Of a stretch of DNA of 64,000 bases, positions 1 through 64,000 are shown piece after piece; the stretch's first letter is position 1, and each line of letters starts with the position of its first letter. A program made the translations under genes and the position numbers. The stretch covers positions 15,513,501 through 15,577,500 of the forward strand of contig CM037596.1 of assembly GCA_021018995.1 (NCBI GenBank). Reading direction: 5' to 3'. This DNA comes from Chloranthus sessilifolius. Its lineage: Eukaryota > Streptophyta > Magnoliopsida > Chloranthales > Chloranthaceae. Below the pieces are notes generated by a model. It searched no databases. It saw only the letters and a list, made by a program, of their open reading frames with translations, and was not told the DNA's origin.

Positions 1-415
1 GAAAAGCTCGATCAAGAGGTAGTAATTATTCTTGGCCCCATCATCATGGGGACTAAAATGTGTATTAATCCCTAAAACCCATTAATCTTGTCATCCTTAC
101 TAATCTCGAATCGAACCAAATTTCAGGTCGCTGCAACACCCATGCCCAAAATGTATCGGAACAAGATGGTAAGTGTAAAAGGGCAAAATTAAATCTGACA
201 GTCACTTTTCCTTAAATATGTGCTTCTATTCTCTCTTCTGAATTTTCTGAGTTTTTTTTTTTTTTGTAAATGGTCAGGTGTGGATCCTATGCAATGATTG
301 TGGAACAAAATCCGTGGTCCATTTCCACATCGTAGCACACAAGTGCCTAAGTTATAATTCCTACAATACCAGGCAAACAAGAGGCGGCCCTGCTTCATGC
401 TCAACGGCAAATTGA
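1..415 (+). CDS. CHY/RING zinc-finger E3 ubiquitin ligase, last three exons (partial)
   Basis: Three short exons with good splice signals encode the C-terminal zinc ribbon typical of plant CHY-RING E3 ligases (RCHY1/MIEL1/CHYR1 group). Exon 1 is 1-18 (EKLDQE, donor GTAGTA at 19). Exon 2 is 127-168 (VAATPMPKMYRNKM, acceptor TTTCAG, donor GTAAGT). Exon 3 is 278-415 (VWILCNDCG...HFHIVAHKC...SYNTRQTRGGPASCS, stop 413-415). Both introns are phase 0. Family members ubiquitinate nuclear or cytosolic targets, and this ribbon helps bind the E2 or substrate. The 65 visible residues match the family through to the end. Odd point: the last CxxC zinc pair reads CLSY, with Tyr (codon 353-355) where the family has Cys, a one-base change. 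The copy may therefore be weakened or a recent pseudogene. The RING and CHY domains lie left of the window. Confidence 0.8.
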
Positions 416-654
416 AGGAGGTGATGGGTGCCTTTTCAAGTCTGTACCTTCCTAACCTATTGGCAGAGTGGATGATTTTGGAAGAAGAGAGGAAGGCGTT
501 ATTTCCATGCATACAAGTTCAAAAAGAGTGTTTCCATTCATATGTATGCTTCTTATTCCAGGGCCCGGCCGATGAAGAGATTGGAGATTGTCTTACTCTA
601 TAAAAACTCTAAAAGATGAGCTGGTTTTTGGTGCATGAGCTGGTTTTCGGTGCA

Positions 655-1010
655 TAACCTAGCACCTTTGTATGTCACTTTCACACGCATGATTCTAAAT
701 TGGCTACTTCTCTCAGGTAAGCCCAATTTTGATTCATGGCATGTACATTGCCTACTATTTTTACAAAATGTTGAATAATACATTTTTCTTCTTTAGCACC
801 ATTGTCATATAATTTTTTATATTGTAGGTTGCACCAATTTGATACTACACCTAGTACCTCTGTACTACCTTTCACACACATGAATGTCATTTAGGATATT
901 TGCCCATGTAAGCCCAATTTAGACTTATGGCCTGCCCATTATTCTTCAATTAGTCACTTTTCTTCTCTACCGGTGTGAAAGAAATGTTTGTATTGCAGGT
1001 TGCACCAATC
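655..1010. repeat. Diverged tandem repeat, about 170-190 bp unit
   Basis: Two units read alike in order: a 'TAGYACCT...CTTTCACACRCATGA' block, 'GTAAGCCCAATTTWGA', a CT-rich tract, then 'GTAGGTTGCACCAAT'. The second unit starts near 845. A third copy of the last block lies at 2185-2246. No coding potential is visible. 416-654 is the 3' flank of the ligase gene and probably holds its 3' UTR. Confidence 0.6.
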
Positions 1011-1060
1011 TAATTCCGGACATAGGTTGAGTCCAAAGTAATAGAAGGATTGCAAATGGT

Positions 1061-2180
1061 GAAACGTATTTTAGATCCACTTGTTTGAATCGTGGTCGGA
1101 TAAAGAGGAGACCTCAAAAGAGAAAGTGGATCCACGAATGAGTTTTGAAAAAAAGACTCGTTTGATCAGAAAGAAGAAAATCCAAAATTTATTATGGTCT
1201 TCGACTTTCAATCTCGTTTTTTTTATGTTTGGCATATTTTGAAGTGTCAAACAAAGTCGGATTGATGCGAAATTGGTTATATTTGAAAGCTTATCGAAGT
1301 AATTTTCCAGCGAGCCAAAAAACGTGCAATTCTAACAAGTATTGAAGAAGTTATGATTGATTTTCGAAAACTACACATAAAGTGATGAATTTTAAGAATC
1401 TTAATTGAATTAGGATTAGTTTATTTTATTATTTTAGTTTAGAAAATAAGAGTTGTTTCTTTTATTAGAACTAGGATTAGTTTTCTTATTGTTTTAGGAT
1501 TTTACTGTTTTAGAAGAATTAGGATATTTCTTTTATTTGAATTAGGAACTAGAGTTATACTAGGATTTCTAATTTATGCATTAGTTAGTCTATTTAAAGG
1601 CTTGAAAACACTTTTATTAGAAGTTTTTGATGAATGAAGATTGCTTATGCAAAATTGAGAATTCAAAACTTTTGTGAGGGTGTGATTCTCTCAAAACGGT
1701 GAGTGATTCTTCGATTCTTGCTTGCAGTTTGGTGCGAGGCCAATTCTTTTTTTATCTTTATCTTATTTAGATTTACGGTTTGCGTAAGTAGTGTAATCCT
1801 AATTATTTTATTGATATCATAAAAGTAAGTCCAAAATTAATATTTTGTTCATCATTAATTTTATTAGTCTTTTATTTTCGTTTGGTATCGAAAGAATTCG
1901 CTTGCGAGTTCGTTCGACGTCCTAAAACTATCGGAAATCTAGCTGTTCGTAAGAGCCTTAGTATTCTAGATCCATGATAGTGAACGTATACTAAAGTAAC
2001 ATTATTTTAGTCCGAAATTAAATCACCTAATTGAATTTCTAGATTTTTTTGTGAAAATTATTTATGAGAAATTATTATTTTTTTAATTGATTAAATTAAT
2101 TTTAATCCCAATTTCAGTCTTGACATTACATTTAGTAAGTTCTCGCACCAAATTGTAGAGAGAGAATGTAAGAGCAAGTT
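1061..2180 (+). mobile_element. Possible LTR-retroelement fragment or solo LTR, family uncertain
   Basis: This AT-rich non-coding segment is flanked by two copies of a ~56-bp sequence (about 1000-1056 and 2190-2246), as if inserted or tandemly duplicated. It holds a TATA-like 'CTATTTAAAGGC' near 1590 and a 'TTTGGTATCGA' near 1880 that partly resembles an initiator-Met primer site. It also has 'CGCTTGCGAGT' near 1901, a string found at the ends of the Athila-type LTRs of this window. No clear TG/CA ends were found, so the family is a guess. Confidence 0.35.
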
Positions 2181-2481
2181 CATATCGCAGATTGCACCAA
2201 TCTGATTCGGGACATAGGTTGACTTCGAAGCAATAGAAGGATTGCAAATGGTAGAGAGAGAAATGTAAGTGAGAGAGAGAGAGATGTAATGGTGTGGATG
2301 GGTTGGAAAATATGTGGACATGTTCTTGCTTGGTTTTATATGTATGAATGGTATGGATGATGTTCAGGTTATATATGTGAATAGGTTTAGGTATTTATAT
2401 GAATTGTGTGAATGGTAAGAAATTTCTTCTACAGAGATTTGAGCCCATTTCCCCATTAAGAGCCATTGGGTGCTAATCATA

Positions 2482-4816
2482 TGTAATAATCTCGAATTTC
2501 GTAAATCGTATAGGTTTGGTGTGAGAACGTGTATAGGTGGTTCACAAGGGAACTCATGCACATGTACACAACTTAGAATGCGTATGTGTCTAACACATTA
2601 GGTGTTAGAGGTTAATTAACACCCATATATGGTGTGTGTGAGTAACAAGATGACAAACTCAAGTTGTTAAGATAAATGGGGTCTCTCGCGTGAGTTTCTT
2701 TTGTGTGTTTATTTGGGTTGTTTGAGAGAGAAGAGTGGAGAAAGAGAAGGGTTTGAGAAAGAAGATAGTAAAGATTTTAGAATCTTAAGTGATTAGATCT
2801 AATAGAAATTAAGGGATATGGTGTGAAAGTGTGTGGGGATTCGAGCTTCACGATTTAGACGATCTTTTGTGAATCGGAGAGCTTGATGGGAAGTGTGAAG
2901 TAGATCTAGGTTATTAAAACCCTCATTGATTTCATCAAGAAAGAAGGATCCAATCCATGGAGCATTAAAGGCATAAAAGGTATGAATTTAATGCTATTTA
3001 TGTTGTAATTATAACATTTATTGTTCTTTAGAAAAAGGGGTTTTAAATAGTTAAGTTTTTGTGATGATCGAGATTGGGGAAAACTCATATCTGAACATCT
3101 CTGATCCTCGCGCGCACGAGCTTAAGAGCTCGCTCGCACGAGCATTGGAGAAAGGACTTAGGGAGCCTCACGAGAATTTAAATAAGGCTGTGAGAGTCTT
3201 GTGTCTCGCTCGCGCGAGAACTTAAGTGAAATAGGGCTCGCTCGAGCGAGGCATCGCGCAACACATTCCAGATAACTAAATGTCAATTCGGTCGCGCGAT
3301 GATTGTACCAGTTTGGGCTCGCGCGCTCGAGCCTCGGGGGACTCGCTCGCGCGAGGAACATGGTACTTCACCTTGTTATTTCTCCTAAATTTTTTAGCAA
3401 TGTATACCTTTTGATCTTCTTGACATTCTTATAGGATGTTTGGATACATTTGATTGTAGGATTGACACGTGGGGATTAAGTGAGTGCATGCTTGATACTA
3501 TTGGTTTAATCTCCGTGTGACTCCGTTTGAGGTATGGAAACTCAGTAGCATGTGTATATACTTTCAATTAACATGTGCGTAGTGATATGATAAGAATATA
3601 TGTATTCTTTCCGAATTGGCTTTTGTATTCGCATGAGTCCATTCATAGCTTTTGATTAAGTGATCTTCATAAGCATTAACACTAAGAAGAGAATATCGTG
3701 TGTGCGTGTGTGTGAAATCTTCAGATAAGTTGTGTGTGACATCAAAGAGATGTAAAACATATTGCGTGTGGTATCAAAGAGATGTGATTAAGTATGTGTG
3801 AGAACCATATGAGAAATTTGAATTAATTATACTTACCACAAACTCACGGTGATAAACTATATGTAAACTAACACATTTGATTTGAGGTTTAATTGTGAAT
3901 ACTCAATCGGCACGGCGGGATATCCGTACAATTTGTGTACCGGTTCGGTGGGATATCCGTTCTTTGATTTCTAACAGTGAAAATATTTCGTTCGGCACAA
4001 GTCACCTCATGCAAAGGGACTTGGACATTGTGCAATGGTTCATGTGAACGACGATAGTGGGCACTTCCATCAAGGGCTCGATGCTATATTGCTCGAGCAA
4101 TTATTTAAGTGACTCTTTTAAGTGTGTGCGTTAAGGGTGCGTTCCGTGCAAATGATGAGTAATGTGTTTTGAAACCATGCTTTAGATGTTCCTTTCGAAT
4201 CATAATAAATGCTCCAGATTTATTCATATGCTTTGAATAATGTCATGAAAGATATGTGAAATGTTAGATGATATACATGCTATTTATTTCCTTATTGAGC
4301 TATGATGTAACTCACCCTTCGACTATATGTCACAGGTTCAGAGCTTGCTGAGGATATTGAGAACCCGGACTTGGAGGACTTGGATTACGTGCTTTTGGAG
4401 GAGTCGGAGCCCCCTCCAGAGGCGTTCTTTTGGTAGACTCGTGCTGTTGCACTTTGATATTTTTGTGAGATCATTATAAGGCTTGGTATGTCCGGCCATT
4501 TATATTTTTGATGTTAAATTCTTATGATGCTTATTCTTTTACGAACCATCTCTATGTGACTTTTGTTGTGTCACTGATGATTCGGTTCTTTTGATCATGC
4601 AATTAACATAATATTTGAACCGTCTTTTGTAGGTTTGGGTCATCTTATATATACAAGAAGTTTATGTGCTTTATGATGACATTATCTGTTTAGTTAGATG
4701 CGTTTTGTTTTTGCTTTTGGCGTGGATGTACCAGGTGTTCTACGAAATATATAGGGTATGACTTTAAGGGTTGTATTGATGGCACGGTTTTCGAGGTATC
4801 GAAATTCGGGCTGTCA
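2482..4816 (+). mobile_element. Solo LTR, chromovirus (Tekay/Del-like) type
   Basis: Starts TGTAATAATCTCGAATTTCG and ends CGAAATTCGGGCTGTCA, the inverted ends usual for long chromovirus LTRs. Inside are two 'CGGGATATCCGT' blocks (3917-3956) and an acidic-looking 'GACTTGGAGGACTTGGA' stretch near 4370, both common in Tekay-type LTRs. There is no primer site, gag or pol, so it reads as a ~2.3-kb solo LTR left by recombination. Target duplication is unclear (TCATA left, TACTA right). Family assignment is inference from LTR style. Confidence 0.6.
3107..3355. repeat. Array of GC-rich 14-bp near-palindromes inside the solo LTR
   Basis: Six 14-mers with CTCG...CGAG arms lie at 3107-3120, 3129-3142, 3205-3218, 3237-3250, 3318-3331 and 3342-3355. 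The copy at 3237 (CTCGCTCGAGCGAG) is a perfect palindrome. They fall in three pairs with centres 22, 32 and 24 bp apart. The CpG-rich islets stand out in an AT-rich LTR. Confidence 0.8.
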
Positions 4817-5253
4817 TACTATATGTCCGCTCCTCCATATACAACAAACCAAATTGAATCATGTGCAACTTGTAGCTCAAAAAAAAAACCTAACATATCG
4901 TGTGCAACTTGTAGCTCTCCAAAAAACGTAGAATATTTTGGATTTAAAAATAATAATAATAAACTATTGCCGGTAATTTGTCAGTGGTTATTAACCACCA
5001 GGGGTCGATAAATTAAAATTAAACAGGGAGAGGGGATTTGGAGTTTTTAATCGCTGGAAAAATCGTCGGCGATTGAATTTGTGGCTCCTTCTTTCTCGGC
5101 AGTTTGAGTGTTGTCGGCAAAATTTTTACCAGCGATTACAAAATTTGTATATAATCTAAATAGAAAAAAATAGTATTTAAAAAAAAATTGCATAAAAAAT
5201 GATTGCCCAAATTAGTCATTTTTATGACTTTAAGAGCAGTTGGTGTTGAAGTT
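4817..5253. other. Intergenic; duplicated 17-mer and a small inverted repeat
   Basis: TGTGCAACTTGTAGCTC occurs at about 4855 (followed by an A-tract) and again at about 4901. A near-identical copy follows the LINE poly(A) at 32.83 kb. At 5049-5141 an inverted repeat (AATCGCTGG...CCAGCGATT) with 'CGTCGGC' words resembles CACTA subterminal repeats; this is a weak match. No gene seen. Confidence 0.4.
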
Positions 5254-5439
5254 TGATGAGTAGTGAAATATGATAATATTTCACTCCTAAAAGACCTACA
5301 TTTAGCAAAGATTTGTGAAGTTTTATAAGTTTCAAGTCAAATTAGTCATTAAACGCATTAAGGAGCATAAAAGGATGCAAAGTGGACAGACACCAGAGCA
5401 GTGAAGCAAAGAGCACATGAGACTGGATCATTTGACTAT

Positions 5440-5600
5440 GTCGATAGATCGACCCTTGTTGGTCGATGCATCGACATAGTTCGAAGAGTTTTAAATTCAA
5501 AAATTCAAACTCTAATCTGGTCGATCGATCGACCACTTAAGTCGATCAATCGACCAATTTCAAATTTGAATTTGAATTCTGGAATTGGATGATATTTAAA
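5440..5600 (+). promoter_or_regulatory. Element A core promoter: two dyad pairs plus TATA-like box
   Basis: Pair 1 is GTCGATAGATCGAC (5440-5453) and GTCGATGCATCGAC (5462-5475), centres 22 bp apart. Pair 2 is GTCGATCGATCGAC (5520-5533) and GTCGATCAATCGAC (5541-5554), centres 21 bp apart. 'GATATTTAAA' at 5591-5600 lies 37 bp after pair 2 and is the likely TATA box. Promoter function is inferred from position and from the same layout in the LTRs of B and C. Confidence 0.55.
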
Positions 5601-6144
5601 AGGAAAATCTGAGGATTCAAAAAGGGGGATCTCTCCGCTTGCATTTTTTTCTATTTTCTGCTTTCAGTGTTCGAGGACATTCAGTCCCAATTTTGTTCAA
5701 GTTTTATTTATTCACTTTCTAGGCATAAGATCTTAGATTAGTTTAATTTCTGCACTCAAGAAATGATTGTACGCGTTGGATTAAAGCTTTCGTGGATTTT
5801 TGTGGATTATTCTTTACGATATTTTAATGTCACTCTCAATTTCTGTCTCTATTTTGTTATTCATTTTAATCATGTGTGGCTAGTTTCATCAAGGATGGGG
5901 ATCTGATGAACCCCATCCGAAGTATTCATTTATATTAATATAAATTTGTTGTTGAAATGTTAGATTCTTTTAAGGGCCCTAATATTATTATTGACATGAA
6001 TACGATCTGATTGTAGTATGAAATCTAGGGGCTAATCATGCCCTATGATCTCAGCATTGCAATGAAGATTTTATCCTAATTATCACTTATCTCAGGATTA
6101 GGTTCTACTACTATCTGAGGTGTGAATATTAATCATACAATAAT

Positions 6145-6379
6145 GAGATGTTAATCATACATCTCCGTGATCTTAGATCAGCAGTGTGACTTTACCCTAG
6201 GTGTAAATTCTAATTCATATTTGAGGTGTGGGTGTTAATCACACACTCATGAGGGGTTAATCATACCTATCCGTGATCTTAGATCGATAGTGTGGAGTTT
6301 ACCCTAGAGATTGGGTTCTAAATGTTGTCTGAGGTGTGAGTGTTAATCATACACTCATGAGATGTTAATCACACATCTC
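6145..6379 (+). repeat. Tandem hairpins with conserved TAATCAY loop (R-U5 of element A)
   Basis: Five hairpins share a 7-nt loop TAATCAT or TAATCAC: 6145-6165, 6230-6248, 6251-6271, 6338-6356 and 6359-6379. Stems are GAGATGT/ACATCTC (perfect, twice), GAGTGT/ACACTC (perfect), GGGTGT/ACACTC (one G-U) and GAGGGGT/ACCTATC (one mismatch, one G-U). Each ~107-bp unit also holds 'CCGTGATCTYAGATC'. They lie downstream of the TATA-like box, so they would be in the 5' leader RNA. Confidence 0.7.
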
Positions 6380-6774
6380 CGTGATCTCAGATCCACAAGT
6401 TAGAACTCAGGTGTGTTTAGAGTCGGTGCACCTTTATAAATATCTTATGAGGATCTCATATCTTAATTCACAGATTTGTATTATATAAATGATAAACCTA
6501 CGATGAGAGGATTCAGCATCTCAATCCTTATTTCTTATTATTTGTTTAAATTCTCAGTTTTTGTTAGTGCTTATCTCATTTATCAAAACTCTTAAAATCT
6601 TAAATTAGTGGTTATTGTGATAGATCTGTGGTGATTCTTCTGATTAGTTGTAATTTCTTTTTGCTTAATTTTCTGATAATTCCTTGTGGGAACGATCTCG
6701 TACTCCGCACTCACTATCTGCACCGATTCGTGTGCTTGCGAGTAAAACACAACTTAATTTTCACAACAAGTTTT

Positions 6775-6792
6775 TGGCGCCGCTACCGGGGA
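6775..6792 (+). other. Primer binding site of element A
   Basis: TGGCGCCGCTACCGGGGA, six bases after the LTR end. This is the Athila/Tat-type primer site, described in the literature as complementary to the 3' end of tRNA-Asp. Near-identical strings lie at 47312 and, decayed and inverted, at 20890. Confidence 0.85.
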
Positions 6793-6914
6793 ATTGGACA
6801 TAGAAAATCGACAATTTGAAATAGAAAATTAATTTTAGGAATTTCTGTAGGTTCAAAATCAGTAACTTTGCTAATTTATATAAAAAAAAAAATCGAAATT
6901 TTTTTGAAAACTTT

Positions 6915-6973
6915 TGAGTTTCGATCGACTTGAACACTCGATCAATCGAACAAAAAAAAAATATATATATATC

Positions 6974-7020
<47 letters not shown>

Positions 7021-7215
7021 CAAATTTTAGATTCAAATTCTTGATCGATCGACCTAAACCCTCAATCAATCGGATGTTTCTTGATCGATCGATCGACCTA
7101 AACAATCGATCAATCGAATTAAAATATATAACAAAAAAATAATAATAAACAAAATCAAATTTCAAACTTTAATTTCCTTGATCGATCGATCGACCTAAAC
7201 AGTCGATCAATCGAA
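6915..7215 (+). repeat. Leader array of paired GATCGATCGAC / ATCAATCGA motifs with (AT)n
   Basis: Between primer site and gag are four pairs of TCGATCGATCGA-like and TCGATCAATCGA-like words (near 6921, 7042, 7081 and 7179), each pair split by a 'CTWRAACA'-like spacer. An (AT)n tract (6960-7018) lies among them. The layout copies the U3 pairs. Confidence 0.7.
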
Positions 7216-7450
7216 CAAAAAAATCACAAAGCAGTAAAACCTATGCAGCTTGTGTATGCACACAAGGTCCTATAGAGATAAATCTTTAGAACCTTTCAAT
7301 TCTGAGATTGAGCGAACTTGTCGTTCGAATCGAAAAGAGATAAGAACAGGGCGAGAAGCTAGAGGTGAAACATTAATTCAATTCGAAATAAATGCAAACG
7401 GTTGTGAAGATCACTAACATGAAAATGAGGAGGAACTAACTCTGAGAGAG

Positions 7451-8905
7451 TTGTTTGCTCCTATAACCACAAATACCCCATCTTGTATCACATATCCTGC
7501 CACACCTGGTGCCAGATTTGAGATTCGTACAAATGTAATTCAAATCCTTCCAATCTTTCACGACATGGATAGAGAAGATCCATACCAACACATCAAGAAC
7601 TTCATTGAAGTCTATTTGTTAGTATATCAGAATTTCAGTGAGGGATATGTGAGATTACTTTTGTTTCCTTTCTCCATAAAGGATAAGGCTAAAGCCCGGT
7701 TAAATTCCTTATCAGCTGGATCCATAATCACCTGAGATCAGATGGTTAAGAAATTTTTGTCAAAATTTTTTCTCATGGCTAAGACTAATGCCTTAAGACG
7801 TGAAATCACCGATTTTACACAAGAGGATGAGAGATTCTATGAAGCTTGAGATAGATTCATGGATATTCTATTGAAGTGCTCACACCATAAATTCTCAAAA
7901 TGGAGATTGGTCCAATATTTTTACAATGGACTGGATTAGGCCAATTGACATCTGATCGAATCAATGAACAGTGGAGGATTTCTTAAACTGAGGGAAACTA
8001 AATCCTATCAATTCTTAGAAAAGTTGGCTGAAGATTCACAATAATGGGACTTCTCGAAAACTCGAGATCAACCAAACAAGAATCGAGATCAAGCAGGAAG
8101 CTCAACAAAGAAATGAGGGTTGTATGTGGTGAAAGAAACACCTGATCTCATGGCAAAAATAGATTTCCTCACTCAACAAGTTGAGGAATTGAAGTTGAAG
8201 AAAAACGTGAGTGTTGTGAATGTGCAGCCAGATCCATGTTCATATTGTGCAAGTCTAATGCACACATCTGATGGTTGCCCTTCAATGCAGAATTACTCAG
8301 AAGATCCTTGTGAGCAATTGAATGCATTGAATACTTACGGTCGGAATCAAGGAAATGCTTTCAATGAAAACAACCCAAACAGTTAGAAATATCATCAAAA
8401 AATTTCATGGAAACAAGGGAATCAAAAACCTGAAGGGAGAGGCCAAGGGATAAATTTTTATCCAAATCAAAATTTCAATCAAGGACCACAACAACAGTTT
8501 GGTCAAGGACAATTCCAACAACAACACTATGTGGGTGGAAACTAATTCCACCAAAATCAAAGTCAGAATGGACAACCTAGGCAATCCAATCAGAATTATC
8601 AATTCTCACAACCAATGTTGGGAAATCAGAACCAACCCGCACAGCAACTCATGAGTCAACCTGGTTTTGCACAAAATTTTCCACTGCCTGGATTCAATAA
8701 TCAACAAGGAAATGTTGCGCTATGTCATTCTCAAAATCAGTATCCTCAGAGTGAGGATATGTGGAAGTTCATTCAATCAAATACTTCTTTAATATTAAGG
8801 ATAGAGACTCAAATTGGGTAATTGGCGACACTCCTCTGTGAGAGAGAGAAGGGATCATTCCCGAGCCAACCAATTCAAAATTCGAGAGGATAGATGGCTA
8901 TTCGA
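7451..8905 (+). pseudogene. gag remnant of element A
   Basis: Translated pieces match the Athila gag seen at 54.8 kb: 'FEIRTNVIQILPIFHDMDRE', 'LPFSIKDKAKARLNSL'-like text, 'KWRLVQYFYNG'-like text, a coiled segment 'VEELKLKKN', then a Gln/Asn-rich tail. Gag would form the virus-like particle. The copy is broken by several changes. Confidence 0.75.
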
Positions 8906-9858
8906 GGGTACCCATGCCAGAATTGGAAATCTTGATTTTGAATTTCAGGTCAATGCGTCCCATGCCAACACGTGGCATCCATGCGATAGCCACTCAACTT
9001 CCAAGTTAGGCAACTAATTCTCTCCCTAAGTTTCTACGGCTGATTTTGCTCCACTACAGCTTCATACATATCCAAAAGAGAAGGTTAAAGATGCCCATCC
9101 TATCTCAACCAATTTTCCTCCAATACAACTTCACCCATATCCTAAAGAGAAGGCTAACGTTACCAATCCAATCTCAGCCGATCTGGATTCGGGGAAGTTT
9201 CCCATCCTATCTCAGCTGTTGCGGATTCTTGCAAAAGCAATTTTTTTTCCTCCAACTTCCTATCTGGGCCCACTCCCATAGGCGACTACATCCGGACCAG
9301 GCCCTAACTGCGACCTAGATCTGGCTCAATCTTCCTCCTCTTTCTCCCAAAATGCAAAATCTAGTAACTGCAACCCAGCTCTTCCGATCAATGTTGCACC
9401 TTCCTGCACTGAACCTCTCCTTGACTTCTGCTCTCTCGCTCTCCATTCAGAGGTCATCTGATCCCCTCCATCCATGCTTATTTATTTTGCTGAAGTTATC
9501 AGTCCGCCCTTAGGATTTCCACGAAATCTTCCTTGAAAACAGTGAACATGCTAGGTGTCTAACCCCTAACCCAGTGGCTGATAATGGTACCGGCTACACT
9601 AGTGATGGAGGCAGCAGTTGGAAAGATGAACTACAAGATGTCTTAGACCTTGATCTATCAAATGGCGATGGTCATTTCGATTTGCCAGAGGCTCCTAAAA
9701 ATCATTCCAATAATAGCACTCTCGTGCTCTCTTTCTCGGCGCAAGTTCATGAAAAAGCTGCCCAGAACCCCATTCCCCCAACTTGGGAGAGCTATTTCTC
9801 ACAAATAACGACTCCGACAAAGTCTCTAAATTGCCATTGCAAAAATCGAACTAAGTAA
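8906..9858 (+). pseudogene. LINE ORF1 C-terminal part
   Basis: The segment reads in pieces 'RIGNLDFEFQVNASHANTWH', repeats of 'LHTYPKEK/LHPYPKEK', then an acidic stretch 'DELQDVLDLDLSNGDGHFD' (9574-9858). This low-complexity tail fits the region between the zinc knuckle of ORF1 and ORF2 in plant L1 elements; ORF1 normally binds LINE RNA. No CCHC knuckle remains. It is broken by several stops and frame changes. The call rests mainly on position directly before the endonuclease. Confidence 0.5.
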
Positions 9859-9938
9859 CAAAAAGTTGGCAAAGCTCAAGAGACTAAAATGGACCCTCAA
9901 ATAATCCATTTGCTTCCTGTCGGCTTCATACTTTTCTC

Positions 9939-10803
9939 ATGACGATAATATCTTGGAATATTAGAGGTCTCGGAAGGATTAGCAAATGTGCCGTGGTAAA
10001 AAGCATCATTAGAAGACACAAAGCCAATATTGTTACATTGCAGGAATCCAAATAGAAGGATGTCACTGCCGATAAAGTGTGCTCCATCGCCCAGAATTCT
10101 GATTGGGGGTGGGTCTCCAAAAACTCCAATGGTTCCCGAGGGGGCGTCATCGTCATGTGGGATAACTAGGTATTCGATTGCACAGGTTAGTGGATTAGTC
10201 TGTTTAATGTTAAACTTTCATTGTTTGATAAAAGGAAAAATTGTATGTTTCTTCTTACGGCTATTTATGGTCCTTGTGTACGAGGTGCTGACAATGAGTT
10301 ATGGGAGGATTTATACCTGTGGAAAATCCTAAACAATGGGTCGTGGCTAGTTTGTGGGGATTTCAATACCATAACCCATCCCAGCGAGAGATCTAACAAC
10401 TATAAATCATCTCCGCCTAGGAGGAATTTCTCTGATTTCATCAATTCTTCGGAACTCATCGATGTCCCAATGGCGGGGGCTCAATTTACCTAGACAAATG
10501 GAAGAAGCTTTCCCATGCTTTGCCGGTTGGATCGTTTTTTAATTAATGTCGAGTTTGATGCCCTCTACCCCACATCGGATTGCAAAACCATCACATGTAT
10601 CACATCCGACCACACTCCCATTCTTTTTAACTTAAAAGGCATCAATTGGGATCCTGCTCCATTCCGCTTCTCAACCACTGGCTAGAAAACCTTGATTTTG
10701 TCAATCTTGTACCCAAATAGTGGTCCGAAGCATCAATCACTAGATACTCCACCTCAGCCATTCTCCGCAAATTAAAAATTGTCATCTCCAATTGGAACAA
10801 AAT
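9939..10803 (+). pseudogene. LINE ORF2 apurinic endonuclease domain (decayed)
   Basis: From the ATG at 9939 one frame gives the APE-type endonuclease motifs in order: ISWNIRGLG (start), IVTLQESK (metal-binding Glu), WGWVSKNSNGSRGGVIVMW, 'LTAIYGP', 'WLVCGDFNTI' and 'CITSDHTPILF' (catalytic Asp-His). In L1 elements this domain nicks the target to prime reverse transcription. The frame holds five in-frame stops at 10053, 10167, 10188, 10491 and 10683, all TAG, and no frameshift between them. Several replace an expected Trp or Gln, as single C-to-T or G-to-A changes would do. Not functional. Confidence 0.85.
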
Positions 10804-11048
10804 CAGAACCACCAATGCCAAGGCTACAAAATTAAACCTTCTTGCCGAAATCGAAGTTGGTCAAAAGTGGAAGAAATGAGAGACTTAACTACTAACGAGA
10901 TCATCAAAAGGGGTAGACTTAAAGCTAATTTCAAAAATGTCATTCTTGCCCAAGAGAATGAATAGAGACAAAAAGTTTGTGTGCGGTGGCTCAAAGAAGG
11001 TGATCGTAACACCAGTTTTTTCACGCTTGTGCAAACAATAGAAGAAGG

Positions 11049-12991
11049 ATGAATACTATCTCTTCGATCTGCAAAGATGATGTTCTCTTCTCTAAAAATG
11101 AGGACATTGCTCATATCGCCATTGAGTTCTACTCCAATCTGTTAAAAGAAACCAATTTCAACAGGCCCAAACTCTGTAATGTCCAACCGAAAATGCTCAA
11201 TCCCTCTGAAGCCGACCATCTTGAAGTCCCATTTTCTGAAGAAGAAATATATAGTGCTATAAAGGGTTGTAAGGCCGATAGCGCACCTAGACCTGATGGT
11301 TTCACTTTTGGTTTCTACCACAAATTCTGGCATACTATTAAAGCTGTAGTTATTGATATGGTTAATAAGTTTTGGGAAGATGGATTTATCCACAAATCAA
11401 TAAATGCTACTTTTATCACCCTGATCCCAAAGGAGAAAGAAGCTGCGAAAATGAAGAGGTTTAAACCCATCTCCTAAGTGACTAGCCTTTACAAAATCAT
11501 TGCTAAAATCCTAGCCAACAAAATTAAAAAGGTGATCGGCTCCGTCATTTCAAAAACACAAGGTGCTTTTATCGAAGACAAACAGTTATTGATCTTGTTG
11601 TTATTGCTCAAGAGTGTGTCCACTCTAGGCATATCTCCAAACAGAAAAGCGCTCTGATCAAAGTGGACATGGAAAAAGCGTATGATAGGGTCAGCTGAGA
11701 TTATCTTCTTTGGATGATGAGACAGATGAGTTTCGACAACAAATGGCGGTCCTAGATCCACGGCTGCCTTACCAGTGCCTATTTTTCCATCATTATAAAC
11801 GAAAAAGCGTGCAGATTTTTTAAACCTTCAAGGGGCCTCAGACAATGATGTCCTCTGTCTCCTTACCTCTTTGATATTGCGAGCGAAGGGCTTTCCCTCC
11901 TATTTCAGCAAGCCGACTTTGAAGATTTGGTTACGGGGTTCTCTAACCCAATGAGCGATTCCCGAGTAAATCTTCTCCAATATGCATATGACTCTTATCA
12001 TGTGCAATAGAGATCCTAGTCAGATATCTCATGTTTGCAATCTTCTTAAGATTTATGAGAATGTTTCCAGTCAATGTGTGAATTTTGACAAATCTAACTT
12101 ATATGGGCTAAAAGTTGATGAATTCACCTGAAGCTCTTGGGCTGCTGAGGCAAATTTTTCTAAAGCCAAACTCCCTTTTAAATACTTGGGCATTCTGATT
12201 GGTACCGGAAAACTTCGTAGCTCCGAATGGGACCCGATTATTTTCTAAGGTTAAAAATAGATTAAGCAGCTGGAAAAGTTAGTTAATATCCAAAGGAGGA
12301 AGACTTACTCTGATTTAATATGTTTTCAGTGTTATTCCTCTATATTTTTTCTCCCTTTACAAGTGCCCCATCAAAGTTGGCAATGAAATTAAGAGGTTTA
12401 AAAGGAATTTTCTTTGGGATGACCTCGGAGAAAAAAATAAAATCCATCTAATAAGTTGGGATAGGGTCTCAAAATCCAAATGCTTCAGAGGCCTCGACAT
12501 CCGTTCGATTGAGGATATGAACAAAGCCCTTCTTATGAAATGGTGGTAGCATTTGGAGGATGATTCTGACCATTGGTGGAAAGAAATAGTCATCAACAAA
12601 TATCGAATGTGCCAAAAGGGTTGGGAAATCAGAGATAATAACTATAGAGCCTCTTCCTGATGGTGGAGAATTGTTCTATCGGTGAGAGAAGATTTAAATA
12701 AAAATATCTTTTTCATTTGCAACAAGGGGGACAATATTCAGTTATGGTCCGATAGATGGCTAGAAGGAGAACTGATGTTGCATTCAAAGTTTTCAAACTT
12801 AGAATCGCCATTGATCCCAAAATCAAACTAAGTGATACCTTTAGTTTGGATAATCCCTCTCAGTGGCATATCAGTTTTAGACGAAGACTTACCGATGTTG
12901 AAATAGCCGAGTACTCTTTGTTATCTAACACCATGACATTGTTATATTAGACCCAGATGGCGACGATTTCAGAGTTTGGAACTATGGTAAT
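11049..12991 (+). pseudogene. LINE ORF2 reverse transcriptase domain (decayed)
   Basis: Continues in the endonuclease frame to 11477: 'ISTICKDDVLFSKNEDIAHI', 'VPFSEEEIYSAIKGCKADSA', 'PDGFTFGFYHKFW', 'FITLIPKEKEAAKMKRFKPI'. After a stop at 11475 it reads 'LYKIIAKILANKIKKVIGS' and 'TQGAFIED', then slips frame near 11580 to 'VDMEKAYDRVS'. Later pieces are 'GLRQ', 'CPLSPYLFDIASEGLS' and 'LLQYAYDSYH' (near 11981). There the FADD/YADD catalytic site has lost one Asp to Tyr. The remainder carries thumb-region text ('FNNLLWDD'-like) up to the insertion of B at 12992. Clearly dead. Confidence 0.85.
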
Positions 12992-14851
12992 TAATGTGAT
13001 TTTTAATTGTGATGTTTTACTCGCAAGCGCACAAATCAGATTGTAGATAGTGGGTGCAAAGTACGAGATCGTTCCCACGAGAACTATTTTGGAAGATCTA
13101 AAAAGATGAGACAGTAATTCAAGAAATCTACTAAGATTTAACAGTGCCCTACCAATATTATAATTTAGGTGGTTTTATGAGATGATAGTTACTGACTACA
13201 AAATAAAGTTTAATTGATGATTCAAAAATAAGGGTAAAGATGAAGATACTAAATCCTCACATCTTTGGTTTGCTCTTCCCGTAATACAAATCTAAGGATT
13301 AAACTATGAGATATACCATTAAAAAAATATATATCTTTTATGGAAGATAAATGGTCAAAATCCGGATAGGTTCCACGTTGCATCCCTGCAATCAGGACTT
13401 AATTTCAGGGATGATTTTCATATATAGATCTAGGATCAAAGGCATGGCTCGGCACACTTGATCTCAGATTTCAAATAAAAATCATCCTCAAAGTGGGTAA
13501 AAATTCCAACAAGAATACCACCATAGATCTAAGATCAAGGGCATGACTCGACACACTTGATTCTAGATTAGGGAATAATTAAGATAAAATTACCATTACA
13601 GATCCAAGATCCAGGGCATGGCTCGGCACACTTGATCCCGGATCATAATCGTAAGTAGATTCACACGATGAAAGCAAAAAGACCATATAATAATGATTGG
13701 GTAAAATTACCATCACAGATCTGAGATCCAGGGCATGACTCGGCACACTCGATCCCAATTAGTGACAGAGATTTCATCCGTTCATGAAAGCATAACAACC
13801 ATAAAACACAATCTCATATTTTAATCCTAGATTCATATTATTAGAAGCACATCCCTTGGATGGGAATCATTAGATCCCCATCCCTAAGAAATTAGCCACA
13901 CATGCTGTAATTAAATAACAAACAAATAAGGAATGAAAAATAATATCAGTTTAATTAATTAAAAATATCTCAACCTTCAATAGAAACTCTTTGATCCACA
14001 AGTACGATGATCTTCATAAACGAAATTAACAATGCTCTTTACTAATCTTTAAATTTAAACTAAGAATCAACTTAACAAAAATACTAAATTGAAGAAAGGA
14101 GTGCTGAAAAGATTAAGGGAACAAAGCTCTCAAAAGAATAAAAAATCTCTATCTCTACGTCTAACTGTGAAAAAGAAAAATCTAATCTAGCTCTCTGAAG
14201 AATAGTCTCGAGTTGTTGGTTTTTCCTTTAAATACTCTCCAAGTCGCGCAGGTTTCCTGGCTCGAAAAGTCAGGGTCGATGCATCGACCCTCCTAAAAAT
14301 CTGCACTAGGAGTCACTTCCGTCTCAAATGGAGTTACTTTACTCGATTAATCGAGTAAAGGGTCGATTAATCGACCTTCCCTTTATTCTGCAACCAAACA
14401 GTGCCTTTTGTGTCAGAGTCTGTCACTTTTCTCGATTAATCGAGTGTAAGGTCGATTAACCGACCTTCCCAGATTTTCGTGAACTCCCGCCCAACTTTGT
14501 ATCACACACTACCTCGATATTTCAGCCATAACTTTCTACTCTGAACTCGAATTGACATGATTCTTACGGAATTGGAAAGATGATGAAAAGCTCTACAACG
14601 TTTGTGTTTTAGAAATTTCATAAATCTGACGTCTTAAAGGTCCAAATTGATCTGCAAGTCGCACCAAGTTCTCGATGGCCCAAAGTTGCAGTGTTTTGAC
14701 ATTATTTTCAGAATTCTTGGGCTGTTTTATGTGCTTGGATTGTATTTACCTGAAACACTTTAAATCTCATAATTCTCATCAGATAGCCTTCATCGGACAG
14801 CTAAATGTAGGTATTTAAGGGTGAAATATCATCATATTTCACTACCTATCA
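12992..14851 (-). repeat. 3' LTR of element B
   Basis: On the minus strand it starts TGATAGGTAGTGAAATATGA after a purine tract (GGTTTGGGGGTG) and ends in ...CACATTA next to the GTAAT duplication. Shows two complete dyad pairs plus a lone dyad at 14276, R-U5 hairpins (about 13430-13770) and the conserved U5 end near 13000-13080. Confidence 0.9.
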
Positions 14852-16547
14852 CACCCCCAAACCGACACTTTGCTAGTCCTCGAGCAAGGCAAACTAAAGA
14901 AAAATAAATGTCACTTTCGTAGGGAGCACGATTGCACTTAGCGTGTGCAACAAGCCTTTAAACCCCTAGGTGATCCCTAGTGGAGGAGTTGTGTCTCCTG
15001 AGGGTTTACAGTGAAGTTACCCACAAACTTCAATACCTTTTTGAAACCATCGATAAAATTGAGTTTTTAAAACATGATTTATAATATCTTTAACTTTAAA
15101 ACTCAAAATCATTAATCAATTCAACATGTGAATTCTTAATTTTAAATATCAATATTATACTAATCATACTAGTATCCATTCAAATTAGTCTAATGCTCAA
15201 ATCGTTAGATAACTCATCCATTCATGCCTAAACGTGACGTGTGTGCATACCCAAACCTAGATTCATCCATCTCAGAACTAGTCCAAACGGGAATCCATCG
15301 GATCTGTTGTCTCGACTCAATCCTCATTTTAGGTATACTCTCAAAATATAAACGCATCGATGATGGATAAGTTTTCGCACACATGTGAGAGATCAATACA
15401 AAATAAATAAAAATGTCTCACATGATAAATAAAATACGATGCAATCAATAAACAAAAATAAATCTCATAAGGACAGATACTTATATATCCTAAGTATGTC
15501 ATATCAAGTGTCATAAGTATCACATATTTACTCTCCACAAGGCAGTTACCAATGCAAGATCAAATCATAAAGGTCTTTTTAGGGTTGTAATGGGGCTCAG
15601 GTAAGGGTAAAAAAAGAATGGAAGTTGGGATTCAAAATTTCTGAGAAATCGGAAAAGAAACTAACTTTTGATTTTTCTATTTCTTCTCTTTTTCTTTTCT
15701 AATCTCTCACTATTTTTTTTTTCTTTTGAATTTTATTTTCTTGAAGCACCTCATATTTTTTATTATTTTTCAAAATTTTCTTTTTCTTTTTCTCCCCCTT
15801 TCTTTTTTTTTTTTTTTTTTTTTTAATATTTTTGTCATACACTCTCAGTAAATACCACAACTCGGTATCTCTCCACTTACTCTCTTTTCGTTCATTCTCA
15901 TCGCTCGTTCCTAATTTCTCATAAATAAGAAGGGTAAAGCTGAATTTTCAGAAATTGTGAAGGGGTAAAAGTTAACGTGGCTTATCAAAGGATGTATAAA
16001 GGTAAATTTTTCAATAGGCTTAAAGGGGTACTAGAAGGATAAATTTATAAGGTGGGATATTTTAAGCACAAACGAGCCAAAGATGACCTTCAATCATATC
16101 CTTAAAAGATGGTAACTTTGCCTATTTGTCTTGAGTAGATATACAGTACGTTCTAACATACTGATATGAATTTGATTTCATGCAAATTCACAAGTCAAAA
16201 TAAAATATATGAGATTATGCAAAATAATTCGTATTCAAAGAAAACTCCGAGTTTATGTATTCACTCATCAATGCCAGAAATTTAGCTCTAAAGCTCACCG
16301 GGTTTAGTCTCCACTAAGAACCTAAGATTCAATGTTCAAAACAGTTCATCGATTTCTAAGTCTTAGCTTGGTATAAGTGAAAAAATTCTAAGCATGAATA
16401 TCAAAATTATCCACAAAATATCACATTAAGCTTCATCATCCTAGATACAAGTAATCAAAATATGACATCGATATTCTCAACATTAAATTCACATGCATTA
16501 TCAACTAAAGTTTGAAAACTATCACAAAGTAATGTGTGTGATGGCTC

Positions 16548-16594
<47 letters not shown>

Positions 16595-18148
16595 CAACTG
16601 TCGATTAATCGATTCAAAGAAGTTGATTGATCGAGAGTGGATGGTTGATCAATCGACCTTCATTGTCGATTGATCGAGAAAAAGTTAATTTTAATTTTTT
16701 TTTCATAAAAAATAAATAAATGACGCAAAATAGATAACCATACCCCCAAACCGAAAGATGACAATGTCCTCATTGGTTGAAATAAGTATTGCACCCCCAA
16801 ACCTGTTGAAAAGTACCTCAACACAAATATCAGGGGCAGAAAATATGTGCATCAAATTGGAACATGACTAAAAGTTTATTGAAGGTAATATGGTTATACT
16901 ATTTAGGGAATTAAAAACAACTTAAACTAAATGAAAAACTAATATTTGAGAACTAAACATACGAAAGAAAGAAATCCTAAATCCTAAATCCTAAATCATA
17001 AACTAAACCTGAGTCCAACTCCTTTAATCATTGTTAGGCGGGCCCATCCACCTTGGTTCACTTAAACCGATGTTCTTAGGCACAGAGAATAATTTCTCCC
17101 AGAGTTTAAGCGGAAATTGATGAGTCACCGCTGATGGTATGAATGGAGGCGTTGAGGCGACAGTAGGAGATAGATATGGGGGAGGTGGTGACGGAATCAC
17201 ATCAATTATCTCGATATCAGTATTGATGTACGGTATAGGAGATTTGAAACGTCTTTCTAGATGGTTCTCCCCCGGAAGGAATGATCATCGGATCTAGGTC
17301 GATGATTTCAATAGTGCTAGGCTCAAAAGGGATCGTTCGATGAGTGCGGTTCTCCCTCTTTTTAGCAGTCTCCCCCATCTTTGATAACCGTGCTCTTGTG
17401 AGATAGAATCGTCGGGCCATGGGAAGGTTGTGCAAGATGTGATGGAAAGTGAGCCTAAGGGTGAATATAAGGAGAAAATTGATAGAGTTGGAGTAGGAGT
17501 GGAAAGAGGTGTCCCGCAACAAAGAATTAATAAAAAGTGTGGTAGTACGCTTGAGGGACTCCAAATAATAAAGGAAATTGAAAAGTAGAGTCCCAATAGG
17601 TATCCGGTCCCAAAAAGTGGGGGTCGATTAATCGACCCTGGGGGGTCGATGCATCGACTCCCCAAATTATGCCTGCTTCGAAAAGGAAGCGGTCGATTAA
17701 TCGAGTATAACCCTCGATTAATCGACTATATGTGGGCAGAGGTGAAATTGCTTTGTTTGTTGGGTTTTTTTTTTCTTATTTTTTCATTATTTTTTTTTTC
17801 GTTTGCACCTCAACTCTTCTAAATGCAACATGAAATCCACAACAAAATGGGCAGTCCCAAACATATTAGAAACCACTTTTTCATTAATAAACATGTTGAT
17901 TACAAGGGCACTTCTGATTTGATTCTTAAAATAAACAACCTAAACTAAAGAAAGAAAAACAAAACAAAACAAAAAATCCTAAACTAATCATCTCCGTCTT
18001 CTTCGGCCTGGCAGGCCGTGGCGCGCATGTCATCATAACTATCAGGCCACATGCGCTGCTCGATCTGATGGAGGAAGGAACGATCATAGTAGCTTCGGCG
18101 CAAAATCGCATCATGTTGCCGCTGATGCTCCTCTTGTAAAGAATTAAT
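14852..18148 (-). other. 3' untranslated region of element B
   Basis: Matches, inverted, the stretch between integrase and 3' LTR in block C (57.1-59.3 kb). Shared words include the polypurine-type TTTGGGGGTG repeated near 14855, 16740, 16795 and a 'GAGGACAT' word near 16765. It holds T-rich/A-rich tracts (15690-15830), an (AT)n (16557-16592) and dyads at 16593-16680 and 17619-17725. No convincing ORF. Confidence 0.7.
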
Positions 18149-19175
18149 TTAGGGTTTGAGTGAACCAAGAGACACACCCTCATCGGGTCCCTGATCAGGC
18201 TTAGGCTGGTCGTCCTGGCGTACGCGGCGGTGCTGGCATGGTGGAGCAAGTTGGGCCGGTGCATCAGCAGGGACATTACCCAAGAGACGCATACTGCAAT
18301 TCCATTGGGTCGCACTATAGTGATAGAATGCGAGGTCCCCGAGATCGTCATCCCGATAGAACAGAAAACGAAGGAAATTAAGCAGCTTCATTACCAAATG
18401 AGGAAAGTAGATCATCGCGGCATCACTAGTGGCAGGGTTGGCGACATCCTCATGGCATCGCCACATGCCACCATGAAGAAATCCGGGCACATTGATCCAT
18501 GTATTTCGATAGGCACCATAAAGGGTGTGCTGCGTGGCCCGCAAAGGCGGAAGGTTACTACAGACCACACCATCCCAGAACAAAATCGGGCACGGTAACG
18601 CCAATCGCCTAGTTGCGACTCCCGAAGAAAATATGTCGCGACACATATCGTTGATTATATCCTCCAGAGAACTGTCGAGCTCTTCACCCAAAGTGTGATT
18701 GAGAGGGCGCTCGCACGAAATGTAAAAACCTCCGCAATTGTTTGTGGATAAACACGGCGCGACCACCCATCGATTGAAATAGTAAAGTAAGCAACGACAT
18801 GATTTTCAGCGGAGGCGTCCACCCATGCCATGTTTTGATAGAATAACCGAACGACCCGTTCGGACACTTTGATCACAGGCGGTTTGAGAAGGAAATGGAC
18901 GTTAATAGCCCTTGCATACGGGATGGAGACGGTGCAGACTGGCATGGTCTGAAATGCCACGAGATTGAAAAGATATTCAGAAGAAAGATCTCGGGACTCG
19001 AAGCGACCACGCGGCTGCTCACGTGGATGACCTGCAGGACGTTGGGAAAGCCTTTGCGGCACGGCAGATGACGAAGCCATGACAGCACTAGCGGAATGTC
19101 AGAGACTGGTAGAGAAAAGACAGGATAAAGAACGAATGAAAGGGAAGAGAGACTGCTGCCCTTAAGTAGGCGCAA
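18149..19175 (-). pseudogene. ORF of element B resembling Athila 'putative plant transposon protein'
   Basis: Starting at the ATG at 19080 (MASSSAVPQRLSQRPAGHPR), with an upstream ATG at 19175 in another frame. Visible text: an Arg/Gln-rich N-terminus, 'RVVRLFYQNMAWVDASAENH' with 'SIDGWSRRVYPQTIAEVFTF' (the pattern V-R-x-FY-x-N ... hydrophobic ... P-x-T-I), then 'NDMCRDIFSSG' and 'NTWINVPGFLHGGMWRCHED' followed by 'DAAMIYFPHLVMKLLNFL'. This order matches the domain of unknown function carried by many plant Athila-like elements; the match is from memory of the family pattern. Function unknown. Broken, about one or two breaks. Confidence 0.5.
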
Positions 19176-19201
19176 AGGCGTCCTTTCGGGACGGTCACAC
19201 C

Positions 19202-19244
19202 GTATATAGTCGATTAATCGACCTTATAGGGTCGATTAATCGAC
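19202..19244 (-). promoter_or_regulatory. Putative internal promoter of element B
   Basis: On the minus strand a perfect dyad pair (two GTCGATTAATCGAC at 19231-19244 and 19209-19222, centres 22 bp apart) is followed at once by TATATAC (19202-19208). The ATG at 19080 lies about 120 bp downstream. This copies the dyad-pair-then-TATA layout of the LTRs. Confidence 0.45.
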
Positions 19245-19749
19245 GCCAGTATGAAAAGGCACGGCTTTAACTGCATCGCATGGAAACACGCAACGACTTC
19301 GAATGGGAAGACGCAACGGCCGGAAATAGAAAAGTTGATTAATCGACACTCGAAGTCGATGCATCGACTCTAATCGAGGTAGTGAAAAGACAAAAAATGC
19401 ATGCACAGAATTTAAGTCGATTCATCGACTCCTAGAGTCGATGAAACGACTCCATTAAAAAAAACAACCTGACAGAATCTAAAAAGGCAGCACGATCTTC
19501 AACACAGATTAGTCGATGCATCGACTCTAGGAGTCGATTAATCGACTAACATAAAAATCAGCCAACAATAAATGCAGATTGCCTCGGAAAAGGGCCACTC
19601 ATTAAAACTATCGATTAATAGACTTGAAGAGGTCGATTAATCGAGGGTGGATGGTCGAATAATCGACCTCCATTGTCGATTAATCGAGAAAAAGTAAAAA
19701 AAAAAATTTTTTTTTTTATTTTTTTTTATTTTAGAGGAAAATTGCAAAA

Positions 19750-20700
19750 TTAATCTACAGGGTGTAAATTCATTCTGAGTCCACCCGGATCCCAAATCGT
19801 CATGAAACATTTTCTAAGCAAGATCAGTGATTTATTTATTTGTCTCTGCATTTCTTTTATCAAGGACTTGGTTACACCCCCCTGATGTGCCCACGTTTCA
19901 CTACTATGGTCTCTCTCTAACCTTTCCATTTCTACCTTGTGCTTGATATTCCCAAAATTGCACTCTAGATTCAAACCCATTAATCTTTTTCTGACATTCT
20001 GTTGATTATCTATGTATTTAATGAATGGGTAACAGATTTGAAATTCTTCTTTTTTCCCTAAACCGAATTCACTCATCGGAAAAAAGTTATGTCTCCCTTA
20101 TCAAGTGTTGTAAGGGTGTCAATTTTTACCTCTTTCGACTCAATTTGATTCTCAATTCTCCCCTCGACATAAGTATTGTTCCATTTCATTTCCTCTTCTC
20201 CTCGCACTCGCACTACCTCAATGCTCGTTATGCCATTCTCAAGCATAGTGACCAATTGGTCATCCTTATATTTTTGAACGAAATCAGATGAGTCCTCTTG
20301 AAGATGTTCTTCATTCCGATCGGTATCAATGAGGGACTCCTCTATTTCAACTTTCAGTTGTAAGTACTCGATCATCTGACTAACTTGAGATTGTACCCTA
20401 GAAATTCTTTGAGTGTTGGTGTGCACCAAACCTTTTAAATATTCTAAGGAGTAAGAAGAATTTTGAGCTGGTTCATATGGTTCTGTGTCTTGAAAGTATT
20501 GAGTTTGCTATAAAAACTCATATGAAAATTTGTTGGGATAAGAATTTTGATCATTGTAAGGCATCATATCACACATTAGAGGTTGATTAAACTCCCACAT
20601 GTCATTGGATTAACTCTACCAGTCATGAGTGTTCCAAACAGGATTGGGCTGGACTTGTTTAGGGTAATAATTTGAGCTGTTCAACGGACACATAGGTGTA
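19750..20700 (-). pseudogene. gag-like leader-proximal coding remnant of element B
   Basis: Pieces on the minus strand include 'LVHTNTQRISRVQSQVSQMI' followed by an acidic coiled segment ('LQLKVEIEESLIDTDRNEEH') and a Tyr/Asn/Gln-rich stretch, in the place where Athila gag would end. Similarity to the gag at 54.8 kb is not obvious. This may be a diverged gag tail of the non-autonomous family. Broken. Confidence 0.35.
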
Positions 20701-20889
20701 ATGTGCATCGCATTTCTATAAATAGCACATGATTCTGAATTGAATACATGCATTGACATGATTTCACCAATAACACCATTTATTTATTATTATTATTTTT
20801 TTCTTTTTTAGCAAAGATACTGTTTTAATCCATGGAAATTCTTAAAATTAACTGTTTATTTCCTAAAAATTTAGATTTTCTTGATTTAA

Positions 20890-20907
20890 TCTCCGACAAC
20901 GATGCCA
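20890..20907 (-). other. Primer binding site of element B
   Basis: Minus strand reads TGGCATCGTTGTCGGAGA, the Athila-type primer site with C-to-T style changes, six bases from the LTR end at 20914. Confidence 0.8.
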
Positions 20908-20913
20908 AAAACT

Positions 20914-22797
20914 TGATGTAATTTTTAATTGTGATGTTTTACTCGCAAGCGCACGAATCAGATTGTAGATAGTGGGTGCGGAGTACGAGATCGTTCCCAC
21001 GATGACTATTTTGAAAGATCTAAAAAGATGAAACAGTAATTCAAGAAATCTACTAAGATTTAACAGTGCCCTACCAATATTATGATTTAGGTGATTTTAT
21101 GAGATGATAATTACTGACTATAAAATAAAGTTTAATTGATGATTCAAAAATAAAGGTAAAGATGAAGATACTAAATCCTCCCATCTTTGATTTATTCTTC
21201 CTGTAATGCAAATCTAAGGATTAAACTATGAGATATACCATTAAAAAAAATATATCTTTTATGGAAGATAAATGGTCAAAACCCGGATAGGTTCCACATT
21301 GCATCCCTGCAATCAAGACTTAATTTCAGGGATGATTTCCATATATAGATCTGGGATCAAGGGCATGACTTGGCACACTTGATCTCAGATTTCAAATAAA
21401 AATTATCCCCAAAGTGGGTAAAAATTCTAACAAGAATACCACCATAGATCTGAGATCAAGGGCATGGCTCGACACACTTGATTCCAGATTAGAGAGTAAT
21501 TAAGATAAAATTACCATTACAGATCCAAGATCCAGGGTATGGCTCAGCACACTCGATCCCGGATCATAATCATAAGTAGATCCACACGATGAAAGCAAAA
21601 AGACTATATAACAATAATTGGGGTAAAATTACCGTCATAGATCTGATATCCAGGGCATGGCTCGACACACTCGATCCCAGTTAGTGGCGGGAATTTCATC
21701 CGTTCGTGAAAGCATAACAACCATAAAACAAAATCTCATATTTCAATCCTAGATTCATATTATTAGAGGTACATCCCTCATATGGGAATCATTAGATCCC
21801 CATTCCTAAGAAATTAGCCACACATGCTGTAATTAAATGACATAAACAAATAAGGAATGAAAACTAACATCAGTTTAATTAATTAAAAATACATCAACCT
21901 TCAATAGAAATTCTTTGATCCACAAGTACGATGATCTTCAGAAACGAAATTAACAATGCTCTTTACTAATCTTTAAATTTAAACTAGGAATCAACTTAAC
22001 AAAAATACTAAATTGAAGAAATGAATGCTAAAAAGATTAAGGGAACAAAGCTCTCAAAAGAATAAAAAATCTCTATCTCTACATCTAGCTGTGAAAAAGA
22101 AAATTCTAATCTAGCTCTCTGAAGAATAGTCTCGAGTTGTTGGTTTTTTCTTTAAATACTCTCCAAGTCGCGCAAGTTTTCTGGCTCGAAAAGTCAAGGT
22201 CGATTAATGGACCTTATAGGGTCGATGCATCGACCCTCCTAAAAATCTGTACTAGGAGTCACTTCCGTCTCAAATGGAGTTACTTTACTCGATTAATCGA
22301 GTAAAGGGTCGATTAATCGACCTTCCCTTTATTCTGCAACCAAACAGTGCCTTTTGTGTCAGAGTCTGTCACTTTTCTCGATTAATCGAGTGTAAGGTCG
22401 ATTAATCGACCTTCCCAGATTTCCGTGAACTCTTGCCCAACTTTACATCAGATACTGCCTCAGTATTTCGGCCATAACTTTCTACTCCGAGCTCGGATTG
22501 ACATGATTCTTGCGGTATTGGAAAGATGACGGAAAGCTCTACAATGTTTGTGTTTTAGAAATTTTATAAATCGGACGTCCTGAAGGTCCAAATGGAGCTG
22601 CAAGTCGCACCAAGTTCTCGATGTCCCAAAGTTGCAGTGTTTTGACATTATTTTCAGAATTCTTGGGCTGTTTTATGCACTTTGATTGTATTTACCTGAA
22701 ACACTTCAAATCTTATAATTCTCATCAGATAGCCTTCATCGGACAGCTAAATATAGGTATTTAGGGGTGAAATATCATCATATTTCACTACTCATCA
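20914..22797 (-). repeat. 5' LTR of element B
   Basis: 1884 bp, next to the primer site on its low side and the GTAAT duplication on its high side. Dyad pairs lie at 22199-22234, 22288-22321 and 22377-22410, at a regular ~89-bp spacing. The TATA-like 'GTATTTAAAG' (minus strand) is near 22152-22161, about 38 bp beyond the pair closest to R. R-U5 hairpins lie at about 21350-21690. Confidence 0.9.
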
Positions 22798-23303
22798 GTA
22801 ATCAAAGAAGCTTCTTCGTTAAATCTGCTTTCAAATCATTGCTTCCACATCACCATTTTGTGAACTGGGCTTTCATTTGGGACTACCATATTCCGACCAA
22901 AATAAGCTTCTTCTTGTGGATGGTCTGCTGGAACAAACTTCCTACTATCTCCATTCTCATCAAAAGAGGCATGCAAATTAATCAAAAGTGCTTCTTTTGT
23001 TCTTGCACAGAAGGAAACATTGACCACCTTCTCCTTACCTATGATAAAATATGGCCCATTTGGGGAGATTTCTTTAAAGCTTACGGTATCTCATCTTGCA
23101 TACATAAGAACATTGTATATTTCTTTCTGGTTGAGATTAGTGCGATGCTACGAGTATCAAGAAATGGATATGGGATCATTTTTATATTTCCACTCTTTGG
23201 AATATTTGGATATCTCGTAACAATATCAAATGGAGCAACTCTTCTTTTAAAGCTAAGAGGCTCATTCAAGACAGTATTATCACCGTTTGCAATTGGGCGA
23301 TAG
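22798..23303 (+). pseudogene. LINE ORF2 C-terminal zf-RVT domain
   Basis: Resumes right after element B. Reads 'NQRSFFVKSAFKSLLPHHHF', 'WDYHIPTKISFFLWMVCWNK', 'LPTISILIKRGM', then 'CFFCSCTEGNIDHLLLTYDK' and 'IWPIWGDFF'. This is the zinc-binding region found at the end of plant L1 ORF2 (CxxC...H...C); the last Cys is Tyr here. It follows the RT piece at 12991 in the expected order. Confidence 0.85.
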
Positions 23304-23591
23304 CAGATGACAAAGGTGATTCTTCTCTTTTCAACATTAGAAGTTTCGAAGTGGATCAACTGTTATTTTTTTTTCACTCTTTGTAGGGGGTCTTTCTATT
23401 GTAGGGGTTGTTGGTTTCCTTTTCTTATTTGTTGGAGGTTTTTCCCCAGACATTTCGGTTTCCTCCGAGTGTAGGTTTTTTCCCATTTCTCGCGGGTTTT
23501 CTACGCCACCCAAGTACCTATTCGGATTTTCTTCGGGAAGTCCGATTTTCCAAATAGCAATGCTTTGGATGCTACCTAGTGTATTACTTAG
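23304..23591 (+). other. LINE 3' end, first part
   Basis: T-rich, non-coding, ends at the CTTAG target site (23587-23591) of solo LTR D. The rest continues at 32751. Confidence 0.6.
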
Positions 23592-25993
23592 TGTCACGAC
23601 CCAAAATTCTACCCCATCTTGAGGGCCTATAATCTCGAGTTATGATCGGCACATATCCCGGATATGCTAAGCGGACATACACTTAATAAGAGTTATCGCG
23701 CAAACCTGGTTCCATGAAATTCGTGAAAGCCAGCATATAAAGGTGGGATATAAGACAATCATAAATGTCGAATAAATACAATAAAATGCGATAGGTCTAC
23801 CAATAAAATATAATCAAGGTTGAAGACTAATCCGATAAAAGAAAATCATAGTGTCAACAATAAAATATAAAATCAACTAAATATCGAGTCCACAGATATC
23901 AATAGTCAGCGCTCGGATCAAAATCAGTACCGTGGTCCTCCTGATACTCAGCTGCATCACCCTCCCAAGGCTCCTGATACTCAACGCCCGCAAAATCAAT
24001 GAAATCAATGTCGGTATGATCTGGATTGCCGACGTCTACTCCACCAGTGTAATCACCTGCCCCTGTTAGATTGTTATAGGATGAGTTTACTTAGTTACGT
24101 AAATTCAGTGGGATATACTACCAATCCACCCTATACTACTCACGTGCATTGTGGGTGCATCAAGTGAGCAATAAACATAATATCTCAAAGAAAATAATAA
24201 GAGAAAGACTAAATCATTTGCATATTGTAGAATTCATATTATATTATAAATGTAGGGCTATAATCTAAATATTTATATCCTAACATACCTTATTATAACT
24301 TATAACATATCATGTCTTATCATTATTCTCGCACATACGTCTATACATCGCATGAGCGTAACTAACATACTCATAAAATCATAAATAACTTGTGTCAGAG
24401 TCGTTACTCGAGCTACTATATGAGGGTCACCATAGTATTATACCATCATATCATAACACCCTCCATATCATACTCATACTCCTCCATCTAGCCAGTGGGG
24501 AGACATAATGGCCAAAGTAACTCATAAGCATACTCATACTTATAATCTCTCCCAGAGATCCGTCTTAACTGAAAGATGTTGTTGCCCTTACGATAGCTAC
24601 GCAATGAACGACAGGTATAGAGACTTAAATTCTTTATCTTTTGCTGGCCTACACAGCGGTATCTTATTAATATACTCGTTTCATAACTTATCTTATCTCC
24701 TACTCATTTCTTATCGTACTCGTATACTGAATTCTAGGATAAGCTATAGTGGAATAGCTTCCCTAAATTACGCTTCCCAATGGAAAAGGTTTCGTAGTAA
24801 CTTGGATGTACTTCGTGTGGCAACCCATACTTCCATAGAAGGTTGCATCCGTACATGAACGACAATATTCTGAGTTTTCACATGACTGTAAAAGAAATCT
24901 TACCACAGTTAAGACCCAAAGTCCGATTCTCATATCATATCTCATATTTTATCCTCTCGTATTAAAACTCGGGGTGATAAGGTCACCGTATATACCACCG
25001 TATAAGAGGTTATACTAAATTCACACTCATCGGTCTCATCATGGGTCCCATTCCGTCATGAGTTGTAAGGCATGTATACCATCTCAGCGAATCACCACGT
25101 CCAAGCGTAAGCTTGATCTCATACACTCGCATCATATAACCTAACTTGTCCTTAACTTGTATCATAATTAAAATGAAAATACAAAATCATCGCACGTACA
25201 AAAAGGTTTTCATTCAGATTATCGTTATATTTATACACATATTTATTTACATAACACATCAATAAATATAGAGTATGGGAACAATTGTGTGTTTTCGATA
25301 ACTTGAAGGTCAAAGTTTGATTTTCATGAGGTATCGAAGTTCTAGCGCTCTGTGTTATTAAAGTGATTGCGTTGAAGTGATAAAGTTATATAAATATAGC
25401 GTATTATAATTAATTGCTCAAATTTAAAATGTGTAATAATTCTTAAATTAGGTGGATCACGACCATCGATCGAGAAGTGCAAGTAATTAATCTGCACTAA
25501 GTTTTTAATCGTGCAATAGTAGAATTTTAGTATAAAATTAGGTCGTCTGTTTGGATGATAATTGATTAATTGGTCTTGGAATCAATCAATCGATTTTAAT
25601 TACATTATATAAGTTATTTAAATTTGGGTACAAATCGATCAAGATAAAAAGAAACAAACAGATTCAGGACAGGAGACCAACCCACTACCTGAGTAGAATT
25701 TAGTAAGTAAAATATCACTATACATATATATAGTAAGTTTTATTATTACAATAAGGAAGTAATTGAGTATCTTTGTTTCATAAAGCAATATAATAACATA
25801 TATTAAAGTTATATAATGAGTTTTATTAAAATAATAAAGAAGTAATTAAATATTTTTGTTACATATAATAATATAATAACATTATATTAATAGTTATATA
25901 ATACTTTATTACTCTTATATTACGCACTCATATCCAAAAATGTCTTTCAGACACTCAAGTGCATTACTATGATTGATTATAATATAGTCACAA

Positions 25994-26151
25994 GTGTCTA
26001 ATATCAAATGGGTCACGATCTAATATCAAATGGGTCACGATCCAATACCAGATGGGTCACAGTCCAATATCAGATGGGTCAAGGCCCAACACCAAATGAG
26101 TCATGAACCAACACCAGATGGGTCACGAACTAATACCAAATGAGTCACGAT
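25994..26151. repeat. 22-bp minisatellite, split by the hAT insertion
   Basis: About seven units of a 22-bp motif (GTCACGATCCAATACCAGAT plus GG) run up to 26151, and about three more follow the hAT element at 30534-30601. It lies within solo LTR D. Confidence 0.85.
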
Positions 26152-26216
26152 CAGTGGCAGAACCAGGATTTTCATCCAGCCGGGGCGTAAGTTGAATTAG
26201 ATTTTTTTTTTTTATG

Positions 26217-26250
<34 letters not shown>

Positions 26251-26401
26251 ATTAATAATTATTTATTTATAAAATATAATTTTCACCAAAATTGCATACA
26301 AAAAATGAATTTTTCATTAACAAAATATTGAAAATTATATATCATCCATCTACAAAAAATTAATCTCCAAAAATCATTGACAACGGTAATAAAGATTTCT
26401 G

Positions 26402-28879
26402 CTAAGGCAATTCCCCTCGACGATTTGTCATATTTTGAAAGTATTTAGCGATCGTATGATTCTCGACACTATCAAATATATCTTTCTCAATATATGTAAC
26501 CAAACAATCACTCATCCATTCATCTCCCATTTTATTCTGAAGCCTAGTCTTTAGAATATGCATCGCAGAAAATGCTCTTTCAACAGTAGCAGTGGCGACT
26601 AGAAGAACTAATGCCAGTTTTATGAGCAAATAAACTATATCATACACAACGTGCTTTTTAGTCTTCACCAGCTTTCTCGCAAGGTCACTAATCCCGTCCA
26701 AATCCGAAAACTCTTCGTTCGATTGCATATCCATAATGTAAGTCTTAAGCTGACCTTCAAGAACCATACGATCTACTTCTGAAAATTCTAGTGGATAAAA
26801 TTGTGCGAGGCACAATAATTTTTTCTCATCAAAAGCTAAAAATAAATTTTTTGGATTCAAGCAGGCCATGCAAAGAAGCAATTATGTGTTTACTTCAGTG
26901 AAACGAGTATTAAGCTCTTGCAGTTGCATGTCAATAACTCTATAGAAGAACTCAACACGATAGTGGTGTAGATTTGTTATTTCCTCAGCTCTACGACGTG
27001 GTCATCCATGTACTACAAACTTGTCATTCATATTCGGAACAATAATATCATGTGTCGTACAGAATGAAACAACTTTGGTGATGATGGAATCCCATTCACT
27101 ATCCCTCATTACTTGCAATCTTTGCTTTGATAATTCTACCAAATGCATGGCATTCACAATGTCTTGTTCTTTTCGTTGCAATGCCTTTCACAAATCTTCT
27201 GTGATTAACAAAATCTCCTTCATTACATGTAGAGTGAATGCAAAATCAAAAGTATACATGATATCTATTAGAGAGCTTGCTTCAGCTTTTTGCTGCAGAA
27301 GTTCACCATCTTCACTGATAAACTCAAGCACTTGAATCACGGCAGGGAACATGAGAATCAAGTTTACCAATATATCTAAATGTGTGCCCCAACATATTTC
27401 ACTAGCCCTTTTAAGGCTAGTTTCTTGATTTTTTCCCTTTCCGATCGACTTTTTGCCACTCTTAATTGCTTCTTTCACAATTTTAGCTTGTTCCTCTCGA
27501 AGAAGATCTTTACGCTTACATGAACCCCCAAGCATATTCACTATAAGAGTAACCTCTTCGAAGAAGTTTGTAATTGATTTGTGATGTTGTGCAACATTGA
27601 CAAGTGTCAACTGAAGTTGATGTGCAAAACAATGGATATAAAATGCATATCCATTCTCTTTAAAAAAAAGTGCTTTAAGTCCAATTAATTCTCCTTGCAT
27701 GTTACTTGCCCCATCATAACCTTGACCGCACAATTTTGCAATACTCAAATTAAACTTCGATAATAATCCTTCAATCCCTTCCTTCAGTGACAAAGCCGTT
27801 GTTTCACGAACATGTACAAATCCAATGACACGCTCAACTACATAACCCCACTTATCTACATACCGTATAGCAACAACCATTTGTTCTTTGATTGAAACAT
27901 CACGAGACTCATCAACTAATAATGAAAAGAAAGAATCTCCAAGATCATTGATGATCGCTTTTGTAGTTTCAATCGCACATGCATGAACAATCTCTCTTTG
28001 AATCTTGGGCGAAATCAACTGTAAATTTCCAGGAGCATATTTTAACACAACGCTCTTAATCTTTTCATTATGTCTAGAAAGAAATTTCAATAATTCAAGA
28101 AAGTTTCCTCGATTAATTGATTCTTCAGATTCATCGTGACCACGGAAAGCTAATCCTTGACCAAGGAGATATCTTACGCAATCAATCGATGCATACAAAC
28201 AAACTTTATAATCCAATTTTTCTTGTTCGGTGTGCTTCTCAAAAACTATCTCAATGTGTTGTTTCTGATTTAAAAGATTCTGACACATCATATAAGCATG
28301 ATGATGAGCACTATCGGATCCTCCAACATGAGTTTGTAATCACTCTTTCCTCTTCCAACTTTTAAAACCTTCACCAACAAATTGTTCACCACTACCTTGC
28401 CCTCCTCTATTCGGTCTGAAGAGATAACAACATAAATAATATGCCGCATCCTTTTCTATGCTATATTCTAACCAATTGGGGAAGTCGTCAAACCAAGTGG
28501 GATTGAATCGTAGATGCCCATTCGAAAATTTCGTTCGAAGAAAATTATGGACTTTGGGTTGAAAAGGACCTTTTTGCAAATAAAATCTTCTTATCCTCTC
28601 CCGATCATTATAATGGTAATCAAAAATCTTAGGACGTAGACCGAGATCTATTGGAAGATTTTCCAAGTCAACCTTCGTCGGAAGATTTGTCAAGTCAACC
28701 TCTACCGGAAGATTTTCTAACTCAACCTCCACCGGAAGATTTGTCAAGTCAACCTCTGCATGACTATGTTGCGGGTGAGGTTGAATTGGATCACAATCTT
28801 CATTTCCTTTAGCAGAAGACGGCAGTTCTTCAAACTTTCTTTTGAAATATCGAAGCATAACTGGATCAAGGAACAACAA
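26402..28879 (-). pseudogene. hAT transposase, one frame with four stops
   Basis: Order from the N-terminus: MLRYFKRKFEELPSS; tandem 'VDLTNLPVEVELENLP'-type repeats; a TTF-type zinc-finger region ('FLRTKFSNGHLRFNPTWFDD', 'AAYYLCCYLFRP'); 'SLLVDESRDVSIKEQM' (likely first catalytic Asp); 'CGQGYDGASNMQG' (second acidic site); 'HCFAHQLQLTLV'; and the C-terminal dimerisation motif 'LVATATVERAFSAM', ending 'MTNRRGELP'. The three open stretches (28879-28340, 28291-27188, 26881-26402) share one frame. The whole gene is interrupted only by in-frame stops at about 28340 (after KRKE), 27188 (after TEDL), ~27004 (after VVHG) and ~26882 (after EVNT). No frameshift was seen. Non-functional but young-looking. 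Confidence 0.92.
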
Positions 28880-28917
28880 ATTACTTCATTCATCACATTT
28901 AGGCAATTAGGACTTTA

Positions 28918-29190
28918 GGAAATCAAACCGACCAAACCAGACTGAACCGCCAGTTTTGGTCTAGTTTGGGTTTGGTTTGGCAAAAAGAAAAATCGAAAAA
29001 GAAATCGGAAAAATTTTAATGTGCAAGTAGAACTTAAAGAAAAACCGAAACTGACCATACCAAATCGAATCGAGTTGGTTTGGTTTAAAAGTTTGACGGT
29101 TTGGTTTGGTTTGAACATTTAGAAACCAATTAGAACCAGTTTGGCTTGTGATTTTGGTCCAAAACCGATCAAACCGAACCGAATACACCC
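28918..29190. repeat. Dispersed (AACCGAACC / GGTTTGGTTT)-type repeat, copy 1
   Basis: Repeated AACCGAACC-like words around a central 'AAAATTTTAATGTGCAAG' block. Related copies lie at 34780-34920 and 40290-40640. Inside the hAT element, so acquired by or inserted into it. Confidence 0.65.
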
Positions 29191-29556
29191 CTTATTCACA
29201 TAATCACATTCACATCCTAAATAATTACGCAATTATACAAGGTAATAAAATTATCTATAAAATTATAAAATTGCACAAAAAAATTAAAATTACACAAAGT
29301 CATCTACACATCCTAAAAATAACTCTAGTTTCATCAAATATGAAATAAAATTACCTCCGAACTAGTGCGATCCGACGATGCCGCTTCAAATGATTCCGAT
29401 TTTGACAATCTGATGAATCCAAGAAGAAAATTTAAGATATAATTTTTATGTTCTTACTGAACTAGAAGTTAGGAATGATCGATGAAGATTAAAATCATCA
29501 TTCAAAGTACAAAAAAGACTACAAAAAGAAAATTATCAATATATATATATATATAT

Positions 29557-30005
29557 AGAAAAGAAAAATATGATTGATTAGGATTACAGATAACAAACCC
29601 TGAAATCCAAAATGGGTAAGAAAAGTAAAATCTACATAAATAAAATAATATAAACAAGAAAAGAAAAATATGATTTATTAGGCCTACGTATATATAATAG
29701 ACCCAAAAAATTGAAAATGCGTAAGAAGATAAAAATCTACATAAAATAATATAAATAGGAAAAAAAATGATTTATATGAATTACAGAGCAAGCCTAGAAA
29801 TCGAAAATGGGCAAGATGATTAAAATTTCCCTTCAAATAAACTAAGCACCCAGAAATTGAATGCAGTTAAGAAGATTAAAATCTACATAAAAGAATATAA
29901 AAAGAAAAGAAAAATATGATTTATTAGGATTACAGTTTACAGATAACAGATCCATAAATCGAAAATGGGTAAGAAGATTAAACCTACATTCAAATAAATA
30001 AAATT
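29557..30005. repeat. Imperfect ~100-130 bp tandem repeat in the hAT right arm
   Basis: Four units start with GAAAAGAAAAATATGATTTA (or close) and contain 'GAAAATGGGTAAGAAGATTA' and 'AAATCTACATAAA'. Subterminal repeats of this kind are known as transposase-binding regions in hAT elements. Confidence 0.65.
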
Positions 30006-30862
30006 CAGAGCACCAAGATGAGGAAGAAAAGATGGGCACCTTTGAAAAAGATTAAACTATGGAATTGCAGTAGCTCTTTGGGATTCTTGTTGCTTGCTCT
30101 CTGTAATGGGTATGGAGGATAGACGGATAGACGGATAGTCTTCTTCTTCTTAAAAGTTGACTAATACAAACTATATACAGTAATATTCCTGAATCCTGAT
30201 GAAACCATTAAAAGAATAAGAAGAAGAGCAGAGATGGAGATTGGAGAATTGGGTATAGAGAGGGAGAGGAAGAAGAAGAAGAAATAAAAAAAGAATAAGA
30301 AGAAGAAGATGGATTATAAATCTCACCTGAAAATTTGAGCGACGCCGCGACGGGGAGGTTCGCCGTCGATGGTCGCCGGCCTTGCGGCAACGAGGGCAAC
30401 AAAGAGAAGAAGGAGGGCGACTGGCCAATTGGGCGAGAAGGAGAGTAAAAAAAAAAAGGGGCGGTTTACAGAAAAGGGGCTTTTAACAAAAAAAAAAATT
30501 GGTTTTTGTTGAGTGCGGGCGACTGCGGGACTGGTCACGATCCAACATTAGATGAGTCAAGGCCCAACATCAGATGGGTCACAACCCGATATCAGATGGG
30601 TTAGTTCGGTAAAGAATCAATCAATCGGTATAAAAGGGTCAATCGATCCATATTAAGAAGAGCCAAGTAAGGGACATTTGAACCAAATCCATTAGGATTT
30701 ATCCAATTTATTAAGTAAGTTATATCATTTTATTTATTAATGAAAAACTCGAGTAGTGTTTGTCTTATATAACATACAATGATTGCATAGTATATAATAT
30801 ATAATATATAATATTTTATTACTTTTTATACAATAAATCCATAGCCATTATTATTATTATTA

Positions 30863-31132
30863 GGGATAATTAGAAAAACAACCTTGAAAATCAAACGTTT
30901 TAGCAAAACAACCCTGAACTGAAACGATTTAAAAAAACAATGCTTTCACGATTTTTGAAACTTCAAAAATCCGTGAAAACACCTTTTTTTATTTTTATTT
31001 AAAAAAAAAACGGTGCTTTCACGGATTTTTGAAATTCTGGAAACCATGAAAGCACTATTTTTTTAAAACGTTTAAGTTCGGGGTTGTTTTGCTAAAACGT
31101 TTGTTTTTCAAGGTTGTTTTTCTAAAGTGCCC
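30863..31132. mobile_element. Mutator-like MITE, 270 bp
   Basis: About 60-bp terminal inverted repeats: left GGGATAATTAGAAAAACAAC, right (reverse complement) GGGCACTTTAGAAAAACAAC, both continuing through AAACGTTTTAGCAAAACAAC. Both flanks are ATT-rich (TTATTATTA), fitting a 9-bp duplication. A second inverted repeat (GCTTTCACG...CGTGAAAGC-like) fills the middle. Lies inside solo LTR D. Confidence 0.8.
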
Positions 31133-31342
31133 TTATTATTATTATTACTATATAATATAATATATATATAAGTGTACTATAATAGAAATAATATCATAAT
31201 CAATCGAATTGAGCAAATTCAAATTGATTGAATTGCCTCTTCGTTCAATAAAATTAAAGGCAGAGACAAAGTTGGAGTATCGGTGTTGATCCAAAATTTT
31301 GAGAATAGCTGTTACTCTCATGTTCGCACCGAACGGGATTAA

Positions 31343-31387
31343 AGAACAATTTGTCTCTGCCAATTAAAGGCAGAGATAAATTGTTCT
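31343..31387. other. 19-bp-arm hairpin
   Basis: AGAACAATTTGTCTCTGCC and its complement GGCAGAGATAAATTGTTCT flank a 7-nt loop, one mismatch (G-U in RNA). Lies inside solo LTR D. Confidence 0.75.
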
Positions 31388-32750
31388 TAATGGTAGAGTT
31401 GTAAAGTTTTTTATTATTATTTTTTTTTTCTTAAAGTTATCCGTAATGGGGCTTTTGACTAGGGTTTTGAGGGCTTATATTTTCTCTTTGTATGTTTTGT
31501 TTCTCCAATATATAAACAAAGATAGAGATGGAAAATAATTAATTCGAGATGTGTGGTGGATCTTCTGATATGGGAATAACAATCTTAAGAGGCCATCGGC
31601 TCAAGACCTATCATCAATACAGGGATGATCGCATTGTTTATTTGTGCAACTTTAAGTATAGAAGTAATTAAGACAAAATCTCAATAGAACTTCATTTATA
31701 TTTTAAATTTATAAGTTTTATATGCTATCCCGTGCCCACTTATAATGTAAGTCAGTTTGTATTTTAGAGCTTACTCTTCCTCACTTTTGGCCAATTACAC
31801 TTTACCATTATTCTAAACTCCATTCATATTGGTTCATATATGATCTCTATCCAGAATCGATGGATGGATCGATAAATAATAAAATAAAAGTACAAAGCAT
31901 TCCTGTTATCCAAGTTTTCTAAGCTATCTAATTGATTCCAAGCAATGGAGAACATAATTAATAGGGTTCCGAAATAGATCCACAAGAAATGAAAATAATT
32001 AAAATAAAATTTATCATAGAGAAGAGAAAAACAAATTAATTATAATCTATGACTAGGGGTTAGTCATTTCATTATCTAATATATTAATGCATAAGATAAA
32101 ATATACGGGTTCATTTATTTAGTCCGTCGATATGCGATTGAACGTATCCTACGCAACGGGATCTGAGAAGGACAAGATGGATTGACGGATACCCACCTCT
32201 GGAAGCGTGATTGACAAATCAACGGCAATTAGGGCGATAAAGGTCGGCGTCTACGCTATGGTCCGTCTAATATTTCGCTTACTTATTCCTTCTCGATCTT
32301 GACGGTAGAAAAATAAATCACGGCGGTTCTTGTAAAAGAACACATAATAGTTTTTGGAGAAAATATTAAAATATTTAGAGAAGAGATAGGTGGAGAAAAA
32401 AGGTGGTGACGGCTAGGGTAAGAAGAAATGAAAGAGATGGCTAGGACTTTTAAGAAGATTTTTCAAGTTATAATTTTAGGGTCTCCCGTAATATCTTATT
32501 TCTTATATATTGAAAATAATTCGGTGTTAGGCCAACTCTTAGACCTCGTCTTTAACTCAAGCCTTTTACCAGCAAGTTATCACATAACTTATGTCAAATA
32601 AGGACAACTCTAAATATAAAAAATTTTGAAAAATTAAAACATGTATTTTCTCAACTAAAGTAGGTTCCGGTGTGAAGCGCTACCACCAAGGATGGTGCAA
32701 AGCACATCTAACACCACAAGATTAAGTGCGCTAAAAATCGGGTTGTTACA

Positions 32751-32822
32751 CTTAGACTTTCCGAGGCACTAGGTTAGCTCCTATACTCTGTAACAAAACA
32801 ACTTTCCAAAAAAAAAAAAAAA
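32751..32822 (+). other. LINE 3' end with poly(A)
   Basis: Starts at the second CTTAG of LTR D and runs 'CTCTGTAACAAAACAACTTT' into an A15-type tail near 32807-32821. The orientation agrees with the other LINE pieces. A 17-mer (TTGTGCAAGTTGTAGCTC region) follows at 32828. Confidence 0.65.
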
Positions 32823-34984
32823 CCATGTAAGTTGTGCAAGTTGTAGCTCCCTTGAAGTAATACCAGTTGTGAATTGTGATTAATTCGTTAAGTGCTTCCC
32901 TTAGCTTTAAATTGAATTAATTGAGCTATAATGTATTCTTTGGACAATGTTATATAGAGGACAGATTTTATGCAGAAAAAGTGCAGCTAGGCGGCTAATG
33001 TGGCGCGATCCAATTAGCTGAAAGTGTGGTGGAACTCAATTAATGCTGGTCCAGTCACATTGTGCCACGTCAGCCGCTTGCTGTCTTCTTTCTAGTGAAT
33101 AATGGATATGACATGAATGCCATTTAGAGTGAAATTTACACTTGAAAGCATGGTCACATGAAAAAACCCCTTTTTTTGAAAAATGGGTATAAAATGTTTT
33201 TTTTTTCAAGAAACGTATAAAAAGTCGTTTTATCATGTTTTTTCAGTTTAAAACCTATTTTATTCAAAAAAGAAGGATTACTTATTTATTATTGATTTTT
33301 ATATTTTTATCATATTTTCTATTTTTATCGATTTTTTTCAATTTTTCCCTTGACTTATTCTTCCTGCACCCATCTTTTTCCCCTTTCTTTTCTTTTTCCC
33401 CTTTCTTTTCTCGTATATCTCATTGTTTGCTGTATTTTTGTTAGTATTTCTCTTTGCCGTTTTATTCCCATAGTCAGTTATTGTCACTATGCTTGAAAGT
33501 ATGATATGCATGGTGATGTATCAACTTTTATAGTTTAGACAGTTCAAAAAATTAAAAAAAAATAAATTATACTTTAGACACTCCTCTCATTGGATTAATA
33601 ATCTATATCTATCCTTACTACTAATAAAAGTACGAATGGCATCTCCTATTTCTGTCAATTTTGGTGTTTCCACAGTTTAGAAACAAAATACCCTTCTTAA
33701 CCAATTCAATCTGCCCCTATATACTCCTAAGCCGAATGACCCATACATTGCCTTTATTATTCCTTTGTTGCTATATTTTGATAATAAAATTGAAATGGGT
33801 ACCATTATTTATCATCCATGAAATTGTGACCTCATCCCACCTCCTTCAGTCGGAATGTATTGATCACTTTGAATCATACGATGGAGATTGCTTTTCTTCC
33901 CAATCTTCTATATAATTGATCTTGACATCCTGATCATATCATCAAACGGTAAAAAAATTATTTCACTTTGCACACAACCCAAAACGTGAGTCTAAAATCA
34001 CATGGCGTACATCACTCTCAAATGTGATTTTACTATCATTTTTTAGACATGCTATTTAAAATAAGAAATCGACGGTCTAATGATATTCTCATGAGTCCAA
34101 GATCATTTGTATAAAAGATGTAGATAAACAATGATCTCTATCTTATGATTCAAAGCGGTCATTTCATACTTACTAGAGGATATAGGTGAGGTTATAATTT
34201 TAAGTGGTGTAAATAATTGTATCCAAATAGAATCCCTTTTCCAATAGGAATACGTAAATAATAGTACCCAAATAAGTTCTCTTTCTTTCCTTGTGTTTTA
34301 GCACTTACAAAGAAACCCACAAAGTTAAGAGAATTAATAATTTTATCATTAAATATTTCACTGCTTTGAATTAGAAGCTGGAGATTAGTTTTCGTGCAAT
34401 GAATCTTGAGACAATGAGCTTAAATTAGACACTCAAGTTTTTATTTCATATGGCATAGATCCCATAATAATAATCCCAAAATTAAATTTGAGCATGATGT
34501 ATGCCATGTAATTTTAAGGCCATATTTTGGGATCCGTGCTGCATGAAATAAAAATCTGATCGTCTAATGGTAAGCCCATGATATCATGATTCCTTATGTG
34601 GAAGATTGGGCAAAAAAACGATCTCCAGCAACTAATACAAAGAAGTTGATAGTTTTTGGCATAGTTGCCCTCCAAGATTCTGTGGGTGTTAATAAAGCTA
34701 CCCAAATAGTAATTTACTTAAAAGCTGAAATCCTTTGGACCATGATTAATGGACCCATGATCAAATTTTTTCATCCTACCTCATCGATTTTCGGCTTTTG
34801 CCACCTAAAATCGAAATCATACCGAATTAGAATTGGTTCGGTCTGAATCAATTTTCGGGTCGATTGGGGGTAGTTCAATTCATTAGGTTTTCAGGTCAGA
34901 TTCGGATTTCGGTTCAAAACTTACACCCATACGTATGGATGGTCGTAGGACTTAGGCGAGCACTTAACTTTATTTGACTTTGAC
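32823..34984. other. Gene-free, AT-rich, with fragments of fold-back repeats
   Basis: No reading frame resembling a protein was seen. 33240-33440 is T/C-rich low complexity. 33600-33625 ('TTACTACTAATAAAAGTACG') resembles 37228-37256 ('GTACTACTATTAAAAGTACG'). 33920-34220 and 34470-34620 are diverged copies of the repeat family better seen at 35.9-39.2 kb. 34780-34920 is a second AACCGAACC-type repeat. Confidence 0.5.
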
Positions 34985-35460
34985 AAACATATGAAACTTC
35001 TACATAGGGCTCTCAATAGATCAAGTAGACTTGATCCTCAACCTGCTCGAAATGACTTTTTTATTGGGTTAGACGCTAAACTTGACTTGTTGGGCTAAGT
35101 CAAGCGTGAAGTGTCCGACATAATCTTTAGGTATGGTTGGGTCGAGTTAGGGAAAAATTTGGTCAACTAAGTCTAAGTTACACGATATTATACAATAGTA
35201 GTAGTAGTAGTAATAATAATAACAATAACAACAACAACAATAATAATAAATACAGTGGTTTTAGCAAGGTTAGATCAGGTCAGGTGTCAGGTCGGGTTGG
35301 GCATATACCCTTGACCCTTCAGGCTAAGGTCGAGATGTGTCGGGTCAAGTTGGGTATATATCCTTGACCCTTCCAGTATTAGGTCGAGTTGTGGTGCACA
35401 ATTGCGCCAGTCAGGTCATCATATGCCATTTACCAATCGGACAATCAAATCTTTAACATG
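34985..35460 (+). repeat. Dispersed 'GGTCGGGTTGGGCATATACC' repeat, copy 1
   Basis: Contains an AGT/AAT microsatellite (35190-35250), then two 'GGGTTGGGCATATACCCTTG'-like units and 'CATATGCCATTTACCAAT'. A co-linear second copy lies at 61755-62015. Confidence 0.75.
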
Positions 35461-35959
35461 GCATATTGGCAACCTTACTTTTACGTTCTAAATTATATAT
35501 TCATTTTGATTTTTAATACAATTTTAACATAAATATGATTTGTATGATGATCATATGAGTCATGTGATTTTAAAATAATGGCATGTATATAAAATTAAGG
35601 TTAGAGATTTTGTATATGGGGTATCATTCTGACACCATGTACTATTACGTGGTGAAGTGATTATTATACATCTTCTGTCATATTTTTTAGTTGAAAATTT
35701 TATTTTGGCAGGATATGCACTTTTATGAGATTTATAGTTAATGATTCTAAGTTTTTAACCATCTAATTAATAAGCTGATTGAATGTCAAATGACATGAGG
35801 TGGTCTGCCAATTGCATGAACCAAATCTTAATACATGTTTCAAAAATTAGTAAGTTACATGGCACTTTGCCCTTTTGATGGTATGCCCATGATCATGTTT
35901 AAGCATGTCGTATGACATATAGTTTTTAGTTATGTTTTGGGATGAAAGATTGAAATAAA

Positions 35960-36640
35960 AATCGAACCATTCTATTTACAGTGATCGAATTTTTAACGGC
36001 ACCATAGCTGAACTCATTAATTACTTTAAATCATCTGATAGAGACCATTTTTCATCTTAATCTTTTATATAATCGATATTGAGATCATGAGAGTACTGAC
36101 AATCAATTATTTATCCTATGTGGTATACATCGCAAAAAGTGATTGAAAATCATTATTGAACATGATGTGTGCCATATGATTTTCAGTTACTTTTGTGACA
36201 TGTGTGTCAGGTGAGATAAAACAATTGAGCCTCTGATGATACACCATTGACGTAAGGATCCATTGCTTAAAAGATTAAAATGATAATCGAAACGGCCTAT
36301 TTGCACTCATCGAATTTTGAAGGCACTATAATCGAAAATCAGTGACTGTTGTGAATCAGATGATGGAGATCATTTGTCGCCCAGTCTTCCCCATAATGTA
36401 TGAGATCATGGGTTACCGGCAGTCAACTTTTTATTTCAGGTGTTGCACATTTCAAAAGGTGGTTGAAAATCATGTTTGAGCTTAATATCTGCCACATGAT
36501 TTTCACTTACTTTTTTGGGATGTGTGTCACGCAGATTAAAAATTGACCGTCTAATGATACACCATTTATCTCAGGATTATCGTGTGGAAGATTAAATTGG
36601 AAATCAAATTTGAAGGGCACCATAGCTGAATACTATTGAT
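35960..36640. repeat. Palindromic repeat block, copy 1 of a ~0.7-kb duplication
   Basis: Alternating inverted units around 'GAGATCATGGGTGTACTGAC', 'TGATTGAAAATCATGTTTGA' and their complements, period about 300 bp. Matches 38480-39160 over its length. No coding. Confidence 0.7.
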
Positions 36641-37589
36641 TGTTTTCAATTAGACAATAATGATCGTTTTCGTCCAAATCGTACCCATAATGAATCTTGA
36701 GATCATGGGTGTACTAACAATCAATTTTTATTGCACGTGGTACAAATAACACATCCCAATCGATAATCACGTTTGAGTATGATGTGTGCCACATAGTTTT
36801 CGATAACCTTTTGGGGATATATGTCACATGGAACCATAAATTGACCATTTGATGACACGCCATTGATCTCAAACTCCATTATGTGAAAGATTGAAAAGAA
36901 AATTGATCTCTATCATCTGGTTAACTTCAGTTAATGTTTTTTCGAATGTAGTGCACTTAGAGATGCATGTGGCTGGTATAATTAGAGTTATCATTTAAAG
37001 GAAAGACTTGGTATTTGAAGGACTTAGGTCAAGTGGAAACTTCATCTTAGCCATCGGATTTGAAGTTATGATCTAAAGTTGTTTAATGCAAAAGATTAAC
37101 ACAAAATAAAATCTCTATTATATGATTCGAAGTAGTCAAATATAGATGAGATGATAGTCATTTATTGTGCTGAGTCATATGATAAAGATGGAAGATCTTT
37201 AGATTGTAACATGTGCAACCCACGTGCACTTATACTTGTACTACTATTAAAAGTACGGGAGCCTATTTATTTTTGCACTTTTTCCATACCGAAAATACCC
37301 TTAAATCATTCTTTACCAGGCTGTGGAGGAATAACTTTTCTTAAATAAGATAATTAAAGATAAACCAAAAACTTGAGAGATTAATCTGATCCCAATTTTC
37401 CTTACTTTCCTTAAAAAGATAAACCAAAAACCTGATAGATTGGTTTTAAATACGGTAATTAAGGTTAAATAATATAAACATACCTGAATATTGGTCAGAC
37501 CATCCCACAGTTGGGTTTTGATTCCACGTTGCACACATCAAAAAAACAAATAATATGATCATGGGCTTACATTGAACAAAGTTCTCGTC
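36641..37589. other. Continuation of the fold-back repeats; no gene seen
   Basis: 36690-36900 is another inverted unit. 37195-37260 holds 'CAACCCACGTGCACTTATAC' next to 'ACTACTATTAAAAGTACGGG', which loosely resembles a Helitron 3'/5' junction; no reliable ends were found. The rest is unassigned. Confidence 0.4.
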
Positions 37590-38165
37590 TCCACTGAGTT
37601 TTTTTTCATTTGATTGATCTTGAGATCATGTGCATACCCTCAAAAGGACTAATTTTTTATTCTAAGTGGCATAGAACCCAAAAACTGACTCAAAAGTCAT
37701 GTCAGACACATCACAGTCAAAGGTAATTTTAGATTCACTTTTTGGGATTTGTCCCACATGAAATAAAAAATTGGCAGTCTATTGGCAGGCCCATGCTCTC
37801 AAGATTATGATCATGGGTGTACATCAAATAAGGTTCTCGGCTACACTTTCCCATTGACTGGGTTGAGTTGGACAATGAAGATCGATTTTCATCCGAATTT
37901 TTCACACGAAGATTGATCTTGAGATCATGGGCGTACTGTCAAAATGATCAATTTTTTATTCCACGTGGCATGACTCCCAAAAAGTGACTCAAAAATCATG
38001 TTAGACACATCATGCTCAAATGTGATTTTAGATTTGTTTTTTGGGATCTATGCCACATGAAGTGAAAAATTGACGGTTTGATGGCACACCCATGCATTCA
38101 CAATCAAGCGGGTGGAAGATTTGGATGAAAATAAATCTCATCGTCTAACTCAACCAAGTCAATGG
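37590..38165. repeat. Fold-back (long inverted repeat) element
   Basis: The segment 37861-37998 ('TTGAGTTGGACAATGAAG' to 'GTGACTCAAAAATCATG') pairs with the reverse complement of about 38010-38160, meeting near 38005 ('ACACATCATGCTCAAATG'). 37590-37860 is a further diverged unit. Looks like a non-autonomous inverted-repeat (Mutator- or Foldback-like) element; family not proved. Confidence 0.65.
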
Positions 38166-38439
38166 CCATATACGCGCCCTCAATAATTGGATAGGCGCCA
38201 GGAGAGCTACAACTTGCACAAATTTATATTGACAAGCTACAACTTCCACACTAGATTGGTGTTGTGGCACATAGTTTAGAATAAAAGACGTTATTTTTGG
38301 GATTTGTGCTATATTGAACACCATCTAAGCAACTTGATTTGAAGGCCATCATGTAAATTAAAGATCTTTGATGCCAATGATTGACGCAAAACATGATCTC
38401 TATCATTTGAATCAACACGATCAAAGCCCATATGATGGC

Positions 38440-39160
38440 ACACCATTGATCTCAGGATCGATTATGTGCGAGATAGAAATGAAATGAAAATCGTACTATT
38501 TACACCCATTAAAATTTTAAAGGCACCATAGTGGAAAACAATTGATTGCTTTGAATCATGTGATAGAGACCATGTCTCATCCCAATCTTTTACATAATGG
38601 AGATCATGGGAGTACAGACAATCAATTATTTATGCCATGTGGTATATATCCCAAAATGTGATTGAAAATCACGGTCGAAGATGATGTGTGCCATATGAAT
38701 TTCGAGTCCTTTTGTGGAAAGTGTGTCGTGTGGGATAAAAAATTAAACCTTTGATGGTACATCATCGAGTTAAAGATCCATTGTGTAAAAGATTAAAACG
38801 AGAAACGAAACGATCTATTTGCACCTATTAAATTTTGAAGGGCACTATAACCAAAATCATTTACTGATGTGAATCAGACGATGGAGATCATTTGTCGTCC
38901 CAATCTTTCCCATAATGTAGCTTGAGATCATGGGTGTCTCGGAAATCAACTTTTTTATTTCAGGTGGTGCACATTTCAAAAAGTGATCAAAAATCATGTT
39001 TGAGCATAATACGTGCCACATGATTTTTTGTTACTTTTTTGAGATGTGCGTTACATGAATTAAAAATTAACTGTCTAATTATTACCATTTACCTCATCAT
39101 TGTGTGAAGATATAAAATGGAAATTAATTTTGAAGGCACCTTACCCAAAAACCATAGATT
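38440..39160. repeat. Palindromic repeat block, copy 2 of the ~0.7-kb duplication
   Basis: Co-linear with 35960-36640: 'GGCACCATAG', 'GATAGAGACCAT', 'ACAATCAATTATTTAT', 'TGATGTGTGCCATATGA', 'CCATTGTGTAAAAGATTAAA', 'GATGGAGATCATTTGTCG' occur in the same order and spacing in both. Confidence 0.7.
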
Positions 39161-39836
39161 GCTTTACCGGGATTGGACATATATCCTTGATTCGTTGATT
39201 CATGCTGGACTGATTGCATCATAAGAGCGGGTCAAGCATATAATTTCATTTTCTCAATAGGCAGCCAAAACATATGGAGTCGGTGCACCGATGGGTATCA
39301 TAGTCACCAAGCCAGGTTTCAATAATAATTTGACAAGATTAGACAAGGGTTGGGAAGTTAAAGGAAACATTTAAAAAACTAAAAAACACAATAAGGCTTT
39401 AAAAAAGTTTGGAAATTTAAAAATCATAATTTATTAAAAAAAGTATGAAGTATTCTCAAATTTATCGATTTTCACAGTTTCTTCGGGCTAATGATTATCG
39501 CGAGTCAATTCAATGACAAGCTCTAATTTTATGATGGTTAATTTAGCGTTAACAACTTGTCGGTGGTCAACAACACGACATCGAAGGGCAATTCATCCAT
39601 AAGTTCTAATTTTAGTAAGAGTAGCACTCAGTAAGAGAAGAAAATGCCCAGATCTTATCGGTGAAGTTCAATTTTTACTAAAAAGACAATAATACCCTTA
39701 TTTGTTCTTAAGTTCAAATTCTATAACAAAACAACTCGCTGTAATACTGATGAAAATTGAAGAAGAAAAGAGAAGCAGAGGAGGGAGGAATCGATGAAGA
39801 AAAGGAGAGATTGAACAAGGAGAAGGAAACGATGAT

Positions 39837-39838
<2 letters not shown>
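39161..39838. other. No feature recognised
   Basis: AT-rich sequence without repeats or protein-like frames that I can identify. The last 100 bp is purine-rich (GAAGAAAAGAGAAGC). Confidence 0.4.

Positions 39839-39886
<48 letters not shown>
39839..39886. repeat. (TC)n microsatellite
   Basis: About 22 TC dinucleotides in a row following a purine-rich stretch. Confidence 0.95.
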
Positions 39887-39887
<1 letters not shown>

Positions 39888-39942
39888 TATTCTGTTTTTT
39901 TGAAAACCTTAATATTTAAGGTTTTTGGTTTCTGTTCAGAAC

Positions 39943-40042
39943 ATGGAGCACATGAAAAAGAGACCCAAGGAAATGGAAGAAGAAGCAGATCCCTTCGTGG
40001 GATGCAGGCTAAATCTAGAAGGAAATGGGCGCCGTTCCTGGT
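39943..40042 (+). other. Doubtful first exon of a host gene
   Basis: An ATG after a CT-rich leader opens MEHMKKRPKEMEEEADPFVG followed by CRLNLEGNGRRS, ending at a possible donor (CTG/GTAACT, about 40041). The CT-rich 5' leader is typical of plant transcripts. No family recognised and no second exon found before the repeats at 40.29 kb. May be a gene fragment. Confidence 0.2.
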
Positions 40043-40289
40043 AACTCTTTTTACGGTTTTGTTTTTGAAATTTCCAAGTTTGATTAGATAATCAGTAAGG
40101 AAAACTGCATAGAGGAATTCAAAACCTTGGTTCCTAATTAGATAGGATGATTGCAACTACATAGCTAATCAGAAATCTTCGTTCCTGATGTGCTTTCTCT
40201 ACCTGCTGGTGATCAGATCGATCTTCATCCTTTGTAGCTATATTTTTGCCTATTATTTATTTATTTTTATTTTTTTGGTATATTAAAAT

Positions 40290-40640
40290 ATGTGCTTGGT
40301 ACAAATTCGGCATACCGAACCGAACCGAACCCATGCAAAAATTTCATTTTTTGGTTCGGTTCAGCTAGAACCAAACGGACTTCGTACAATTTCAGTTTTT
40401 TTTTGTAAAGAAATTTCTAAACCGAAACCGGAAAATTTTGGCTTTTCGGTTTGGTTTCGATTCGGTTTTGGTTTTTTTAATGTACATTTTTGTCTTGGGT
40501 TTTGCAGGCTTTTTTTTTTATCTTTTTTTATTTTCTCATCCTACTTAGTTGGTTTTCAGTTTTGGGCACCCAAAATTGAAACTGAACCGAACTAGAATTG
40601 GTTTGGTTTTGAATCGGTTTTGGTCTGGTTCAGGTCGTAT
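40290..40640. repeat. Dispersed AACCGAACC-type repeat, copy 3
   Basis: Words ACCGAACCGAACC and GGTTTGGTTTCGATTCGG sit at opposite ends with a T-rich middle containing 'AATGTACATTTTTGTCTTGG'. Similar in layout to 28918-29190 and 34780-34920. Confidence 0.65.
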
Positions 40641-40649
40641 CATAACATG

Positions 40650-42311
40650 TAGATAATCACCTAACCTCCATATCATAACGTATACTACCATCCAGCACGA
40701 TAAGGTTGCATGCATTTAAATCAGTGTCCCCTTACGTCCAGGACACTGTCGTATCGTATTGTCATTAAGACCTGTCTTGACTGTAGAAGTTGAATCTTGC
40801 AGTGGCACGCAAGACATGTCATGTGTAGAAACTTATTTCGTATTTTGATGGCCTTCACAGCGTAACTTATCCGTATTCGTATCTTACCTTATCTTATATA
40901 TCGTTCATTATTATTTATTTATAACTTAATTTGGAGTGAGCCACGGTGTGATAAAAATTATAAAATCACGCTTTCCAAGGGACGGATTTCATAGTAACCT
41001 GGATATACTTCGTGTGGCAGCCAATACTCTCATAGAGGTGTTACATCCGTATATGGATGCCTATATTCCAAGTTTCACGTAATTGTGAAAGGAAACTCAC
41101 CATGACGAAGGCTTAAGAGTCGTGTCGCGTAGCTTATTCATTTGTAATCATGCGTATGCTCTATTGTAATTTTCTATGTGATGCATGTCATATGATGAAA
41201 GGATTTACCTGACCAAACGAGATTATTTCATAAACCTTACACGTTTGTGAGAATAATATAATGATTAAAATATGAAATGAACAAACCTTTCCTACATATC
41301 TTTGGAAAAATTTTGTAGGCCATTAGATTGCTTATAGAGCGATCAGGCCTGCTATTCTTAAGTTTTTTAAGATCTATGTGGTTTTTGCGTCGAGACCTTT
41401 TACTAGGTTAACCCAAGAGTGGGTCAACGTGGCCAGTCGAACAATCCCCTTAGCCTAGTATTACAAGGGTTCATATCCCTTACCAAATCTTCCAAACTTG
41501 TAGGCCTTAAAACACGTCCTTGAAATTTTAGTGACACTTTTCTGAGCCGTTAGATTATATTGCGTCATTATCAAGATCATTTTGAAGTTGATCCTATGGG
41601 CCAGTTGGGAATTGATTCTCAAAATTTAAGGGCTAAAGGTAGCCCCTGACATTGTTCCATGTGGCACGTAGGGCTGCCAACAAAATAAAATAACTTCGAA
41701 CCATCCATCATCTAATCTAAATCATTAGATGATCAGACAATAACATTTTACCTAAGGTTGGATCTTTTGTCTCAGTCCTAATCCGACCTCTAGCACACTA
41801 GATCCTTCATCAATATTTATAAAAATTTAGGAGTCACGTGCACATATAAAGTACCTACCATGTGGCGATCAGATTTGAACGGACCCGACCCATCAAATAC
41901 TTAAGAAAGATAATTTTGAGGTGTTAGGTCTTGGGGCCCAATTTATTTTGGCGTCTAAGGCCTCAGATCTAAGGGTCAATTCTTTCGTAGTCTATAGTAT
42001 CAAAATGGTGTTAATTTCTTGATTTTTTTTGTATCGATTTCTTTGATTCTGAACCGTTAGATATCTCAAGAATTTTAATTTGTGGAGACGGTTCATCTCG
42101 GCTCTATTTCTTGGGTTGGGCCCACAAGGTCTAACTTTGATCTATTTTGTGTGAATCCAGTGGTGCCAAGGAATAGTTGCACCAAGTTAACCATATCAGG
42201 TAAATTCTCCAAAGCACCCAACTACAATGGTCGGCACGGGCAAGCTATTATCGGCATTGCTGGCGTTTGGTCGGGCCGATCCTCGGAAATCTATTTATAC
42301 TTGCCAAAGCA

Positions 42312-42358
<47 letters not shown>

Positions 42359-44390
42359 CAAATAAGGGGTCCGTTGAGTTTCTTACCTGGGTTCTATTCT
42401 CTCTCTCTCTCTAGATATTCAGGAGCCAAGAATAAGTACACCAAACAGTTTAATGGCTGCGAGTTTTAAGATTGTTTCTAGTGACGAGACGCCTAGATTT
42501 CTAGTAAATTTTTCGGATGAAGGATTGGATTTCTTGAAAAAAAATGCCTTCACAGAGATCCAAAATCAAAATGGAGTAGTGAGGAATTGTTAAACCATCC
42601 CTTTGTTTCAACGAGCTTTGTGGAAAAGGGTGGTCAATACAAGGAAGGTTCTTGCTCACCGATTAGAATCTTGGATGGACTAAATGATTGGGAATCAGAT
42701 GGATCAGATTCTCCACCTATGGAAGATCTTGCAGTGCAGATGCCTTTCTCTACAAGAAAACATTCGGAAGAGATTGATGATACACTATCAGAGTAGTGGA
42801 TTCTTGTTAGATCGGGTTGAAGTTTTTGGTCACGTTAATGGTTAGGAGAAAATAGTTTGATAGGGAGGAATTTGATGTACATTATTTAGTTTGATAGAGA
42901 GAGAAATGAGTCCTTCATCTTGAAGACTTCTCTCTTATACTCATTGCTAGAAAGATATATTTTTTTTTTTACTCAAAGACAATGAAAATCAAAGACAGTT
43001 TCTGTTAAGTGCTCTATTACTTTCACAATATGTAGTTTCGTATCTTTCCCGCAGCTAATTTTAATTTTTAACCAATAATTTCATCTTCTCAATCAATTGA
43101 ACTTGGCCGGAGTAATCGTGTCAATCAGCCACAGTGATTCACTGGCAAAAAGGACACACAGGAAACAAAGAAAAAATTATCTAAGATGCATCTAGTATTC
43201 AGAATTAACTCATCGAGTCAGCAAATTTGCTAAACTCGGCACTTGGCAGAACAGTTGGGCATTTTAAAATTGTTCTGAAGTTAGATAATCTGGGCTCTCA
43301 TAATCTGACTGATAATCCGAAAAAGGACAAAGAATCAAAGTTCATGTAGAGCATCAGAAATTCGAAACTGAAAGGCATCTTCTTAAAATCTCTACATATA
43401 TAATGTGGTTTTGTAGATGAACAAGTGGAGGTCTCTGTTACAGCGGCGTGTAGAGGAGATGGGGGTGGTTTTGCAGCTGAACTAGTGGAAGTCTCTGTTA
43501 GAGACGTGTAGAGAAGATGGGGGGGGGTCTGATTTAGTGTAGTATATGTACTATATATATTTTTAAATAATATGGATCATTAAATATAGAGTACCCTTAT
43601 ATTATAAATAAAGATTTATTTAATTTATTTTTATTTTTCATCTTCTTCTTTGAAGTTAAAACAACCATTAATGGAGCAAAGGAAATAAAATATATTTTTC
43701 TTTTATTTTCAAAAGAGAACTGAATATTTTAAGATCGATCGAGGGGCACCCACCTGTTGGAGCATGCATGTGGGTTTTCGGGATGATTCTGATCGATTCG
43801 ACGATGCGGTAGCCTATGCGTCGTTTCGGCGATGCGGCTACAGCCCACGCGTCGGTTCGACGATGCGGTTTCGGTGGTGGGTCGGCGGGGTGCTAGGTCG
43901 GATGCGAGAAGAAATTATCACGCTATTGGTGGTGTCGGCTGCATTCTTGCCGAGAGAAGAGAACGGGAGGAAGAGATAGATGAAGGAGATACGGTGGCTG
44001 GGAGTTTAAAGAGAGAAAGGGAGAGAGGCAAAGAAAATTTTTGCATCCTCTAGCCTTGCGTGAGTGAGTATATAGGAGAGGTATAGAGTGAAATAGAAAG
44101 AGGAGAAACCCAATAGGAAGTGTTGACTTTTTAGGAAGGCAAGAATTCAAAAAAAATTCTAATTTATTTGGGAAGCAATATGGGTTGAATTGGCCTTGGA
44201 TTTAGTTGCCACCAATAGTGAATAATTTTCCAAATAAATGGAATTATATAAAAAGACAAAAAAAAATTTCAAAAGCCTTTCTTTCTATTATGGTGTGGGT
44301 TGGGATACTGTGTGGAGTATACACACGGACTTCGGTGCTCCACTGCATCCCACACCATCAGATGACCCTTTCAAGATCCGGGTCATTACA
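40650..44390 (-). repeat. 3' LTR of element F
   Basis: Starts TGTAATGACCCGGATCTTG at 44390 right after a purine tract (TTTTAGGGGGGAAGAA). A TATA-like 'CTATATAC' (minus) lies near 44069-44076. A ~31-bp GC-rich repeat (GCGTCGNTTCGRCGATGCGG) is present three times at 43786-43880. 40.98-41.10 kb matches LTR D near 24.8 kb. The far end is not certain. 42.4-43.6 kb inside it looks foreign (kinase relic, a CAAGTGGAGG-type duplication at 43.42-43.52 kb, an (AT)n at 42317-42354). Confidence 0.55.
42453..42796 (+). pseudogene. C-terminal relic of a plant MAPKKK (MAPKKK15-20-like)
   Basis: The frame at 42453 gives MAASFKIVSSDETPRFLVNF then SDEGLDFLKK. The second frame resumes with KCLHRDPKSKWSSEELLNHP and FVSTS, followed by 'CSPIRILDGLNDWESDGSDS' and a stop at 42794-42796. 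Together this is kinase subdomain XI (DEGLDFL-KCL-DP-WS-EELLNHPFV) plus the short acidic tail typical of this plant MEKK-like group. An A8 run near 42537-42544 (two bases too many) shifts the frame. The ATP-binding and catalytic loops are absent upstream. A TATA-like 'CTATTTATA' lies near 42291, but that need not belong to it. It sits on the opposite strand to element F, within what looks like its LTR region. Confidence 0.7.
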
Positions 44391-44438
44391 TTCTTCCCCC
44401 CTAAAAAAAAAAAATCGTCCCCGAAAATTACGTACTGA

Positions 44439-45511
44439 TTATTCAAAAAGTTGTGGATATGTTATTTTGACATCGGCTTCATCCTCCCAAGTTGCCTCCT
44501 TTGGCATGTGATGTTGCCATTGAACCAACACCAATGCTATCGTCTTATTTTTGAAAACTTGCACCTTTCGATCAAGAATTCTGATGGGCCTTGCAATGAT
44601 CGTGAGATCTTCTTTGATATTGATGGGCTCGATCTCCACTGTGTGAGGGGTCATATACGTATCGCCTCAACATTGACACATGGAATAAATAGTGAATCTC
44701 CGAGTATTGTGGTGGTAGAGAGACTTTATAAGCAACTTTGCCCACACGTTTAATGACTTTGAAAGGTCCTACGTATCTAGGGCTCAGCTTCCCGCTCTTT
44801 CCAAAGCGCATTACTCCTTTGGTTGGGGAGACGTGAATGAACACACGTTCTCCAACCTAACAAAAGATTTTACTATTCAAAATACGAGCAAAATTTTTAA
44901 TGAAATTTAATTTTCAAGTCGAAATGTGGCACCTCAAACTCTAAGTTACGACGGTGGGGGTTGGCATACTTCCTCTTACGATCTTGTGCTATTCTAAATC
45001 GTTCGCGTATCAGCGTGGCTTTTTTAGTCATGGTTTGAACTAGTTCAGGTCCAAGCATCTTTCTCACTCCGACTTCATCCCAACACAAAGGTGTTCTATA
45101 ATTTCTACCGTACAATGCCTCAAAAGGAGACATTCCATTGCTCGCCTAATAGCTATTGTTGTATGAAAACTCTATCAAAGGAAGGTGATTGTCCAAATTC
45201 TCTCGGAAGTCAAGCATACAAGCTCTCAATATATCTTCAACAACTTGATTAACCCTTTCGGTTTCCTCGTCAGTTTGCGGATGAAAGGTCATACTGAAAT
45301 CTAGGTGAGTCCCCAAAGCTACTTGGAAGGTAGTTCAAAATTTTGTGGTGAATTTTGAGTCTCTATCGGACACGATGCTTACCGACACGTCGTGCAATTT
45401 CACGATTTCCTTCAAGTACGTCACAACGAGTTTTTCTCCATCTGCAGTAGTTTTACATGGCAAGAAATGTACAGACTTTGTTAATCTATCAACTATTATC
45501 CAAATGGCATC
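44439..45511 (-). pseudogene. Element F integrase core/C-terminus and chromodomain-like end
   Basis: From the insertion point: 'IWIIVDRLTKSVHFLPCKTT', 'IVSDRDSKFTTKF', then 'MSPFEALYGRNYRTPLCWDE', 'KGVMRFGKSGKLSPRYVGPF', 'YLFHVSMLRRYVYDPSH' and 'QWQHHMPKEATWEDEADVKI'. These are integrase D,D-35-E parts, the GPF-type module and a CR-type chromodomain relative, placing F in the Tekay/Del chromoviruses. Broken by several changes. Confidence 0.85.
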
Positions 45512-45897
45512 TGATGAGTAGTGAAATATGATGATATTTCACCCCTAAATATTTACATTTAGCCGTCCGATAAAGGCTATCTAATGAAAATTACTAGATT
45601 TTAAGTGTTTTAGGTAAATACAATCCAAGTGTATAAAACAGCCCAAGAATTCTGAAAATAATGTCAAACACTGCAGCCTTGGGTCATTGAGAACTTAGTG
45701 CGACTTACAACTCAATTTGTACCCTCAAGACGTCAAATTCGTGAAATTGCTAAAACCCAAACGCTGTAGAGCTTTCTATCATCGTTCCAATGCCACATGA
45801 CTCGTGCCAATCCGAGTTCGGGATAGAAAGTTATGACCAACATACTAAGACAATATCTGATGGAGAGTTTGGCTGAAGTTCACGAAAATCTAGGAAG

Positions 45898-46068
45898 GTC
45901 GATTGATCGACCTTTCAGTCGATCGATCGACCAAAATGATAGAGTTTGAGACGGAAAAGACTTCTAATGCATATTTATAGGGAGTCGATCGATCGACTTC
46001 CTCTAGTCGATTGATCGACCCTAGCAGTTCGGGTTAGGAAAGCTGCGAGACTTGGAGAATATTTAAAG
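45898..46068 (+). promoter_or_regulatory. Block C LTR core promoter: two dyad pairs plus TATA-like box
   Basis: Pair 1: GTCGATTGATCGAC (45898-45911) and GTCGATCGATCGAC (45918-45931), centres 20 bp apart. Pair 2: GTCGATCGATCGAC (45984-45997) and GTCGATTGATCGAC (46006-46019), centres 22 bp apart. Pairs are 86 bp apart. AATATTTAAAG at 46058-46068 starts 38 bp after pair 2. Confidence 0.55.
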
Positions 46069-46540
46069 CCAAAACAAACAACACGTTGAGGGATTGATTT
46101 TTTTTCATAGAGGTAGATAGACGTAGACATAGAGATATTTATTTTGAGAGCTTTTTTGTTCTTTTACCTTCTTATTTTAACATTCCTTTCTTGAGAGAAT
46201 ATTATTTTTGCTCAATTAATTTCTAGTTTAAATTTAGAGATTAGTGGAGAGTATTTTTAATTTCATTTCTAAAGATCATTATACTTGTGGATTAAGTTTG
46301 GATCAAGGAATTGTTATCGAAGGTTCAAGTATTTTTAATTAATTAGATCAATGTTATTTTTCATTTATTACTTTTTTATGTCATTTAATTACAACATGTG
46401 TGGCTAATTTCTTAGGGATGGGGATCTAATGATTCCCATCCGAGGGATGTACTTCTAATAGTATAGATCTAGGATTAAACTTTGAGATTTTATTTTATAG
46501 TTATTATGCTATCACGAACGGATGAAATCCCCGTCACTAA

Positions 46541-46876
46541 CTGAGATCGAGTGTGCCAAGTCATGCCCTAGATCTTAGATCTGTGACGGTAATTTTACCC
46601 CAATCATTGTTATATGATCTTTTTATTTTTATCGTGTGAATCTACTTACGATTACGATCTGGGATCAAGGGTGTCGAGTCATGCCCTAAATCTTAGATCT
46701 GTCATGGTAATTTTATCTTAATTACTTCCTAATCTGAAATCAAGTGTGCTGAGTCATGCCCTTGATCTCAGATCTATGGTGGTATTCTTGTTGGAATTTT
46801 TTACCCACTTTGGAGATGATTTTTATTTGTAATCTGAGATCAAGTGAGCCGAGTCATGCCCTTGATCTCAAATCTA
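46541..46876 (+). repeat. Four tandem R-U5 hairpins with conserved loop
   Basis: Stems such as AATCTGAGATCAAG with CTTGATCTCAAATCT (46831-46875) and AATCTGAAATCAAG with CTTGATCTCAGATCT (46731-46775) enclose a 16-nt loop close to TGTGCYGAGTCATGCC. Weaker members lie at 46541-46585 and 46656-46699. The same set appears in all Athila-type LTRs here of the B/C group. Confidence 0.7.
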
Positions 46877-47311
46877 TATATGAAAATCATCTCTGAAATT
46901 AAGTTATGATTGCAGGGATGCAATGTGGAACCTATCTGGGTTTTGACCATTTATCTTTCATAAAAGATATTTTTCAATGGTATATCTCATAGTTTAATCC
47001 TTAGATTTGTATTATGAGAAAAATAAACCAAAGATAGGAGAATTTAGTATCTTCATCTTTACCTTTATTTTTGAAATATTAATTAAGCTTTATTTTGTAA
47101 TCAGTAATTATCTTAGCTCACAAAATTGCCTAAATCATAATATTAGTAGGGTACTGTTAAATCTTGGAAGATTTCTTGAGTTCTGTTTCATCTTTTTAGA
47201 TCTTCTACACTAGTCCTCTTGGGAATGATCTCGTACTCCGCACCCACTATCTACAATCTGATTCGTGCGCTTGTGAGTAAAACATCACAATTAAAAAGTA
47301 CATCAAGTTTT

Positions 47312-47329
47312 TGGCACCATAACCGGGGA
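47312..47329 (+). other. Primer binding site of block C
   Basis: TGGCACCATAACCGGGGA, Athila-type, six bases after the LTR. Confidence 0.85.
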
Positions 47330-47689
47330 TTAAATCAAGAAAATCTGAATTTTTTGAAAATAGACAGTTAATTTTAGGAATTTCTGGGATTAAAACAGTA
47401 TTTCTGCTTTAAAAAAAAAAAAATTGAGTATCGATCAATCGACTCCAAAAAAAAAATATCCGCAAATTTTTTTTTTTTTTAAATAATAATAAAATAAAAA
47501 ATAATCTCTTTCTTTCCTGAAACCTCCACTCTACGCGTCATTTGCATGCACACTAGGTCTTCTAAAGAAAGAACTTTAGAGCCTTTAAATTCTGAGATCG
47601 AACGTGCTTGCCGGTCAAATCGTGAGGACACTAGATCAAGGTGACAATTTTCAAGTGAATCATCCACTGAAGTCAATATGACTGACAAC

Positions 47690-49560
47690 ATGAATGGACA
47701 AATCAAACAAGGATAAGAGGAAGAACCAACATTGAGAGAACTGTTTTCTCCAATCACTACAAATACCCCATCATGTATTGTATACCCCGCCACACCTGGC
47801 GGCCGGATTAAAATCCGTATAAATGTCATCCAAATCCTTCCAATCTTTCATGACGTGGGGAGAGATGATCCATACTAGCACGTTAAAGACTTCGTTGAAG
47901 TCTGCTCATCTGTATACCAAAACTTTAGCAAAGAATCTGTTAGGCTACGCGTGTTTCCTTTCTCTATAAAGGATAAAGTAAAAGCTTGGTGAAATTCTTT
48001 ACTATCGGGATCCATAACCACCTGGGATCAGATGGTCAAAAAGTTTCTGTCAAAGTTCTTTCTCATGGCGAAGACGAATACCCTCAGACATGAAATCATG
48101 GACTTCACGCAAGAGAAAGATGAGAGATTCTATGAAGCTTGGGATAGATTCATGGATCTCCTACTCAAATGTCCACATCATGAATTCTCAAAGTGGAGAT
48201 TGGTCCAGTGTTTCTACAATGGACTAAGTCAACCAAGTAGACATCTGGTGGAGTCAATGAATGGTAGAGGATTTCTGAGCCTCAAGGAAACTGAATCTTA
48301 TTGTTTCCTAGAAAAGCTGGCCGAGGATTCCCAGTACTGAGATTTCACAAAGACTCGGGAACAATCAGTCAAATCTTGTGATCGAGTCAGAAATTCAACC
48401 AAGAAGGGAGGACTATACGTAGTAAAGGATTCTCCGAATCTGATGGCTAAAATTAATTTTCTCACTCAGCAAATGGAAGAATTGAAATTGAAGAAGAATG
48501 TGCATATGATAAATACATAACCCGAACCATGTTCAATTTGTGCAAGTCCAATGCATATAGCAAATGACTATCCTTCAATGCAGAACTACCATGAAGATAC
48601 ATCTGAACAGCTAAATATTATGAATAACTACGGGCGAAATCAAGGAAACATTTTCAATGAGAATAACCCAAATAGTTGGAGAAACCACCCAAATTTCTCG
48701 TGGAAACAAGATAATCAAATAACACAGTCTAGACAACAGGGGATGCACTACTATCCCCAACAAAATTTCAACCAAGGACCGCAACAGCACTATAGTCAAG
48801 GACAACTTCAGCAGCAAGGGTTCAATAATCTAAATCAATTTCAATACAATCAAAATCAGGTTGGGCAGCCACGATAATTAAACCAGAATTTTTAGTTTGC
48901 ACAATCAATGGGAGGTTATTAAAACCAACCACAACAAAATTTTGTGCCAACATTTCCACCACCCAAATTTATCAATCCACTGGGAAATGCTGCCCAGCGC
49001 CCTCATACACAAACTCCTTCTACTGAGGACATGTTGAAACTTATCCATTCTCACACATCCTCAATCTCTAAAATAGAGACTCAAATTGGGCAATTGGCAA
49101 CTCTTCTTTGTGAAAGAGAAAAAGGATCGTTTTCCAGCCAACCAATTCCCAACCCAAGGGGTCAGATGGTTGTTAAACAAATACCAACTTCTTCACAAGA
49201 TGATAATCAATAACAAATTCGGTCGATCACAACGTTGAGATTAAGAAAGCAGGTCGATAACAAAGTAGTGTTGTCAGAGGAGAAGGGAAAGTCTGATGGA
49301 GAGAAGAAATTTGAAGAGAAAGAAGAAATGAAGAAAAAGTAAAAGCAAAAGAAACGACAGAAGAAAAGAGTGAACAGAAGAAAAGTTTTGCTCCTAAAGC
49401 ACCATACCCTCAAAGATTGATGGCACCACGAAAAAATCGCGATGTGGAAGGAATAAATGAGATTTTCAAGCAGTTAAAAATTAATATTCCCTTCCTGGAT
49501 GCCATCCGACAAGTGTCTGCTTATGCAAAATTTTTGAAAGAATTGGTCACAATCAAAAGA
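47690..49560 (+). pseudogene. gag remnant, first copy in block C
   Basis: Matches the gag at 54785 piece by piece: 'MVKKFLSKFFLMAKTNTLRH', 'DERFYEAWDRFMDLLLKCPH', 'EKLAEDSQY', the Gln-rich tail, and at the end '[20 protein letters not shown]', the usual Athila gag/protease boundary text. Broken, several breaks. Confidence 0.8.
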
Positions 49561-49884
49561 AAGACTAATATTCGTTAGAAAGGTTAGAAACTCGATTTGT
49601 TATAAGCGAAACTCCCAATTAAATACAAGGAGTTCCTACAATCTCAATCATCATCGATACATCGGACCCTTTTTTAGGATCGAGTGTTAATTGTTCTTTT
49701 ACTGTTATAAATTGATCTTTTCATGACACGCCATTTATCGGTCGCTTATCGAAATTGTCATGTCTCATCAAGATGTTTCACTTTCGATGGATTCTTTTAT
49801 AATTTGTTGATTTAAAGCCTCGAATCAATCTGGTATTCGAAAGGCGACGTCATGCAATTGAGCGTTTTTGAAAAAGAATAAGTC

Positions 49885-52464
49885 AAGATGTAATCTACTA
49901 TGCAAGTTGCACTCAATCAATGCCCAGGGCTTGAACTATTTCAATCACCGAAGGAACTTTAGCTGTAGTTTTCGTTGATAAATTTCCCCGATCCTATTTA
50001 TTAGGTCAGTGGTATTTATCACGCCGCTTTACATTATCTATTCGCTAAGAAAGATGCTAAAGCACGCTTAATCAAATGGATCTTGTTATTGCAAGAGTTG
50101 TTCTTAGATCAATGGTATGGTAATTGCTCGGTGACTAAGTAATTGATAAGATCCACATACCAAGGCAGGCAGTCAATCCCGAACAACTGTTCATCCGGGA
50201 AGTGCTCTAAGATCTAAACATGATCGTCAGATTTCTCAATAATTATTCGTGACAAGTGATCTGCCATCACATCTTCTAAGCCTTTCTTGTCTTTGATTTT
50301 CAAATCAAACTCTTGCAACAACAAGATCCATCTGATTAAGCGTGCTTTAGCATCTTTCTTAGTGAATAGATAACGTAGGGCAGCGTAATCTGTAAATACC
50401 ATGACTTTAGACTCTAATAAATAGGATCGAAATTTATCTAACGTAAAACTACCATCAAAAGTTCCTTTTCGATAATCGAGTAGTTCAACTGGGCATCGTT
50501 GAGAGTGCGACTCGCATAGTAGATTACATGCAATAATTTTTCTATTCTTTGTCCCAGAACAACTCCAATTGCATAATCAGAGGCGTCGCACATAATTTCG
50601 AACGGAAAGTCTTAGTTCGGAGATTGAATTATCGGGGCTTTTATCAACTCAGCCTTGATGGTTTCAAAGGCTTGCAAACATTTATCGTCAAAGATGAATG
50701 GGACATCTTTTGAAAGTAAGTTACATAGCGGTCGCACTATCTTGCTGAAATCTTTAATAAAATACCGAAAAAACTCGGCGTGTCCCAGAAAAGATCTTAT
50801 TTCCTTAACTGTCCTCGGTGGTGGTAGATTGGCAATTAAATCAACTTTAGCCTTATCGACCTCAATACCCTGGGACGATATGATGTGTCCTAAAATAATG
50901 CCATCTTCAACCATGAAGTGACATTTTTCTCAGTTAAGAATAAAGTTCTTCTCCTGGCATCTTGCAAGCACTAGCGACAAATGATTCAAGCAGTCGGCGA
51001 AACTGTTTCCATGGATTGAGAAGTTGTCCATGAAAACTTCGAGGAATCATTCGACCATATCCTAAAAAATACTCAGCATACATCTTTGGAATGTAGCTGG
51101 TGTATTATAAAGCCCAAACGGCATTCGTCGGTAGGAGAAAGTACCAAAAGGACATGTGAACGTGATTTTCTCTTGATCCTTAGGTGCAATGACTATTGGT
51201 TATAATCGAAATAGCCATCGAGGAAGCAATAGTAATCATGCCCGACCAGTCTTTCTAACATCTGATCGATAAACAGAAGTGGAAAGTGATCTTTCCTTGT
51301 CATCAAATTTAACTTCTGATAATCGATACACACTCTCCAACCTGTTTGAATTTTTGTAGGAATGAGTTCGTTGTCCTCATTCTTCACCACTGTGACTCCC
51401 GACTTCTTAGGGACCACTTGTGTGGGGCTAACCCATTTACTGTCAGAGATGGGGTATATGATTCCAGCATCTAAAAGTTTTATTACCTCATTTCGGACCA
51501 CGTCTTGTATTATAGGGTTCAGTCTCCTCTGTGGTTCCCTAGAGGGCTTAGCATTGTCTTCCAAATAGATTCAGTGCATACACACCGTCGGACTAATGCC
51601 TTTGACATCTTTTATCGACCATTCGATGGAAATGTTGTGATCTTTGAGCACATTCATGAGTTGGCCTTCCTGATTTGCATTCAATTTTGATGAGATTATG
51701 ACGGGTTGAGTTTCATTCTCCCCTAGGTAGGCATACTTAAGATTTTTCGGAAGAGGTTTAAGTTCTAATGACACTTTCTCCTCCTCTTTCGGTTTTTTCT
51801 TGCTTAATTCAATTTGAACTCCAAAATCTCTATTCTTTTCTTCTCCCAGAAGCGGTGTGGAGTCCAACATTTGATTCACTTCTTGGAACATCAAATCTAC
51901 ATCAAAATTTTCTCCAAAATGTGTAAGACAAGCTGCTAAAGGATCTTCAATTTCGGATGCATGAAATGTTTCTTCCACGATTTCATCGATTATGTAGGCT
52001 TGTGCATGCTCGTCATCCTCCATGGGTTGCTTGGCAATATTAAAGATGTTGAGTTCCACTATCATATTCCCGAATGACAGATTCATGATCCCGTTTTGAC
52101 AATTGATTAGCGCATTGGAGGTTGCTAGGAATGGTCTTCCTAGAATCACCGAAATGCTATTCTTCAAATTTGGTACCGATTCAGTGTCTAAAATAACAAA
52201 ATCTACAGAAAAGTAGAAAGAATCCACCTTGATGAGGACATCTTCTACAATTCCTCGAAGAATCTTTATTGACCGATCAGCTAACTGAAGGGTCATCGCA
52301 GTGGACTTAAGCTCTCTCAATTTAAGCTCCTTGTAAACAAAGTAAGGCAACAAATTGACACTCGCTCCTAAATCCAAAAGGGCCTGATCAATGCGGTTAT
52401 CGCCGATGACGATTGAGATTATAGGACAACCTGGGTCCTTATATTTAATTGAAAAAAATCTCAA
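49885..52464 (-). pseudogene. Athila protease-RT-RNase H pieces, mostly inverted
   Basis: On the minus strand 52464-51571 reads an aspartic protease region ('DQALLDLGASVNLLP', 'NSISVILGRPFLATSNALIN'). Then come RT pieces ('VVPKKSGVTVVKNE', 'TGWRVCIDYQKLN', 'EVDKAKVDLIANLPPPRTVK') and RNase H ('[20 protein letters not shown]', 'VMADHLSRI') down to 50214. A short RNase H piece in plus orientation lies at 49885-50100, so the RNase H region is present as inverted copies about 200 bp apart. Opposite orientation to the surrounding LTRs and gag. Broken. Confidence 0.8.
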
Positions 52465-52499
52465 ATATAAAATCCTCTTTCATCTATCTTCACATGAAA

Positions 52500-52933
52500 A
52501 ATAAAAAATCTCATAATGCATTATTGATCCAAAATGAATAAAATCTCAATACAATTTAATTTCATATATAGATTTGGGATCAAGGGCGACTAACACTTGA
52601 TCCATTCAAATAAAATCATTTCAGAAAGTCTTGGGTAAAATTTCCAAACTCAGAATTTCAATTGAATCAAGATTAAGGGCATGATCTTCATTTTTTTGAC
52701 TTTAGGGAGTAATGATAAAATTCCATCACAGATAAGCTTCCATCGCATAACTATTTTCAACCGATTTTGGCCATGATTTCATGGCATTGGAAAGATGGCG
52801 CAACCATAGCTTTACAATCTTAAAATTTCACGATCTCGACTTTAAAGGTCCAATTTTGAATGAACACTGTTAGATCCCATCTGCAGTGTTTGACATTATT
52901 TTCGAAATTCTTGGGCTATTTTATGCATGCTCC
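52500..52933 (-). repeat. Decayed Athila-type LTR remnant, minus orientation
   Basis: Follows, in compressed form, the B-type LTR read on the minus strand: 'ATATAGATTTGGGATCAAGG', a ferrying hairpin-like 'CTTGATCC', then 'GTGTTTGACATTATTTTCGA' and 'ATTCTTGGGCTATTTTATGC'. It precedes the inverted pol, as a 5' LTR would. Confidence 0.6.
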
Positions 52934-54633
52934 AGTAGTGAAATATGATGATATTTTACCCCTAAATACTTACATTTAGTCATCTGATGAAAGCTATCTA
53001 ATGAGAATTACTAGATTTGAAGTGTTTCAGGTGAATATAATCCAAATGCATAAAACAGCCCAAGATTTCCAAAAATAATGTCAAACACTGCAACCTTGGG
53101 TCATTGAGAACTTAGTGCGACTCGCAGCTCAATTTGGACCTTTAAGACGTCAGATTCGTGAAATTGTTAAAACACAAAAGTTGTAGAAATCTTTGTCATC
53201 TTTCTACGGCCATAAGAATCATGTCAATCTGAGTTCGGAATAGAAAGTTATGGCCGAACTACCGAGGAAGTATCTGATGGAGAGTTGGGCTGAAGTTCAC
53301 GAAAATCTGGGAAGGTCAATTGATCGACCTTTCAGTCGATCGATCAACGGAAATGATGGAGTTTGAGACGGAAAAGACTTCTAATGTAGATTTATAGGGA
53401 GTCGATCAATCGACTTCCTCTAGTCGATTGATCGACCCTGGCAGTTCTGGTTAGGAAAGCTGTGAGACTTGGAGAATATTTAAAGCCAAAACAAACAACA
53501 CGTTGGGAGATATTTTTATTTTTTCATAGAGGTAGATAGACATAGAGATAGAGATTTTATTTTGAGAGCTTTGTTGTTCTTTTACCTTCTTGTTCTAGCA
53601 TTCCTTTCTTCGGAGAATTTTATTTTTGCTCAATTAATTCCTAATTTAATTTGGAGATTAGTAGAGAGTATTTTTAACTTCGTTTTGAAAGATTATTATA
53701 CTCGTGGATTAAGTTTGGATCAAGGAATTGCTATTAAAGGTTGAGGTATTTTTAAATAATTTGATCAATGTTATTTCAATTATTACCTTTTTATGTCATT
53801 TAATTACAACATGTGTGGCTAATTTCTTAGAGATGGGGATCTAATGATTCCCATCTGAGAGATGTACTTCTAATAGTATAGATCTAGGATTAAACTTTGA
53901 GATTTTATTTTATGGTTATTATGCTATCACGAACGGATGAAATCTCTGCCACTAACTGAGATCGAGTGTGCCAAGTCATGCCCTGGATCTTGGATCTGTA
54001 ATGGTAATTTTATCTTAATTACTCCCTAATCTGAAATCAAGTGTGTCAAGTCATGCCCTTAATCTCAGATCTATGGTGGTATTCTTGTTGGAATTTTTTA
54101 CCCACTTTGGAAATAATTTTTATTTGTAATCTGGGATCAAGTGTGCCGAGTCATGCCCTTGATCCCAGATCTATATATGGAAATCATCTCTGAAATTAAG
54201 TTCTGATTGCAGGGATGCAATGTGAAACCTATCCGGATTTTGACCATTTATCTTCTATAAAAGATGTTTTTCAATGGTATATCTCAAAGTTTAATCCTTA
54301 GATTTGTATTACAGGAAGAACAAACTAAAGATAGGAGGATTTAGTATCTTCATCTCTACCTTCATTTTTGAATTATCAATTATTTCTACCTTTATTTTTG
54401 AGTTATCAATTAAACTTTATTTTGTAGTCAGTAATTATCTTATCTCATAAAATTGCCTCAATCATAATATTGGTAGGGTACTATTAGATCTTGGTAGATT
54501 TCTTGAGTTACTGTTTCATCTTTTTAGATCTTCTAAATTAGTCCTCGTGAGAACGATCTCGTACTCCGCACCCACTACCTACAATCTGATTCGTTCGCTT
54601 GCGAGTAAAATATTACAAGTAAAATTTACATCA
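52934..54633 (+). repeat. Second plus-strand LTR inside block C
   Basis: AGTAGTGAAATATGATGATA ... TTTACATCA, 1.7 kb, with dyad pairs (53315-53350, 53400-53440), hairpins (about 53955-54180) and the U5 end, then part of a primer site at 54637. Confidence 0.88.
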
Positions 54634-54784
54634 AGTTTTTGGCGTCGTTTGCATGCACACTAGGTCTTCTAAAGAAATAACTTTAGAGCATTTAAATTCT
54701 GAGATCGAATGTGCTTGTCGGTAAAATCGTAAGGACGCTAGATCAAGGCGACAATTTTTAAGTGAACCATCCACTGAAGTCAAT

Positions 54785-56530
54785 ATGGCTGACAACATGA
54801 ATGGACAAATCGAACAAGGACAAGAGGAGGAATCAACATTGAGAGAATTATTTTCTCAAATCACTACAAATACCCCATCATGCATTGTATACCCCGCCAA
54901 ACCGGGCGGCCGATTTGAAATCCGTATAAATGTCATCCAAATCCTTCCAATCTTTCATGACATGGAGAGAGAAGATCCATACCAGCATGTTAAAGACTTC
55001 GTCGAAGTCTGCTCATCTGCACACCAAAACTTCAGCGAAATATCTGTTCGACTAAGCTTGTTTCCTTTCTCTATAAAGGATAAAGCAAAAGCTTGGTTAA
55101 ATTCTCTACCATCGAGACCTATAACCACCTGGGATCATATGGTCAAAAAGTTTCTGTCAAAATTCTTCCCCATGGTAAAGACGAATGCCCTCAGACGTGA
55201 AATCACGGATTTTACACAAGAGGAAGATGAGAGATTCAATGAAGCTTGGGATAGAGTCATGGATCTCCTTCTCAAATGTCCACACCATGGATACTCAAAG
55301 TGGAGATTGGTTCAATATTTCTACAATGAACTAAGTCAACCAAATAGGCATCTGGTGGAGTCAATGAATGGCGGAGGATTCTTGAGCCTCAAGAAAACTG
55401 AATCTTATTATTTCCTAGAAAAGCTGGCCGAGGATTCCCAGCATTGGGATTTCACAAAGACTCGGGAACAACCAGTCAAAGCTCGTGATCAAGCCAAAAA
55501 TTCAACCATGAAGGGAGGACTATATGTAGTAAAGGATTCTCCGGATCTGATGGCTAAAATTGATTTCCTCACTCAGCAAGTGGAAGAATTGAAATTGAAG
55601 AAGAATGTGCATATGATAAATACACAACCCGAGCCATGTTCAATTTGTGCAAGTCCAATGCATATAACAAATGACTATCCTTCAATGCAGAACTACCATG
55701 AAGACATATCTGAACAGCTAAATATTATGAATAACTATGGGCGGAATAAAGGAAACGTTTTCAATGAGAATAACCTAAATAGTTGGAGAACCCTCCCAAA
55801 TTTCTCGTAGAAATAAGATAATCAAAGAACACAGCCCAGGAAATAGAGGACGAACTTCTATCCCCAACAAAATTTCAACCAAGGACCGCAGCAAAACTAT
55901 GGTCAATGACAATTTCAACAGCAAGGATTCAATAATTTAAATCAATTTCAATATAATTAAAATCAGGTTGGGCAGCCACGACAATTAAATCAGAATTTTC
56001 AGTTTGCACAACCAATGGGAGGTTATCAAAACCAACCACAACAAAATTTTGTGCCAACATTTCCACCACCCGGATTTAACAATCCGCTGGGAAATGCTGC
56101 CCAATGTCCTCATACACAAACTCCTTCTACTGAGGACCTGTTGAAACTTATCCATTCTCGCACATCCTCAATCTCTAAAATAGAGACCCAAATTGGATAA
56201 TTGGCAACTCTTCTCTGTGAAAGAGAAAAATGATCGTTTCCTAACCAACCAGTTCCTAACCCAAGGGGTCAGATGGTTATTGAACAAACACCAACTTTCT
56301 CACAAGACGATAATCAATAACAAATTTGGGTGATCACAAAGTTGATATCTGGAAAGCAGGTCGATAACAAAGTAGTATTGCCAAAGGAGGAAGGAGAGTC
56401 TGATGGAGAAAAAAAATTTGAAGAGAAAGAAGAAATTGAAGAAAAATTACAAGCAAAGGAAACGACAAAAGAAAAGAGTTAACAGAAGAAAAATTTTGTT
56501 CCTAAAGCACCGTACCAGCAAAGATTGATG
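54785..56530 (+). pseudogene. gag, second copy in block C
   Basis: A 341-codon open stretch (54785-55810, MADNMNGQIEQGQEEESTLR) carries the Retrotrans_gag-type core: 'GGRFEIRINVIQILPIFHDM', 'LSLFPFSIKDKAKAWLNSLP', 'RREITDFTQEEDERFNEAWD', 'GGGFLSLKKTESYYFLEKLA', a coiled 'VEELKLKKN' segment and a 'CSICASPMH' word where a knuckle may have been. The Gln/Asn-rich tail continues in pieces to about 56530. Gag would build the particle. This is the best-kept retroelement protein of the window, but the tail is broken. Confidence 0.85.
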
Positions 56531-56589
56531 GCACCATAAAAAAATCGCGATGTGATTTTCAACCAATTAAAAATTAATATTCCCTTTCT

Positions 56590-57075
56590 GGATGCCATCC
56601 GACAAGTACCTGCTCATGGGTACTTGTCGCTAAAACTGAACAATGCTCTGTGGGCGTATCAAATTGCATTTAAAACTTCGATTGGCATGTCACCTTATCG
56701 GTTGGTCTTTGGTAAAAGTTGTCACCTCCCGATTGAACTGGAATATCGAGCATTTTGGGCCATCAAATCATTGAATTTTGATCTCCCGAAATCTGGTAAC
56801 CGGAGGAGTTTGCAAATAAATGAATTGGAAGAAATCCGTGCTGACGCATATGACTGTGCTAAATCTTACAAGGACCGTATGAAACGGGTTCATGATCAAT
56901 CTATTTTACGTAAATCTTTTGTTATTGGTCAGCAGGTTCTACTATACAATTCCCGACTTCACCTATTTCCAGGAAAACTAAAAACCCGTTGGAGTGGTCC
57001 ATTCAAAATCTCTCTAATACTTTCCAATGGAGCGGTTGATGTTATCAATCTTAGACATGGGAATATCTTTTGAGT
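56590..57075 (+). pseudogene. Athila integrase C-terminal part
   Basis: Reads '[20 protein letters not shown]', '[20 protein letters not shown]', '[12 protein letters not shown]', '[20 protein letters not shown]': the conserved end of Athila integrase (W-A-Y, SPY-LVFGK-CHLP-E-E, GKLKSRW-GPF). It directly follows gag, without protease or RT between. Fossil. Confidence 0.88.
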
Positions 57076-59348
57076 TAATGGTCAAAGATTAAAACTTTTC
57101 CTAGAGGATACAATTGCATTCTCTGACACTCTTTCCTTGAGTGATCCAATGGTTCACCCTGACTGAGCAATTCATATGGTCTAGCTATCGACATTAAACT
57201 AGCGCTCATTGGGAGGCAACCTAATTTTGTTTGATTTTATTTTATTTTATTTTATTTAAAAAATTAAAAAAAGATGGTTAGATACACCTATTTTTATGGT
57301 TGATTATGATTTTGATAGTGTTATTCGAGTAAGTATTTTGTTAGTTTTGATAATCCCCTCACTATTATTGACATTTTTTTCGTGTGAAGAGAATGCTTGG
57401 ATATACTGGTATATTTTCATGCAGGTTTAGGGGAGAATTTTTCCTACCTCTCCCCTTTTCAAGTGCTATCAAGCGCCTCAAATCATTACTCCAGGTATGT
57501 TTTCTCACTTTAATCTAATATTTTATTTATTGTCAACAATGAGGACATTATTTTGTTTAAGTTTGGGGGTGTAGTTTGTGTGATTTTATTATTTTGGTAC
57601 CTCTAAAATATAAATAAATAAATAAAATAATAATAATAATAATTTTTGGAGCTATCACACATGTTATTTTACGATTATTTTTAAACTTTAGTTGATGATG
57701 CATGTGAATTTAATTTTGAAAATAACTATGCCATATTTTGATTGCTTCTATCTAGGATGATAAAATCTAATGTAATAAATTGAGGATAGTCCTGAAATTT
57801 ATGCCTAGACATTTTTTACACTTATACCAATCTAAGATCTAGAAATTAAGGAACCAGTTTGAACTTTGAATCTTAGGTTCTTAGTGGAGACTAAACCCGG
57901 TGAGCTTTAGAGCTAATTTCATATCCTTGATGAGAGTTTACATAAACTCGGAGTTGTCTTTGAATATAAATTATTTTTGCATAATCTCATACATTTTATT
58001 TTGACTTGTGACTTTGCATGATATTAAATTTATATTATTGTGTTAGAACGTACTGTATATCTACTCAAGACAAATAGGTAAGGTTACCATCTTTTAAGGA
58101 CATGATTGAAGGCCATCTTTGGCTCGTTTGTGCTTAAAATATCTCACCTTATATAAATTTATCCTTCTAGTATCCCTTCGAGCTTATTAAAAATTTGCCT
58201 TTATATATTCTTTGGTAAGCCACGTTAACCTTTACCCTTGCACCATTTCTGAAAATTCAGCCTTACCCTCCTTATTTATGAGAAATTAGGAACAAGAGAT
58301 GAGAATGAATGAAAAGAGAGTAAGTGGAGAGATATCGAGTTGTGGTATTTACTGAGAATGTATGGTAGAAAAATAATAATAATAATTTATTTTTTTTTAA
58401 AAAGGAAGGGAGAAAAAGAAAACTATAAAAAATAATAAAAAATATGAGGTGCTTCAAGAAAATGAAATTCAAAAGGAAAAAAATAGTGAGAGATTAGAAA
58501 AGAAAAAGAAGAGAACTAGAAAAATCAAAAGTTAGTTTCTTTTTCGATTTCTCAGAAATTTTGAATCCCAACTTTCATTTCCTTTTTACCCTTACCTGAG
58601 CCCCATTACAACCCTAAAAAGACCTTCATGATCTGATCTTGCATTGGTAACTACCTTGTGGAGAGTGAATATGTGATACCTATGATACTTGATATGACAT
58701 GCGTAGGATATACAAATATATGTTCTTATGAGATTTACTTTTGTTCATTGATTATATCATGTTTCTTCTATCATGTGAGACCTTTTTTATTTGCTTTGTA
58801 TTGATCTCTCACATGTCTGCGAAAACTTATCCATCATCAGAGTGATTCTATTTCGAGAGTTTACCTAAAGTGAGGATTGAGTCGAGACAATAGATCCGAT
58901 GGTTTCCCGTTTGAACTAGTTCCGAGATAGATGAATCTTGATTTGGGTATGCACACACTTCACGTTTAGGCATGAATGGATGAGTTATCTAACAATTTGA
59001 GCATTAGATTAATTTGAATGGACACTAGCATGATTGACATGACATTAATATTTAAGATTAATGATTCACATATTAAAATAATTAATGTTTTTGTTTTTGG
59101 ATAGTATATATGTTATAAAAAAAGATCATGTTTTGAAAAATTAATTTTGCCGATGGTTTGAAATTTTTAAAAGTTTGTGGGTAACTTCACTGTAAGCCTT
59201 CAGGAGACACAACTCCTCCACTAGGGATCACCTAGGGGTTCAAAAGCTTGTTGCACAGGTTAAGTGCAATCGTACTCCCTACGAAAGTAGCATTTATCTT
59301 CTTTAGTTTGCTTTGCTCGAGGACTAGCAAAGTGTAGGTTTAGGGGCA
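57076..59348 (+). other. 3' untranslated region of block C
   Basis: Long non-coding stretch usual between integrase and 3' LTR in this group: 'GAGGACATTATTTTGTTTAA' then TTTGGGGGTG (57.57 kb), a region near 57.85-59.3 kb co-linear with element B (inverted), and the polypurine tract GGTTTAGGGGCA just before the LTR. Confidence 0.75.
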
Positions 59349-60688
59349 TGATGAGTAGTGAAATATGATGATATTTTACCCCTAAATACTTACATTTAGC
59401 CGTCCGATGAAGGCTATCTAATGAGAATTACTAGATTTGAAGTGTTTCTGGTAAATACAATCCAAATGTATAAGACGGCCCAAGAATTCTGAAAATAATG
59501 TCAAACACTGCAACCTTGGGTCATTGAGAACTTAGTGCGACTTGCAGCTCAATTTGGACCTTCAAGATGTTAGATTCATGAAATTGCTAAAACACAAACG
59601 TTGTAGAGCTTTCTGTCATCTTTCTAATGCCATAAGAATCATGTCAATCTGAGTTCGGGATAGAAAGTTATGGCTAAAATATCAAGGCTATATCTGGGAA
59701 GGGCGATTGATCGACCTTTCAGTCGATCGATCGACCGAAATGATGGAGTTTGAGATGGAAGAGACTTCTAATGCAGATTTATAGAGAGTCGATCGATCGA
59801 CTTCCTCTAGTCGATTGATCGACCCTGGCAGTTCGGGTTAGGAAAGCTGCGAGACTTGGAGAGTATTTAAAGTCAAAACAAACAACACGTTGGAGAGTAT
59901 TTATGCTATCATGAACGGATGAAATTCCCGCCACTAACAGAGATCGAGTGTGCCGAATCATGCCCTCGATCTCAGATCTGTGACGATAATTTTACCCCAA
60001 TCATTGTTATATGATCTTTTTATTTTTATTGTGTGGATCTACTTACGATTAGATCTGGGATCGAGTGTGCCGAGTCATGCCCTGGATCTTGGATCTGTAA
60101 TGATAATTTTATCTTAATTACTCTCTAATCTGAAATCAAGTGTGTCGAGTCATGTCCTTGATCTCAGATCTATGGTGGTATTCTTGTTAGAATTTTTTAC
60201 CCACTTTAGGGATGATTTTTATTTATAATCTGAGATCAACTGTGCTGAGTCATGCCCTTGATCCCAGATTTATATATGAAAATCATCTCTGAAATTAAGT
60301 TCTGATTGCAAGGATGCAATATGGAACCTATCTGGGTTTTGACCATTTATCTTCCATAAAAGATACTTTTCAATGATATATCTCATAGTTTAATCCTTAG
60401 ATTTGTATTATGGGAAGAACAAACTAAAGATAGGAGGATTTAGTATCTTCATCTTTACCTTTATTTTTGAATTATCAATTAAGCTTTATTTTGTAGTCAG
60501 TAATTATCTTAGCTCACAAAACTGCCTAAATCATAATATTGGTAGGGTACTGTTAAATCTTGGTAGATTTCTTGAGTTATTGTTTCATCTTTTTAGATCT
60601 TTTACATTAGTCCTCGTGGGAACGATCTCGTACTCCGCACCCACTATCTACAATCTAATTCGTGCGCTTGCGAGTAAAACCTACATCA
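59349..60688 (+). repeat. 3' LTR of block C
   Basis: TGATGAGTAGTGAAATATGA ... AACCTACATCA, 1340 bp, ending at the GCATC duplication. Dyad pairs at about 59703-59736 and 59787-59823. Confidence 0.9.
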
Positions 60689-60693
60689 GCATC

Positions 60694-61055
60694 GTTCTTT
60701 TTCAATGTTTTTAGCAGACCAACGATGAAGTCCATTGATATATTTTTCCACTTCCACTCCGGAATGGGTAAGGGTTGAATGAAACCGGCCAGTTTTGGTG
60801 TTCTTCTTTGACTTATTGGCACACTAAGTATCTTGATACATATTCGGCTATTTCTCGCTTCATGTTCGGCCACCAGTACCAGTTCTTCAAATTTTGATAC
60901 ATCTTAGTGCTACCTGGGTGTATTGAATACCCTGATTTGTGACCTTCATCGAGTATTTCCTTTTTAACCTTAGGGTCATTAGGCACGTACAATCTCAGTC
61001 TAAAGACTAAAATCAGGGTTCGATTCTTTATACAAGGTTTTAATGCTTCTTGGAA
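60694..61055 (-). pseudogene. Element F integrase N-terminal part
   Basis: Minus strand reads '[20 protein letters not shown]', '[20 protein letters not shown]' and '[17 protein letters not shown]' (HHCC zinc-binding module), then 'FIQPLPIPEWKWKNISMDFI' (first catalytic Asp). It stops at the GCATC insertion site and its continuation is at 45511. Broken. Confidence 0.85.
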
Positions 61056-62716
61056 TTTCCGAATCTGTTCATTGCAATTCCCTGGACAATTTCAAATTCA
61101 CATGAACAAGTATCTCGAAAATGAGTATTTCTTTCAAGTCAAAGTGCAAGATACGATTTACCAAAATTATCCTACAAGGTCGTACATATGTCAAAGCATT
61201 AAATACAAGATTACGAATAATGAAGACATATGTCGAGAAGGAATAAATAACCATTTTCGATTTAATTGAATTTTCCAGATTATACTTATTTGTTAGTTTT
61301 TATTTATATTTTATTTATTATTTATTAAATTTTTTATAATTTTAAATTATACATATTGCAGACATATAAAGCATCGCAATAAGTGCATTATTTTTGTGTC
61401 TTTATTAAATCATAAAACATAGTAACGAATACTTGAAATACTATATTTTTTTTAATGTTCAAATCACCCGATATATGTCTAAAAATCAAGTTCAATCATT
61501 TAAAGGTCCTAATGTCTATGTGCATTTGCATCTGCCTTTTTACTAGTATGTATGTATGTGTGTGTGTATATATATATATATATATGACTAATTAAGATAA
61601 CTCTTTATTCACAAAAAAAATATGTACATTTTATGAATGAAAGATATATTAGTGAGTTTATGGGAGTACAACAAGTAAACCTGCTCGAATGAAAGAAACA
61701 TCAATATATTATAAGTGACTTTTTGATGAAAATGACAATTCTTATAAGAAACAACAATTAAGTAGTAGTAATAATAATAATAATAAAATAAAGTGTTTTC
61801 AACCAGGTCAGGTAAGGCGACAGGTCCAGTGTCAGGTCGGGTTGGGCATATTCCCTCAACCCTTCAGGTTAAGGTCGGGATAGGTGTGTCAGGTCGGGTT
61901 GGGCATATACCCTTGACCCTTCGGGTATTAGGTCGAGTCGGGGTGCACCATCATGCCATGTCAGGCCAGTATATGCCATTTACCAATTGGACAGTCAAAC
62001 CTTTAACACGACCTAGTTAGTTTTGGAGGTGTGTGCCATGTGGAATCAATATATACTCGTTTGATGGGTGAACCATGATCTCAATGTCAATTATGTGAAA
62101 GTAAGGTATATCAAATGAATGTGTATAGAATTAGTTGATGGGTGTCACATAACTGCAAACTATGAGGGTTGGGCACAGACCAAATCACAACATGAACTAT
62201 GCACAGAAGTAAGATGAAGTTATACCGTTAGCTCAATAATCAAACTATATTGGTTGGGCACAGACCAAAGCACAATATGAACTGTCAACTGAATAAGAGG
62301 AAGCTACACCATTAGATCACGATCAAAGCAACAGAAAAGGAAAAAATATCAAGTAGCCTACTATATACAATGTATATCTTTTATGGATACTAATACTATA
62401 TATCTCTATATTTTTTAAATATAGATCGAAATTGATCGATGACCACCAAATTTGGTGGTGAGTTACCGGTGGTATTTCTAGGCGACCCCCAAATTTGGTG
62501 ATGAGTTACTGGTATTGGGCAATACCTATATTTTTAATGCTTATGACACAATCCATAATGCTTACACAAGGGCACGAAATAGGCTATTAGCAACTATATC
62601 GATATTTGTTATATAAGGAGAACATGGACCACAAAAAACCATAAAATTGGACTACCTTGATAAATTGAAACCATAAGGGTATGATTGTCATACATGCTTA
62701 CCAAATTATTAAAGGC
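61056..62716. other. Gene-free, with simple and dispersed repeats
   Basis: 61550-61587 is a (TG/TA)n microsatellite. 61755-62015 is the second 'GGTCGGGTTGGGCATA' repeat. 62167-62335 is an 85-bp tandem duplication (GGTTGGGCACAGACCAAA). 62447-62520 holds 'CAAATTTGGTGGTGAGTTAC' twice. No protein-like frame. Confidence 0.55.
61755..62015 (+). repeat. Dispersed 'GGTCGGGTTGGGCATATACC' repeat, copy 2
   Basis: Co-linear with 35190-35455: AGT/AAT microsatellite, two GGGTTGGGCATA units, 'GTATTAGGTCGAGT', 'ATATGCCATTTACCAAT', 'GGACARTCAAAYCTTTAACA'. Confidence 0.75.
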
Positions 62717-63539
62717 TGACAAACTTTGGTATTTTTTTATATTGCTTCATCTTGTTCTTTACAGAGATGGAAATACATATATATAGAAGATAATTGAAAC
62801 CTATTCTTGGATATACAAATGTTACGGCTAGAATAATGGATGACCCTTGAAACAGGGGAATTACATTCAAGACTCATCCTTATAATCTCTCTAACTGATC
62901 TTAATGACAACTCACGCCAACACTCCCCCTCAAGTTGGTGCATACAGATCTCTCATGCCCAACTTGTCAAGTGAGTAGAAGTTCTTGCTACACACTGCCT
63001 TGTAAGTATGTCCGCTAACTAGTCTTCAGACTTCATGAAAGGAAAACGAATTATCTTGGCTTCAAGGTTTTGTTTGATGAAATGTCGATCTACCTCCACA
63101 TGTTTTGTGCGATCATGCTAGACAGGATTGTGAGAAATAGCAATAGCTGCCTTATTGTCAGAGAACAAATCCATCTCGGAGCTAGGAGCACAATCGATTT
63201 CCGTCAATAGTCCCCTCGGTCAGAGAAGCTCACAAAGACCCTTAGCCATTCCATAGAACTCATTGATAATGCCACTACCTTTTATTTCTTACTTCTCCAT
63301 CTAACTAGATTCCCGCCCACAAACATGAAGTAACCTGAAGTGAACTTTCTGTCCAAGATATTCCCTACCCAATCTGCATCAGTATAGCCTTCAACTCTTA
63401 GATGATTATTCTTTGAAAACATAAGTCATTTTCCAAGAGATGACTTTAAGTATCAAAGAATCCTAACACGACATCCATGTGATCTTCACTAGGACAATGC
63501 ATGAATTGACTTACTATGCTCACAGCGTAAGCAATAAAT
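62717..63539 (-). mobile_element. Ty1/copia (Ale/Retrofit-like) 3' end
   Basis: On the minus strand: RT end 'AYAVSIVSQFMHCPSEDHMD', RNase H 'VEGYTDADWVGNILDRKFTS', 'CAPSSEMDLFSDNKAAIAIS', 'HDRTKHVEVDRHFIKQNLEA', then 'DILTR', a purine tract (TTGAGGGGGAG) and a short LTR at 62922-62717 (TGTTGGCGTGAG ... AAGTTTGTCA, 206 bp). Cut on the right by the LTR starting at 63540. Broken. Confidence 0.88.
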
Positions 63540-64000
63540 TGTTGTGATTTTAATCTTATTTTAAACTCGCAAGCGCACGAATCGATTGTAGCAATAGATC
63601 AATGGAGTACGAGATCGTCCCACGACGATTGGTTAGAAAATAAATGGAAAGGAAATAGTAAGTAATCTAAAGAAAAACTACAGATCTATCGCAATATTAC
63701 TCTAGTTTCCCGATTTTGAAGTGTGTGAAAGAAAGAAATAAATAACAATGTACTGAAATTTAATACAAGATATAAAGCGAGGGTTGGGATGCTAAATCCT
63801 CCCATCCATGGTCTAATATTTACCATCATAGATCTAACTAGTTGGAATTCAAGAGATGCAAGACACAAGATTGTGGTTTTTCCAAAACCACAAAAGAAGT
63901 CGGCAAAACATTCACCGTAAAAAAAATTTAGCTCTAATGACGATAAATAAATATTACAGCAGAAATGAACAAAACATTTACCGTAAAAGAAATTTAATTC
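63540..64000 (-). mobile_element. Athila-type LTR, runs off the window
   Basis: TGTTGTGATTTTAATC (LTR end, minus strand) followed by the U5 block ACTCGCAAGCGCACGAATC ... GGAGTACGAGATCGT. The end CACAACA matches element A rather than B or C, so it belongs to the A subfamily or a sister. It interrupts the copia reading near the RT/RNase H boundary; TAAAT precedes it. Confidence 0.75.

Follow-up and report, generated by a model that had tools for sequence, protein, structure and literature searches.

Athila-type retrotransposons carry a 14-bp dyad that is arranged in pairs, with centers about two helical turns apart, at a mostly constant distance upstream of a forward-oriented TATA-like box, and the same sites, pairing, spacing, box distance, and box orientation recur in the unrelated sequence of a candidate internal promoter in front of a 3' reading frame, ORF X. 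These features are read directly from the DNA. Our preferred interpretation, to which we assign a probability of roughly 0.6, is that the dyad is the site of a homodimeric activator serving two promoters per Athila-type element, with a host transcription factor as the more likely activator. One homodimer would read two RGTCGAT half-sites across the uncontacted 2-bp center of the dyad, and dyads 20–23 bp apart (~two helical turns) would place two dimers on one face of the helix, where they may bind cooperatively. The pair nearest the TATA-like box, TATTTAAA, would then act as an upstream activating element, its distance to the box being held fixed (mostly 45–48 bp). Athila-type elements would use such pairs twice, in the presumptive LTR promoter and in the presumptive internal promoter for ORF X, and the host factor would have been taken up independently by several transposon families.

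The dyad site and its pairing

Exact TCGATNNATCGA occurred 42 times in the window—i.e., the whole 64,000-nt stretch of DNA analyzed—compared to 0.12 expected and a maximum of 2 in 100 dinucleotide-preserving shuffles, and 26 of the 42 were GTCGATNNATCGAC. Outside the three stretches first noted lay 29 of these dyads: in element A they fall in the leader, in element B in the interior and the 3' LTR, and in element C in the leader and the remaining LTRs. Genome-wide (2.17 Gb, 32 contigs), GTCGATNNATCGAC was found 29,216 times and its reversed pattern, used as a control, 37 times; such dyad counts include many relatives, and independent events are fewer.

We analyzed the letters of the site in a sample made up of the window and 29 C1 loci (275,587 bases, 206 dyads), from which 8 overlapping loci were excluded. 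Inverted TCGAT half-sites were separated by a gap of 2 in 206 cases and by each other gap from 0 to 12 in at most 4. The core of the site is GTCGAT..ATCGAC, outside which G is preferred (73%), followed by a purine (76%). Among 118 non-redundant partner sites located 19–24 bp from an exact dyad, half-site letters were 90–99% conserved and the center was variable, although these sites were chosen by best match, which biases conservation upward. Of the 94 dyads in 47 non-redundant pairs, 91 had YR or GC as their center dinucleotide. The left center letter was A in only 1–2%. A strict gap of 2, conserved half-sites, and a variable center are what a dimer site predicts, and the dimeric regulator proposed in the first-pass annotation thus gains support as predicted binding.

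When partners carried one mismatch, it was a CpG transition in 22 of 34, which fits the expected decay of methylated CpG, and CG, CA, TG, and TA centers could be stages of one such decay at a position that the protein would not read. With respect to the rarity of GTCGATNNATCGAG relative to independence, the sole pattern counted was CTCGATNNATCGAG, at 3,711 occurrences. We found no report of the dyad motif in our searches of openly accessible papers and, among the matches listed there for its spellings, no plant retrotransposon paper by title. Some dyad arrays lie in an (AT)n context.

Pairing was equally pronounced. In the window, 39 of the 42 dyads were accompanied at 19–24 bp by a partner carrying no more than one mismatch, and for 30 the partner was exact; exact pairs with 7–11 bases between the 12-mers numbered 15, compared to 0 in 100 shuffles. 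The peaked spacing anticipated by the first-pass annotation was borne out across the genome, where 6,313 of the 7,141 pairs at a gap of 0–30 fell at a gap of 6–9, corresponding to centers 20–23 bp apart, while the control gave 0 pairs. Neighbor distances of up to 120 bp in the sample (n = 141) included 81 at 19–24 bp, 78 at 20–23 bp, and 0 below 19 bp. Sampled dyads had a partner at 19–24 bp with at most one mismatch in 188 of 206 cases (154 exact), a proportion raised by the sampling because most loci were found via exact pairs, so that the 39 of 42 in the window is the fairer estimate. The 47 non-redundant pairs, drawn from exact pairs at 19–24 bp, were spaced at 21 (23 pairs), 22 (14), 20 (4), 23 (3), 19 (2), and 24 bp (1). 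A chance origin of the dyads and their pairs is ruled out by the reversed control and the shuffles.

The two dyads of a pair could also be read as the arms of a stem of at least ~15 bp with a 4- to 7-base loop, having an RNA role (as a small-RNA source or in packaging) or forming a cruciform, with the spacing reflecting loop size. All six pairs chosen for folding were stable (z-scores –5.0 to –7.0), and the outer arms paired above shuffles at +1, +3, and +6 (P = 0.0075, 0.001, and 0.007; 61 non-redundant pairs, 22 positions tested). Small RNAs, moreover, are described as drawn to maize Sirevirus palindrome clusters in the accessible text of PMC10760457, citing Bousios 2016. However, a hairpin needs neither palindromic arms with a 2-bp center nor a fixed distance to a TATA-like box, and core mismatches in the 61 pairs comprised 0 compensated, 16 uncompensated, and 7 G-T cases. 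Reverse-complement centers were found in 32% of the 47 pairs, compared to 20% in shuffles (P = 0.02), an excess that family differences may cause. We therefore regard the hairpin as quite improbable. Flank-letter symmetry gave modest signals only, and the first dyad showed extra self-pairing at +2 (P = 0.0095 in the same 22-position test of 61 pairs).

A TATA-like box at a set distance, in the LTR and before ORF X

Genome-wide, forward TATTTAAA followed a dyad at a gap of 25–55 bases in 4,210 cases (2,176 + 2,034), compared to 98 (50 + 48) for the flipped box. From dyad center to box start, the distance was 45–47 bp in 72 of the 100 matches listed, all on C1, with 8 at 40 bp and 8 at 55 bp. 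Within 300 bp past a dyad, the sample held 31 forward and 6 flipped boxes, and 18 of the 31 forward ones started 45–48 bp from the last dyad center. A box 40–55 bp beyond the outermost dyad was present in 22 of 57 sampled clusters, against a density expectation of 0.006 per cluster. Variant boxes were TATTTGAA in locus L022, TATATATTTAAG in L010, and TACTTAAG before ORF X of element B. The U3 types of L005, L006, L013, L020, L021, and L027 had no box at 45–48 bp, nor was a TATA-like box seen at the usual distance from the leader pairs before gag or the pairs before ORF Y; leader and ORF Y pairs may work over a longer range or have a role unrelated to promoter activation. The fixed TATA distance of the first-pass annotation thus holds for the genome-wide matches and fails in several LTR subfamilies and in the leader and ORF Y modules. 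Its coordinates for all three elements agree with ours, as do its layouts for block C (two pairs, 20 and 22 bp, set 86 bp apart, with a box ~40 bp on), A (22 and 21 bp), and B (three pairs, 89-bp period).

Table 1. Dyad pairs, TATA-like boxes, and associated features of elements A, B, and C in the window
Feature	Position	Strand	Details
A U3, two pairs	5440..5554	+	5440/5462 (22 bp), 5520/5541 (21 bp); TATTTAAA at 5593
A leader dyad pairs, before gag	6938..7214	+	no TATTTAAA 40–55 bp beyond outer dyads
B 3' LTR dyads	14275..14464	-	four exact plus a single-mismatch dyad; TATTTAAA start at 14234, minus
B interior dyads	16600..16678	-	four, two with 1 mismatch, steps 21–22 bp
B ORF Y frame	17217..17627	-	related frames at other loci; no Pfam family matched
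B pairs upstream of ORF Y	17623..17726	-	two pairs; no matching TATA distance
B ORF X, two frames	18149..19098	-	19098–18655 (ATG at 19080), 18805–18149; related to PF20167 Transposase_32
B ORF X TATA-like TACTTAAG	19161..19168	-	~47 bp from last array dyad center; ATG 88 bp on
B array upstream of ORF X	19209..19688	-	12 dyads (at most 1 mismatch), mostly paired
B 5' LTR, three pairs, 89-bp period	22199..22410	-	22200 (one mismatch)/22222, 22289/22309, 22378/22398; TATTTAAA starts 22158 minus
First C LTR	45512..47423 (approximate limits)	+	self-BLAST vs 52934–54649, 59349–60680; boundary sequence inspected
C U3 dyad pair 1	45898..45931	+	GTCGATNNATCGAC at 45898, 45918; centers 20 bp apart
C U3 dyad pair 2, TATA-proximal	45984..46019	+	GTCGATNNATCGAC at 45984, 46006; centers 22 bp apart
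C TATTTAAA box	46060..46067	+	47 bp from last dyad center, ~40 bp past dyad end
Second C LTR, two pairs	53315..53436	+	both first-pair dyads with one mismatch; TATTTAAA at 53477
Third C LTR, two pairs	59702..59823	+	first dyad with one mismatch; TATTTAAA at 59864

An Athila-type 3' organization is seen in L021, where RNaseH and integrase are followed by ten dyads (at most one mismatch), TATTTAAA, and a PF20167-like ORF X, with gag outside the L021 stretch. RNaseH before integrase is the Ty3/gypsy order. The box of L021 lies 46 bp after the last dyad, with the ATG 93 bp later, and the corresponding dyad-to-box distance is 46 bp in L034 and 48 bp in L036. PF20167 matches were obtained for the ORF X homologs of L036 (E = 2.2e-11; 44.4 bits vs. 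a cut-off of 45), L034, and L021 (E = 0.0065), and no Pfam match was obtained for B's own ORF X pieces; the L021 integrase (rve) scored 28.3 bits vs. a cut-off of 32.6. In the window's own elements, pol was only partly seen, and the gag of C is PF03732. TTTTTGGCGTCGTT and TTTTTGGCATCGTTGTCGGAGA, located after the LTRs, may resemble the Athila tRNA primer site.

B-type elements (window 12991–22797, minus strand; L034; L036) keep two conserved ORFs, X and Y. A further B frame after the 5' LTR may, as judged by eye, be a gag remnant. Dyad positions repeat every 8.0–8.3 kb at C1:9240462–9258985 (part of it in L034) and C1:59318580–59342712, which suggests tandem LTR–interior–LTR arrays of a B-type element.

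With the dyads (at most 2 mismatches) and the TATA-like boxes masked, we compared the ORF X promoters of B, L021, L034, and L036 with those of 20 U3s. The best ORF X-to-U3 scores were 20–21, values reached by 18, 42, 32, and 36 of 60 shuffled sets. In contrast, the best match of each of the 20 U3s to another U3 scored 52–288, and none of 20 shuffled sets came up to this. When masking was limited to exact dyads in an earlier comparison, the internal promoters scored at best 19–23 against U3, level with or slightly above the single-shuffle maxima of 18–22, which can be explained by taking the best of many comparisons and by degenerate dyads left unmasked. That U3 and ORF X promoters have the geometry in common, but not the sequence, is our main argument for function; that one site and one geometry return in promoters otherwise unrelated in sequence also hints at a trans-acting factor.

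Since the 20 U3s form one homologous family, their different types do not count as independent recurrences, and the layout among them may be inherited; independence rests on the comparison of U3 with ORF X. In a pairwise test, A-type and C-type U3s were no more alike than shuffles. The same test, however, also missed the C and L036 U3s, although both LTRs belong to one homology network, and it therefore cannot show separate origin among U3s. It is for the ORF X promoters only that the set-wise test, with U3-vs.-U3 as its positive control, supports a separate origin.

These comparisons also bear on shared descent combined with tandem duplication, whereby one ancestral promoter was copied among relatives and the layout has no function. 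Of 57 sampled clusters, 48 (LTRs, leaders, and ORF X clusters) fell into one homology network, every U3 promoter was related to another, and the three 5' LTR pairs of B lie within an 87- to 89-bp tandem repeat that is ~74% identical in self-comparison, so that part of the B layout is duplication. However, ORF X clusters join the network via neighboring leader sequence, not U3; their promoters and those of U3 are alike in sites, spacing, and TATA distance only; and other families carry pairs. Moreover, the flanks of the two dyads within a pair were no more alike than in shuffles and are not direct repeats, which rules out tandem duplication as the whole cause of the pairs. Tandem duplication shared by descent, which the first-pass annotation would have counted against its own reading had it explained the pairs entirely, accounts for part of the B layout and leaves the unlike pair flanks and the geometry before ORF X unexplained. 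We judge functionless descent highly improbable.

A probable host factor or, less likely, a regulator of the element's own

Pairs are not confined to the main network. Five of the 57 clusters formed a second group, from element interiors. Another LTR family, L001/L002, with 41 genome matches, carries three pairs, TATTTAAA at least 93 bp downstream, and a PF03732 gag that scores at the cut-off and differs from the others; no ORF X was seen within its 3-kb loci. The use of pairs by unrelated families favors a host factor. At L029:4340–5040, dyad pairs occupy a stretch with no relation to the LTR families, and a hAT-like ORF follows after ~0.8 kb; a hAT-type transposase remnant at window 26402–28885 (minus; DUF4371 and dimerization region) has no exact dyads.

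The activator could instead be encoded by the elements themselves, a reading that we consider rather unlikely: a nuclear protein from ORF X or ORF Y would bind the dyads of its own element and activate or un-silence it, in the manner of the anti-silencing VANC proteins in VANDAL transposons, with other families riding along. Dyad arrays precede both ORFs and are also found in leader and U3. Both ORFs and dense arrays are retained in B, although it matched no gag or pol family in the 12 frames scanned (at least 75 codons). Of 110 ORF X copies scored (83–100% identity, out of 37,103 candidates), 48 had no internal stop. A sunflower Athila PF20167 protein is, in the accessible part of PMC11728184, given a predicted nuclear signal. 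Against such a regulator, L001/L002, with its different gag and no ORF X in view, and L029 carry pairs too, and ORF X had no sequence match among solved structures. Center letters cut both ways. Modules within one element tend to share them (at most two independent lineages), with TA/GC mostly in the B lineage (B, L034, and L036) and CG/CA/TG in L021, L020, and many other modules outside the B lineage, but these differences may reflect only CpG decay, and in A and L031 the letters are mixed. We hold it to be unlikely that ORF X or ORF Y is the element's own dimeric regulator in the fuller sense of a Ty3/gypsy counterpart of VANC, supplied in trans by pol-less derivatives and exploited by unrelated families.

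Known systems and neighboring observations

The nearest likeness to our preferred reading of a dimeric, probably host-derived, activator is the Sirevirus RM (Bousios et al. 2010, PMC2829016), in which palindromes lie in the LTR upstream of the TATA and upstream of the env-like gene, and for which the accessible text proposes a regulatory role. Here, too, palindromes precede the LTR TATA and a 3' gene (ORF X arrays in B, L021, L034, and L036). The RM core described there is, however, CGG-CCG except in Tnd-1 (ATCGAT core), in contrast to GTCGAT..ATCGAC, and the RM belongs to Ty1/copia and is called Sirevirus-specific, whereas our elements have a PF03732 gag (C) and RNaseH before integrase (L021). 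The accessible text of that paper describes neither a fixed pair spacing nor a fixed TATA distance, both of which are found here. Our case would thus work like the Sirevirus RM, yet judged by core and host element is not a member of it; what is added is that the sites are strictly paired, that their distance to the TATA is fixed, and that a concrete candidate for an internal promoter can be named. How 3' env-like ORFs of plant retrotransposons are expressed is treated as open in PMC2829016, with spliced RNA, stop-codon suppression, or an internal promoter as options, and the ENV internal promoter is, in the text accessible, not conclusively identified; before ORF X, by contrast, TATTTAAA stands in LTR geometry. 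A specific internal promoter is predicted here, with sites and distances as in the LTR promoter, and the putative trans-acting factor is searchable by pull-down or DAP-seq.

VANC/VANDAL (Nat Commun 2017, PMC5735166, as far as its text was accessible) is similar in having dense short sites in non-coding parts of one lineage, including before genes. Its 9-bp motif, however, has one orientation and is bound by an element protein in DNA transposons, whereas we find palindromic pairs in retrotransposons; and a VANC-type motif would be confined to one transposon family, whereas L001/L002 and L029 also carry pairs. The non-autonomous Athila elements of PMC2410132 are likewise pol-less but have gag and env ORFs, unlike B, for which no gag match was seen in 12 frames; the main text of that paper, so far as accessible, lacks the word "promoter", whereas candidate promoters are described here.

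Two further observations concern the interiors. In A, 10191–10490 gave a weak endonuclease/phosphatase match (E = 0.0013, below the cut-off) and is perhaps, judging by this match, a nested LINE fragment. In block C (window 45512–60680), two interiors and three LTRs related to one another stand in succession, and its first interior has a protease ORF (51571–52479) on the opposite strand. Since the protease relatives in L020 and L037 lie on the gag strand, downstream of gag, the C segment was either inverted or inserted.
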